This document shows, in pieces, positions 1 through 64,000 of a stretch of DNA of 64,000 nucleotides; position 1 is the stretch's first letter, and every line of letters starts with the position of its first letter. The notes beneath the pieces were generated by a model, which was given only the letters and a program-made list of their open reading frames with translations, was not told the origin of the DNA and did no database searches. Where the stretch lies: positions 7,914,976 through 7,978,975 of the forward strand of contig NC_134527.1 of NCBI RefSeq assembly GCF_027942865.1. Reading direction: 5' to 3'. Source of the stretch: Odontesthes bonariensis (Eukaryota; Chordata; Actinopteri; Atheriniformes; Atherinopsidae). Position numbers and translations under genes: made by a program.

Positions 1-1880
1 AAGTACATTTACCGTATTTGTGAGAAATATTCCTTGTGTATTTTTGGTTTTATGAATTGTTGCTACTATGCTGTCTTCATTTGTTTTACATATTTCTCAT
101 CTCATCTTTGAATGACTCTATTTTTCATTTTTTATGGATAGTTTTGTGTCACTGACGCAAAGCTGAACACAACGAAGGGTAAAGAAACTTTAATACAAAT
201 GATTGCTTAAAACTCGAGTAAGTTACGCAGCAGGAGGAAAAAACATTTAGGGATGTATATTTGTCAAAAAAGCTGAGAAAAAAAAAATCAGGCTCTAATG
301 ACCATAAGAGAATTGTTTTAAGGATGTATGGCCTATTTCTTCTTGTCTACACTCATTTGAAAAAACTTCAAGGAGCATTAGATTTTTCCACACACCATTT
401 GCCTGTAGAGCATATGCTATGTCCTGAAGACAAAATCAAGCCAATGAACTTCAACATTTATTTTCTTATTATGCATTTGCTCTATTTCTTGTATTCATCA
501 ATAAATATGTATGTTTTTTTTGTTTGTTTTTTTTGGCTGTTGTGTTTTCATGTATCCAATTTTTTTTTATTAACAGTTCAGTTAAGTCATCTCTCATTGC
601 CATGCACATAACTGAGGAACATGTTTTCTTGCCTTGTGAACATGCAGTTGGCTGAGTGAGGTTTGCTTCCCTGCTTTGCAAGGTGTCACTATTTCCAATT
701 AATCAAGTCCAGTGTGCTAATTAAACTTAATTATGCCAGCTGTGTTTGAAAAACGTGTCAGTTACAAAGGTTGCCTGTGTGGTTTATTAATTTAATTGAA
801 TGAATACAATCTTGTGAGCATCAACTGCAGCACATATCTGCATCTGGGTCAGCCTAGCAAAGCATCATCTCACGTTTCTTGCATGGCTGCGTTCATTTAT
901 CTCACAACCTGACCTGTCTGCCTGACTTTTCTCTGCCGCCGCTCGACTCTCCTTCACCCCTGGATCAGAGAGGTTAAAGTTGAACTCAGATTCTTACTAA
1001 CTCCTTCTTTTCCACCGTGTAATCCCTCACCGTCTGTGGCCCGATTCCTTGTGAGCGGCAGATGTGAAGCTCATCTCAGACAGCCCTGACACGCTCTCTG
1101 ACTCCATCTGTCTCCAAACATGTCTGCTGGGTAACTTGCTGTAGAACTGCAGAGCTGCAAGACGAAGCTGCGGTTTTGGTGATTTTAAAACAATCACCGG
1201 ATCAAATGACATCAGCACCTCAGTGATCAGTGTCTAAGATCTTAACAAAGTATTTTACAACAGAGGAAGGTGAGGCACTCAAATCCTCTAAGTAAGGGTA
1301 AGCTATGCTCAAACATTGCTGCTCGAACTGGTTTTTGGTTGTGTACGGTTGGGGTGAGCAGCTCCAGGGCATAATTTATTCAGCAAACAAAAAGACACAC
1401 AGTGAAAAAAAGGGAATTTTTTCTATTTACAGTAGAAGTGTTGGAAGCAATTTACAGACCTTTCACTGTAAACAGTTTAAATAGACCATTGAACAAGAAG
1501 TAAAACATGTCAAGTGAAAGATGAAGCAGGTTTTTCATAGTTTTTTTTATAGATGCATGTGTTCAAAAGGTTCTACAAAAGACCTGTAAACATAAATACG
1601 TAAACTAAAAATACCAATGCATCAGTATATTTGCAGCACATAGGAGCCCACTGGTGAGAAGCAGCACAATATGAAAAGAACAAAAGAAGCAAAAAGTAGT
1701 AACATCTAATGAAAAAAAAAAAACTGGCCTGTCCCCATTTTATTGCTATGATAGGCTGCTGACATATTCTGGGTGTATATTACTTCTGGCCCAGTGTTAT
1801 AGCATGAGCAGGTGTAAAGAGTGAATTAATGAAAGTAACCTTGTGCCAAAATAACAATTTTTAGAATTGTATATCAAGTT
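1..1880. other. Intergenic DNA, no gene recognised
   Basis: AT-rich sequence with many short A and T runs. Open frames are short and show no recognisable protein family, and no exon-like pattern of splice sites flanking a conserved peptide was seen. I see nothing that can be called a gene here. Confidence 0.6.
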
Positions 1881-1884
1881 TAAA

Positions 1885-1966
1885 AAGAGACCGCTGGGAT
1901 AGGCTCCAGCCCCCCAGCAACCCGACCGACGGATTAAGCGGTTAAAGAAAATGGATGGATGGATGG
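1885..1966 (+). repeat. 3' end of a tRNA-type SINE with GATG tail
   Basis: The stretch carries the wording typical of a very common fish repeat: a GGGATAGGCTCCAGC block, then GGATTAAGCGGTTAA, then tandem GGATGGATGG. The same block ends the longer copy at about 8.06-8.32 kb in this window. GATG-type tails are a known hallmark of RTE-clade (Rex3-like) retrotransposition, so the SINE was probably mobilised by such a LINE. This copy is 5'-truncated. Family assignment is from memory. Confidence 0.6.
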
Positions 1967-2469
1967 GTGGAAGTTTAAAAAGATCCAAAAATCTAATTTA
2001 CAAAATATAAACCCAATTCTATAAATTCATTGTTTCTCCATGCCCCTTCCGTGGAAAAAGAGAGTAATTTAAACATCTGATAGCAGGACTGTATCATTTG
2101 TTTGACTTACAAAAACAATTGCACATTGGAAAATAAACCTATTTTACGTAATACAGTTTGTTTTGATGAGTTAAAGCTTGGTTGGATTTAGCCACAAAGC
2201 TGGCTAACTTAGATCTCCTACTTTGTGTATACAGTAATAATGATGATAAAAATAAGAATTTATTCATATAACCCTTTCAAATGAGAGTTACAAAGAAATA
2301 TGCAGAAAAAAAATTAATTCAAATGTCATTGAAAAAGAAAAAATGTCTATAAAAGCAAGTATGTACATGCATAGGTAAAAATTAAAAGTTGCGACAATAG
2401 TGAAAACAGAACAAAGTTATTCTCTACAAAACAGAAATGATATAAAATGTTGAAAGGGAAAATTTGATT

Positions 2470-3130
2470 TCAAGTCAATCGTGAAAAATATTAGCTCATC
2501 TTGAATGTGATGGCAGCAACACGTTTAAAAATAACTGGGACAGGAGCTGTAAGAGTTGAAAGAAAAAGCTGGAGGAACATGTTGCAAATCAATATTGGAT
2601 ACCAACGGTCTTCAGGGCCCTCAGGCAGCACTGCATTAAAAACAGGAATGATTCTGTCATGGTAATCACTGCGTGGGATCAGGGTCACTTCCAGAAATCA
2701 CTGTATGTGCGCTCAGTTCACTGTGCCATCCACAAATGCAGGTTAAAGCTCTCTCATGCAAAAAGGAAGCCATATGTGAACATGATCCACAAATGCCACG
2801 GACCTCTCTGAGGCAAAGCTTTTTTTAAATGGACTGAGGCAAAGTGGAAAAGTGTTGTTTTATGGGGAAACTAATCAAAATTTTAAGTTGTTTTGGGAAA
2901 TAATGGATGGGGCAGCCTCCAAAATAAAGAGAAGCTTTATCATCCATCCAGCTTGTCATCAGTGCTCAGTGCTGCACCACTGATGTTATGGGCTAAAGAC
3001 CCGGTACAATTAAGCAGCTTGAATAGTATTTCAGAAAAGAATGGGAGAACATTCCCCTCCCAAAATTCCAGCATGCCACACAGTGGTAAACATTACCCTG
3101 TCCCAACATTTCTTATATGTTTTTAGTTTT
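2470..3130 (+). mobile_element. Tc1/mariner DNA transposon relic
   Basis: Near the left end there is a terminal block (ATTAGCTCA, then GATGGCAGCAACACG, then GGGACAGG) whose reversed counterpart, CCTGTCCCAACATTTCTTA, lies near 3,100. Between them are pieces of a Tc1-type transposase gene in order. One block spans about 2,610-2,760 and has the GGCCCTCAGGCAGCACTGC wording. A piece spelling KWTEAKWKS-like residues follows near 2,830, and an EWENIPLPK-like piece near 3,040. The frame is broken many times and the middle of the gene is missing, so the element is dead. Assignment rests on recalled similarity to common fish Tc1 copies. Confidence 0.65.
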
Positions 3131-3239
3131 ACTGTAATATTGATGAAGGTTTTGATGAGATTCTTATGGCTTAAATATCAAAGTAGAAATACTTTTCATG
3201 CAAACATACTTCCTACGGAGTGATTATTCCAATATAATT

Positions 3240-6200
3240 TTAATAATTTTACACTAAGAATATAGTAGAAATGTAACTATAAAGTGACATTTTGATACTG
3301 ATGCACCTATAGCTGAAGGTGAAGAAAATCACTCTATTTAGAGGTCAGAAGGAACTGATCATCGTTGAAAAATCAGGCAATGTTACTAGCAGCTGAAAAA
3401 ATTCTCCCGTAAAATGTAACAGAGGAGTAATATTTTATAATGCTGCATAGAATTAAGATACATGTGCAAAGTCAAGCTTCCTCAATATTGTAGAAGCTGT
3501 TGTTGGCTACGTCTGCTTTACAAAATGGCAAAATAGTATTAAAGACCTCCACTCAAAAGCCATGTGAGGTTGTTCTTTCATTTTTTCATTCTTGCTCTCT
3601 TGGAGACTTGTTCATCTCTCCCTCCCAGTAAATCATTATCTATCTCGCTCCCTTTCTCCCCCGCTCGTGCAGAGAGCCACATTATAAGACTACAGTGCCC
3701 TTTCACAGAGGCTAACCAAATCACCACCGGGATGCTTGAGTAAATGACCGTGGGAAACGGGTTTACTTTAGAACACAGTGATGATACGAGGTCCACGTGA
3801 AGAGGGAAGCCTTTGCTGACTAAATCCTCTAGTCCCTTGCCTGGTGTTTACCCCTGGCACCATATCGCTCCAGATTTGAAATCCTGACTATCCTCAAAAC
3901 CCCATTACAGACACTAATCCTCAGCAGTGTGCGCTCTTCAGTCCTCACTCTGGGAGGTTTCATGGTTAGACTGAGTAATTTAATTTCTTCTAAACCGATT
4001 GCAAATTCTCCTTAAGTCAAATATTTCCAAGCATATATATTTTGTCTTAATTCCCTAGTTTTGATCTTGCACATGGCAATCAATTGCACGTCTCATCACA
4101 GACAAGCTCATCTTCTTTGTCTGCTTGGGTTTATGGAACAGCAGGGCGCAACACGTGTTGCCACATGCTAAAGCAAAGTGGGACTATGCTTGTAAAAATA
4201 CAGAGGACTTTTGCTGTATAAGTAGGGGGGCTGTTGGTTTCGTCTTTACATTAAAAAAAATTCTCTGCACTGTCTAATGTGCCTTATGGTGTCTTATTAT
4301 TATAAATTGATGTTATCTTGATAAATTTAAGTTGAGCTGACACTCTTGAAGTGGTAAAAATTACATTTGTTCCTTTTTATTTCTACAGGGAGAAAGAGAA
4401 TAGAATACAATAAACAAGGGTGAATGAAGGTAAAACTTACTGTAGCCTTGAGGCTGGTCCTACAACTCCTGCGAGATATATCTAAATGGATCTTGTCTGT
4501 GTGCAAAAAAGGCTAATGGAAAAACACTATGTCAGTATGCATGACAAAAAAAGTCCCCATAAATACAGACAGAAACAAGTCTGCTGAAGACAGAAAGCAT
4601 TGCCAAGGCCGGAAGGGCAATTTACAACCACAGACAAGAGTAGAGAAGTGCACTCATTTCTGGGACATGTCCACTTTTTTCACACAAAACACAGCAAGGC
4701 TTTTAGATTCAATTAAGCAAAATTGAAATAATCAAAGTGAACCAGAAATGGGGGGAAAGATTTTTTTTTTTTTAATCACTTTCAGATATAAACTTAAGAA
4801 AAAGGGGGAAGCTGAGTTCAGGCAGCAAAGTCAGATATAATTTCTACTGTTATGATATATTCTAGGCTCTGTGCATTATTCAGACAGGAGAGAAAATCAA
4901 GATAAGTAGCCCAAAAAAGAAATTACTCATGAGAGGAGATTCCTGTTACATGCCACAATGTTTTTATGGTCGCAGGGGCCGAAGAAGTAAATGTATATCT
5001 AGAAATATAACTGCTTCTGACACGGATATCGTTATCTGTCTGACTATGAGTTGGATTTAAAGCTTTCTTTGTGCAACTGACCCTTGGGGGAAATTTTGTG
5101 CATGTACACACAACAGAAGTAGAAAATGCTAACTTTTCAAAACATTCCCTTTCACTTTAGTGGAGAAATATCAGGTTAGTTTTCATAGGGCCAAGTGTTA
5201 TTGATTTTTATTTTGGAGAGATATAAAAAATCAAAGACATTTTTCTTTCTGTTTTTCTGTTATTGCTGCCTGGGGAGGGATCTCTCAATCAAAGCAATAA
5301 CAAAAGATGTAATTGGATGATAGTAAGAAGTAGAGTGGGATCACGGGAGTTATTATCCTCCCCACCACTGCTGGTGGAAATCTTTAGGATGTGATTCACG
5401 CAGAAATCGTGCTCATGCACAAGGTAATGTATTGAAGTTTGTTCATGTTACATTTAATCCTGTAAATCCCCATTATTTGAGAATATCCGTCTTTTCTAAT
5501 GGAAAAGTCACAAGTAATGTTAGCTCATATTCTGGTAATATTAAGTAATTTCTCATTGCGCCACCAGCTAACATTAAGTGGCAATTCCATTGTGGGGTAG
5601 TTCAATGCAGTTGTTTCAAAGAATGTGTCGATGAGCACACTAAACACTGTTGTAATAAACTGTGGTATTGTTAATATTTGAATATATCATCATGAAGATT
5701 CATATCTCAACCGGGTTACTATGTTCCATGTAATTAATGATATAATTACGCAGTGTGCAGAGTAAATGCTGGATTAATGTTAGATTATTTCAACTACAGT
5801 GAATAAGTGGAATATGATGTCACTGACTGGCATACAAAAAGAAAAGTCACTCTTAATATGATGTTACTCAATAGTTTTTATTTATTTATTAGGGTTTGGG
5901 TATTTTTGGAAACGTGGAGGATAAGGTAGGTTATTTGTGCACCAAATCCATGCGAAGAACTGGTGGTAACGAAAGCCCTCTGGCTAATACTCCCCCACCG
6001 TCTGGGTTTGATAAAAATACAGCACTGGTTCACATCTTAAATACAATATCTAGGAGCCAACTGGGACATACGATCTACGCCTGAGCAGGAGGATATCATT
6101 TTTCAGTGAAATGGTGGAGTCTATGCATTATCCAGTCAGTTGAAAAAACAAAAAAAGGAAACAAAGCACTTTTTGTATGAATCCAGGTCATGTATTAGTT

Positions 6201-8050
6201 CTGCTTTTAGAATCCAACATTGTCCTATTAAGGGATGTTTAAAAAATTCCGAGACATCTCAAAAACATGTCCCTGTAAGTGCAAAGCTTTGTGTTTTGGT
6301 TTAAATAAACACATCACGTAGGTCGTGTAAGTTTCTGCCTTAATTTAGCATTTAAGCTTGATGCATCAAAAAAATAAATGAATGTCACATTTACAAATAG
6401 ATTTAATTCACTACCCTGAGCTGCTAATCAAAATGACCTCTCCCACTGACAGCCCCCATGGCAATGTTGAATAGGCTGATGAAGACATTCACCAACGTTC
6501 ACAATGGCCTCCAGTCAGCTTGGTGTATAAGACCCAAAATAAACAAGTCAGCAGTGGTCTATTTGTTTGTCGAAACTAGTTCAACATTTAGGGCTATTGA
6601 TTGTCAGAGTTCCAATATTATATTTACAACTATGTTAATGTATGTATATAATAATAAAAAAAAAGAATCATTGTGGTTTTGTTGCTCTATTTATCGACAC
6701 TACAGTTTTCTGCATTAGACCTTTAAATGGCAATGCGTACTAACTAATTAGCATGCCGCTTTTCAGCACTTGTTGTGTGTCATTAAAACGTTTTTTTTAA
6801 GCTCAAACTCATTTTGAATTGCAATATTAAAATGCTTTGGACAAGAGGTAAAAGAGAAGAAGATCCACCACTATCTGACATCTTTCACCTTTTTTTCTTC
6901 TTCGTCTACAACAAATATGTCATCACTTTGCTTCCTTATTATTCAGGTAAAGAAATAAAAGACAAGCTTGGAGGATCATAGAGAAATAGGTTATGGTCAC
7001 ACCTCTACATGTCAAAAATGACAAATATAAATGACCGTAAGTTGTTTACAGATCTGTAAGTGACTGAGTCATGGTCACAGAAAATAGGATATTCAGTCTC
7101 CAAACTAATAATCAGTTAAAGATGCAGCAGGACCGGCTGGCACTCCGCCCATATTGGATCTGCTCAGACCCTAGCTAAAGCCTCCTCGGGGGCCCTTTAA
7201 TGGAACAACAGCTGCGCCAACGCTATTTCTCATCTAACATACTTAGAGGCTGCCTTCTTATCAGAGCCTCTGAACAAAAACACCAGGTCGCCCTCCCAGC
7301 ACTTCCCTCCTTCTCCACAGATCCTTAACATGATTTTAAACTTCCAAAATTTAATTGAGCTTCCGGAGAATTGCTTTGTGAATTTGATCGAAGCCCCCAC
7401 TGGAAAACAAATCTGCTTGTTTCCTTGGAGAAAATCTCCCCCCGGCCAGGGCCCTGTCCAAGCATACGAGCAGTGAAGGAACACAGAGAGAACCACACAC
7501 AGAATCACGCACACACCCAAGACGGCACTCTAATATAATTACGTACAAAGCAATTATTCGAGCAATCAGTCTCAGTTTGATGATGTGTCAACACTCCTTG
7601 TCAGTCCTATTTCCCAAACTGTTGTTGAGCCGCATCCCTAATTTTGTATTCATACTAAGCATCAATAAAAGCTTGCACTCTTTCCTCAATTTTAATCATT
7701 GTAGCCTCAAGCGAAGGAACTGTTGACAAGAGGTCAAGAGTCAAGTTATGAAATGTTGCAAAAGTGGGAATTTATATGAGCCCCTCTGTTAGTTATCCTC
7801 CCAAAGTAAATGTCCAAAATTGACTACTTAAATGCATATTACCTCCCTGTCATGATGGGTGAGGAAGCAGAGCAATTTAAATGTAGAAATGAGAAATTTT
7901 CAGCATCAAAAATAGACATGGATAAGTCCAAGGAAGAAATAAACTACAGGTGATACACACTAATGTACCTGTCAAACAGGGAAAATAGAGTGCAGGAAGT
8001 GGGGGTGGGGGTGAAATATAGGAGAAAGAGCCTATTGAGCACACACATTA
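3240..8050. other. Intergenic DNA, no gene recognised
   Basis: No recognisable coding exon or RNA gene. Around 7,130-7,550 the base composition is richer in G and C than its surroundings, but the open frames there have no family I recognise. Such a patch could be a conserved regulatory element; a single sequence cannot show that. Confidence 0.5.
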
Positions 8051-8054
8051 TCGT

Positions 8055-8316
8055 CATTGAAGGCATAGGGCTGCACAGTGTTGTGGTAGTTAGCACTGTC
8101 GCCTCACAGCAAGAGGGTGACTGGTTCAGGTTTAAATTTACCCTTGGAGCGAGGATGAGCATGCATGGCTGTTTGTCTTGTTTGTCTCTGTGATAGACTA
8201 GCGACCCGTCCAGGGTGTATCTCGCTTCTCGCCCAATGACAGCTGGGATAGGCTCCAGCTCCCCCATGACCCTGAATTGGATTAAGCGGGTATAGAAGAT
8301 GTATGGATGGATACTC
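8055..8316 (+). repeat. tRNA-derived SINE, near full length
   Basis: The head reads GGGCTGCACAGTGTTGTGGTAG, followed by a GTTAGCACTGTCGCCTCACAGC block and a degenerate internal promoter region (GACTGGTTCAGG) reminiscent of a pol III B box. The body has GACCCGTCCAGGGTGTA. The end has GGGATAGGCTCCAGC, then GGATTAAGCGG, then ATGGATGGATA. This is the longest copy here of the family also found at 1.9, 9.0 and 23.7 kb. Short open frames across it on both strands are by-products of the repeat. Confidence 0.65.
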
Positions 8317-8964
8317 TTGTTGAATGCAAAAATCTTTCTGCAGAAACAAAACTGTAGTGAGCATGATGTCACTGCTGCCAGACAGTGCACTTTGAAACTT
8401 TGTGATTCAGTTCAGAAATTCTTCCATTTATCAACTCCTAATACCATGATTCCCCCAAATGAATATGCATACTAAAATAGTTTACCAGTGCAGAATCACA
8501 GAAAAGTAGTACGTGAGTTACGACCAAGCTTTTCCTGATCCTTAATTAAATGAAAAGAGGACTTTCACAGGTTGGCTACAGCACTCATAGCTGAGAAGAA
8601 TTCAATGCGTCACTCCTCAGAAAAGGATGGAGTCACGGCAAGAAAGTTAGACAAGTGAATGTTTTTTTTTGAGTGCACACCGATGCTAATGTTACTCATA
8701 ATTCTTCCATGGGTTATTATGTACTGTAGGAACATTAGCAGTGTTGTGATGCTGGTGCGTTATACAGCTTCTGTGTGCATTTTACGGACGCGCAGTGTTC
8801 CCACAGAATCAATTCCACTTCGGTGGTCTAAATATGATATTTTCTCAAGCATCACCAGCAGATGCGTATTTGACTGTGTGGAATACTTTGGTTTATGACC
8901 AAATAAACACAAAAATTAATCAACCGTTGATTCTTTATGCCCAATTTTTTTATACTGATTCAGG

Positions 8965-9050
8965 GATGGTTGGCTAGAGCCAAGCCCAGCCGATTCTGGG
9001 CAAGAGGTGGAGAGGTCGGAAGTCCATCACAGGGCTAACACAGAGATTTA
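8965..9050 (-). repeat. Degenerate SINE fragment, inverted
   Basis: Read on the minus strand, this stretch contains the CTGTGTTAGCCCTGTGATGGA, then CCGACCTCTCC, then CTGGGCTTGGCTC order of the central and 3' part of the SINE seen at 8.06-8.32 kb. Many substitutions separate them, so this is an older copy inserted in the opposite orientation. Confidence 0.45.
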
Positions 9051-12000
9051 GATTCTATATTTGTTTTACACAAGCTTTGTTGCTTTGAGGCCACACTGCG
9101 AGTCACCTAAAGCGTTAATCGTTGGCCTCGTTCATAGTTTAAATTAGGTGCTAATAAATGCAAACAATCTGCTGAATGAAGTGAACACTATGTCTGCTGT
9201 CAAAAGTGAGCATGTTACTAGCATGTTGGCATCAAGTTAAAGCACTTGTACAGTCTCAGGGGGCAATGCTACCTTGGCTGTACACTTGCTTCCTCAGCTC
9301 AGGGTTAAAAATGTATTTACCTTCTTCTTGCATAGACAGATTTTGAAATATTCATGAAAATGTATGCTCAGTTGGTCATGTTTTAATTTCTAAACCGCCC
9401 CCCCTGTCTTTCCTCTGAACGTCTCTACCTAAATAAAATATATTTTCTTGAGATCTTCTCTCCACTTTGATGAAATTTCATCAAAGCGTTTGGAGGGCCG
9501 TGTCTAACAACAGCGTGACTGCCACCTCCGGCATCACATAAGGCACTCTGACCTTGTCTGCCAACCCAGTCTGTGTCTGCTCGGTTTTCAGACTTGACGG
9601 ATTCCTCCGCTTCCCATGTTGCGAGTGAATCCCACTAATGATTATTTTTCTCAAATAATGTATTCCTCTAGTCTGTGTTAGTTTCTGTTGACATGCTATC
9701 TGTCTTTCAAACGATCTGCCTTAAAATAGGATGCTACAGGAACCTTTATATCAAAGCATCCTCCATCACCCAACATCATGATAATTTCCCAGACCTATGA
9801 AATAAAGTTGTAGAGGTGGAAACCTAAAATAAAAAATGAGCAGAAGATCACTCGAATGTTAGGATAAGTGATAAATCGTAGGTGAAGTTGACTTGCTGGA
9901 GTAAGTTTTCTACCTTTTTCTAACTGTTGGTTCGAGCTTAGCCTTTTGACAGCACAGCCACTTTTTAATCCCGCAACTGTCGGGTCTGCTGCATGCAGTC
10001 AGTGTAACTCCATTTATTTCTGTCTCTGTGAGAAACACCAGCACTGCCGTTCTTTCTGAACTGACAAGAGCAGACGATGACTTATTTGTGCACGTCACTT
10101 GGGGATGGTTATGAGATTACATCAAAGAGTCTTTCTGAACCTTTGCCATCGTAGTAGGTGCTCATCTGGGAGATGTGCAAAATTAGCAAAAATAAACCTT
10201 TCAGTCCTTGAAGTAACTTAGCCCCTTTTTGTCCTTATTTTCTGCCCTTGTTTCTTTCATTTGCGTTTCCCTTATTAGAACTGTAACTTGAGGCTAATAA
10301 CATCAGTTAAGATTCATCAGGGGGAGTAAAAAGAACGATGAGTGACTTTTAGAACATCGAATATGAAAGCTTTCTTTTCAGAGGCCAATTATAGCATGAA
10401 TTTAACTAGAATATAATGTATTCTGATTCCTTGGGGTAAAAAAGCCAACAAATCACGAGTGGAGGAACACATATCATTAAAAAATCCCAAAAGATATCAA
10501 CTGGACTCACTTCAATCAAAGAATTACTGACACAGGCACCTTATTGACATGCCACCCCAGCAGTACAGGTGGAATGACAGAAGCTCCCCTGCCACTCTGC
10601 ACCACATTTCAGGGTTCTGCTTTCATTTTGAGCAGCACAACCCCCCACATCACCTACCACAGTCACACACACAAACACACGCACACACGCACTCTTCGGA
10701 CCATCTCATAACCCATGCCCCTTTTGCCATTTCTCATTCCATTAAACTTTGAATTATTCAAAGCAGATGAAATTGATTTCTTGATAGTTTAATCGCAAAT
10801 CAAAACCGAACCGTGGACCCAGTTCTTTCCCTCAGGACAATTTTTGACAATCAAATATTCATGGAGAAATGAAATGTTAGCAGATCATTGCTGCTTCTGG
10901 CTGATTAGGCAGACACAATGAAATTCAGATGGAGAAAAAGAAGGAGGCATGGAATTAACTTATGCCAATATGCCACGGCAAAATTGAAAATGAGATAAGA
11001 TTTTCAGACTTGATACCAAAAATCCAGGCAAAGTCCCTGTGTGGGAGGCTTGCTTTTTGCCGCATAGAGTAACTCGGGCCTTACTTATTACCCCATAAAC
11101 ATATGAATGAATTCCAAAACATGAACTACTTTATAATGTTCACATATGACAGAAGATCAGTCACTGACAGAGCATGTTTTTTGATTGACACAATGTAAAA
11201 CCCACTGGAGGCTTTACATAACGGTTGCTGACTGTGGTACATTAAAGGTTGACGTGACTGTGGTCAACACTTACATGCTGCCTTGCAGGAAGGAATAAAA
11301 CTCTGTTACCACTTTGGTGCCTGTAGAGTAAAATCTAACCACTGCAGCTCATAGAAGTGTTGCTTGTTGAATTTTCACGCTTGTGGCCCTTCCTGCCCTG
11401 TTCTCTGAGAGTTTCTAAACATAAGATGCCCCAATAATTTCTGACTGTAGCTTCATATTTATCATAGAAGTGGTATCAATCTTCTCATCTCACTCTCAGC
11501 AAGAAAACAGCGATCATTTTACTGCACTGTAAAACTATCACTTCAACTATCAGGTCTTTTTTTTTTTTTTTTAATTCGAAGATCAAATCCCCAGAAATGT
11601 GAGCATCAAGTGACACTGTATCAGTCATGGGTTAAAAAAGACAAAAAAATGTAGAGCACCACAACTTCAGGTCAGTTGATTGCTGTGGAAGAAGCAACAT
11701 TGTGCATTTTATTTTTGGATTGAACTTCTTAATTTCATCCTTTGTTGGCAGAAAGTGCAGATGTGCAGTTAATTCGTTTGAATATGAGGTCAGGAACAAC
11801 TGAGGCTTTTGTTGAGAATAACCAGCGCTACCTAAAAAAACAATGCTTTCAGGTCACTAACACTGACACCAGGGGTCGACTATTAAAAATATCTTCACAA
11901 AAATCTTTTTACCCGAGGCTTAAGTTCACGAAAGAATAAAATGAAGACAATGCATCTCTTTTTTTCTAAGACTTCCCAAATGTAAAAGGTTATGTTACTA

Positions 12001-12784
12001 ATTCAAATTATACAGATGGTAATGTCAGTCTGTAATTTAATTTGATTAATAATTTGACAATTTTTAATTAGCTCCTATTAAGAAGAACCTAACTATCTGG
12101 ACATAATGAAATTTATTTGAATCAGTATAAATAAGAAATGCAATACTATGAGAATGATATGAGAAACTATATTAGTATCAACCCCACTACTTATTTCATA
12201 TCCAATGTATGGCATTATCTGGATTGTAAGAAGTAACAAGAAAAGGAGCCAGCTATGACATCAGTTCACCTCTTGGATATGATCTTTGGATGATTAGAAC
12301 CCATTGGTGAATCTTGAGACTGCAGAATAATCTCTTTTTATTTTTAGATAAAAAGAAAAAAAGGAGTGATGGGTGGTGAACGAGGGTGAAAAGAATAAAA
12401 GGTGAGATCAAAGAAACAACACAAGGAATGGGGGAATGAGAAAGAAATTCTAATACAGTCTGCTTGTTTTCTTTGTGTGTGGCTAATCTGCTAACCGTCT
12501 CTTACAGCTGAAACCAGCTTGACTCCCAACTGTATCTTTTCAAGGCAAAGCGCGAGCTATTCACTCTGACATGAAGAACACTAACATCAGATATATTAGC
12601 TCAACAGATTGCATTACTGCTCAGAACATACTTGCGCACAGCTGTTTCCATCTCTCTGCAGCATCGTTCCGGGAGGTATATGTTACATGATTTCCAGTCC
12701 TTGGAAGAGTGCAAGAGTGTGTACTTTTAGGATACATACAATTCAGATATTTCCGGGATAATGATAATCTACTGTGGCATTTAC
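9051..12784. other. Intergenic DNA, no gene recognised
   Basis: No convincing coding exon. It contains an exact 22-bp palindrome (9,465-9,486), a short CA-rich microsatellite (about 10,663-10,692) and a T run near 11,557-11,572. Nothing else was recognised. Confidence 0.5.
9465..9486. repeat. Perfect 22-bp palindrome
   Basis: Two 11-bp arms, CTTTGATGAAA and TTTCATCAAAG, abut without a spacer. The symmetry stops sharply at both ends. A function is not evident. It could be a dimer-type protein binding site or chance in AT-rich DNA. Confidence 0.6.
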
Positions 12785-13270
12785 ACCGATAAGCCATAAC
12801 ATTAAAGCCACTGACAGGTAACATTATTCCCCTTGTTACAAGGCAATGTTCCACTGAAAAAAATACTGCATCCTGGCACTTATGTCGATGTTACTTTCAG
12901 CCTCGCTGCCTAACAGAACATTTTAGCCGACATGTAACACTTCTCCCATGTGGTAATAATACTTCTCTACAGCAGTAGCCTCCCCTATCAGGACAGCGGT
13001 GAATCCTGTAAAGTCTAAAAAGGAAAGGCTCAAAGAAAATGACTGATATGCCTCCAGACTACCCAGATACCAATTTGTTGGGATCTGATGGAATCTGTGA
13101 AAAGCAAGCCCAGTCCTCAACCCACCTACAACCCACAGGGCCCCATACCAGACACTTTAGGACACCACTAGATGTTCTTTGTCCACACTCTGACTGATCT
13201 GAGCTCTTTTTGGCAGCATGAGGAAGACGCACTCAGCATTAGGCGGGTGGTCATAATATTATGGCTGAAT
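12785..13270 (+). mobile_element. Internally deleted Tc1-like transposon
   Basis: The ends are inverted: AAGCCATAACATTAAAGCCAC on the left and GGTGGTCATAATATTATGGCT on the right. Between them are remnants of a Tc1-type transposase gene in order: CTGGCACTTATGTCGATGTTAC at about 12,872, a CCAGACTACCCAGATACCAA block at about 13,052 that corresponds to the conserved PNSPDLNP-like region, and a tail of the gene up to 13,240. At about 490 bp it is far shorter than a complete 1.2-1.6 kb element and could move only with a transposase supplied elsewhere. Confidence 0.65.
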
Positions 13271-13600
13271 AATGCACAGTTAGGCGTCCATCTGAGCTCA
13301 ATTTATTTTGTCCCGTGAATTAATAAAGTTAGGATAAAACTTATTGGCTGCAATAATCAATGACATTTTGGAGAAATAAAGGGTAAAGAAAGTTTATGAA
13401 AAGAACTCCTTTCCTATTGTTAAGCATGTGGGGTGGATTGATCATGCTTTGGGCTTGCATTGCTGATAGCAGTTTGAGTAATATTTGTCTGGAGTAGAGT
13501 GAAATTAATTCCCCTGAAAAGCAGCAAATTCTGGAACCACATCGCACCAACTATACAAAAAAAAAAGATTAAGATTGAAAAATAATAATTCTTTGCAATA

Positions 13601-13641
<41 letters not shown>

Positions 13642-15119
13642 AATATATACATATAGTTTACTATAAATATACATACATATATATAGTAAATTATCCCAAT
13701 TTGTTCTAACCCTAATTCTGAAGGTGAGTATAGTGTATGATACCATCTCAAAATGGGTCAAAATGAGCAATAGTATTTTCGACTTCACCCTCTTCCTGGT
13801 TATCCACTAGACAAGAATTCATTACTTACTTCCAATCGTTTCTACCACATGGGATTTTTCTTTCATGCAATAAATGTGTGCGGTCTGGTTGCTTATAGAT
13901 GGTATAGCAGCAATGGAGTATGATACACTTGAGACTGTATTTTGCTCTTGCTCCATTGGCTATCCCTCTTTATACTTAAATATCATAGTGACATGCTTTA
14001 GTGTGCATTATTTTACCTCCATAGTGTATTGACGCAATGCAGTGAGTGTAATATATGATTGTTATGTGTTTTAATGTAACACAGCTCAAGAACATAATAG
14101 GTCATTAACAAGCTGAGGAAAAAATAAAAATAGAAAGTAGTTCTTGAGAGTCTGGAGAATTTCTGTGAACGTAACAGTATCTGTTAATGGCCTATATGTC
14201 ATACTGTTGCCCCGAGAAGTTAGTGTCTGGCAGAGCAACTACTCTAGTTGTTACAGTTCTCAACAACATACATCATTTGCTGATATTCTGTCCAAGGTTA
14301 CAGAAGTGCTTGCGTTTGTGGAAAGTATTTCACGAGGTTCTATCAGGCTGACCGAACCAAAGCCACAAACACACCTATGGGCTTCAGGCCAGTGTGGTGG
14401 TGGTATTCAAAAGTAAGGTGCCATGGTACAGCTTTTATTATGCTAAACTTTTGTGTGGGCGATTAATGATGCTGAATAAAAAGCAGTTGTTTGGTAAATG
14501 TTATGACTGGTACTCCATTGCCATCAAGTGGAGCTGCACCAGACTGCAACTGAGTGGAACTCCAGCAGAAGCCTGTAATCCGTTGATGAACTAGACATGA
14601 GGGAGGTAAAGATCCTCAACACTCATATTTCTGCCTATTTGGCTCTTTGAGCTGACATGAGATAAAAATGTGATCGGTAACGATGGATTTGCAGGAATTG
14701 AAAAAGATGGTAAAATGACAGGGCTATACACATGCACCTACAGAAAATATTATATTTTTTGACTAGTCAGTCGGCTTCATACTATTTGATAATTTGGTTT
14801 AAAAGGACATCTGGCCCCTCTTTAAATGTCTTTCATTGTGATTCATATTAATCTAATTGGTGGCAGATGTAAAGGTTAACAACATTCACATGGATTTCCT
14901 CCCCAGTTCGATGCGTGTACTACGCAAAAATGGTTCTGCAGTCTTTAAATTAGAACATATCTGTTCCCGGAATATCATAAGCATCTAGAAATGATTCTTT
15001 ACAATCCATGTCCATATGGGCAAGAAAAACTGCTTGAAAACCGCTTGTCCCTAAAAGTGGGACTCAGAAAGAATGCTTACTTTCAGAGAGATGTGTTAAC
15101 TTGGGTTTACTTTCTCAGC
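13271..15119. other. Intergenic DNA with an AT microsatellite
   Basis: Holds the dinucleotide run described separately. Moderately long open frames at about 14,144-14,594 have no recognisable domain or supporting splice context, so no gene is called. Confidence 0.5.
13603..13638. repeat. (AT)18 microsatellite
   Basis: Eighteen uninterrupted AT units, followed by a further 50 bp of impure AT/ATAC sequence. It is likely to be length-polymorphic. The tyrosine/isoleucine-rich open frames across it are artefacts. Confidence 0.9.
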
Positions 15120-15440
15120 AGGCATCCCTGGCCTGGTGCTATGGTGCTTGTTAACCCAGCTAACCCAGCCGGTCGAGGCAGATGGCTGCCTTTGCTGAGT
15201 CTCGATCTGCCAGAGGTTTCTTCCTGTTAAAAGGGTGATGGGGATGGGGGATTGGATCGAAGAGAAGTTTCAATGCAATCTGTTGGTTACTTCAGCAAGG
15301 CAACTTCATTTTAATTGGCTCTGTATGAATTGGACTTATTTGGAATGGTTTGATTATCATTGTTGACTGAATGAATGGGATTGTAATTGGCTTGAATTAG
15401 ATTGTATTTTTGAAGTACCTTGAGATTAACTGATATCTAT
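15120..15440 (+). repeat. LINE-like 3' UTR relic (probably L2 type)
   Basis: Contains blocks I recognise from a very abundant fish repeat: CCGGTCGAGGCAGATGGCTGC, GAGGTTTCTTCCTGTTAAAAG, then TTTGAAGTACCTTGAGATTA. These resemble the 3' untranslated part of L2-like LINEs. No reverse-transcriptase coding sequence is attached. Family name uncertain. Confidence 0.4.
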
Positions 15441-18400
15441 ATTCTTGCTGTTGCACGTATGTACTAGTGGCGCTGTAGTGCAGTGTAGATAATGCAACAT
15501 CTAAATAATGTGTACTTTATTTAGCCTATCAAAGGTTGCATTAGCATTAGCATATTCAAAATAATTTTTCAGGGGTACGTAATTATTTGTGTATACTGGT
15601 TGTGTTTCATTTTTATATCACACATTGTGATACAGCTCAGTCTGTTTTCCGTGGTTTTTTTACACTGCTGGAGTTCCTATCATTTTTTCATTCATTTTAA
15701 AGGGAAACATCAGATTTAAGCTATTTGTCATTTTCCCTTTGCACACAGCAGCTATTTCTTTTACATGCACATGATATTTCAGTTGTTACGGTTCTGCCAT
15801 CACTGACAGCATGCTGACGTGCCAAAAATATTACATTTGGCTGGACTGCCTCGTGACTGATGCATTACTTTGAGTCTTATTCAAAAACCCATTTTTACAA
15901 TATTTCAAGACTGATTTGTTTGCACTTTTTTTGCACTCTTCAAGCAAATGGCTCCCGGGGTAGGTCTCCAACGGTTTAAGTTGATGATTCATACAAACTG
16001 ATGCTTGATCAAGACAAACAGGTTGGAGTTATGTGAGATTTGTGTCAGCCTCCAAAAAGCCATGGTTTTTACTGCCAACCCATCAATATGAATTTCCTAT
16101 TGTTGATGAACTGTGCATAATATACAAAGGAAACTCTATGTTCCAAGGTGTATAACGCTGCCTTGAATAGTTTGGACTCTGTAACAGATCTGTTCTGGTT
16201 ATGAAAACAAGCTACTTGATTCTACGGAAGCCCAGAGCGGCCGTGGTACTTATAAACTTTTTTTCTGATGGTTTTCTCAAGATAACAAGATAATTAATTT
16301 AGTTAATTTACCGATGGTTTTCAAGGCCACTTTTTCTCCCCAGTCCCCAGTTCAAAAACTAAAGCGATGAAAATTTGGTCGTCTTGTCCCAGAGGAGGAG
16401 GATTTATTGAAATTAATGCAACTGAGGTTAGGAGTGAGCAATGTCGTAGCAGCGGAAGCCATCCACTTTTACTGGAGAGTAAAGCGCCCTGAGAAGTGAG
16501 GTCTAAGGTACTGAAGTTGCAGATTATCATGACACTCTGAACCCTCAACCTGCCTACAAGTTAAAAAAGCTACGTTTTTGACCAACATTTGGTTCTGACA
16601 TTACATTGCACAGATATGTTTGGATTACTTCAGTCAGTACATTTACACGAGGCTTAAAATGTCAATTTCCTGTGTTAGTTTTGATAAGATTATCTCGCTG
16701 GCTAATTTTGCAGTATTAACAGTGATTTTTGTTTAAACACTATAAAATGCTTATGATAAAGAAGGAGTCAGAGAAAGTATACCCTCGGGAAGAAGTTGTA
16801 GGTGTTTCACAGACATCTTTGCTGCTAGATTGTGTTTTACTTTTTTCCAAGCTTTATCAAAGGAATAACTAATTAGAGAGACTCCTTAAGCCATGTTACA
16901 TAAACTCTAAAGTGAGTCTACAGCTCACAGTAAAGAGGCGTATTTCTTTCTCAACCCACAGGAGGGTGCTCCTCCCTTATTCCTCCTGGCCGTACAGGAA
17001 GTCAGCGCAAATGGTGTTAGAGGTCCTGCAGGCTGCTATCTTCTCTCAGCCAAGGGTGGTAATGGGGTTACAGTGTGCAATTGGCTCCTCTGCCCCTCGA
17101 AGCTTACATCAGCCCCGCATCATACCTTTTTAAAGCAGAATCCTAATCTTGCTGCCAGCAGAAACACGGTCTGGCTTTGAAGATTTTTTTTTTCCTCAAA
17201 GAAACATAGTTTTTGCCTTTGAAGATGCAATTGTTGTGATTATGTTTATTTCACCCGAATAGACTCAAGTTTTTAAAAGTGTCAGAGAATTGAAATGAAA
17301 AGTTGAAAAGTTACATAAGCAACATCATATCTAGGTTATCTATCATTTCAGAAAATTTGTTTTTTTAAATATAAACAGTTCATTTCCATGTTCATATCGC
17401 AATCCTGCAAAAAAAATGTAAAAAAATCTTTTTTAACTGGAAGCTCATGACATGTTTATCATAAATGATCTATTATCCCTTAAAGTAATTTTATTAGACT
17501 GTGTATGTTTTTATCATTAGTTTTGACCATGAACAGATTACTGAAAAGGCCCACAGGGCTAACTCCCATCAGACCAACAAGTGAGGGGTCCGGTGGTGAC
17601 GCAGATATAATGCTATATATACATTTAAACTATATAAAATAGAATGAGATGTAAAGTAGACATAAATTAAGAAATGTAAAGTGACCACAAAGAGATGTAA
17701 TGGCAACACAAAGATGTAAAACCTTTGACATTTGTAGAATAATCAAAATGAGATAAAAAAAAAACATAAAGAGACATAAAACGGCTAAAGAGAGGCATAA
17801 GTTTCTGAAAAATAAAAATGAAACACAAGATGATGGGGGTGTGGTGGTGACATAAAGAGACATGAGATGCCAAACACCTTTAAGATACACATTTGGAAAC
17901 TCACAGGCACAAAGAAAAAGAGAGAATGTGCTTGATGAACCCTAACCCTTACTTAAAAGATTAAAAAGAAAATCAAAAGATACAACATTCTTCTGTGGAA
18001 GAACGGTCTCAGGAACTAAAAACCGTCTTCTTAAGCAGAAATAACCTTCTATGTATTTTGCATCTATGTTCAAGTTGCTATGTGTTGTCATTTTCTAATG
18101 CTAATCCTTGATAATGTGTCTATCCATTTGAATCGTTGCCACTTCTACTTGATCGTGCTTATAGTGGATGGGTTGATAAAAAAATATTTTGCATATCATT
18201 TCAAATCTCTTCCCAAACTCACATATACACAGACTTTCTTTTCTGGAGGTTTTAGAGAACTATTTAGATCTTCGTATTATGACGCCACACAATTGAAAAG
18301 AACACCACCCACTTGAAAAGAACACCGCGCCCTGTATGTCAGAGGTTTGAAGAAGACGAGCATAACCTGCTATCGGATTATCATTAATTAGAGTTATTAG

Positions 18401-21400
18401 CAACCAAAGGCATTGTCAGGAGTTGCCGAGTTTTAATGACTCCACCTCTGATCAGGACGGTTGCGAACACAACACACTGATTTCCAACAGAGGTGCTGTG
18501 ATTAGGGCTGCAAAAGTGAGCTCCCTTTTTCTTTGAAGAAATGCAGTTACAAACCGCACAGCGAGGCTCTTAGATTAACCGCAACAACTTGCAGACATGA
18601 AGAGACGGGATTGATTGATTTTAGCTGGGTGCAAGACAGCTAGCAGGTCATTCAGTCCTGCTGTCTGAGGTGATTTCTGCAGTTAATTTTCCTGTCAAAA
18701 AGAGTAAACTAGCCTAATTAGCACAAAAGTTGTGCTTGTTAGAAATTGTGGTGAACCTCAGCCTGGGGGATACAATATAATACCATCCCTTTACGTTCTC
18801 ATAGCATAAGGGAGGGAGGTGCTGTTAGAAGATGGATTTCCTTGTAGAATGCTGAACAAAATACTAGTCGAGAATTATCAACTAATTTCTATATAACTAT
18901 GTTATATAACCGCTGTTGTTTCAAGAGCAAAGCAAAGCTAAGAGCAAAATCTTTTCTACTTCTATCTACTGATGTACACCAAGTGTAGCATGATTTAAAA
19001 TGAAAGAGTTGCAGTACGGTGAAGATAAAGATGGGGAGACTGGATCATTCTACTCTGAATTGGGAATGTGAGAACAACAATGTTATCTGAATGTTTTATT
19101 TTCATTTCAGAATGTTTGAGTTGGTAGTGACTTTAGACACCAAAATATGCTCTCTTTATTATAAGAAGGTCTTCAAAATATCAGTTCTATGTTGCAGTTC
19201 TTGGAGTATCACATTTCTTAAAAGGCACTTGCCCCTCTTATATCAGTAACATGTATTATTAGCAATTAAAATCCAGCTGCTGGCTCCACATCTTAATGAA
19301 TCACAAACCAGCATGATTGTGATGAAACACTAACTCAAACTAATGCTAATAACATGGGCAAAAAAAAAAGAGTTGTGAATCTGTCAGTTTTTTGTTTTTT
19401 TTTTCATCATCATTGTTTGTTTTCTTTTTTGGGTGAGAGGAGGTCACATGGGAACGTGTATCAGAGAGAATGATTTCAAACCGATCCATTTAATTATGCT
19501 AATCCATAAAAACATTCAATCTGTAGCCCTCAAGCATGCTGCCTGTTCATCACTCACAATTTAATACACCAAGGACAAGAAGAAACAAGCATGGAATGAA
19601 TCAAGGAGATAAATCCACCGCCGTGACTGCTTACCCTGCAGTGAACCCATGAGTTAAAACCTGAATTCTCTGTACACTACATGCTTTGATTGTGTTCTGT
19701 GTCACGTGGACACTGACAAGTTGTCTGTGTGCTTAATTGGTAACTGATAAACTTGACTTTATATTGCTTTTTCTGTCAAGCCTAAAGAGCTGAAGTCAGA
19801 AAGTTCTGTTTTTTTGGATCAAACACCTTTGCTAAACCGTGTATTCCTAAGACATTGGTAATAGAAAGGAAGAGGGTGGGGGTGAAGCGCAAGCTAATAA
19901 TCCTCGCAGACAGATGATGTGAAAAATGAACTGCCTTTTATGAGGTAAGGTCTACGACTGTGTGAGCTCATTTTACAATAATATGCAGCAGACAGTCTGC
20001 TGGTGTGCATCATGACTTTTGGCAGTGCAGTCTAAGTGATCAGGTGAGGGGAGGTTTCTAGTTTGTGTCACCATGTGCTCTGCTGAAGTCATGTGTATAT
20101 GATAATTGGCTATAATATACATTAGTAATGAGTTAACCAAAGACAGACAACAGGGCGAAAGAGGAAGCTCCAGTGGACAGCTGTGTTGATGAACAAATGC
20201 TGAGTGAATGGCCACAATTATGATAAGAATAATTAGAATAAATAATGAAGACTTGGCTTTCATAATGTTTATTGTAGGTTTCTAGGCCCATGAGGCTCAA
20301 AGGGTATACAGATCTGAATCTATATGATGGTATATGATGGTCCAGAATACTATGCCCTGGAGTTGAAAACAAACTGTGCCCATCTGACACTTCAGAAACA
20401 GTATTGCTTTCATTCTGCAAAAGTAATTTGACACTGGAGAATTGATAGGTTAATGTGAAGCATAGTTTAAGTGTCAATGTTTGTTATTTAAACATAGAAA
20501 GATGAGCCGGGGTTCATAAAAACATTCAGAAGCTGTGTCCAGTAAATTCATCCTTTATTCAATTCAACACATAAGCATTTATTTTCCTATTCTAGCTATT
20601 CATTACTTGCACATAGGGGACCTTTGCTTTAATTTGTCTTGCACTCAGAGGGCAAAGGGCAGGTGTTGGAGGAGAAAACAATCTGTTCTGCTGCAAAACG
20701 GATCAATTGACCTTTTTATCACTGGCTTTGTATACTCTGATCTGAGTGTAGGAAGCTTGTGAGTGTGCAGCTGGAAAAAAAACAAAGCAATCTCAGATAG
20801 GTTATGTGTAAATTCATGTTCTTGTGTAAAATGGTAAAAGCAGCGTGTACCATGTTTGATCATTGCTCTGAACTCACCCTCTGGGTATGAAGCCAACCCA
20901 TATAAACCACAGAGAAACCTTCATTTCATATAACTACAGTATTGCACCCATCATTTTCTTTTTTATTAAGTGTCACAAAACATTCAATAAACTTCCACTG
21001 AATGGAAGGAAGTCTTAACATCTTCTGGTTGTGTGATAGCCCTAAACCAGGTGTATATTATGAGGTCAGCTTACACACATAAAGTCTGACTTATCCCTTT
21101 ATTTTTGTGGGCTCCTTATATGTGTGAGGAAGCCTTATATGGTAAACGAGAGCCCGTAGACAGAAAGATAGACAGCAGATGAAAGCAAAGTATGTGTAAA
21201 GGCTTATTCATTCCATTGGGTGACCTCACCTCACCTGCATGATTCTGCATGAAATAAAATCAGGTTTGTTGTCTGTTCCTCTGGCTGTAACTGACTACAA
21301 GTAAGGAACACAGTGAACTTAAACCACATAGTGCCAAGTGCAAAAGCCAACAAAAAGCTAGTTGAACAAAATAAAAATATAAATCATGACAGATAAAGAT

Positions 21401-22319
21401 ATACATCATAATGGGTACATCATGACAGAGATAGAATAATAACCCAGTCGTGATCATAGAGATAATGGAATAAGATTCCAAGAATTGGCTTTCATTATTA
21501 GAAAGTTTAAATACAAACAAAAAGCAGATACTTGTTCAATGAGGTTGGGTTGTTTTTTTCTACACCAATGTACAACAGCCTTCCCAGTATTTGTTTCCTC
21601 CAAGAAAAACCTGCTTTGACTCGATGAGAAATGGACTCTGAACCCAGTCTCCAGAAAAATAGGGTGTTCTTTTTTTGGTTAACGTAGGTTTTCATGTTTA
21701 TTAAACTCATGCAACTCTTTCTAAATACATTATACCCTGGCAACTGGGCTGGTATAAAAGCCCAAAGCATGTATTTTACCTTAACTCAAACTAGGTGGTT
21801 TATGTTCTAACCTTATCCCAGTAATTTGTATATATATAACAGGGATATTGACAGTATAACTCAAGAACAAGAACGGTTTTGTGCTGGAGTTGAGCACAGG
21901 TCACATGAAGTGGCCTGGTGACTGGGTTTTTAAGTCTGCAGTGTCTCTGAAGGTGTCCTGTGGTGTCAAGCAGCACAATTCTTGAAGCAGATCAAATCAT
22001 CAGAATAACATGGGGTAGTGAAAGGAAGACTGTGCAATAAGAAGCCAAGCTTATAAAAAGAAAATGACCTAAAGATTACTTATGCAACAGATATAATGCA
22101 TTGCGTACTGATTGCTGTTGAATGAATCACCAACAGCTGGGTGGAATCTCCATACTGGTCCGTTCAGACCTTCCCTTTACCTGAATTCTTTTACCCCTCT
22201 GTCATTGGTTATCTAAATAATCCAGATTTGTTACACCAGCATGTTTAGGTGCCTGATAAGCATGAAGGTAACTCCCTGACCGATGTTAGCCTCAGCCGGT
22301 TTTCACTAAATAATCAAGT
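15441..22319. other. Intergenic DNA, no gene recognised
   Basis: Long AT-rich interval. Apart from the degenerate tandem array at about 17.65-17.87 kb, I recognise no exons, RNA genes or intact mobile elements. Distal regulatory elements of the neighbouring genes may be present but cannot be identified from one sequence. Confidence 0.5.
17650..17870. repeat. Degenerate tandem array (ACATAAAGAGA-type unit)
   Basis: Variants of a roughly 20-bp unit containing AAAGAGATG/CATAAAGAGACATA recur irregularly, for example at about 17,690, 17,765, 17,790 and 17,852. This looks like an old, decayed minisatellite of a kind common in fish. Two overlapping minus-strand open frames across it are by-products of the repeats. 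Confidence 0.45.
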
Positions 22320-22663
22320 AAGATTAAGATAGATTAAGATTATTTTATTGTCATGTAGTCACACAAAATGACTACTCTGCATTTGACCGATCCAAGCTGG
22401 CACCTGTTGAACACACACATGCACATGCACAGTGTCACACACTCATGGAGACAAATGCTATACACTGGAGTGGTGGGCAGCCAATCACAGCGCCTGGGGA
22501 GCATGGGGGTATGGTGCCTTGCTCAAGAGCACCTCAGCCGTGGCACTGACACCCCTCCAGCTGTCAGTCCACCAATCATTTTGAGCGGGGAGAGTGGCAA
22601 TCAAACCACCAACCTTCCGGTTCTTGGATGACCCACTCTAACCTCTGAGCCATGGCCGCCCAA
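22320..22663 (-). repeat. tRNA-derived SINE, minus orientation
   Basis: On the minus strand the element starts GGGCGGCCATGGCTCAGAGG with TTAGAGTGG, an A-box-like tRNA head. A B-box-like GGTTTGATTGCC follows, then a body containing the common fish wording GAGGTGCTCTTGAGCAAGGC. It finishes near 22,320 in ATTTTGTGTGACTACATGAC and an AATAAAATAATCTTAATC-like tail. The order of tRNA-like head, body and short-repeat tail supports a SINE. Confidence 0.55.
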
Positions 22664-23743
22664 CGTATTTCCACTCTGTTACGGTTAGTGTAAATCATGA
22701 TTTGGAAATTTCTCTAAAACTATTCGATGCTAAAGGGGGTAATATACAACATTACATACATTATGTATTACATTGTACATACATTACAAGCCATATCAAC
22801 AAAGGACATTTTCGTTTGCAGTAAATGAACAATGTGAAAAAAATCATAATGACAACTTTATTTCATAAGACAGCAAATGATTTCTATTCCTAGTTCTAAT
22901 CCTATGTTCCATGTCCCATGTTCCACTGCTGGTACATTCCTTAAATATTGTGTTGCCAGTAGTGACAGACTGGAACACCAATCCTATCTAATTGTTACCG
23001 TGAGAAGATCAAGCTGTCTGAAATGAGCTATGCATCAAGTATGCAGAAATTCAGCTCAGATGACACACTCACTCACACTTATCACAAATACTGACATGTA
23101 AGATAAACATTTTCCTACAGCAACGTATGGTACGATGTGACACACCCCACAAAAAGCACATTCAGCACAGTATACTGGCTTCCCATTAAAGGACAGAATT
23201 AAACGATTAACCAAAATTATGAAAAAAGGCCAATACATAACCAAAGTATCAAGAAAATAAATAATTGTGTTTGTCTTGATATAGATTAGTTAAAGGAGTT
23301 TGCTTTTCAGAAAAAAACTTATCAGTCACATTATCAGAGTCCAGATCCACTTCAGAATCAGGCTACCTGTGTAATTGATTAATTCAGTGGTGGCATAATA
23401 GCTTTTTTAATCAAAGTAATCACAGGCTATTTTGCCCTCATTTTTTATAGGGTCAGAATTTATTATTTTTTTACCCAGCCTCAGAATTTTGACCCTTTAC
23501 TTTGGAAATATTGCTGTTCACAATAATAATGAGTTATTGGCTTCTTACTACATCTCTCTTGCTCAGATTTACAGTAAAGGGGTAAAATCAATCTCTAACC
23601 AATCATCAGCAACGATTCAGCTAAGCTACTGTTGGCCTTCTTTTTAGCCCAAAGCTTACCAAAACTATTTAAGATGGACGGAAGCACAGTGGAAAACTGT
23701 TCAGCAGTCTGACAAATCAAATTTTTTTAAAACACAGCGCTGC
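22664..23743. other. Intergenic DNA, no gene recognised
   Basis: AT-rich sequence without a recognisable exon, RNA gene or repeat. Confidence 0.5.
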
Positions 23744-23945
23744 ATGGTGGTGTGGTGGTTAACACTGTCACCTCAGAGCCTTTCAAATCCCAGCTGGGGC
23801 CTCTTTGCATAGAGTTTGCATGTTCTCTGTATGCATCTGTGGGTTCTCTCCAAGTCCTCAGACAGTAAAAAAAAAAATGTGCATGTTATATTAATTGGTG
23901 ATTCTAAATGATCCTTGAGTGAGAGGGACAGCATGGTAGTTTGGC
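23744..23945 (+). repeat. Degenerate 5' part of the tRNA-type SINE
   Basis: Begins CTGCATGGTGGTGTGGTGGTT, then AACACTGTCACCTCAGAGC. It continues with AGAGTTTGCATGTTCTCTGT, GGGTTCTCTCCAAG and ATTAATTGGTGATTCTAAAT. This is the front half of the family seen at 8.06 kb, without the GATG-type tail. An A run interrupts it near 23,868. Confidence 0.55.
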
Positions 23946-24289
23946 ATGTCTTGCATGTTGAACAATGGCTTCCCTGTGTGTTGATTGGTTTAAATCAAAG
24001 GTTCCTAACAAAACAGCTGTATGTGCTCCTGTCTGAGTAGGAACAGGCTGTTCTAATTTTCCTTTCTTGGTCCCAAAACACAAGTTCTGCATGTATCCAA
24101 ATTCAAAATTGTATTTGTGTAGAGAAAACAGGTTTAAGGAGATTGAAACTGGATTGCAGCTTTATGATGAAAGACTGCTCTAAAGGAAAAGCTCTCCGAC
24201 TCCACCTCTCATTCAGCAGATCTGTGGGTGGCAGGACATCAACAAAGGAGCTTAATTCCATTGGTTAAACTCTACTCTCATGCAATGTG

Positions 24290-24406
24290 ATGTCAGAGAA
24301 GGTGTTGCCTCATTCCGAAACTCAAAACCCAGACTCCCAAGAGAGCAGAGACAGACTGCCGCCTCGGTTCTTCCTTTTCCTCTCTCACTGATTTGCTCTA
24401 CCATCT
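24290..24406 (+). promoter_or_regulatory. ppp1r3c: ppp1r3c promoter-proximal region and non-coding first exon
   Basis: The 5' splice site CATCT|GTAAGTATA at 24,406/24,407 pairs with the acceptor CTCCCTTTAG ending at 24,550, so a non-coding exon ends at 24,406. A TGATGTCAG motif at about 24,288, close to a cAMP-response element, lies upstream of it. The family is known to be hormonally and nutritionally controlled, but linking that to this motif is inference. I found no clear TATA box, and the transcription start is not placed. Confidence 0.4.
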
Positions 24407-24595
24407 GTAAGTATAAAAAAGTACCACTTTGGGTTTGAGGGGTTCGTGTTTCACAGGGCTGTTTGTTTCTTTGTGTAAAATGTAGTTTTTGACTGATGTT
24501 TCATCTACTCAGAAGCTTTTTTTTATATTGTCTTTTTTTTCTCCCTTTAGATCATTCTGATTCATTCAACAGATTTACACATCTGCAACGTGAAA

Positions 24596-25689
24596 ATGAG
24601 TTGCACAAGGTAGGTTACTGTTCTCACTAAAATGTTTTTTTAAGTATGTCACATTGCCATAAATTGCAAAGGGGATCTTTTAAAAAAAAAAAAACCTTTG
24701 TGTTTCTCCTTTTCAGAGTTCTTCAAGATCTTAGTCGCCATCAGTCAGCTGTAACACAAGCTGAGCTGGCCATGTGTCTGAGACTGGGTCAGAGGCAGCC
24801 TCTTTATCAACTACTGTCCATATCAACTCTAAAGCCCAAGCAGCGTCCCTGGCAGCCAACAGTCGGTAAACACAAGACCAGCCTTCACTCCATGCATCTC
24901 TCTGCCTCTTTGTCCTCATCGCTGACCATGTCTCGGGTGCCCTCAAAGCTGCGGAGTTGTTTCCGCAGGAACAGCGGCGGTGGGAACAAGAAACGTGTGG
25001 TGTTTGCAGACGCCATAGGATTGGAACTCACCGCTATACATCTGTTCAACCCTGAGCCGTCCTCCCCCACATCTGCCCCAGGGATGGGACCCTCTCCAGC
25101 TCAACGTCAAGACCAACAGTCAACTTCAAGCAAAATACTGTGCCACAAGATGCAGCTGGGTCTCCCTCAGTCCACACAAGACTTTAAAACCTTTCTTGCA
25201 TCTCAGCGGGAGAGGATCGTCCAGCTTGAGAGCTGCAGCATTTCAGAGCACAGCCTAAGCGGCAAAGTGTGTGTCTCCCACGTTAGCACCAAAAAGGTTG
25301 TTCATATAAGGATGACTTTTGACTCTTGGAAGACTCATTATGACATTCCCTGCAAGTTCTTGCAGCATCAGCGGTGCAGTGGTTTAGATGTGGATGTTTT
25401 TTCCTTTGACATAAACTTACCCCAGAACATTGATCCAAAAGAGCGATGTGAGTTTTTCGTCTTATTCAGACCAGGACCTGGCTCTACGCACCACTGGGAT
25501 GACAACAGGGGGCAGAATTACAGAGTGTGCATGGAAAAAGATGAATCAAGTGCGAGCCAAGGTAACACTAATCATTGTGACCCCACATTTTCAAAGCAAC
25601 AACCACTGGCCTGGCCACAAGTGTCTGCTTGTATCCAAAATTCTGGCAATCTCCAGTATCTTAACAGGTGGTTGTCCAGCAGAGCATAG
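24596..25689 (+). CDS. ppp1r3c: Protein phosphatase 1 regulatory subunit 3C (glycogen targeting)
   Basis: Recruits protein phosphatase 1 to glycogen, where it activates glycogen synthase and restrains phosphorylase. Coding exons are 24596-24609 (MSCTR, ending with an AG split codon before GTAGGT) and 24717-25689 (after CTTTTCAG), giving 328 residues; I recall the human protein as 317. The five-residue first coding exon is a family trait and fixes the start. The open frame continuing upstream to 24,646 is intron. KKRVVF, with R98-V99-V100-F101, is the PP1-docking RVxF motif. About residues 160-275 form the CBM21 glycogen-binding module, including FDSWKTHYD and WDDNRGQNYR. An AATAAA lies at 25,879-25,884. 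The part of the coding exon from about 24,885 onward is repeated at 32.1 kb. Confidence 0.9.
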
Positions 25690-27489
25690 TGGAAAGATCC
25701 TTGCTGAAATAAGTAGATCAGTGAACTTGATGTAAACATTTTTTTTTAACATGCCTGAGTTATGATATAATTATGTTAATATTGTAAATAATGACTCTCT
25801 TAAAAGTCTGTGTTGGATTGTCTGAAACATAACTCACACTCCTGAGCCGAACCAACCTGCTAAAATATGAATATTCTGAATAAATTATTATATTTAAAAA
25901 GAAAATTCTGTGTTTCTCTTTTCTGCTGAATTATATGAAAAACCCTTTTCACTCATGGAGCCCTGCAGCCTTGGTTACACTGAAATATATACATACTGTA
26001 GCAGGACATATAAGCCATGATCAAGATGCCAAGGGGAGAAATTATTCAGAGTACATACCAATTTTCTCCAAGCATGTACACAGATGAGTAACTTGGCACT
26101 GGGGCACAAACTGTCTCAATGGAACCGCCTGTTCCTGGCACTCCCTTACCTTGCATGTTGAGAATTTTTATATGTTGCGCTGTACACAACTGGTTTGGCA
26201 AAGAGCAGGTAACCATGGCAACATCTAGGACAGCATGCATTTGGGTTGATGCATCGGGTTGTGTTTACATGCAAGGGTGGAGTCACCAATTGGTGCTTTG
26301 GCAACCACAGTGGGAAAGCGTCTGTCTTTGCTACTTTTGTTCCACTCCTTCTTAACCCTCATAGGGTCTTCGGGTGGACCCATTTTCAGTTTTTAGCTTA
26401 ATAAAAATGATACAAATAATTATTTTTTCAAACTAAGATTCATTGGCCTTGGCTCATTTTCTGTGAGGAACATAAATCAGAAAAATAATTCAATGACCCC
26501 CCCTGTATACTCCCCCTTCACATTTACATTACATACAGGGTCTTCGGGTCCACTGGACCCGGGGCTAGTGAAAGTGTGGAAATTATAGGTCCTGTGCACC
26601 CATATTTTCCCTTACTCCTCTCTGGGCCTCTGTGTGTGTGTGTATGTTGGTAATTTACCAACTTTGTTGCAAAATTAGAGCACCCAACACTGTCTGAACC
26701 CAGATTCCCACACATTTTACCCTCTGTCTTGCGGGAACCAATCTTGGGGACCTGACACTATAAATAGCTCTGTCAGCGTGGTTCCATACCACAACTGATC
26801 AAGACGGCAAAGTGACTCTCTGTTCAGGCTGCCTTACAGTTGATAGTTGAAGAGACAGAGGGGTTTTGATAGTGATGCAGAGGAAGTAGAATTTGAGGAT
26901 CACCCGAAATGATCATGGACCATAATGCCACAAAAGGAGGGGTGGATAACCTCAATAAGCTGGTGACTGCCTACAGCTGCAAACAGAAGACCCTACGATG
27001 GCCTCTGGTGATATTCTTTGATATGTTGGATATCTCCTTGTACAACACCTTCGTCATTTGGATGTCACTGAGCCCAGAGTAGAATGGGGGAAAGCTGCAG
27101 AAGAGGCGTCTCTTTCTTGAGGAATTGGGGAAAATGTTGGTGAGACCTCAGATTGAGAGAAGACGACATCTTCCAAGAACCCCAATCTCTGCAGCCATTG
27201 TGAGGAGGATTCAGGGGGAAGATGACGGTGCCACATCCTCCCAAATTACAGAACCACCATCTGCAGAGCCTGAGGTAAGTGTTTGATGCTGTTTTTTTTT
27301 TTTTTTTTTATTTATTTGTATAGCACATTTCATGTACAAACAGTTCAAAGTGCTTTACATAAAATAAAAGCATTGCAGCAGGGAGTGCAAGAAGCATTAA
27401 AAATACATAAAATAATATAAAGAGAAACAAATAAAATCATTTAAATGAATTTAAAATCAGGCAACAGTCTAGATAAGTTAAAAGATATT

Positions 27490-29277
27490 TCATGCATAGA
27501 CACATGAGAAAAGAAATGTTTTTAACCTGGATTTAAAAATGTCTACATTTGGTGAAAGTTTAATCTCCACTGGCAGTTTGTTCCACTTATTTGCAGCATA
27601 ACAGCTAAATGCTGCTTCTCCATGTTTAGTCTGGACTCTGGACTGGACCAGCTGACCTGAGTCCTTGGATCTAAGAGCTCTGCTGGGTTTATATTCTCTG
27701 AACATATCACAGATGTATTTTGGGCCTAAACCGTTCTGGGATTTGTAAACCATCAGCAGGCTTTTAAAATCTATTCTATGACTGACTGGAAGCCAGTGTA
27801 AAGATTTTAAAACTGGTGTGATGTGTTCAGATCTCTTAGTCCGGGTTAAAACTCTAGCAGCAGCGTTCTGGATGAGCTGCAGATGTTTAATGCTCTTTTT
27901 GGGAAGTCCAGTTAAAAGAGCATTACAGTAATCGAGTCTACTGGAGATGAATGCATGGATGAGTTTCTCCTGGTCTTTTTGGGAGAGGAAACCTTTAATT
28001 CTGTTGATATTTCTGAGGTGGTAAAAAGCTGCCTTGGTGACAGCTTTGATGTGGCTGCTGAAAGTCAGATCTGAGTCTATCAACACTCCGAGGTTACGAA
28101 CTTGGTCAGTGATTATAAGGTCCCGAGTCTCAAGATATGTACCAACGCTGACCCTCTTCTCTTTGCTACCAAACAGAATGATCTCAGTTTTGTCTTCATT
28201 TAATTGTAGAAAATTCTCTCTCATCCAGGTGTTTACTTCCTCCAGACACTGACACAGAACGTCAGCTGGGCTGCAGTCGTCCGGTGACAGAGACACATAA
28301 AGTTGTGTATCGTCTGCATAACTGTGATAATTGATGTTAAAATTCTGCAATATCTGACCCAAAGGGAGCATATACAAGTTAAACAGAAGAGGTCCAAGAA
28401 TTGACCCCTGGGGGACTCCACAAGTCATGGCCACTCGCTCAGATTCATAGCTGCCAATAGTAACAAAATAACTCCGGCCTTCTAAGTAGGACCTGAACCA
28501 GTTAAGGACCGCTCCAGAAAGTCCAACCCAGTTTTCCAGCCTGTGCAACAGGATTCTGTGATCTACAGTATCAAACCCAGCGCTGAGGTCCAACAGAACC
28601 AGGACTGAAACATTACCAGAATCAGTATTCAACCTAATGTCGTTTAACACTTTGACCAGAGCTGTTTCAGTGCTGTGATGACGTCTGAAGCCTGATTGAA
28701 ACTTATCAAGACTTCCACTTTCATTCAGAAAGTCGTTGAGCTGGTTAAATACAACTTTCTCAATAATCTTGGATATAAAAGAGAGGTTAGAGACAGGTCT
28801 GTAGTTGTTCATCATAGAGGCATCTAGAGTTCTCTTCTTTAGGAGTGGCTTAATGGCAGCTGTCTTTAGTGACTTGGGAAAAATGCCTGATGCCAGTGAG
28901 CTGTTAACTATTCGTAGGAGATCACTTTCTACTGAGGTAAAAACAGTTTTTAAAAAGTCGGATGGTATTATGTCCAGAGAACAAGTTGTTGATTTCAGCT
29001 GCCGAACTGTTTCCTCTAGGATTTTTAAATCAACATTATTAAATTGTGACATAACGTCAGAGTTATTTCTAGGTTTTAGACACAGATTAGTTTTCTTGTT
29101 TGTCTGTGTTGCGTGAATGTTTTGTCTAATTGTTTTGATTTTTTGGCTAAAAAAGTGGGCAAATTCGTTGCATTTCTCAGTGGAGAGGAGGTCTGGGTTT
29201 GACTGTTTAGGAGGATTTGTGAGTTTTTCAACCATAGCAAACAGAGTTCGAGAATTGTTGACATTCTTATTAATCAT
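27490..29277 (-). CDS. LINE ORF2, reverse transcriptase part
   Basis: 595 codons from the first Met; the same frame extends upstream to about 29,370. The reverse transcriptase has NYRPVSNLSFISKIIEKVV, the FQSGFRRHHSTETALVK block, LDLSAGFDTVDH and GVPQGSILGPLLF. The catalytic SYADDTQLYV is at about residues 315-325 and is intact. The C-terminal part (RLDYCNALLTGLP, LQLIQNAAARVLTRT, LHWLPV) is typical of L2/CR1 elements in fish. In the LDLSAGFD motif a glycine replaces the usual small alanine, which may or may not matter. It is separated from the endonuclease by a one-base insertion. Confidence 0.85.
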   Translation of the reverse strand: MINKNVNNSRTLFAMVEKLTNPPKQSNPDLLSTEKCNEFAHFFSQKIKTIRQNIHATQTNKKTNLCLKPRNNSDVMSQFNNVDLKILEETVRQLKSTTCSLDIIPSDFLKTVFTSVESDLLRIVNSSLASGIFPKSLKTAAIKPLLKKRTLDASMMNNYRPVSNLSFISKIIEKVVFNQLNDFLNESGSLDKFQSGFRRHHSTETALVKVLNDIRLNTDSGNVSVLVLLDLSAGFDTVDHRILLHRLENWVGLSGAVLNWFRSYLEGRSYFVTIGSYESERVAMTCGVPQGSILGPLLFNLYMLPLGQILQNFNINYHSYADDTQLYVSLSPDDCSPADVLCQCLEEVNTWMRENFLQLNEDKTEIILFGSKEKRVSVGTYLETRDLIITDQVRNLGVLIDSDLTFSSHIKAVTKAAFYHLRNINRIKGFLSQKDQEKLIHAFISSRLDYCNALLTGLPKKSIKHLQLIQNAAARVLTRTKRSEHITPVLKSLHWLPVSHRIDFKSLLMVYKSQNGLGPKYICDMFREYKPSRALRSKDSGQLVQSRVQTKHGEAAFSCYAANKWNKLPVEIKLSPNVDIFKSRLKTFLFSCVYA

Positions 29278-29377
29278 TTCAGATAAATGCAGCTGTCTGG
29301 CCTTGCACAGCTCATTGTTATAACTACGCAGGTTTTCTTTATATAGCTCATAGTGAATCTGAAGCTTTGTTTTCCTC

Positions 29378-30364
29378 CTATTTACGTTCAGCTTTCCTGC
29401 ATTCTCTTTTCAGATTTTTGACCGTAGTGGTGTTTCTCCATGGGGTTTTCTGTTTGATCAAGGTGCTCTTGAGTCTTATCGGTGCAACAGCTTCCATTAC
29501 ATTAAAAATTTTCAAGTTAAAATGATCCAGCATTCCTTCAACCGACTCTGCGCTCATTGTTGGTAACATAACTATGGCCTCCCTTAACTGAGCACTTGTT
29601 TTCTCATTGATAAACCTCTTCTTAACTGAGAAGCTGGTTGTTTGAACATTCTGAGTAATATGTAAATCAAATAAAATACAAAAATGGTCAGACAAGGCCA
29701 AATCAGTAACAACAACAGAAGAAATATCAACACCTTTAGAAATGACCAGGTCCAGAATGTGACCTCGAAAGTGGGTAGGTTCTGTTACATGCTGCCACAA
29801 ACCAAACATGTCCAGCACAGAAGAAAATTCTTTGGCAGTACCATCCGTCATATTATCCATGTGAATGTTAAAATCCCCGGTCAAGATAAAATGGTTAAAA
29901 TCAGTCGAAATAACAGACAATAATTCAGAAAAATCATCAATAAAACTTGCACAGTATCCTGGAGATCTGTAAATGATTAAGAACAGGATTTTAGGAACAC
30001 CCTTTAAAATAAAACTCAGATATTCAAAAGAAGTGAAATCACCAAATGATATCTCTTTACACTGGAATGTATCTTTAAAGAAGGCAGCCTCCCCCCCACC
30101 TTTCCTCCCATTTCGGCATTTATCCATAAAACTAAAGTTTGGGGGAGCTGCTTCATTAAGAACAGTAGCACTTGTGCTCTCTGTTAACCATGTTTCTGTC
30201 AGAAAAAGAAAATCTAAATTGTGTGAAATTATGAAGTCATTAACTAACAGTGACTTATTGGACAGAGATCTAATATTAAGTAAGGCTAGCTTTGTGGAGT
30301 TTACAGTGGTCTCTGTTGTATTCTGAGTTGTACGTGGTGCCGATAACAGATTAGATAAATTCAC
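29378..30364 (-). CDS. LINE ORF2, AP-like endonuclease part
   Basis: 328 codons. Encodes the endonuclease that nicks the target before reverse transcription. Visible motifs in order: LALLNIRSLSNK (N-terminal Asn), FLFLTETWL (catalytic Glu), LFLIIYRSPG, LTGDFNIHMD (GDFN) and ALSDHFCILFD (SDH). All core catalytic residues are present. The frame stops at TAG beside AAATAGGAGG at about 29,378. Shifting by one base continues directly into the reverse transcriptase, so a single inserted base is the only visible break in ORF2. Confidence 0.8.
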   Translation of the reverse strand: MNLSNLLSAPRTTQNTTETTVNSTKLALLNIRSLSNKSLLVNDFIISHNLDFLFLTETWLTESTSATVLNEAAPPNFSFMDKCRNGRKGGGEAAFFKDTFQCKEISFGDFTSFEYLSFILKGVPKILFLIIYRSPGYCASFIDDFSELLSVISTDFNHFILTGDFNIHMDNMTDGTAKEFSSVLDMFGLWQHVTEPTHFRGHILDLVISKGVDISSVVVTDLALSDHFCILFDLHITQNVQTTSFSVKKRFINEKTSAQLREAIVMLPTMSAESVEGMLDHFNLKIFNVMEAVAPIRLKSTLIKQKTPWRNTTTVKNLKRECRKAERK

Positions 30365-30518
30365 CCAGCAGGTTGACTGTTTTCGATTCCTTCTTTTACT
30401 AACTAATACAGGAATCCTATTGGGCCCCAGCTTGTTCTCAGAACAGCTGTCAGAAGTCGGACTTCTATAGCAGGGACCCTGAACACATCATGGCATGGTA
30501 GCTTTGGTTTGAACAGTG

Positions 30519-31181
30519 CTATCTTTGTTTTGAACTCTGGGTGTTGTGCTGCTCCTTGAACATCCTGCACATCCCCTTGTGTCCTGCTCTGCCAGGACAG
30601 ATGATGTAAGAGGAGGAGGAGGGGGTGCCCTGCGTTTCTCGGTTGATGGTGGTCGCTGGAGTCCTGGCTGGGATAGAGACATCCTTTTGAGACCTTGGAT
30701 GATGTGGAGTAAAGGGTCTGGTGAGGGGGGGGGGGGGGGGGGGGGGGCTGGGGGTTGTTTGCCTCGCTGCTGTGTCCTTCAGTCTAATCTGTACAGTCAT
30801 GTTTGGGTTTGCCGTCCCAACAGCATGACGTAAATGTGCACCAAGTAATCTGCATCCAGTTCGATTGGGATGCACGCCATCAGGTCTGAAACGCTCCTTA
30901 CAGTTCCAAAAGATATTAAAGTTATCAATGAACTTAATCCCATGGGCGATGCATGCATTTGACAACCATGTGTTCAGGCCAAGAAGTCTGCTGAAAAGTT
31001 CAATTCCTTTACCCACAGTAGGAATAGGGCCAGAAATGGAGACCCTATGTGCTCCATAGTGACACAGTCTCTCAAACAGCAGAGAAAAATCCTTCTTCAA
31101 GATCTCAGAGCCAGTCTTCCTTCTCAGAATATCAAAAGACCCTGTATGGACAATGATCCTCGTTGCAGTATAATAATTCAT
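30519..31181 (-). CDS. LINE ORF1 fragment with SGNH esterase domain
   Basis: 220 codons. The domain shows IIVHTGSFDIL (block with Gly), VSISGPIPT and a C-terminal RPDGVHPNRTGC with the DxxH pair of SGNH/GDSL hydrolases. Such esterase domains are known in ORF1 of CR1/L2 LINEs and are thought to act on membranes or the RNP. After the domain comes a proline-rich stretch encoded by the G run. The 5' part of ORF1 is lost by truncation at the LINE end, so the first Met need not be the true start. Confidence 0.65.
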   Translation of the reverse strand: MNYYTATRIIVHTGSFDILRRKTGSEILKKDFSLLFERLCHYGAHRVSISGPIPTVGKGIELFSRLLGLNTWLSNACIAHGIKFIDNFNIFWNCKERFRPDGVHPNRTGCRLLGAHLRHAVGTANPNMTVQIRLKDTAARQTTPSPPPPPPPLTRPFTPHHPRSQKDVSIPARTPATTINRETQGTPSSSSYIICPGRAGHKGMCRMFKEQHNTQSSKQR

Positions 31182-32108
31182 ATTTCTGAGAGGGAGAAGT
31201 GTTAGTAAAGATCCTTATCTTTTCATTATTCTAGATGGCCGGCAACAACAAAAAGAAGCGCTGTGAAGTGTGTGGACCCAAGAAGGACAGAAAAACACAT
31301 TATAAATGCACCCAGTGCAAGAAGTACATATGCAATACACACACACAGTGAAACTCTGCCCCCATGTGTGGTATAGTCTGGTATGAAAATAGTCGTGTTC
31401 AATGGGGCTAATGTGTTGTTCAGACAGATGTTATGTGTAAACTGACCTAACTAGGTTGCATTTCTAATGAAATTCAAATAAATAATACTTGCTTCATTTG
31501 TACATTTGTTGATTACTTTCCAGTTCTCCCTTTTTTATGATGCATTCCTTATTTTGTTACATTTTAATAAGAAAATGAACAAAAACGAGTGGCATTTTTA
31601 TTCATAAATTTAATTTAACAAAGGGAAAGGGAAAAAATGTAACATATGTGTTGTTTATAATACTTGCAATTGGGATAGAGTAAACATCTGCAGAGTATTT
31701 TAACAAAAAAAGATTTGATTATGTTGAATTAAAAGCCTCAAATAGCAATGGGTCCACCAGACCTAGCAGGACTCCCTGTGTAACAAAAAGACGAGGACCC
31801 TATAAGGGTTAATCACTTCCCTTTCAAACAGGTTTGTTCTTCAGTTTTTTTATCATCTGGGCCTCTGTGCCCCTGGCTTTCACTTTTTGTCAAGCGCCAA
31901 AGGTAAGTCGCATGAGCTGAACTGTTGCACACGTGCTGTTTGCACGTGCAGGTTTCCACACCCTGTACTTTAAAGCACGTTTTTGTTGTTGGTTTTATGT
32001 GTTGGATTTTCCCTCTCTCCACTTCAAAAGAAGCCAAAAAATAAATAAATCACAAATTGAATTTTAATTCTCTTTGTTTTATTTCAGAGTGCAAGTTGGA
32101 CACTTTTC

Positions 32109-32930
32109 ATGATGTTAAGGTATGCTCACTCCATGCATCTCTCTGCCTCTTCGTCCTCATCGCTGACCATGTCTCGGGTGCCCTCAAAGCTGCGGAGTTG
32201 TTTCCGCAGGAACAGCGGCGGTGGGAACAAGAAACGTGTGGTGTTTGCAGACGCCATAGGATTGGAACTCACCGCTATACATCTGTTCAACCCTGAGCCG
32301 TCCTCCCCCACATCTGCCCCAGGGATGGGACCCTCTCCAGCCCAACGTCAAGACCAACAGTCAACTTCAAGCAAAATACTGTGCCACAAGATGCAGCTGG
32401 GTCTCCCTCAGTCCACACAAGACTTTAAAACCTTTCTTGCATCTCAGCGGGAGAGGATCGTCCAGCTTGAGAGCTGCAGCATTTCAGAGCACAGCCTAAG
32501 CGGCAAAGTGTGTGTCTCCCACGTTAGCACCAAAAAGGTTGTTCATATAAGGATGACTTTTGACTCTTGGAAGACTCATTATGACATTCCCTGCACGTTC
32601 TTGCAGCATCAGTGGTGCAGTGGTTTAGATGTGGATGTTTTTTCCTTTGACATAAACTTACCCCAGAACATTGATCCAAAAGAGCGATGTGAGTTTTTCG
32701 TCTTATTCAGACCAGGACCTGGCTCTACGTACCACTGGGATGACAACAGGGGGCAGAATTACAGAGTGTGCATGGAAAAAGATGAATCAAGTGCGAGCCA
32801 AGGTAACACTAATCATTGTGACCCCACATTTTCAAAGCAACAACCACTGGCCTGGCCACAAGTGTCTGCTTGTATCCAAAATTCTGGCAATCTCCAGTAT
32901 CTTAACAGGTGGTTGTCCAGCAGAGCATAG
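32109..32930 (+). CDS. N-terminally truncated ppp1r3c duplicate
   Basis: 273 codons in the open frame. From MHLSAS (32,133) on it matches ppp1r3c with about four amino-acid changes (L to S near the start, then K to T, R to W, H to Y in or near the glycogen-binding module) and no frameshift. The PP1-docking KKRVVF motif and the whole CBM21 module are kept. The MSCTR exon and about 60 following residues are missing. In their place are a few codons from the duplicated 3' flank (MMLRYAHS). TTTATTTCAG ending at 32,086 looks like a splice acceptor, but joining it to the ppp1r3c first coding exon gives an early stop, so translation would need an internal Met. AATAAA lies at 33,121-33,126. Functional gene or young pseudogene is undecided. 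Confidence 0.6.
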   Translation: MMLRYAHSMHLSASSSSSLTMSRVPSKLRSCFRRNSGGGNKKRVVFADAIGLELTAIHLFNPEPSSPTSAPGMGPSPAQRQDQQSTSSKILCHKMQLGLPQSTQDFKTFLASQRERIVQLESCSISEHSLSGKVCVSHVSTKKVVHIRMTFDSWKTHYDIPCTFLQHQWCSGLDVDVFSFDINLPQNIDPKERCEFFVLFRPGPGSTYHWDDNRGQNYRVCMEKDESSASQGNTNHCDPTFSKQQPLAWPQVSACIQNSGNLQYLNRWLSSRA

Positions 32931-33831
32931 TGGAAAGATCCTTGCTGAAATAAGTAGATCAGTGAACTTGATGTAAACATTTTTTTTTAACAGACCTGAG
33001 TTATGATATAATTATGTTAATATATTTAAATAATGACTCTCTTAAACGTCTGTGTTGGATTGTCTGAAACATAACTCACACTCCTGAGCCGAACCAACCT
33101 GCTAAAATATGAATATTCTGAATAAATTATTATATTTAAAAAGAAAATGCTGTGTTTCTCTTTTCTGCTGAATTATATGAAAAACCCTTTTCACTCATGG
33201 AGCCCTGCAGCCTTGGTTACACTGAAATATATACATACTGTAGCAGGACATATAAGCCATGATCAAGATGCCTAGGTGAGAAATTATTCAGAGTACATAC
33301 CAATTTTCTCCAAGCATGTACACAGATGAGTAACTTGGCACTGGGGCACAAACTGTCTCAATGGAACCGCCTGTTCCTGGCACTCCCTTACCTTGCATGT
33401 TGGGATTTTTTACATCTTGTGCTGTACACAACTGGTTTGGCAAAGAGCAGGTAACCATGGCAACATCTGTCACAGCATGGATTTGGGTTGACGCATGGGA
33501 TTGTGTTTACATGCAAGGGTGGAGTCACCAACGAGTACTTTGGCAACCACAGTGGGAAAGCGTCTGTCTTTGCTTCTCTTGTTCCTCTCCTTCTTAATCA
33601 CTTCCCTTTCAAACAGGTTTGTTCTTCAATTTTTTATCATCTGGGCCACTGTGTCCCTGGCTTTCACTTTTTGGCAATCGCCAAAGTCTCGTGAGCTGAA
33701 AGTTGCACATGTGCTGTTTGCACGTGCAAGTTTCCACTTTAAAGCCAAAAAATGAATAAATCACAAATTGAATTTTAATTCTCTTTGTTTTATTTCAGAG
33801 TGCAAGTTGGACACTTTTCAGTATGTTAAGG

Positions 33832-34130
33832 AAGTGTCTTGATTCTTGAAATAAGGCATGCCGCATTTAGAACCATACGGTCATTTGAGAAACAATACAC
33901 CATCTTCAAATTCAAATGTTTCATACAAAGACACATAATAACAATAAAAATAATAATTATAACTTCTGGTCCTCACCAGGTCTTAATTTTAGGTAAATAC
34001 AACCTCAAACAAACAACTGCACATGACATGTAACACCATATCATGATTTACTCATCAAAACCAAAATGCAGAGGCCGTGTGTGAAAAGTGCACCCCTGCT
34101 GCTACTGTGGGGATTCAGTGGGTAGGAAGC
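33832..34130. other. Intergenic DNA, no gene recognised
   Basis: AT-rich spacer after the tandem duplication, with an ATAATAACAATAAAAATAAT simple-sequence stretch. Nothing else was recognised. Confidence 0.5.
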
Positions 34131-34149
34131 AGCCATGTGATTCTATTCA

Positions 34150-34840
34150 AATGTATTTCTACAAAATAGCACCTCTATAAAAGCAGAAGTTTTGGCAGTT
34201 TGTTGTTCTAGAACATTCAGGTGTGTGTTCACTTAATGCCAAGAAGGAAAAACATCAGCAATGATCTTAGAAGATCAGCTGTTGCAGCTCATTAATCTGG
34301 GAAGGTTCAGAAGGCCATTTTCAAACAATTTAGAGTCTATCATTCTAAAGTGAGAAAGATTATTCACAAGTGGAAATCATTCAAGACAGCTCCCAATGTT
34401 CCCAGGAGTGGACGTCGCAGAAAGTTCACCCAAAGGTCAGACAGTGCAGTGCTCAGAGAAATTGTATAAAAACCAAGAGCTACATCTCAGACTCTACAGG
34501 CCTCAGTTATCATTTTAAATGTTAAAGTTCATGACAGTACAATTAGAAAAAGACTGAACAAATATGAATTGTTTGGGAGGGTTGCAGGAGAAAGCCTTCT
34601 CTGTGAAAGGAACAGCACACCTTGGGTTTGCAAAGTTTCATCTGAACAAAACCACAGGACTTCTTGACCAATGTCCTTTGGACAAACAAGACAAAATAGA
34701 CATGTTTGGCCGTAATGCACTGAACCGCGTTTGGCCAATATCAGAACTAACACATCAAATCTAATGTCAAGCACGGCTGTGGAGGGATTGTGATTCTGTG
34801 AAACATCGTACCAGAGATGAGACAAATAAGGCTTGCTTTG
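34150..34840 (+). mobile_element. Tc1-like transposon relic (different family)
   Basis: A degraded Tc1-type transposase gene starts with an MPRRKNISNDLRRSA-like N-terminus at 34,238. It continues through a helix-turn-helix region (KIIHKWKSFKTAPNV, then PRSGRRRKFTQRS at about 34,400-34,430) and the ATSQTLQASV and DSTIRKRLNKY segments to about 34,560. It then covers part of the DDE region, with QCPLDKQDK where a catalytic motif is expected. Stops and deletions break the frame, and the 3' third of the gene is absent. It is distinct from the copies at 2.5 and 12.8 kb. Confidence 0.65.
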
Positions 34841-34874
34841 GTCTGAATAGACATACTAATTAGACCAAAGCAAG
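34832..34874. repeat. 13-bp inverted repeat
   Basis: Arms CTTGCTTTGGTCT (34832-34844) and AGACCAAAGCAAG (34862-34874) are exact reverse complements around a 17-base spacer, at the broken right end of the Tc1 relic. It may have formed during an imprecise excision or internal rearrangement of the element. Confidence 0.6.
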
Positions 34875-35826
34875 AAACTACCTCTGCACTGGAGCATGGA
34901 ACAGTATTGTTACATCATAGTCTGCATATTAAAAGTCAAAAGTCACAAATTTGCCCATCAATTTTGTCAAAACTCACACATTTTCAGGAAAAGTCGGTAG
35001 CTGCAACAAAACCGCAAAGCCGCAACGCAACAAACACCAAGTTTATGGTATCAATCTCTCAGTCTGTCTCTTCGACAAAGCTCATTTGTTAGACTGAGCT
35101 ATAAACAATGAGGAAAAGAAAACTAAGCTGCAAGTACTCAGCTTGCAGCACACTCAGACAGAGCCAGGAAACACCCATGCGGTGTAGGTCAGCAAGATAA
35201 TAAACAACCTGTCATTTAGATACGGCACTCCTTGCATCTCAATATTAGCACAGTCAATACCGTCACACGCACAGTTAAGTCTACAGCTACAGTTACAGCT
35301 CACCTTGATCATTGAACTGCACTGCCATCCTTGTGCCAGAATACCTCCACCAGGGCAGAATCCAGTTATGGACTGATGTGGACTCTGTGGGACAAGACAT
35401 TCTGCTGCTTCTAACTTTCTGTGGTAGATCACCACATAAGTAGCCTACAGTCGAATTCACTGCACAGATGTTGTCTTTAAATTACTTGACTGGAGATTTT
35501 GTCAGATGATGCTGGGGTTGTAAATGTAGGTTTTATCAGCATTGGAGCAAAGCTGACATGTAAAGCTATAGCCTACTGGTTGAAAGGTAGTGAGATTGGT
35601 TAAACTCTTTTTTTCCTATGCGCACAAATGTTCAAGCACAGATATTTACGAGACTAAATTGCACCTGACAGATTTACATATGGGTGAGTTGACTTAATGT
35701 CATAGATCATCCCCAGATGATCGTCCTCATTACAGTAAATATACAAGATGAGATAATGTGTTAACATGGGAACTCTTTTTCATACTCACTATAATTCCTT
35801 AATGAGAACTTCATGAGACAAAAACG
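34875..35826. other. Intergenic DNA, no gene recognised
   Basis: No recognisable exon or repeat. A 93-codon minus-strand frame at 35,154-35,435 has no family resemblance and no splice context. Confidence 0.45.
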
Positions 35827-36105
35827 TTGTTTTCTTATGACAACAGGTCATATGTCGTAATCTCAGAAAAACAAAAGGCAGATTGCTCGAGAACACAAGA
35901 TGAATTATACCATGAAAACAGACTTTGTTATGTTAGATATCTGAATAATCTACTTGATCACAAGGTAACAGCATCAAAATATATAACTGCAGTTGGGCCG
36001 CTCTGGACTTCCTTATTACTGACAGTAATTGCATGTTCTATTGGAATATTTCTTTATGAAATCTTCTATGATCATCAGTTTGCATACTATGAGCTAACAA
36101 AGTGA
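35827..36105 (+). CDS. Unassigned small ORF with one membrane segment
   Basis: 92 codons. I do not recognise the protein. The first two-thirds are hydrophilic. A single hydrophobic stretch (WTSLLLTVIACSIGIFLYEIF, about residues 59-79) is followed by a short aromatic tail ending YYELTK, suggesting a small single-pass membrane protein if expressed. GACAACAG just inside the frame (ending 35,846) could be a splice acceptor, making this a terminal exon whose earlier exons are not found. No polyadenylation signal was seen nearby. It may equally be chance. Confidence 0.25.
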   Translation: MFSYDNRSYVVISEKQKADCSRTQDELYHENRLCYVRYLNNLLDHKVTASKYITAVGPLWTSLLLTVIACSIGIFLYEIFYDHQFAYYELTK

Positions 36106-36473
36106 GGCAGAACCATCAACAGCCACTTTCAGCAGCCACAGCAGCAGATTATACACAATTTCAAAGCTTTCCACACAGGCTCACAATGATGTGAGAGGCT
36201 TTTTCACTGGTCAGTATCTATTTTGGTCAGCACATTTGTCATTTTGGTCATTTTATCTTTTAGCTAGCAGCAGGCACAGCTGCTGTGATTACAGTGCTGA
36301 TGCTTGGGTTGTTTAAAAATTAGCCCAGAGAGTGATCCTGTGGGCTGAAGCCACAGCAGTGAACAAAAAATGAGGGCTGTAGGTAGTTTACATAGCAGGC
36401 CCACTGAAAGAAAGGCAGTAGGCAGCAATTTATCCATGCATTTACTTAATGTTGTACACAAATTGCCTAATTA
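36106..36473. other. Intergenic DNA up to the provirus
   Basis: No gene recognised. Ends at the GCAA target site of the retroviral insertion. Confidence 0.5.
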
Positions 36474-36477
36474 GCAA

Positions 36478-38408
36478 TGTAGCGTTGACACGTTATTAAT
36501 TAATATTTACCTCGAAAATAGTAGGGCACCACCTCTTTTATTTTAATTTGTTACGTTACAGTCCAAAGAGGAAGACTGTTTAAAATCTTGCAATCCTAGT
36601 ATGTTATTTTAAGAATCAGTCTCATTCTGAGTCGTGCGTCCTATTTGGATTGGTAACCGGCTTTAGTAACTGTCTGTGACACTCTTAAGTGGCTTAACAT
36701 AAACATTTATTCAACATTGCACAGGTATATAGGGGTATAAACAATTGATAAAGAGACAGAAATTAGAATTATTGGGGAAACCAAAAAAAAGGGTAATAGG
36801 GAAGAAAGGAGCAGGCCATTAACAGGGTTACCTATCAAAAATGTGACTAAATCTGGTTCATAACACGGATATTGTGCCAACAGTCTTCTGCCCGCGTAGG
36901 TCTGTTCATTCGTCGCTTCCAGAGAAAGTTTTCACTTTATCCACGGTTTCAAAAGATCTCAAACCAGCACCTTACTTTGTCGTAGAGTATCGTGGTTATT
37001 ACAAGGTGAGCGTCAGTCCTTGGAGACCACGTTTCCTTGGTTACCAGCGGCTGGGCGTCGTTGTTGGAGACCACGTTTCCTTGGTTACCAGCGGCTGGGC
37101 GTCGTTGTTGGAGACCACGTTTCCTTGGTGACCGGCTGGGTGACGTTTAGTCGGCTGTTCTTCTTGGGCCGGGCGGTGTGATTTAGCAAACACTCGCGTG
37201 TATCGGACCAGACTTTATAAAAAAAAGGAAGTCTAAAAAAAATGGGAATTAATAGTTACGGAGTAAAATAGAGAGAGGACAGAAGACTTGAGCTAAGAGC
37301 AAGCGATAAGACAAGAGAGAGGTCAAAAATTGTAAGCATAAGCTTAGGGGACAAAGGGAGTGGTCAAGGCTTGGAGGACCACAGGGAGGTCCCAGAGTTG
37401 CGGATTTTGAGAGTAAGCAGTAAGAGCGAGCTAAGAGGGGGAAGATGGTAGATATGAGAGGGAGAATCTCTGGTGCGCTCGGGTTTTAAACTCGAGGTCA
37501 CATGTCAGCTTTCGTCCAATCAGAGTTCAGCTGGCTTTTGACCCAAGGGAAAAAGGGGGGTTGACCATGCTGAATTCATGAGACAAAAAGGGGGGATTCT
37601 GCTCCTTTCTTATACCGTATTTAACCCATATGACAGTGATTTTAGACAATATAGTGTTCTTAACAGACAATAATGTCACATAAAAGCAGGCATAAACACA
37701 AATATGAGCATGAAACACTTATTAGCATACAATACTTCATATTATCATGACAAAAATGGTAATGACAACTTTGCTTGCTGTTAATTTAGAATGATCTGCA
37801 GCTGTTTGAGTAATACCTGTGGAATTAAACCCTATTAGGTTATGCATTGCACATAATGAGAACATTAAACATCCGTAGTTGAAATTGTCCATGGTTGTTT
37901 AGGCTGACATATTGAAAAGTGTCCGTTATCCATGTCCTTTGGGGGGCACTGTGGCTCCACGAGAGGGATCCCTTTTAAATCCAATTTTCATAATTTGCTA
38001 ATTGAAGAAGGTACAAGAATGGCGAATGTTTCAAAATGATCTGTAGGTTTGTCCAGTAATGATTTTCACACTTTCAGTCTACGGAAAGCGAGGTTTATAG
38101 TGGAATTTTCACTCTCTGAAAATAGGGAAGTGTGGCATTCCTTCAGGTTGGACCAGCAGGACATTTGAGGCTACATCTGCTCTCTTATCAGGAGGTGTCC
38201 TACATAATTTATTATTCGTAGCTGGTCTGGGGGAGAGAAGACTCGGAAACAAAGAACCCCATTTAGTTGGTCTCACATCTGGCTCCGTTATCTCCTTTGA
38301 GCTGATCCGTTGAGAGGGTCGTAAAGAGGGTACGTTTCTTGATGTCAAGAAAGGTTGGATCTTTATGTAAACATCTCTGTGCTCTGTCTTTCCTGAGAGC
38401 ACGCTACA
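36478..38408 (-). repeat. 3' LTR of the provirus
   Basis: 1,931 bp, TGTAGCG...CGCTACA. On the minus strand U3 starts at 38,408. A TATAAA (plus-strand TTTATA, 37,214-37,219) suggests transcription starting near 37,190. AATAAA (plus-strand TTTATT, 36,706-36,711) is a candidate polyadenylation signal. U3 is then about 1.2 kb and R-U5 about 0.7 kb. Three 44-bp direct repeats lie at about 37,020-37,131, downstream of the TATA box in the transcribed part. Compared with the 5' LTR, I saw only one base missing from an A run at about 37,219-37,226. Confidence 0.92.
37019..37131. repeat. 44-bp tandem repeats in the 3' LTR
   Basis: TGGAGACCACGTTTCCTTGG recurs at 37,021, 37,065 and 37,109, an exact 44-bp period. 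The third unit is cut short and has GTGACCGGC instead of GTTACCAGCGGC. The same array sits at about 50,559-50,671 in the other LTR. Retroviral LTRs often carry such repeats as enhancers, but here they fall downstream of the proposed TATA box. Confidence 0.85.
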
Positions 38409-38486
38409 TATCCCCCACTTGATTTGGAGGTGTCCTGGGGAGATCTCGGAATCACGGAGGAGTAATCCCAGTGGTCTCAGGTCCAA
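38109..38486 (-). CDS. ORF entering U3 of the 3' LTR, possible accessory gene
   Basis: 125 codons starting 78 bases before the 3' LTR and running into U3, the position that nef- or sag-like genes occupy in some retroviruses. Its LTR-internal part is also open in the 5' LTR (51,649-51,942, 97 codons). It is Pro/Ser/Arg-rich with no signal peptide, no membrane segment and no recognisable domain. It also overlaps the polypurine tract. It may be a chance frame. It is listed because its length and place are suggestive. Confidence 0.25.
   Translation of the reverse strand: MDLRPLGLLLRDSEISPGHLQIKWGICSVLSGKTEHRDVYIKIQPFLTSRNVPSLRPSQRISSKEITEPDVRPTKWGSLFPSLLSPRPATNNKLCRTPPDKRADVASNVLLVQPEGMPHFPIFRE
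38409..38420 (-). other. Polypurine tract
   Basis: On the minus strand AAGTGGGGGATA directly precedes the TGTAGC start of the 3' LTR. A purine-rich run in this place primes plus-strand DNA synthesis in retroviruses. The rest of the interval 38,421-38,743 between env and the LTR has no recognised feature apart from the ORF that overlaps it. Confidence 0.75.
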
Positions 38487-38743
38487 GAGGCTGAGGTGTT
38501 CTCTGAGGTGGTTGTGTTGGCTTTTCCTATCTTGTAGTACTATTTTACTGTAAGACTTATGGAATTAGAAAAACATATAAAAAGATATAACGAATTTAAC
38601 TACGCTTTCTTAAGGGACTATAGTCGTAGCCTGAAACTAATGTCTAACCTATCTTCTAGCTAATTCTTTATAAAAGGGTAAATGGACTAAGTAACAAAGA
38701 AAAATCAAAAAGGGGCAGAGGTGACAGAAAAGTTGGCTTAGAG

Positions 38744-40561
38744 TTATACTTCATTCGCTAGTTCGTGGACTGCGGGGGAATATATGACTCGGGGTTCTTC
38801 CGATTCTGTCTCCTCATCAAAAGTCACTAGATCGGTGGTGTTTTTGTCCTGATCTGGCTTCTTACGTTTGTTACGTCTCGTGGTCCATTTGAGTAGGTTA
38901 ATTTGGCCCTGGAGGGCGTTAGCGCGTCGAGAATATAGGTAAGCGATTCCGAAGGTGAGGAGGTAGCCTAGGGCAACCATAGTCGCGGTTACTGTGTCGG
39001 GGCCTGACCACGAGTAGGATATAGTTGGTCGGGGAGGTTTGTTGCTGGAGGTTATTTCTTTCAGCACGTTCTCTATGGGACTGACGTCAATGGTTTTAAA
39101 ACCTTCAAATTGGAGTTGAGTGACCGTGTCTGCCTCAAGCTCCAGGGATTGCTTTGAGTAGAAATCGGAGATTTCTATTTCCCCGTCGTATTGGTCAGGA
39201 TTAAGGTGGTAAAGGGCCAGGTCTCCTATGTGAAGGATTGCGCCTTCAGGAACTGTGACCCACAATGTGCGGTTTGGTAGTTCCATTTTGGTAGACGTGT
39301 CGTGTTGATCGTAACTAATAGTGGCGGTCTTCGCTGGAGTGTTAACCAACCAGCGACTTCCCACAGTTTCTGCTTGGGTGTTAGTTACTTGGTATTTTGG
39401 TGTGAGAGTTGTTTGGCACTGGGAGTCTTCGGTGAGAAGTTTAAGTCCACAGAGGCCCCCAGTGTCGTCTCTAACGAATGGTTTGCTGGGGCAGAGATAA
39501 TGAATGTCTCTGGTAAGGGTGCACATTTTTAAATTGGGCGCGAGGTAGAGATCTGGAGAACTATCGTGGTACGCTACCACTGTTGGTGTGTGCACTTTAA
39601 CGTGGGTTTCACCTTTCCAGATTCCTACGTTGATGACGTCTTTTAGTCGGTAGATGTTGTCGAGGGTAACTATGGGAAGATTAATGAGGAAGGCTATTTC
39701 GCGGCCTTCGGGATTTACGTGAATGGGGACTGCGCTGCCTAATGTATAAGCTAGATGTGCTTGCAAGGGGTTAACAATTTCTCTAGTGGCCGTGGACAGA
39801 ATGTCCTGTACTACGGCTAGCGACACTAGGTACGGAGGGATTTTTCCCATAGCTAGAGTATCAACGGAGGAGCTAACATCTCTTATCAGATCAGACATGA
39901 GCATAGTTACCAGCTGTGTGTGAGCATAATCAACCTTTAAAACTCCCAGCAGTGTGTCTTCTGCTGCGACTGTCTTCATCAGGGTTTCACTATGGGAGTT
40001 CAAAACCAAGACCGTGCCTTCCACAGTTTTGGTCACCGTGCTGAGCTGTCCTCTCTGCAAGTCTAGTTGCTGTTGGATGCCCGGGATTTCACCCTGCAAC
40101 TCACCCATATGACGCTTTATCGCGGCAATGTTTACGGCATTCACGGCTGACGCCCCCAAACTGAATAGGGAGCCGACGGCGGATGCGGCTGCCAGTAGTC
40201 CCCCAATGAAGCGTTTCTCCCTTCTGTTCGCCCCACTCAGTTCTGATTGAGTGATGGTGAACTTCTGGAGTTGTTGCAACATATGGGTGATGTCTACCTC
40301 CGCATGAGTGATGACTTCTCTCTTCCACCGAGCGCCGGCCCACGAAGTCAGTTTGGCGGAGCTAGGCACGTTCCTCGTGCACAGCACACTAGGACTGAAC
40401 CGGACATACACCTTCTGGGTGTGTAGCCGGCAGTTGGTGATCAGGAGTCCGGGTTGTTCCATTAGAACAATTCCGGAGTCTGGTCCGGGTTCAACGATCT
40501 CAGTCCAAGTGGGAATAGTTGCCAGTCCCATCGTCGCAAGTATGAGCCAGAGTGTCATCAT
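38744..40561 (-). CDS. env: Retroviral envelope glycoprotein, class I fusion (F-like) type
   Basis: 605 codons, unbroken. Residues 1-20 are a signal peptide. A short N-terminal subunit of about 118 residues ends in the furin-type site RREKR. It is followed at once by an alanine/glycine-rich fusion peptide (FIGGLLAAASAVG) and a long heptad-repeat helix (about residues 140-205). A cluster of four cysteines lies in the middle of the large subunit. Near residue 525 is the membrane anchor (TATMVALGYLLTFGIAYLY), then a basic, later acidic cytoplasmic tail of about 70 residues. Orthodox retroviral Envs have a much larger surface subunit. This small-large layout with an N-terminally exposed fusion peptide is that of paramyxovirus-type F proteins. 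TTTTTCACCAG just upstream of the ATG is a candidate env splice acceptor. Confidence 0.85.
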   Translation of the reverse strand: MMTLWLILATMGLATIPTWTEIVEPGPDSGIVLMEQPGLLITNCRLHTQKVYVRFSPSVLCTRNVPSSAKLTSWAGARWKREVITHAEVDITHMLQQLQKFTITQSELSGANRREKRFIGGLLAAASAVGSLFSLGASAVNAVNIAAIKRHMGELQGEIPGIQQQLDLQRGQLSTVTKTVEGTVLVLNSHSETLMKTVAAEDTLLGVLKVDYAHTQLVTMLMSDLIRDVSSSVDTLAMGKIPPYLVSLAVVQDILSTATREIVNPLQAHLAYTLGSAVPIHVNPEGREIAFLINLPIVTLDNIYRLKDVINVGIWKGETHVKVHTPTVVAYHDSSPDLYLAPNLKMCTLTRDIHYLCPSKPFVRDDTGGLCGLKLLTEDSQCQTTLTPKYQVTNTQAETVGSRWLVNTPAKTATISYDQHDTSTKMELPNRTLWVTVPEGAILHIGDLALYHLNPDQYDGEIEISDFYSKQSLELEADTVTQLQFEGFKTIDVSPIENVLKEITSSNKPPRPTISYSWSGPDTVTATMVALGYLLTFGIAYLYSRRANALQGQINLLKWTTRRNKRKKPDQDKNTTDLVTFDEETESEEPRVIYSPAVHELANEV

Positions 40562-40848
40562 CCTGGTGAAAAACAGTGATGGATATTAGGGCTTATTTCA
40601 AATTGATACACTTTTGGTTGGACGGAGGTTAGAGTTGGCTAGTTCACCCCCACTTGCAGTTAGTGTGTTAGTAGCTTTTATTAGACAGGCAGTCGGATCG
40701 GGAAGACGGATTTTAGTTTGAACTATTCTGGTTTTGCCTATTTTGATTTTAGTTCCTTGCTAATAATATTGTTTAGGAGGGAGCTCTGTGTTCTTTTCTT
40801 TTATCGTTTTGTTAAGGCTTTTGCTCCCCCCCCTTGTGGATCTCGGTT
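40562..40848 (-). promoter_or_regulatory. pol-env spacer with candidate env splice acceptor
   Basis: 287 untranslated bases between the gag-pol stop and the env start. On the minus strand a pyrimidine-rich CTGTTTTTCACCAG ends at 40,563, two bases before the first env ATG pair, suiting a subgenomic spliced env mRNA. The matching donor in the leader was not identified. Confidence 0.45.
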
Positions 40849-43800
40849 TTATGGGTTTGCTGAGACCTGATTGTCCTCAGCGGGTCCCCTAAAGCTTTTA
40901 TGTGGTCTAATTTGGTTTCTGTGGACCCATTTGGACTTGGCTTCTTTCTGTCCTTGGCTGATTTTTATCTGATACACCACTGGTGACAGTTTTTCGGTGA
41001 TCAGGTGGGGTCCTGTCCATCGAGGAAGGAACTTTTTGGCCAGCTTTCCAACCTTGTGACTCGTCTGTTCACCGGTTTTGGTGAAGTTGTAGTACCAGAC
41101 CTTGTCCCCCACTTGGAGTTCCTCCTGTGAGGCTTTTTGGTCATAATAGCTCTTTCTTCCCTCGACCGATTTTTCCAGGTGTTTCTGAGCGAATGCAAAG
41201 GTTACCTGTAGGTGTCTGCTGAGGTCCTTCATGTACTGGTGAGTGGTGTACGCTGTTGCTACACTGGCTTCACCTGGTTGGTAGAGCAGATGCAGTGGCA
41301 TTGTCATCTGTCTGCCTGTCATCATTTCAAACGGGGAGATTCCCGTTGCTTCGTGTGGTGTTGCTCTGATGGCCATTAAGACCAACGGTAATTTTACATC
41401 CCAATCTCGTTGGTTGGATGCAACGTACTTCTTGAGTATGTTCACCACAGTTCGGTTGGCTCGCTCTACTTGACCTGAGGCTCGCGGGTGATAACTGATG
41501 TGAAAGTTTGCTTTCACACCCAGAGCTTGCCACAACTGTTGCATGACTTCTGCCGTGAAGTGTGTTCCTCTGTCTGAGTTGACACGACTCGGAAGGCCGA
41601 ATCTTGAGAACACATGGTTCATGAGCAGGTAGGCGGTAGTTTCAGCTGTATCGTTTGCAGCTGGTAGGCATTCTACCCATTTGGTGAATGCACATGTAAC
41701 CGTGAGGAAGTATTTGTTGCCTCTGGTTGATTTGGTGAGAGGTCCCACCCAGTCAATTTGGAGGTCTGACCATGGGAATGAGATGCCTCTCCTCTGCAAC
41801 GGAGCTCGGTGTATCGGGTTTGTCGGCTGAAACTGGCAACACACAAGGCATCCTTTGATGTAGTCGGCTACATCTTTTCTCATTTTTGGCCAGTATGCCA
41901 CTTGTTTTAACGCGCTGTATGTTGCTTTGACACCTTTGTGTCCAGCCGCGGGAAGGTCGTGTGCGTGCACGAGCATCACCCCCCTTTGGTTTCGAGGGAC
42001 CACGAACGCAGGTGAAGAGAGTGCGTCGGAAACATGAACTAAGACACCTTTGACCAACCGCAGGGCTGATCGAGTGGCAAAGAGTTTCCTTAAATCAGGG
42101 ATGTTATTGAGGTCAGACTCAGAGGGTGTGTTTGAGCCGTCAGACACGAACAACACCATTTTATTGATGGCAGGGTCGAGCGATTGAAGGGTGACCAGAT
42201 CAGTGTCGGTGAACGCTGGTTCCACTGACACTGATCCATCGTTAGATGTCTGGGCGGGAGGGTTCGTTTTGGAACGCGTCACCACACAGACCTGTGGTTC
42301 GGAGGAGTCCGCGGTGGCTGCGGTTAGCCACGAGGGATCCAGTGACCAGGGGATGCCATGCATCGCTCCCTGTTTTGCCAAGGAATCAGTTAGGTCGTTC
42401 AGTTCTTTGTCTTGCCCCGGTACACGTGAGTGGCCTCTGACCTTTTTCCAGTAGATCTGCATGTTGTTGGACTCAATGGCGTGGTTACATGCCAGGAACA
42501 ATTCTTTATTTTTCACAGGTTTTCTGCTGGAAGTCAGGAAACCATTGCGTTTCCACGTGGCAAGGTGGCAAGAGAAACTGAGACGAGCGTAGTTTGAATC
42601 AGTACAAATCAATAAGTCTTTCACACCTTTTTCTGCAGCGAGTTGTACCGTGATCAGGACACCTGCCACTTCTGCGTATTGGGACGACTGTGAACCAAGC
42701 TGGAAGCTTTGAGGTTCATAGGGGTTGTTCTGGAGCCAAACGACGCCTGCACCTGCTCGTGTAACCGTGTCATGATGAAAAGAGCACCCATCTACATACG
42801 CAGTAGTCATGTTTTTACACACGTTTTCATCGTAGTAGTGATGGTGGGGGTTGGTTACAGGTGAGGGTTTATCTGTAATTGCGCAGAGTGGAGGTGTATC
42901 TGCAGTGCAGTTCTGACATGCAGCAAGATCGGTGCCGAGAGGGCTCTTTTTGTTCTGCGCGTAGCGGACTTCTAAGTCGAAACTTTGCAGAGCCATTAGC
43001 CATGAGGCCACACGGGCATTTGTTACAACTCCATCCCTTATACGTTGGCTGTTAAGGAACGTGGTAGGTTGGTGTTGTGTTTCTACAATGACCTTTTGGC
43101 CTCCAAGGTAGTTGGAGAAATGTTTAACTGCCCAAACTGTGGCAAGCAGAGCTTTTTCACAGTCAGAATATTTCAGCTCGGGTATAGCTAGCGTTTTACT
43201 GGCGTACGCCACTACTCTCTTATCCTGGTCGTATTTCTGATACAGACCAGCGCTTAAACAGTGAGTTGAGAAGCCCACTTCGAGGTGGAATGGTTTGTCG
43301 CAGTTAGGGTAGTTTAAACATGGTGCTGTGCACAGTTTTTCTTTTAAGGTGGACATGGCCTTTTGTTGTGGCTCAGCCCAGATAAAAGGTGTGTCCTTTT
43401 TAAGTAGTTCAGTTAGAGGTTTTGCTATGTCGGCATAGCTCTCAATGAACTGTCGAGAGTAGTTGCAGACTCCTAAGAAGCTGCGGAGCTCAGAGACGTT
43501 TGAGGGAACTTTGATGTTACTGATGCCCTGGATGCGGTTAACTTGTGGCTCGACACCACTTGGTCCTACTAGGAGACCGACGTAGTCTACTTTGGTTTTG
43601 CACCACTGACATTTTGAGAGTGATATTTTTGCACCCGCAGTGGTGAGTTGACCCAGGACATGGTCGATTTCCTGAATGTGTGCATCCAGGTTGGGGCTAC
43701 GGAGAAGGATGTCATCGACGTAGATGAGGTTACCTCGTTCGCCGGCATCAGGACATGCTTTGTTCAGAAATATGTTGAATTCAGCAGGTGAGTTGGCGTA

Positions 43801-46800
43801 GCCAAAAGGACACCTGGTGAATGTATATTGACGGTTAGCGAACGTGAATGCCAACTTGTGTTGGTCCTCAGCGTGTACTGGAATGGTCCAGAAACCCGAC
43901 GCCACGTCTAGAGTGGAGAAGTATTTGGCATTTTTAACGCGAGGAAGTTCTTGTTCAAGCTGAGTCATTGGCCATCTCGAGAGAGGGACCTGTTGGTTGA
44001 GTTTTCGATAGTCGATCGTGAGTCTCCATTTTCCATTGGGTTTCACGACCGGCCAGAGCGGTGCCGAGTAAGTGCTGTTACAAGGCCGAATGATCCCGTT
44101 TTTCAACAGGTCGTCTATTATTTCTTGTATAGGCTCCTGTGATGCTAGAGGAATCTTATACTGACGTACAAAAGTTGGCGGTGCGTCTGGTGGAGTAGGA
44201 ATGCGCATTGAGTGGATTGTGGTTAACCCACAATCCGAAGAATCAAGTGAGAAAAAATCCTGATATTTGAGAAGGGTTTGGCGTAGCTTGTCGCGTTCCT
44301 CGTCATTAACGAGAGCGTTAGCTTGCGTTACCACTTCTTCGATTCGATCAGCAACATTAGGGGATGGCCCTGTTGTTACTTTTTCCTGTGCGTCGGGAGA
44401 ATCTGGGGTTGATGTAACCGCCAAGACGTCAACCGTGTGAAGTGTCATTTGTTCATCATGACTAAGATCAATGCGACTGACTGAGTTCTGGTCGAGAGTC
44501 ACGACCGAAAAGAGTGCGATCGCCCTTGAAGGCTTTGTGTAGACAACGTGGGTTGTCTGATGTTTTGGGAAGAGTGGAGTTGGGATTTGTCCCAGTATTG
44601 GGATGCCCAGCTCAAAGTCATGGAAGTCGGTACTGATAAGCCAGCCCAGTGGCGTGCCTTTTGGGATCAGTATGGCTTCCTCGCCGATGTTGTTGATCAG
44701 CAAGAATGTGGTCCTAGAATTTAGGCCCAAAAGAGGAGTTGCTTCCAGGGACAGTCCAAGTTCGAAGAACAGTGGCGAAGGTTGAAACAGAGCTTGTGAG
44801 TGGTTAAGACTCTGGCCTGGTTGCATGCATATCCGGAGAGGGACATTCGCCGTGCGTGCTGGTATTGTGGCATGTTGGAAGTTAGCTACTTGGCATACCT
44901 CTGGAATTGTCTGTCCTGACTTCAGGTTGTCTGCGTCAGGCAGATAAGAAGAATCACGCACGGTTGTTAGTGACCACAGAATGTTATTTACTGTGTCAAT
45001 TTGGACTCCTAGTCTCACCAGTATATCGCCTCCTACGTACACTGAGTGTGGAAGGTCGGGAATAACCAGAAAAGTGTGAATCAACATTCTGTTATTCCAC
45101 TTTAATGTGAGAGCACAAACACCCATGGCAGTGAGTGTTGTGGTTGGTGTAGGATCTAATGGGAAACGGAAGGTCTTCTTCACCATCCGGAGATTGGCGT
45201 TTTCTCGTGCCAGTGACTCATATAGATCTTTACTGATTGCGGATTTATCAGCCCATAAAGCTATAATCACATCATCTATCTGCGACTTTTGCAGTTCAAG
45301 ACCTCCGAGCACCTGTGGACAGTACTCGTCCTGCGTGGCTGACGGTTGTAATGCACACAGGAAAGTGTCTCGCTGTGTCGCGAGCTGCGTCACCAGGTTG
45401 TCAGGGTCGGCCTGAGCGGCTGGACTGCTGTGGACAACCTCATCGTGTGTTACGGTTTCGGACGGCTCGAGTGAAGTTATCTGTTGGACAGAGTTATGTT
45501 TTTCACTTTCAAGGACATAGCAGCTAAAATCTTCATTGTACGGAAAAGTAATCGTCAGAGGTTCTCGCACTTGTGCCCACACTTTCAATCGTTTGAAATC
45601 GAGTAAAGGCTCGAAACGGTTCAGAAGATCTTTTCCGACAAGCAAAGGAATGGACTCAAGCGATGACACATACACGGGATGAATCAGAGTCATTGGTCCG
45701 ATTGACAGTTGTATCAGAGATACTGCTGACAGCGTAGTGTTATTAGAGGCGTACGGGCGCACCTCCAGAGAGCAAGGTTGGAGTTTTAACTCTTTATTGC
45801 CGTGGTTTGCTGCCTTACGAAGTCTGTTAAAAAGAGATAGAGACATTAAAGTTATATCCGCGGCAGTGTCGAGGAGAGCTTCATGTCTCAGCACATCTTC
45901 CAAGGTTAGTGAGATGTAAAACTTGCGTGCGACTCCCTTTTCAGAGAGGTTGCAAAGAAATTGGTGTACAGGTGGTTCAACTTGTATCAGAGAGGCATCC
46001 TGGTCAGAGGAGATCTCTTTTTGATCCAGCTGTACAACCAAGACTGCGCTAGGTGGGAGAGGATCTTTTGCCTCTTCTTCTGTGCTGTTCACAGGAGTTT
46101 GTGACTCTGTTTGAGCCTGTTGTGGGTCCAGCTCAGATTCTGGAGTTGGCTCGGCTACTCGTTCTGGCTGTGAAAGGGAATCAGCTGGCAGGGCCAGGTT
46201 CTGTGTCACAGTGGTTATAGACAGAAGATCAGACTTTTTGTTAACTTTCTTTTCTTTCATTTCTTGCAACAAACGTTTAATATTGTCTATCTCATCCTGG
46301 CTGAGACCAAAGGCTTCTTTTTCCTTTTCAGATCTCATGCCTGGAGAGTCTTTGTTGCTCCTTTTGTGTGAATCATTCGATTCCTGTTGGGATAATTTGG
46401 ACCATTCCGTGCGTGGATGTGTGTCCCGAGGCCTATTTTTATAGTCACCCTGATTCTCCCGAGCTGGGTATTTGGGAAACCGGTTTGGGAAGAACTTTCC
46501 TCTGTGAGGGTTAAAAGGAGGTTCGTTGTGTTCTGCACGTGAGTAAGATCGCTCTTTACTGGGCCAGTGAGGTTTCGAGTAACCGTCTCTCGGATGAGAC
46601 GGTTGAGTCTGTGATGTCTTGTGACTCTCACTAGACCGTTGTGGTCGGGTGTCGTGACCAGGTGCCTTACCCCTTTGGGCTCCTTCGAGCTCCATAGGTG
46701 GGTGTTCGGCGTTCAGCGTCAGAACAGTGTTATGCTCTGGCTGTTTAGCTTGTCTGTGTTTCTGGAAACCTAAAGTGGCCCACTCACGGAGCTGCACAAT

Positions 46801-48237
46801 TGTGGCTGTTCGCGGATTAGCCATAACCCCCAAGTGGTGACTAGTAACGGGATGGAGATTTTGGATGAAGAGCGTTTTGAAATTTATATCTTCCTCCATT
46901 CCCTTGTCGTTGCGTGAGCCAAAATAAGCTTTGAGGAGACGGTAATAGTACTGCTGAGGCAGCTCACTACGTCCCTGTTTAACCATCATGGCGGTACTTA
47001 GACCAGACTGAGACAGCTCATCTGAAAATTCCCTCTCCATCGTTTGACAGAGAAGTGCATAATCATTTTGGATGTAATCAAGCTGACGTTCGATGAATCT
47101 ACTTACTTCACGGCTGGACGTGATTTTAATCAAGTAGATTTTGTCCGTAATGGATGCGTTTGGAAATCGACGCAAATAGAAGTCAATATCATTTAAGTAA
47201 GCTCGGGTGTCGTGCGGCCCCCCAGGAGTGGGTTCGAACCTTGGCACGTTGCGAGCGATTTTGTCTAATTCTCGGTCAGAAGGTCCCAACGGTGTGTGGT
47301 TTCCCAGAGCAAGGACCGACTGATCCAGTCTGGTTGGTTCTGGGGACTCACCGTGGGCTCTGAAAGGATTTGGGGTAGCTGGCCCTGTTGGGGGAAAGAA
47401 CGACTCCCCCTGGGCTCCCTTATAGCTAAAACGGCCTTCCTTTTCTGGTTGAGAGGTATCATGCATTTTCAGTTTGCGTTCAGCCTCCAAGGACTGACGT
47501 AAATCTCTTTTTGCATTTATCAACTCTCCTGTTAGGCGTTCGTTTTGCTGATACGCTTCATTGATTTTGTCTTTAGCTTCGCCGAGGTGTTCCTGCAAAA
47601 GCTGTATCTGTTTTTGTTTAGCACTGAGATGCGTCTCATAGGATGCGACTTCAGTGTTCAAATCCTGCACTGTCTGCAGGGCATCGTGGAGAGGTTGTTG
47701 CGAGTCCTTATGGGCTTTATCAACCTCTTCCAGTTTAGCTTGGTTAGCCAGCAACTCTTGTTGGCACTGCTGGAGCGATTCCCCAAGCTCCCCGTTTATC
47801 CCTTTTAGTTGATTCATATCTCTGTCTGATTGTTCAACCTGGGTTGTTAATTTCTCTATTTGGTCAGCAGCCTGGCTTGCTGTCCTTTCAGAGACTTCTA
47901 ATTTATGTTGGAGGAATTTCTTTTCCTCCTGTAATTGCGTTATCGTTTGCGACCGAGTTTTGAGTTTTTCAGCGGCTTGCTCCACCACCTTATGTGCATG
48001 TTTGAATCGCGCGGAGAAGACGACAGCTAAGCTCCCCAATAACTTTGTTAAAGTTTTGTCTTTGGGCGTCTTCGCTTCCACTCCTGCAATAAGTTCTGAC
48101 ACTATTGCCCCGAGCTCGTTGGGGTCAGTGCCTGTTATTTTGTTGACATAACCTGGAATTAGCTCTTCAGTCAAATCCATCAGGGTGTTTTCCATTGCTT
48201 CGAATGGATCGTCCTGACTGGACGTGTCAGAAGTCAT
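40849..48237 (-). CDS. gag-pol: Retroviral Gag-Pol polyprotein in a single frame
   Basis: 2,462 codons with no stop or frameshift between gag and pol. Gag: long coiled coil at about residues 75-265, a capsid-like helical region at about 330-510, then a basic Arg/His/Ser-rich tail without Cys-His zinc knuckles. Protease: LLDTAADIT at about 787 and LLVGKDLLNRF. A second retropepsin-like unit at about 985-1075 (VGGDILVRLG) lacks the catalytic Asp. A beta-rich linker at about 1115-1230 follows. Reverse transcriptase at about 1357-1620, with YVDD near 1505. Degenerate RNase H (tether) at about 1645-1760. Second RNase H at about 1808-1935 with D, E, D, D (AYVDG, YAEV, CTDS, LTDSLAK). Integrase: HHCC finger at about 2090-2130, D near 2160, D near 2222 and E 36 residues later, then a GPY/F-like WTGPHLI near 2405. 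Confidence 0.9.
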   Translation of the reverse strand: MTSDTSSQDDPFEAMENTLMDLTEELIPGYVNKITGTDPNELGAIVSELIAGVEAKTPKDKTLTKLLGSLAVVFSARFKHAHKVVEQAAEKLKTRSQTITQLQEEKKFLQHKLEVSERTASQAADQIEKLTTQVEQSDRDMNQLKGINGELGESLQQCQQELLANQAKLEEVDKAHKDSQQPLHDALQTVQDLNTEVASYETHLSAKQKQIQLLQEHLGEAKDKINEAYQQNERLTGELINAKRDLRQSLEAERKLKMHDTSQPEKEGRFSYKGAQGESFFPPTGPATPNPFRAHGESPEPTRLDQSVLALGNHTPLGPSDRELDKIARNVPRFEPTPGGPHDTRAYLNDIDFYLRRFPNASITDKIYLIKITSSREVSRFIERQLDYIQNDYALLCQTMEREFSDELSQSGLSTAMMVKQGRSELPQQYYYRLLKAYFGSRNDKGMEEDINFKTLFIQNLHPVTSHHLGVMANPRTATIVQLREWATLGFQKHRQAKQPEHNTVLTLNAEHPPMELEGAQRGKAPGHDTRPQRSSESHKTSQTQPSHPRDGYSKPHWPSKERSYSRAEHNEPPFNPHRGKFFPNRFPKYPARENQGDYKNRPRDTHPRTEWSKLSQQESNDSHKRSNKDSPGMRSEKEKEAFGLSQDEIDNIKRLLQEMKEKKVNKKSDLLSITTVTQNLALPADSLSQPERVAEPTPESELDPQQAQTESQTPVNSTEEEAKDPLPPSAVLVVQLDQKEISSDQDASLIQVEPPVHQFLCNLSEKGVARKFYISLTLEDVLRHEALLDTAADITLMSLSLFNRLRKAANHGNKELKLQPCSLEVRPYASNNTTLSAVSLIQLSIGPMTLIHPVYVSSLESIPLLVGKDLLNRFEPLLDFKRLKVWAQVREPLTITFPYNEDFSCYVLESEKHNSVQQITSLEPSETVTHDEVVHSSPAAQADPDNLVTQLATQRDTFLCALQPSATQDEYCPQVLGGLELQKSQIDDVIIALWADKSAISKDLYESLARENANLRMVKKTFRFPLDPTPTTTLTAMGVCALTLKWNNRMLIHTFLVIPDLPHSVYVGGDILVRLGVQIDTVNNILWSLTTVRDSSYLPDADNLKSGQTIPEVCQVANFQHATIPARTANVPLRICMQPGQSLNHSQALFQPSPLFFELGLSLEATPLLGLNSRTTFLLINNIGEEAILIPKGTPLGWLISTDFHDFELGIPILGQIPTPLFPKHQTTHVVYTKPSRAIALFSVVTLDQNSVSRIDLSHDEQMTLHTVDVLAVTSTPDSPDAQEKVTTGPSPNVADRIEEVVTQANALVNDEERDKLRQTLLKYQDFFSLDSSDCGLTTIHSMRIPTPPDAPPTFVRQYKIPLASQEPIQEIIDDLLKNGIIRPCNSTYSAPLWPVVKPNGKWRLTIDYRKLNQQVPLSRWPMTQLEQELPRVKNAKYFSTLDVASGFWTIPVHAEDQHKLAFTFANRQYTFTRCPFGYANSPAEFNIFLNKACPDAGERGNLIYVDDILLRSPNLDAHIQEIDHVLGQLTTAGAKISLSKCQWCKTKVDYVGLLVGPSGVEPQVNRIQGISNIKVPSNVSELRSFLGVCNYSRQFIESYADIAKPLTELLKKDTPFIWAEPQQKAMSTLKEKLCTAPCLNYPNCDKPFHLEVGFSTHCLSAGLYQKYDQDKRVVAYASKTLAIPELKYSDCEKALLATVWAVKHFSNYLGGQKVIVETQHQPTTFLNSQRIRDGVVTNARVASWLMALQSFDLEVRYAQNKKSPLGTDLAACQNCTADTPPLCAITDKPSPVTNPHHHYYDENVCKNMTTAYVDGCSFHHDTVTRAGAGVVWLQNNPYEPQSFQLGSQSSQYAEVAGVLITVQLAAEKGVKDLLICTDSNYARLSFSCHLATWKRNGFLTSSRKPVKNKELFLACNHAIESNNMQIYWKKVRGHSRVPGQDKELNDLTDSLAKQGAMHGIPWSLDPSWLTAATADSSEPQVCVVTRSKTNPPAQTSNDGSVSVEPAFTDTDLVTLQSLDPAINKMVLFVSDGSNTPSESDLNNIPDLRKLFATRSALRLVKGVLVHVSDALSSPAFVVPRNQRGVMLVHAHDLPAAGHKGVKATYSALKQVAYWPKMRKDVADYIKGCLVCCQFQPTNPIHRAPLQRRGISFPWSDLQIDWVGPLTKSTRGNKYFLTVTCAFTKWVECLPAANDTAETTAYLLMNHVFSRFGLPSRVNSDRGTHFTAEVMQQLWQALGVKANFHISYHPRASGQVERANRTVVNILKKYVASNQRDWDVKLPLVLMAIRATPHEATGISPFEMMTGRQMTMPLHLLYQPGEASVATAYTTHQYMKDLSRHLQVTFAFAQKHLEKSVEGRKSYYDQKASQEELQVGDKVWYYNFTKTGEQTSHKVGKLAKKFLPRWTGPHLITEKLSPVVYQIKISQGQKEAKSKWVHRNQIRPHKSFRGPAEDNQVSANP

Positions 48238-48370
48238 GTTGATTTGTCGAGAAAAGTTTTGTTAATCTATTTGTTTAGGCGTAACCGTGGTAAGCAGTTA
48301 GGCAAGTTATAGACTAAGTTTAGCGTGTCTGGAAGAAGGGAAGGAAAGTAAGAAAAAGAAAAGGAAAAAA

Positions 48371-48408
<38 letters not shown>

Positions 48409-49991
48409 TCTTTCAATTTAAAATTAATAAAATAAAAAAAAATAAAATAATTAAAAATTAAAATTAAAATTAATGATCAAAAAAAAAATGTTTTAAAAGT
48501 TTATCGCTTAAAATTATTTAATTCCAAATTGCTTTTGAAATTAAACTTAGAACAAAATTAAATAACAACAAGATGGAAATAATCAAACAAAAGAAAATTC
48601 AGAAAGAAGTATTCCTTAATAAAATTTATCTTACTTGATTAAGCCGAATTATTGATAAGTTCTTTCCTTCTTCCAAGTGTCGTTCCTTTTCTAATGATGT
48701 TAATTTTGGGGTTGCTGATTGGGGTGTCGCAATTTAGGAGTTGTGGATATAATCCACCGTTTTAGGTTGACTCTCTTTTAACCTTAAAAATCAGTTACTG
48801 TTGAGTTTTCTGATTTTAAATTTCCTATTTATTTAAGAATCGTTTTTCTCTTAAACCCTTAAACAAGTTATGCAAACAGTCATTGTTAGTACAGGAATTA
48901 GTTGTGAACCACGTGATTGCTTTTCAATTCAATCACTTCACCACAAGTTACAATGGCGCTGGTCAGATTTGTTAGTCAAACACCATTTCCCAGAATTCCT
49001 TCACTTTGTTGTAATTAACCAAGTTACCAGCAGATGACGCTAAGGCTCGTTCTTGTGTTATGTGCAGCGGGCTTCCAGGGGAAGAGTGAGAAAGTGCTGA
49101 CGTCAGATGTTGACGACTTTGGCACCTCCCACTCAGGAAGTGTCCGTGCTGTGTGGCTCTCAGCCCACAGCAAATTTTTAGCTTAGCAGACTCACGCCAA
49201 GCTTTTAAACAACATTCATGTCACAAGCAAAGAGAAACACGGCGGTTTCTAACACAGCTTTTATCAACAGCTTTGCAGAAGAGGCAGCATTTGCGAGACG
49301 TGGCAGTCTCCAACTTTCCACCTTAAGCTTTTAAGGGCTTCCAACACGTCAGCGCTCCTGCCGACGTGCTGACTCAATTGGGCTCGTGCTTCTACGAACA
49401 CCGAGTTAAAACAGACTTGCCTTTAGGCACTTCAACTCTTCAAAATTGACTATAACTACCCTCTCTTCGGGAAGTGATAATACACACGCCGTATAGACGT
49501 TACTTTCACCGGCCACGGGAGGTTTCGCCTTAGGCCTGTCAAATCTCCTGGCTGTTTGTAAACAAACCAGCTGCTGGCTATGTAGCTACACTAGCTTCAG
49601 CACGGAGTCCTGAGTTCAGCAGATGATCACCGGAATCTCGCGGATAATTATCTCTGTTCCTCAGAGTGGTTATATCAATGTTGGATACTCGCAACCATTA
49701 ATCCCCACTTGGCCAGATATTATTGAGCGTTTTTTTAACACGCTCTTGCATGCAAAATTACTTCAGGAGGAAGCACACTCAGGCAGCGCTGACGTGTTCC
49801 GTTTCTGTGTTTTTGTAATACTTTCTTACTACAAAAACAATTCAAACAACAAGTTTATGCGTCCATAAAGTTTGTTATTCGGCTCTATATCTTTGCTTTC
49901 GTTAACTCTTAACTGCAGGAAACAAACAGTTTGTAGAACAATGCTCACACACACAGGCAGTTTTGCTAAGCGCGGCTACTTCACAAATCGC
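48238..49991 (-). other. Proviral leader (5' untranslated region)
   Basis: Unusually long leader of about 1.75 kb between primer-binding site and gag. On the plus strand it includes a run of 30 A (48,376-48,405) followed by about 150 bp of almost pure A/T. The part near the LTR is of ordinary composition. No long minus-strand frame is present. It should contain the packaging signal and major splice donor, which I could not place. Confidence 0.6.
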
Positions 49992-50009
49992 CTCGCACTG
50001 ACGGCACCA
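49992..50009 (-). other. Primer-binding site, tRNA-His-like
   Basis: Seven bases inside the 5' LTR, the minus strand reads TGGTGCCGT, then CAGTGCGAG. TGG pairs with the CCA end of a tRNA, and the first nine bases agree with the histidine primer site as I remember it. The following nine do not agree well, so the primer may be another fish tRNA. Confidence 0.6.
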
Positions 50010-50016
50010 AAATATA

Positions 50017-51948
50017 TGTAGCGTTGACACGTTATTAATTAATATTTACCTCGAAAATAGTAGGGCACCACCTCTTTTATTTTAATTTGTTACGTTACAG
50101 TCCAAAGAGGAAGACTGTTTAAAATCTTGCAATCCTAGTATGTTATTTTAAGAATCAGTCTCATTCTGAGTCGTGCGTCCTATTTGGATTGGTAACCGGC
50201 TTTAGTAACTGTCTGTGACACTCTTAAGTGGCTTAACATAAACATTTATTCAACATTGCACAGGTATATAGGGGTATAAACAATTGATAAAGAGACAGAA
50301 ATTAGAATTATTGGGGAAACCAAAAAAAAGGGTAATAGGGAAGAAAGGAGCAGGCCATTAACAGGGTTACCTATCAAAAATGTGACTAAATCTGGTTCAT
50401 AACACGGATATTGTGCCAACAGTCTTCTGCCCGCGTAGGTCTGTTCATTCGTCGCTTCCAGAGAAAGTTTTCACTTTATCCACGGTTTCAAAAGATCTCA
50501 AACCAGCACCTTACTTTGTCGTAGAGTATCGTGGTTATTACAAGGTGAGCGTCAGTCCTTGGAGACCACGTTTCCTTGGTTACCAGCGGCTGGGCGTCGT
50601 TGTTGGAGACCACGTTTCCTTGGTTACCAGCGGCTGGGCGTCGTTGTTGGAGACCACGTTTCCTTGGTGACCGGCTGGGTGACGTTTAGTCGGCTGTTCT
50701 TCTTGGGCCGGGCGGTGTGATTTAGCAAACACTCGCGTGTATCGGACCAGACTTTATAAAAAAAAAGGAAGTCTAAAAAAAATGGGAATTAATAGTTACG
50801 GAGTAAAATAGAGAGAGGACAGAAGACTTGAGCTAAGAGCAAGCGATAAGACAAGAGAGAGGTCAAAAATTGTAAGCATAAGCTTAGGGGACAAAGGGAG
50901 TGGTCAAGGCTTGGAGGACCACAGGGAGGTCCCAGAGTTGCGGATTTTGAGAGTAAGCAGTAAGAGCGAGCTAAGAGGGGGAAGATGGTAGATATGAGAG
51001 GGAGAATCTCTGGTGCGCTCGGGTTTTAAACTCGAGGTCACATGTCAGCTTTCGTCCAATCAGAGTTCAGCTGGCTTTTGACCCAAGGGAAAAAGGGGGG
51101 TTGACCATGCTGAATTCATGAGACAAAAAGGGGGGATTCTGCTCCTTTCTTATACCGTATTTAACCCATATGACAGTGATTTTAGACAATATAGTGTTCT
51201 TAACAGACAATAATGTCACATAAAAGCAGGCATAAACACAAATATGAGCATGAAACACTTATTAGCATACAATACTTCATATTATCATGACAAAAATGGT
51301 AATGACAACTTTGCTTGCTGTTAATTTAGAATGATCTGCAGCTGTTTGAGTAATACCTGTGGAATTAAACCCTATTAGGTTATGCATTGCACATAATGAG
51401 AACATTAAACATCCGTAGTTGAAATTGTCCATGGTTGTTTAGGCTGACATATTGAAAAGTGTCCGTTATCCATGTCCTTTGGGGGGCACTGTGGCTCCAC
51501 GAGAGGGATCCCTTTTAAATCCAATTTTCATAATTTGCTAATTGAAGAAGGTACAAGAATGGCGAATGTTTCAAAATGATCTGTAGGTTTGTCCAGTAAT
51601 GATTTTCACACTTTCAGTCTACGGAAAGCGAGGTTTATAGTGGAATTTTCACTCTCTGAAAATAGGGAAGTGTGGCATTCCTTCAGGTTGGACCAGCAGG
51701 ACATTTGAGGCTACATCTGCTCTCTTATCAGGAGGTGTCCTACATAATTTATTATTCGTAGCTGGTCTGGGGGAGAGAAGACTCGGAAACAAAGAACCCC
51801 ATTTAGTTGGTCTCACATCTGGCTCCGTTATCTCCTTTGAGCTGATCCGTTGAGAGGGTCGTAAAGAGGGTACGTTTCTTGATGTCAAGAAAGGTTGGAT
51901 CTTTATGTAAACATCTCTGTGCTCTGTCTTTCCTGAGAGCACGCTACA
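50017..51948 (-). repeat. 5' LTR of the provirus
   Basis: 1,932 bp with the same TG...CA ends as the 3' LTR. The TATA-like motif (plus-strand TTTATA, 50,753-50,758) and the 44-bp repeats are conserved. As the promoter-bearing LTR it drives transcription toward lower coordinates through gag-pol and env. It differs from the other LTR by one extra A in the run following the TATA motif, and by nothing else that I noticed. Confidence 0.92.
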
Positions 51949-51952
51949 GCAA

Positions 51953-52365
51953 GTAAAGCAGTAACAAAAAGAGTGAAGACTGGACTCTCTCTAACCTACA
52001 TTCTGTATAGATTTGCTTTCAGTTAATATAAGACCTTCATCTAAGTTATGCACAGGATATAATATTTAAATTGTCATGCAATGAATGAGATGGGAAAAAA
52101 TGGGAATTTGTAGGCTAATGACATCAAGATGAGATAGAGATATGAAAGATATGACTGTGCATTACTTTAAGTTTCTCCGATTTCTCTAAACTTAGTTAGT
52201 TAGATCAAGTTCTGATCAGATAAAGATTGGATTATTTGTTTCAACAATTAATCACGAGACTGTCTTACTGGCTAACAAACATTCTTGTTTGTTACTCATG
52301 ATCCAAACCCATCAAAAACTGCAAAATCAAAAAGAAAGAGGCAAAAATCCAAAATAATTAGAATA
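51953..52365. other. Spacer between provirus and pla2g1b
   Basis: AT-rich, no gene recognised. It contains the region downstream of the pla2g1b polyadenylation signal (plus-strand TTTATT, 52,366-52,371). Confidence 0.5.
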
Positions 52366-52579
52366 TTTATTTGTGAGGAAATGCATTTAATTATCTGCTG
52401 AAACTACAGAGAGTGTGCAAAACGGCTGACATGGACCAGAGCAGATGGGTTCTCAGGAAGATATAAGATAGAGAACAGTGCCCTCTATTGGTAACATATT
52501 TGAAGATCCTACCAATGGATAACTGCCAGTCAGATAACACTATGATAGCACTAAGAGCAGGATACAGGACCACAGGACT

Positions 52580-53339
52580 TTACTGACACTGATCGCTGGG
52601 CAGGTGCTCGTGATCAGGGTTCCAGTGTGATCTGCTGAAACACTCTGCCGCTACCCTGTCGCACTCACAGATGAACATCTCGCATTCGTCATTTTTGCCT
52701 GAAGAGGAGAGAGTACAGAGCGCTAATTTCAGTCGATGACTACCAAAAGGCAAACAGGCATTCCTAGGAAGAGAATAAAGACAAATCAAAACAGATTCGC
52801 CATTCAATATTTCAGTCCACTCACTTGTACAGGTGACCTTCTTGTTCGCCTTGTCGCAGGTGTAGTCATAAAACTCAGTGTAAGGGTTGTCCAGGATGGG
52901 CCAGCATTCAGAATGCTGCATAGCATCACTGTAACACTGGTCGTGCACTTGGCAGCACCTGCAGGTCAAAAGATCAGACATGACGACTTTTGAAACACAG
53001 TCGAGTGGCTTGAATGTAGCGTGAGAATGAAGCGTCTGAATCGTGACCTATCCAGGTCGTCGACGGGTGTGCCAGAGCCTCCATATCCACAGTAGCAGCC
53101 ATAGTCGGCATAGTCAAGAGCGGGCCAGCTGTCGGGCATCAGACACAGCATCATGTTCCTGAACTGGTTGAGTGCCTTGTAGTCCAAAGAGTGGGCTGCC
53201 GCAAACAAGAGGACACAATCATGATTCGGACTGCACAAGTGTCGGTCTGCTCAAAGCAATGTGCCTGAGTTTTCATTGAGATGAACTCACCCGCAGCGAG
53301 ACCTACTGCCAAGAGAAAGACGGTCTGTAAGGCGTTCAT
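52580..53339 (-). CDS. pla2g1b: Phospholipase A2 group IB (pancreatic type)
   Basis: Secreted digestive enzyme that removes the sn-2 fatty acid of phospholipids with calcium. Exons in order: 53291-53339, 53048-53195, 52825-52958, 52580-52698, all with GT/AG borders, giving 149 residues. Residues 1-16 are a signal peptide. A short propeptide ends at Lys23 before ALNQFR, the expected trypsin-activated start of the mature enzyme. The calcium loop is [11 protein letters not shown] (48-58). The active-site CCQVHDQCY has His71 and Asp72, and the second catalytic Asp is in CECDR (124). The many cysteines fit the family's disulfides. The [10 protein letters not shown] stretch is of group IB type. A TATA box lies 53 bases upstream of the ATG, and a polyadenylation signal lies about 210 bases after the stop. 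Confidence 0.93.
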
Positions 53340-53391
53340 CTTGTAAGCCTGAAGATCTGTCGCAGAGTGGCTCTCACTCTGAGACCAGGCC

Positions 53392-53399
53392 TTTTTATA
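53392..53399 (-). promoter_or_regulatory. pla2g1b: pla2g1b TATA box
   Basis: TATAAAAA on the minus strand, preceded by CCTGACG. A start about 25-30 bases downstream would leave a 5' untranslated region of only about 25 bases, usual for strongly expressed pancreatic enzyme genes. Confidence 0.75.
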
Positions 53400-54149
53400 C
53401 GTCAGGTATGGGACCTTGCATCAGCTGTTCATACAACATAAGGTCACACGAACTCTGACATGAGACACAAAACAGCATGTGCGAAAACTGATAATTATTC
53501 TCACACCCTGCAAGCTCTGAACTCTGTTATGTGTCATTAAAAAATGACTCTATCTAGATTTGGGAAATAATAGTAAATACCTTTGGTTCGTACTGGTAAC
53601 AATGACATTGTCAATGCAAATGAAGAATTAGCTTCTTTTTTTGTATTTTCATGACTTTTAATTGTAGAATATCTCCTAGTCTGGAGGTTTTCATTTTAAT
53701 TTTGCAGTTTGAGCATGGACAAAGGGACAAGTGACAGTAGCCTAACCCTAACCAAGTAATGTTACTAAAAACAATCTGGTCAAATGTAGGACCAATGCTT
53801 TTTTTTAAAAAATCATGAGAAATGCAAAAAAATGTTCCCCTTGGATTTGCTTGTAACTGGGTATTTTCTTCTGAATTGGATTTTGCCGTAAGATTTCTCA
53901 CATCTTTTATTATTTATCATAAAAGTATTGAGGAACAATCTGCCTTCGGTTGAAGTATGTCCCCTCAGAAATATATGCAAAGCTCAACAGTCACATTCAG
54001 ACTACGAAGCTCTTCTCAGGGCTGTGAGTTTAAATAAAATAGGTATATATATATTGCCGTGGGATAATTATTGTGATGTAAGGCAATGTACGCATTTGTA
54101 TTATGAGAAAGAAAGAAACAAACAACACAGTTGCATTTGTAACTTCATC
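53400..54149. other. Spacer between pla2g1b promoter and prkab1 3' end
   Basis: No gene recognised. It contains upstream regulatory sequence of pla2g1b and the region downstream of the prkab1 polyadenylation signal; no specific sites could be assigned. Confidence 0.45.
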
Positions 54150-56395
54150 TTTATTACATGTGTCACTACCAAAAGAAAAAGTCATTTTCAGGAAGAAAAT
54201 TTGTAAAGGGGCCATATTATATACAGTATATCTAAACAGTATATATAAACAGTATATCTAGATATAACTAACCGAAATGATGGACTATACACAATAAACA
54301 CAATATAGGCTCTATAACACACTGATGTTAAGTAACCCCCCCAAAAAAACAAAATATGACCCCTTTAATCAAACTTCCTATGTCCAGCATCTCAGCATCA
54401 ATAAATCATTCCCATGTTAGTGCGGAGACCACAACATTTACTACTTGGTGCCTCATGTCCTTGTGTCTGTGGTAATCATACTTTCCTAACTATTTGGCAA
54501 CGTAGGTTGGTTTAAATTAACATTAAATATTTCAGTTCTTCAGTCTCCATAGAAACCCACAGACCATAATCAGTAACGACAGCAGTCTTTAAACAGCAGG
54601 GTTTTGAATGTCTTCCGCTCGCGGTTTCGGCCACGGTTCCCAGTTCAATCGTAGAAATCAATCGTAAACCGATTGGATGCAACACCTGATGAAAAGCGGT
54701 GCTACTGTCAACGTCGCGAGGCGGAAACAAATACCGCCGTACCGACGAAGCCGGCAGGGATTGACGAGAGCGTAAGACTCTAAATGTAATGCACTCGCTG
54801 CTTAGAAGCACAAACGTGTGTCATCTGTGCAGCGGTACATTGACACAGCCTCAGTGCTCACAGATCAAAGCGTTACTCCTCCGATACGCTTCCAAAGTGT
54901 AAGTGCACAAACCCATCATCAACTAGTGCAACAAACAACAAAAAAGATATAGAACTAAATACGTAAGAAAATATACTACTCTACTCTGTGCCGTGTTTTT
55001 GTCCATAAATTTCATCAGTTTCAACATAAATAGCAAAGAGAAACAGTGGAAAACTAACGCAGTGCATCTTTTCACTTTCATGATTTAAGTGCTTCCATCT
55101 TCTCGACCAAAGGGAACAACTCTTGTCCCACCGGGGTTTTTCAGTCAGATATTCCCAGCATTATTGATCATTACATTTTCATACAGTTGTTTATCTCCTC
55201 CTGTTTACAAACATTTCCGTGGCTTCCCCGTTATCACTGCCTTCGTTTTCTTCCAAGGAAAGTCGGCGTTGTGGGGGAAACTGCAGGGGTCCGTCCGAAC
55301 AGCTCGAGGCAGATTATGTAGGATCGAAATGATTGTGACATTTACCATCATAAACGGATGTGCACACAAACTGGGTATACAAAGAGTGTACAAAATATTC
55401 CAGGGGCGGTCAGTGGCGTTCGACTGGAAAGCATATTGTATTTCTGTATTTCTCCATGAATATCATTCCTAAAAGTGGTCTCAACATTATAGTTCTTTTA
55501 GAATCTGGTGTGATCTGTTAGCTACTCCTGCACATCAGCTGGAAGAAAATTCAGCCATGCTTCTGCGCAAAACAACCTGGATTCTGGAACGTTGACTTTG
55601 ACTTTTCAAAACATTCACTTTGGTCACTTCATCAAATTTAACCTGACACTATTTTGTATCAGTGAGGACTTGTGCTCGTGCGACACTCTGGAACAAGCAG
55701 GACACAGACTGTCCTGAGGTCACAGACCCCTTGGCAGAGCTCGGGATTTTTCCATCTTTGACTAAAAGTGGGAATAAAAATTGTGGAAGCTGAATGAATC
55801 AGCGCTGCTCTGGTTATAGCATCTTATTTGGGTGGAACGGACTGAAGAAGACGCGGACTGGACAGTAAGGGACTAGGAGCCTGTCGAACTGACGCTAGGC
55901 TCCGTTTGCTTATTCATTTCACCGTTTTTTGAAAGGAAAATTCGTGTTTAGTCACATTTCCTTTAGAAAATGAAGCTTTTGCGCGAGTTCAGCAAGGGAA
56001 ATCTGCTCTCGTTTCCTGATGCCTGAACTGTTCGTCCTGCTACGTTCATCAGTTGAGTTTTCCCGTGCTGTCAAACTCACCTCATTCTCAATTCTGTTTT
56101 CACAGATCTGATCCAGTGGCTTCTGCTCTATGACTGTCAGACCTTAGCTTAACAGTCCTAAATTTCGCTGGAAATGAAGTCCAAATGAAGTCAAATCCTT
56201 CTTAAATCTTTCTTCCGCCTCATTCAGAGCTGCTTCCTCGGGTCAGGAGGAGTTTGACAGGGGGAACCTGCGTGTGGTAAGAGATCGGCTTTGCCTAGTC
56301 TCTCCGTTTTATGCAGAAAAGAATGCGGAGGTAATATTTTGTACACTCAGTGTACAGATAGCACACAAGGCTGGAAAGAAAAAGACAGGCGGCAG
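54150..56395 (-). other. prkab1: Probable prkab1 3' untranslated region
   Basis: Follows the prkab1 stop without a recognisable gene. The first well-placed AATAAA on the minus strand (plus-strand TTTATT) is at 54,150-54,155, which would make a 2.2-kb 3' UTR. A CpG-containing block at about 54,600-54,780 stands out in this AT-rich stretch and may be a conserved element. A short array of CAGTATATCTA/ATAAACAGTATAT units lies at 54,216-54,262, just beyond the signal on the gene's upstream side. No alternative signals were mapped systematically. Confidence 0.45.
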
Positions 56396-59300
56396 TCAGA
56401 TGGGCTTATATAGTAAAGTGGTCACATACTTCTTCTTATAGCGATGTGTCGCACTGAGCACCATCACTCCGTCCTGTGAAAGAAAAAAAAAAAAAAGACA
56501 TTTAAAAACCTTGTACAGGTACGTATGTACACCGCTTACTGTTCTCCAACAGTAAGCGGTGTTTAAACATAAATGTTTAAACATAAATGTGAAACCTTGT
56601 GAGCTTTTAACCATGAAGGGGAGGAGGCTTTATCATTGGAGGTAAGTAAGTCTTTAGAGAAAGTGATCCACCTGCTTTTGCCCAAACAAAGCATCCACGA
56701 TGGGCTTTGGTTACATTTACACCCAATGTGGCTTCAGGTATCCTGTGATGGGGAAACTCAATCTATGTTGAGAGGCAAACGTTTCCTGGTACTTCCCAGC
56801 ACTGCTCACCTCCGACCACTGGACTTTTTATTTGAAAGCACACGTGAGTCCACTGATTTTGTGCCCATGAAGTGTGCCTGTTGGGCTTCTTTAAGTCTAA
56901 TAGCCATCATATCTTCTACTAATCATTTTATTTAGTAGCATTAGTATTAGCGTTAGCAAAGAGTTCTTTCTGGAAAATGAGACATTTTCATCATGAGGTA
57001 AAAAGCAGCATCTGCTCCCTGTACCTCTGTTTGACTTTAAATCCTGCTTATCTTTGAAAAAAAAAAAAACTTATCACTACAATGGAAAAAACGTCTAAGA
57101 TTTTGCCAACTCAAATGGAAAAATCTTGTGTAATTTAGACAGCGATCCAGAGGCAGTGTGAGCTTTTTTGTTCTATTATTAGTCTGGCTCCACGCTCCCA
57201 ATGTGGCAGAAAGCCCCCTTCAGTTTGTTTTTCCTGTCAGATGTTGTAAGAAGGGCAATGATCTGTCCTTCCGTTCGTCCTACAGCTTGTTATCGTTGTA
57301 AGAATTCCACAGATACAGTCTGTCCCACGGGCTATATGTATGCTTGCCAACTTAGCAGCTCACATCTGGGGTAATAACTACAAAAGTTCACTACAACCCC
57401 TTGTTATACTCCAAAAACGTGCAATACGAATTTTACATAAGGTAGGATATATTGATCACACAAATACCTTATTTTTGCAGTCTAAGCTGCTAAAATTTTC
57501 AGATTTAGTTGACTTCTATAATGCGCAACTTCTATTCAAAGCTTATAAAAGTATATTACCTAGTAATATTCAGAAGATTTTCACTCAGAAAGAAAGGGGT
57601 TATAATTTGAGGGGGTGTGGTAACTTTTATGTCCGGAAAGTACGAACCACAAGGAAAAGTATGTGTGTGTCTGTATGTGGCGTTAAACTGTGGAATCGAC
57701 TGGGGTTAGAGTACAAACTGTGTCCAAATATTTATCAATTCAAAACAAAATACAAGGAAATGATTTTGTCACGGTATGGGAATGAAGACAGGGGCGTTTG
57801 ACTGTTACTTGGTGTTCGCAGGTACCATCATTATTTTTTGTTTTGCTTTTTGAGGATAATAATTGGTAAATAATGATGAGTATGGGGGATGGTGATGATG
57901 ACCGATGGGGTGATCACGTGTATATAGTATGTATGTGTGATATATAATAGGTGTATGTTATGGCTATATGTTGCAGTGATGTATATTATATGTAAACTTA
58001 TGAATACTGTTGATGCAGTTGACTACGGAGTATAGTGGGAATTGAAAACATGTAAACTATTGCGGATTGGATGGGGGTGGGAGTAAATAAGCTTGTCTTC
58101 ATCCCACTCCTTTTCAAGCTGGTATTCTGTTGTTTAATTTATTATTTGTTGTTTTCTATGCCCAGTGGGCATAAGTGACTGTTATTTATAAATATGTATA
58201 TAATTTTTTTAATTTATTTTTTAAATTCTGGCTTGAAATAAATAAACAAATACAAATACATTTTCCGGGAAAACCTGCTAATAAAGCGAGTCATGTCACG
58301 AGCGTCTCCACAGAAAGATTCCGCACATCAGCACCTACGTGGTGTTCCAAACACAGAAATCTTATCTGGTGACATGCAGTCAACTAGAAGCCTCACCTTG
58401 ATGGACAGGGCATAAAGGTGGTTCAGCATAACATGGTTGGGCTCTGGAAGTAATGCAGGATCGCACTAGATTGGTAAAAAAAAACAAAAAAAAAACAATT
58501 TAGAGAGAAAACATCAGAACATCACAAGATCGGTCATTTCATAAATAGCTGGAAGTGTCATTTCATTTCCAGGAAAAAAAAAAGAAGTTGACAAAGACAA
58601 TGAAAAACAACGACGTTGTCTCAAGAAAGCTCCGATTAGAAATTTTGAAAATGAGAGCAAGAAAAATAAAGCCAACTGGAATGCGTTGCAGCCACTTACA
58701 GAAATTCCAGTGTCTTTGTTGAGGATGACCTGGAGGAGGTGAGGAGGGAGTATGGGTGGAGACTTGATCTTCTCCTCCTGTTTAGGGGCATAAGCGTCCT
58801 GATGATAAGGTCCGGGAGGAGAGCTGGAGAGGTCTGACAAAGGAAGAGCAGAATAATATGACCGAAGGCCGAAACAAAACCCTAAAACTCTGTTTTCAGA
58901 GTCACATCAGAATCTAGCACCCAGGGCACAGCTCTCTGGAAAAGATTTACGCGGTAGAAGCACAACTTTGGTGCACTTAGCCCCGATTATTGAATATTTT
59001 AACGAGTAAGCCGTGACATCAAAGATTTTTATGAAATGTTTTCTTATTTTTTTACCTCCCAATGAATTACGCTCCAGAATCGATACAGCAGTGAGAAAGT
59101 GAGAAGAAAGAGGGAGATGACCTGCAGCAAAGGGTCATTAAAAGCTGCTGTGGCAAAGAGTTGAGCTATATCACGTAACGCTTTGGAGAAAACTATGACT
59201 CTGTTGGTGACACATTACCATCAGCTCTGACTCTCTACACACTCATACAGAGCCTGTGTGAGAGCAACTCACATCGTTTAGAGGCATTTTAAACCAGAGG

Positions 59301-61191
59301 CCAGTGGTCATGACACCTAAATAATTGATAATAAAGTAGCCGGTTGGACTTTAGTGAATGACTGGCTAAAATTCATTAATAGGTAATAAAAACCTAACGC
59401 AAATGCATCGGGGAATCTTAAGTACAGATGTAAAAATGGCTACATGCACTCACCTGACATGTCAGAGCACTTCTGTGAATCCACCATGAGGGCGTCAAAC
59501 ACCTCAAAGTCAGTTTTCTTCACCTGGATGATATTGTTAAATGTGCCGAGCTGGCTGGTTACGACGGGCTGTTAGGAAAACACCACACAACCACGTTCAC
59601 AAAGCTGAATTATAAGCAGGGCAGATAGGTTGAGCATTCCCACAGAATAATAAAACAGTGAAACGAACCCCTGAAGCATCACGCAGTAATTAAATTTGAG
59701 ACCACACGGCCTCTAATCGTTTCCCTACTCCAGGTCTTATAAAATTTGAGAGACAAGTCGCAAATTATTTTTAGCATTAGCGACTGTAATTTTGCAGAGA
59801 CACAGAACACGTGTTAATAAGCACTGTCCCGTGAAATTATTGCTTGAAGACAGAAAGGAAAATTCACAAGCTACACTTGTAGTGTACAACAAATCTGCAG
59901 CAACACAAAAACACCATGGTGCAATATGCAATGATGGCACAGATGCAGCTGTAACACATCTGCAGCGCCTGGATTTATCACAGAGAATATATCCAGAGGA
60001 ACGCATCCCGTATGTGGCACGTTAAAGGCATTCTTGGTGAAAACTCAAATGCCTGTTTGACTCAAAACCGATGAGAGTAACTGCCCACCTCAGTTGGATC
60101 ATGGGTCCACTGCCCGTCCACATAAAACTTGTACTGATGCTCCCCTTCAGGTAGATCAACGATTGCCACAAAGGTGTTCTGACTGACGGGCAAAAAAAAA
60201 GAGCATTTGGAAACAGTTCAGTTCAAACTTTTTCAACCTCATTCACAATACGCACATGGGCTCGAACTAGAATAGAAGGGCTTTCAACTTTTTGTTTTCT
60301 TTCCAGGAGAATGTTTTGCTTTCCTTCCCGCGCAGGAGGAGGCGGTGGTGTCTGGCAGGGAGACAGTATGAAGGGAGTGTGGTGTGTGTGTGTGTGCGTA
60401 TCGTAGGCAACGTGACCTGTCAAACTGCCGTTAACTCTGACCTCGTGGCTGGCTCCATCAAGTTATAGATTAAAACTGCAAAAGTTGCACAATGGCAGTT
60501 AAGAAAAAAAACCTGGAAGGACTGATGCATCACCTGAAACCCTGAGTCACTCCGTCTCAGCAGTTAGATCAGACTTAGCCCGAAACAGAGACTCTCCCAT
60601 TTATCTGCTTTTGATGACAAACAGTGGATGTGTTTACATGCACAGCAATAATCGGATAATAACCCAGTCACGACCTTCCTCTTAATATCTCACTGTATCT
60701 CACTCAAGATTAGTAGAGTTTAGTACATTGGCCTCACCTTCTAATCAGGGGAATCTTGTTGGCCCAGTTGTTGAAGGACCCAGAGATGAACACCTCCTTT
60801 CCATCTCCAGTCCAGCGAAAGACTGTAGGTCGATCTAGAGTCGGGCCTTTGTCCTCGGCTTCTAAGTCTTGCTGCCATGCAAGGAACTCCTCCTTCTCTA
60901 AGGGAGCCTGAAACAGAACATCAGCACTATGATATTTGTTGATTTTTATTATGTTAAGAGTTGGGCCGGAAGAAGTCTGCAGTCCAAAAAAAAACTATGA
61001 CCGTAACAGATCTGTGCCTCTGAAACAACATCGACACATACCTTCATATCTTCTCCATGAAAAATATCTGCGTCCTCTGGGCTATCCATCAGGATCTTCG
61101 GGATCTCCCCCTCCTTGATTCCCCGGCTGTCCCGCCGCTGGGCCTTCTCCCCCTGGCCCATGGCAGCCCTCTCGCTGCTCGTGTTCCCCAT
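56396..61191 (-). CDS. prkab1: AMP-activated protein kinase subunit beta-1
   Basis: Scaffold and glycogen-sensing subunit of AMPK, the cellular energy sensor. Seven coding exons: 61042-61191, 60738-60907, 60089-60182, 59454-59568, 58700-58833, 58397-58465 and 56396-56473, all GT/AG. They join in frame to 269 residues; I recall the human protein as 270. MGNTSSE gives an N-myristoylated Gly2. The carbohydrate-binding module (CBM48) lies at about residues 75-160, with Trp98, Lys125 and Trp132 as expected glycogen contacts and Ser107 at the known autophosphorylation position. The C-terminal domain that binds alpha and gamma subunits (about 185-269) includes PPHLLQVILNKDTGIS and ends THRYKKKYVTTLLYKPI. 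The ATG exon has a 5' splice acceptor at 61,226-61,227, so a non-coding first exon lies upstream. Confidence 0.95.
56529..56588. repeat. Perfect 15-bp hairpin plus 14-bp direct repeat
   Basis: Arms ACACCGCTTACTGTT (56529-56543) and AACAGTAAGCGGTGT (56548-56562) pair exactly around a CTCC loop. GTTTAAACATAAAT then occurs twice in tandem (56561-56588). The structure sits in the last prkab1 intron, within 60-115 bases of the acceptor of the final exon, where the branch region would lie. Confidence 0.75.
57340..58256 (+). mobile_element. 3' end of a Rex1/jockey-like LINE
   Basis: A 153-codon frame (57340-57801) matches the region after the reverse transcriptase domain in fish Rex1-type LINEs: LQPLVILQKRAIRILHKVGY, then HTNTLF, LKFSDLVDFYN, KAYKSILPSNIQ and a GVKLWNRL motif. 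A 3' untranslated part follows, ending GAAATAAATAAACAAATACA. The reverse transcriptase and endonuclease are missing, so this is a 5'-truncated copy. It lies in the last intron of prkab1, antisense to that gene. Confidence 0.7.
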
Positions 61192-61225
61192 GGCTTTGTC
61201 TTCTCGTAGGCCGTCACCACGGTCA

Positions 61226-62270
61226 CTGTGTGTAGCCAACCAGAAACCTCAGACTAGCTTTTACATATCGCAATTAATCATTGACAGCGGCTGAAAGAAT
61301 ACCAGTAAGGCGGAAGAATTAGCTCATCAAAAGGTGCCAATAAAAATCAGAAGCTGCACTGGATACGAAATTACGTGGAAGGATTTCTGTGTTTTCTTTT
61401 CACATGACACAGAACACCCACAGCTACGCTACCTCTGCAAAGTATAGATTTTTAGTCTTTTTTTTTTTTGCTTGCTGTATGACTAAACAACGTTCTTTCC
61501 ATGTAGGAGCTGAATAACAGTGGTATTTTTTTCCAACACCCCACCCAGGCGTGGGAGTTTGACGAACATGTTATGTTAGCTTCAACGTGATACTCATATA
61601 ACATTTCTCTCAGCATGCTACCTTATTTATACAAAAGACCACTGTGTTCATGCGACTGCACCGTTTTGTCCGGAGCAGGTTCGTTGGGTTATAGCGTAAT
61701 CTATGATGCAGAACACATCTGGTGAGTTTCTGGAGCAATTCCCTCACGACTGAAAAGCTTACAGGCTCATTCCACAGCTGTATAAAATAAAACGAACACT
61801 GAGAGGCCGTCGGCCCGGTTGAATGTACATGTGCATATGTATAATGTAAACGCCCACTGTCATGTAAGTAAGCAGTGATAAAGCGTGACCTTCACACAAA
61901 AAACCCCCACAGCTATAGCAGTAATGTGTGACTTATTACATGCTGCTCAGGGCAAAAAAAAGTTTCACACTGATCTAACATTAAATGTAAATCAATCTTT
62001 AACCCTGCGAAGAGAAACCAGATCCTTTAAAGCCACGTGGTTATTTCTCGAAAATCGTACTGACTTGAAAAATTGTAAGAACATAACTGTATGGGTGAGT
62101 AATATAGGTGTGATCTCACTTTCAGGTGACTCGAGGGGGTGAAACAAAAAGTTATCGTGTCTGCAAACAGAGTAAAAGCTCCGTTTTTAAAAACTCGACC
62201 ACTCTGGGTGTTATGGTCAAATACGCAGCAGGGCCACGCTCAAATCGTGGCAACTGGCAATGGCACGGTG
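61226..62270 (-). other. prkab1: prkab1 first intron, 3' half
   Basis: The acceptor CTACACACAG precedes the exon beginning TGACCGTGGTGACG at 61,225. The interval contains no recognisable gene or repeat. Confidence 0.55.
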
Positions 62271-62289
62271 GCAACCTGAGCTGCCACAG

Positions 62290-62577
62290 CTTTGCAGAGG
62301 CAGCTGCCACAGGGTGCCACAGGGTTCCACAGGGTGCCACAGAGTGCCACAGGGTTCCACGGAGTGCCACGAGGTGCCACAGGGTTCCACAGGGTGCCAC
62401 AGAGTGCCACAGGGTTCCACGGAGTGCCACGAGGTGCCACAGGGTTCCACAGGGTGCCACAGAGTGCCACAGGGTTCCACGGAGTGCCACAGAGTGCCAC
62501 AGGGTTCCACGGAGTGCCACGAGGTGCCACAGGGTGCTACAGGGTGCCACAGAGTGGCACGGGGTGCCACAGCAGCT
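62290..62577. repeat. Minisatellite, 10-bp unit in 60-bp higher-order repeats
   Basis: Tandem TGCCACAGGG-like decamers with regular variants (AGGGTTCCAC, AGAGTGCCAC, GGAGTGCCAC, GAGGTGCCAC) form a six-decamer unit of 60 bp. The blocks 62,341-62,400 and 62,401-62,460 are base-for-base identical. The blocks on either side differ at a few decamers. Looser TGCCAC/GTGGCA copies flank the array. All long frames here on both strands are by-products of a period not divisible by three. Confidence 0.92.
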
Positions 62578-62599
62578 GTAAAAGCCTGTTAGACGCTGC

Positions 62600-63580
62600 C
62601 ACAGCCTTGCCACGCCTGCTGCCGCTGTTTCTGTTTGTGGAAGCCAACACTGATTCTCCACAAACGGGTTGTCAGTAAAGTATAGTTAACTATGGTCTGT
62701 TACTCAATCATTACTTTCAAATGATGATGTAGTTATTTCATTATTTCATTATTCTTTAATAACAAAGTATACAAAGTCAGTGCATTCACTTGAGATGGAA
62801 ACTATGTCTTATATAGTGTTATGGATATATTATATATTTACAATGTAGCGTCCAGCAGGACTTATAGAAAGGATGACGATGAGCTAACTCTTAATTTATT
62901 GCCTGGCCCTCTGGTCTCTCACAACTCCACACACTCACAGGCCTCCATCGTTTACACTCGGACCCGCCCCGCCAACCTTCTCATCCAATCACATAACCAA
63001 ACACACCCACCAAGCATCACAGACAGCCAATACTCAGAAAATAAAAATAAAAACATTAAAAAGACGCAGGCACAGGAACTAAAATGTTAACTTGGCTGAC
63101 CCTCTGCTCTCTCTCAACTCCCCACACACGCACGGATTATTATTGCAAAACCGTGAGCACAGTTTAATAATCTCTAATCAGCTCTTACTTTGGTTATACA
63201 GGGCCCGGATAGCTCGTAAAAGCGGCTACTTGTCCCATATACTCACTCAGGACCCCCAACATTATCTATCAGCCTTTTTTTATATATAGCCTCTGGCACC
63301 CTATGGCAGCCCCTGTCACCCTGGCTCCCCGCAGGGAAATACGAGCATTTCTGTATGCTCGTATTTCATACAGAAATGTTAAATTATTTAAAAATAAAAA
63401 TAAAATTAATAAAAAAAACAAAAAAACAATCCTCTCTATTACAATAAGAGTGGGTAATGATATAGTTGCTGCGCATTTGTGTTGATGCTGGTTGAAATGT
63501 TTCATCTTCGCCGTGACGCCATAATAAATAAAGTTCCCATCACTCCACGGTGATGTATTTGCGAGGTGATAATTAAAGTA
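62600..63580 (-). other. prkab1: prkab1 first intron, 5' half
   Basis: No gene recognised. Contains the overlapping inverted repeats at 63,337-63,378 and an A-rich stretch at about 63,380-63,430. Confidence 0.5.
63337..63378. repeat. Two overlapping inverted repeats
   Basis: First pair: AAATACGAGCAT (63337-63348) and ATGCTCGTATTT (63355-63366), 6-base loop. Second pair: CATTTCTGTATG (63346-63357) and CATACAGAAATG (63367-63378), 9-base loop. Both are perfect 12-bp pairs. The second uses the loop and parts of both arms of the first, so the two stems cannot form together. Confidence 0.8.
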
Positions 63581-64000
63581 ATGCTAAGCCGTCCCCCTTA
63601 TGCCACCGTCGAGTCAAATTCACGTGGACACTAAAAACGTGACAATGAAACTCCCCGATACTTTTCTTGTAGCATGACACCGTTATTAGCTGATGGAGCG
63701 TGCGGCAGGTGAAAGCTAACCCCGGCCGCATCTTCTCCTGAAGCTAGCAGGATAGCATCCAGTACCAGTGTGTTATGTAGCCGGTGGTTTGGTCGCACTG
63801 TAAAACCGTGAGAGTGCTCCCGGCGGCAAAACGCGGGTCATGGCAATTAAAGGATGAAAGCACCAACTATAAATGCAGTGTGTCATTTAGGTCGTTACCT
63901 GGGAAATGCCTAACGTCGCAGTTATCGGTGTGAGGTAGTCAACTCCATTCCAGCGGAGCCGAAAACATCTTTGACAGACCTGCTAAACAAACCCGCCCCC
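63580..64000 (-). promoter_or_regulatory. prkab1: Probable prkab1 promoter region and non-coding first exon
   Basis: Higher GC and CpG content than the rest of the window (CCCCGGCCGC, CCCGGCGGC, AAACGCGGG). On the minus strand CATTTCCCAG|GTAACG at 63,899/63,898 is a good splice donor and pairs with the acceptor before 61,225, predicting a non-coding first exon from the right edge to 63,899. No TATA box was noticed, as expected for a broadly expressed gene. The true start may lie beyond the window. Confidence 0.5.

What the first reader, a model, noticed from the sequence alone, without database searches (positions are those of the whole stretch)
36478..51948. Apparently intact endogenous retrovirus of lokiretrovirus type
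Seen: complete provirus with unbroken gag-pol and env, a tether plus a second RNase H, YVDD reverse transcriptase, a D-D-(35)-E integrase, and an Env laid out like a paramyxovirus-type fusion protein. Known from memory: lokiretroviruses are a vertebrate lineage basal to known retroviruses, with Env related to mononegavirus fusion glycoproteins. Inference: this 15.5-kb element is a full-length, possibly recently active member. Intact examples would be informative about retrovirus origins.
Basis: partly seen in the sequence, partly recalled or inferred. Interest (0 to 1): 0.88.

Follow-up and report, generated by a model that had tools for sequence, protein, structure and literature searches.

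The report
Young intact lokiretrovirus in pejerrey fish
A South American silverside fish carries dozens of nearly identical, apparently intact copies of a lokiretrovirus, a little-known cousin of retroviruses whose surface protein resembles the fusion protein of measles-type viruses, so a group known mainly from genomic copies may have been spreading very recently.

Summary
Tether, second RNase H, YVDD RT and DD35E integrase are confirmed. The RT lies in a fish/lamprey/frog clade apart from Metaviridae and next to foamy virus. Env matches F proteins weakly by sequence and clearly by predicted fold. This is the published lokiretrovirus anatomy.

New here: the genome is Odontesthes bonariensis. 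It holds at least 50 full RT matches at 96-100%, 32 of them in an open frame as long as the window's, and 40 full-length env rows, 37 without a stop. Sixteen LTR pairs show 4 mismatches in 30.7 kb. Protein-changing env variants are depleted (31 seen, 49.1 expected, P 6e-6). Best reading: a very recent burst in which Env was needed, probably germline reinfection. New member of a known kind, unusually young and intact. Whether any copy works was not tested.

The parts
50017..51948 (-). 5' LTR (1932 bp)
36478..38408 (-). 3' LTR (1931 bp), same as 5' LTR but for one indel; both hold 2.6 copies of a 44-bp tandem repeat
36474..36477 (.). target-site duplication GCAA, left copy
51949..51952 (.). target-site duplication GCAA, right copy
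49992..50009 (-). candidate primer binding site starting TGGTGCCG, 7 nt inside the 5' LTR end; tRNA not identified
   Evidence: sequence read; assignment is inference
48238..50016 (-). non-coding leader, depleted in ATG on the element strand (8 against 23.8 in shuffles)
   Evidence: computed on 48238-50015
40849..48237 (-). single gag-pol ORF, 2462 aa
47473..48015 (-). Gag coiled-coil region, about aa 75-255 (limits by eye)
   Evidence: sub-threshold coiled-coil type hits; sequence
46747..47277 (-). Gag capsid domain, about aa 321-497
46318..46680 (-). basic nucleocapsid-like region without CCHC knuckle (limits by eye)
45634..45909 (-). protease, aa 777-868, triplet DTA
43573..44043 (-). reverse transcriptase core as matched by RVT_1, YVDD at aa 1506-1509
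42979..43380 (-). tether (degenerate first RNase H)
42364..42810 (-). second RNase H with its four acids
41824..42000 (-). integrase zinc finger
41464..41763 (-). integrase core, D-D-(35)-E
40909..41109 (-). integrase C-terminal SH3-like domain
   Evidence: weak, sub-threshold hits
38744..40561 (-). env, 605 aa, F-type class I fusion glycoprotein; furin-type site at aa 114-117, one C-terminal membrane helix
38409..38425 (-). polypurine tract next to the 3' LTR (limits by eye)

Best explanation
This is a full-length, very recently inserted provirus of the lokiretrovirus kind in the genome of the silverside Odontesthes bonariensis, one of at least 50 near-identical RT-bearing copies. Shown: the anatomy; an RT apart from Metaviridae; the F-like predicted fold of Env; near-zero LTR divergence in 16 copies; mostly open frames across copies; and depletion of protein-changing variants in env and pol among copies. 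Inferred: an LTR-driven full-length RNA is translated into one Gag-Pol precursor and a spliced RNA into Env; a coiled-coil Gag builds the particle; furin-type cleavage before the fusion peptide primes Env, which must do both attachment and fusion because no second glycoprotein gene is present; RT with tether and RNase H makes the cDNA and the integrase inserts it with a 4-bp duplication. The burst spread mainly by Env-dependent (re)infection of germ-line cells rather than by Env-less copying inside cells; I give this last step about 0.65 on its own.
Against: Env hits Fusion_gly only below the curated cut-off and a 33-sequence Env profile found no F chain in the PDB. The Env model is moderate (pLDDT 69, pTM 0.50) and its F matches have low TM-scores and large rmsd. 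No labelled lokiretrovirus or Odin sequence was in the tree; the tree carries long-branch and unsettled-bootstrap warnings, and one frog row (P0143) that I had labelled with this clade fell with foamy virus. The protease match is weak and its triplet is DTA. The primer tRNA is not identified. 18 of 50 RT rows lie in shorter open frames, 3 of 40 full-length env rows hold a stop. Including two more divergent env copies the shared variants are 7 protein-changing and 15 silent, a weaker contrast. Private RT variants are only mildly depleted (32 against 39.0, P 0.024). LTR pairs were drawn from the 40 scored of 577 candidates, hence biased towards copies like the window.
Confidence: 0.8

Rival explanations
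1. Same element, but the burst came from intracellular retrotransposition of one or a few master copies, with env carried along as a passenger.
For: Many near-identical copies and a short time span suit a master-copy burst; PMC4643047 (passages) describes retrovirus families that switched to retrotransposition.
Against: Protein-changing env variants are depleted (31 against 49.1, P 6e-6), 37 of 40 full-length env rows lack a stop, and copies form 36 nucleotide haplotypes among 37.
Confidence: 0.27
2. A Ty3/gypsy element (Metaviridae, errantivirus type) that captured a baculovirus-like F as Env.
For: Baculovirus F proteins are at ranks 7-9 and 11 of the BFVD fold list; Metaviridae with F-type Env exist (PMC12583693, passages).
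Against: RT separated from 38 gypsy rows at 100/99; a second, intact RNase H and a degenerate first one, unlike 38 of 39 gypsy rows.
Confidence: 0.03
3. A foamy-type or other canonical endogenous retrovirus.
For: Best solved RT is foamy (6.7e-42); coiled-coil Gag without zinc knuckle; foamy Env among weak fold matches (2e-5).
Against: The RT is outside the foamy pair, in a separate 67-row clade at 99/94; Env fold matches to F are much stronger.
Confidence: 0.05
4. Assembly artefact: few real copies duplicated in the assembly.
For: Copies are very similar.
Against: 16 of 16 LTR pairs lie at different sites, each with its own matching 4-bp duplication; 36 env haplotypes among 37 copies.
Confidence: 0.02

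Closest known systems
Lokiretroviruses (as described in PMC9040795, parts 1-2 of 4 read; the original paper is not held)
   Same: Vertebrate host, tether plus second RNase H, F-like Env, RT clade near canonical retroviruses
   Different: Here with dozens of near-identical copies, near-zero LTR divergence and measured constraint on env; I cannot say how young or intact the published ones are, since their tables were not seen
Zebrafish BHIKHARI Bik-1 and Bik-2 (PMC10996621, passages)
   Same: Recently active lokiretrovirus relatives; Gag with N-terminal coiled coil and capsid domain
   Different: Bik-1 and Bik-2 encode gag but no pol or env; this family encodes all three
Odin retrotransposons of sea anemones (PMC9040795)
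   Same: Dual RNase H; reported as sister to lokiretroviruses
   Different: No env reported; none of their sequences compared here
Foamy viruses
   Same: Closest solved RT; the coiled-coil start of the related Bik-1 Gag is called foamy-like in PMC10996621; foamy Env reported as F-linked (reference title in PMC12583693)
   Different: RT outside the foamy pair; Env fold match to foamy Env is weak; no foamy Gag was compared here
Fusion proteins of paramyxoviruses, pneumoviruses and invertebrate negative-strand viruses
   Same: Predicted fold of Env; best BFVD match is a glycoprotein of Sanxia water strider virus 4 (7.4e-21); furin-type site followed by a fusion-peptide-like stretch
   Different: Borne by an integrating element; no partner attachment protein is encoded in it

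Membership tests
Lokiretroviruses | LTR provirus with gag, pol and env in a vertebrate | tested here: met
Lokiretroviruses | Dual RNase H with a degenerate first copy (tether) | tested here: met
Lokiretroviruses | Env similar to fusion glycoproteins of Mononegavirales | tested here: met
   Searches (sub-threshold; 25 of 33 at E up to 0.01), by fold; a profile-to-PDB sequence search found none
Lokiretroviruses | RT outside Metaviridae and beside canonical retroviruses | tested here: met
   with foamy virus as the only canonical reference
Lokiretroviruses | RT groups with named lokiretroviruses and Odin | not tested
   no labelled sequences to hand; the host range of the clade (fish, lamprey P0114, frog P0120) agrees with the published one
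Odin retrotransposons | No env gene | tested here: not met
   env present
Metaviridae | RT inside the gypsy clade | tested here: not met
   38 gypsy rows separated at 100/99
Metaviridae | Single active RNase H | tested here: not met
Spumaretrovirinae | RT inside the foamy clade | tested here: not met
   two foamy RT fragments form their own pair outside the window's clade
Orthoretrovirinae | RT inside one of its genera | tested here: inconclusive
   no orthoretroviral RT in the tree; pairwise scores to MLV and HIV chains are lower than to foamy and Ty3
Canonical retroviral Env | Env matching ordinary retroviral Env | tested here: inconclusive
   no retroviral Env family among the Pfam hits; walleye epsilonretrovirus and feline foamy Env appear at ranks 30 and 43 of the BFVD list

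The most novel reading that the evidence does not exclude
Lokiretroviruses are not only fossils: an infectious lokiretrovirus entered the Odontesthes germ line within the last few thousand to some tens of thousands of years and may still circulate, using one F-type protein for both attachment and fusion. With the foamy virus as RT neighbour, a coiled-coil Gag without zinc knuckle, and the F link reported for foamy Env, it further suggests that lokiretroviruses and foamy viruses share an ancestral F-type Env instead of two separate captures.
Probability: 0.3. Interest if true: 0.85.

Novelty: new member of a known kind. Interest (0 to 1): 0.62.

Why it matters
Lokiretroviruses bear on how retroviruses arose from retrotransposons. 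A family with dozens of young, largely open copies in a living fish makes two open questions testable: whether lokiretroviruses are still infectious agents, and whether their Env and the foamy Env have one origin. The copies are also a natural sample of variants in which constraint on each gene can be measured.

Tried and rejected
Rejected: the protease triplet DTA as a lesion of this copy, because 10 of the 48 relatives in which the motif was recognised (of 120 scanned) share it. A tRNA gene or a known RNA family in the leader: none found. Led nowhere: scanning viral contigs with RT pieces (no confirmed relative); sequence searches of Env against the PDB (only weak unrelated hits); the primer tRNA (pattern search did not complete). 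The first RT-piece polymorphism attempt kept 4 of 37 copies because the pieces were shifted against each other; it was redone with registration, 35 of 37 kept, L094 and L095 dropped. In the env test L080 and L081 were left out as divergent (29 and 20 differences), leaving 37 of 39; one further full-length env row (C15, 94%, one stop) was not fetched, so 39 of 40 were used. My first choice of the tether's third acid was off by one column and was corrected; the fourth position was uninformative.

Full report
What is there. The stretch 36478-51948 is a provirus on the minus strand. Its two LTRs align end to end with no mismatch and one indel, begin TGTAGCG and end CGCTACA, and are flanked by GCAA on both sides. 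One reading frame of 2462 codons runs from 48237 down to 40849, and a second of 605 codons from 40561 to 38744. No other ATG/GTG/TTG frame of more than 125 codons overlaps the element on either strand.

Two RNase H domains. The first matches Ty3-type RNase H models over their full length but has lost catalytic acids. Among homologues aligned by BLAST, the first acid is kept in 1 of 71 fish/lamprey/frog rows against 38 of 39 gypsy rows, and the third in 0 of 69 rows (2 of them gaps) against 38 of 39. The second RNase H keeps its four acids in 66/66, 61/64, 61/64 and 57/58 rows. These groups were set by me from the hit list, by rank and named organism.

RT place. A maximum-likelihood tree of 108 RT rows (the window, 105 of the 120 listed homologues with enough RT, two foamy fragments) puts the window in a clade of 67 rows (99/94) that includes fish, a lamprey (P0114) and a frog (P0120). 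This clade joins the foamy pair plus one frog row (P0143) at 100/99, against 38 gypsy rows at 100/99. I had labelled P0143 with the first group beforehand; it fell with foamy. The tool warned of long branches and an unsettled bootstrap, and the root is a midpoint. By pairwise score the best solved RT is foamy (6.7e-42), then Ty3 (3.5e-31), caulimovirus (by my reading of 'Enzymatic polyprotein', 8r0s) and MLV-type. In PMC9040795 (parts 1-2 of 4 read) lokiretroviruses and Odin are together sister to canonical retroviruses; PMC12440569 (passages) supports that join only weakly.

Host and family. The best match to the neighbouring host gene is a PPP1R3C-like protein of Odontesthes bonariensis, 99% identical over 72% of the ORF, on a contig of 33,056,536 bases, the length of the contig that holds the window. 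In that 945-Mb genome the Env search gave 75 matches, 40 of them full length, 37 of these without a stop. The RT search gave 151 matches; 50 cover the whole piece at 96-100%, 32 of them in an open frame as long as the window's. Only part of the candidates was scored, so these are lower bounds. Below them the listed rows hold some fragments at 74-99%, then nothing above 36%: the family looks like one young wave.

Age. Of 34 full-length LTR rows (40 of 577 candidates scored, hence biased to copies like the window), 32 form 16 pairs and two are unpaired. All 16 pairs have an exact 4-bp duplication, each at a different site. Ten pairs are identical; in total there are 4 mismatches and 2 indels in 30,738 bp. 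With assumed (not measured) rates of 2.5e-9 to 1e-8 per site per year the mean age is about 26,000 to 6,500 years, and 95% limits span about 1,800 to 67,000 years over these rates.

How it spread. The 37 core env copies differ by 5.5 nt on average in 1815 (0.0030), over 20 times the divergence of LTRs within copies; about 4 post-insertion env changes are expected over all 37 copies against 61 private variants. So most differences arose while the element was replicating. Weighted by the observed mutation types and CpG context, 31 of 74 variants change or stop the protein against 49.1 expected (P 6e-6); among variants shared by two or more copies 2 of 13 against 8.0 (P 6e-4), among private ones 29 of 61 against 41.0 (P 7e-4). 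For RT-RNase H it is 44 of 105 against 73.5 (P 6e-10), private alone 32 of 55 against 39.0 (P 0.024), in 35 of 37 copies. The test treats variants as independent. Env constraint during amplification is the published argument for reinfection over retrotransposition (PMC4643047, passages). It remains an inference; no virus was seen.

Compared with what is known. The lokiretrovirus features that I could test are met; grouping with named lokiretroviruses was not tested. What stands out is youth, number and integrity. Zebrafish Bik-1 and Bik-2 are young relatives but lack pol and env (PMC10996621, passages); their Gag has a coiled coil the authors call foamy-like and a capsid domain. Listings for Odontesthes with retrovirus (2 papers) and with transposable elements (6 of 10 listed), and for lokiretrovirus, showed no title or abstract start that describes this family; the library holds open-licence papers only. 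A link between foamy Env and F was seen only as passages and reference titles in PMC12583693; whether anyone has joined lokiretroviral and foamy Env in print I could not tell.

Noticed in passing
window 24646-25689 (+) and 32109-32930 (+): Two PPP1R3C-like reading frames are 99% identical over 267 aa, a recent duplication of a glycogen-metabolism regulator gene about 7 kb apart.
   Followed up: partly
window 27490-31181 (-): A LINE-type element between them: reverse transcriptase, endonuclease and an OSK/GDSL esterase-like frame in three separate ORFs.
   Followed up: no
window 48238-50015 (-): The proviral leader holds 8 ATG against 23.8 in dinucleotide shuffles (0 of 1000 as low), while its other strand holds 17 against 19.6; a U-rich tract lies about 100-260 nt before gag. 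This suggests ribosome scanning or an intron.
   Followed up: partly
window 49992-50009 (-): Primer binding site candidate lies 7 nt inside the LTR end, and beyond its first 8-9 bases fits no tRNA that I recall.
   Followed up: no
own genome C23, C16, C2, C24 (rows): A second LTR type matches only part of the window's LTR (96% over 1008-1932, 87-96% over 1-509).
   Followed up: no
loci L009-L041: LTR length varies between copies (1872-1969 bp) but by at most 1 bp within a copy.
   Followed up: no
env pieces L043-L079: Env variants show more C>T (27) than G>A (10) on the coding strand, while the RT-RNase H pieces do not (20 and 23); cause unknown.
   Followed up: no
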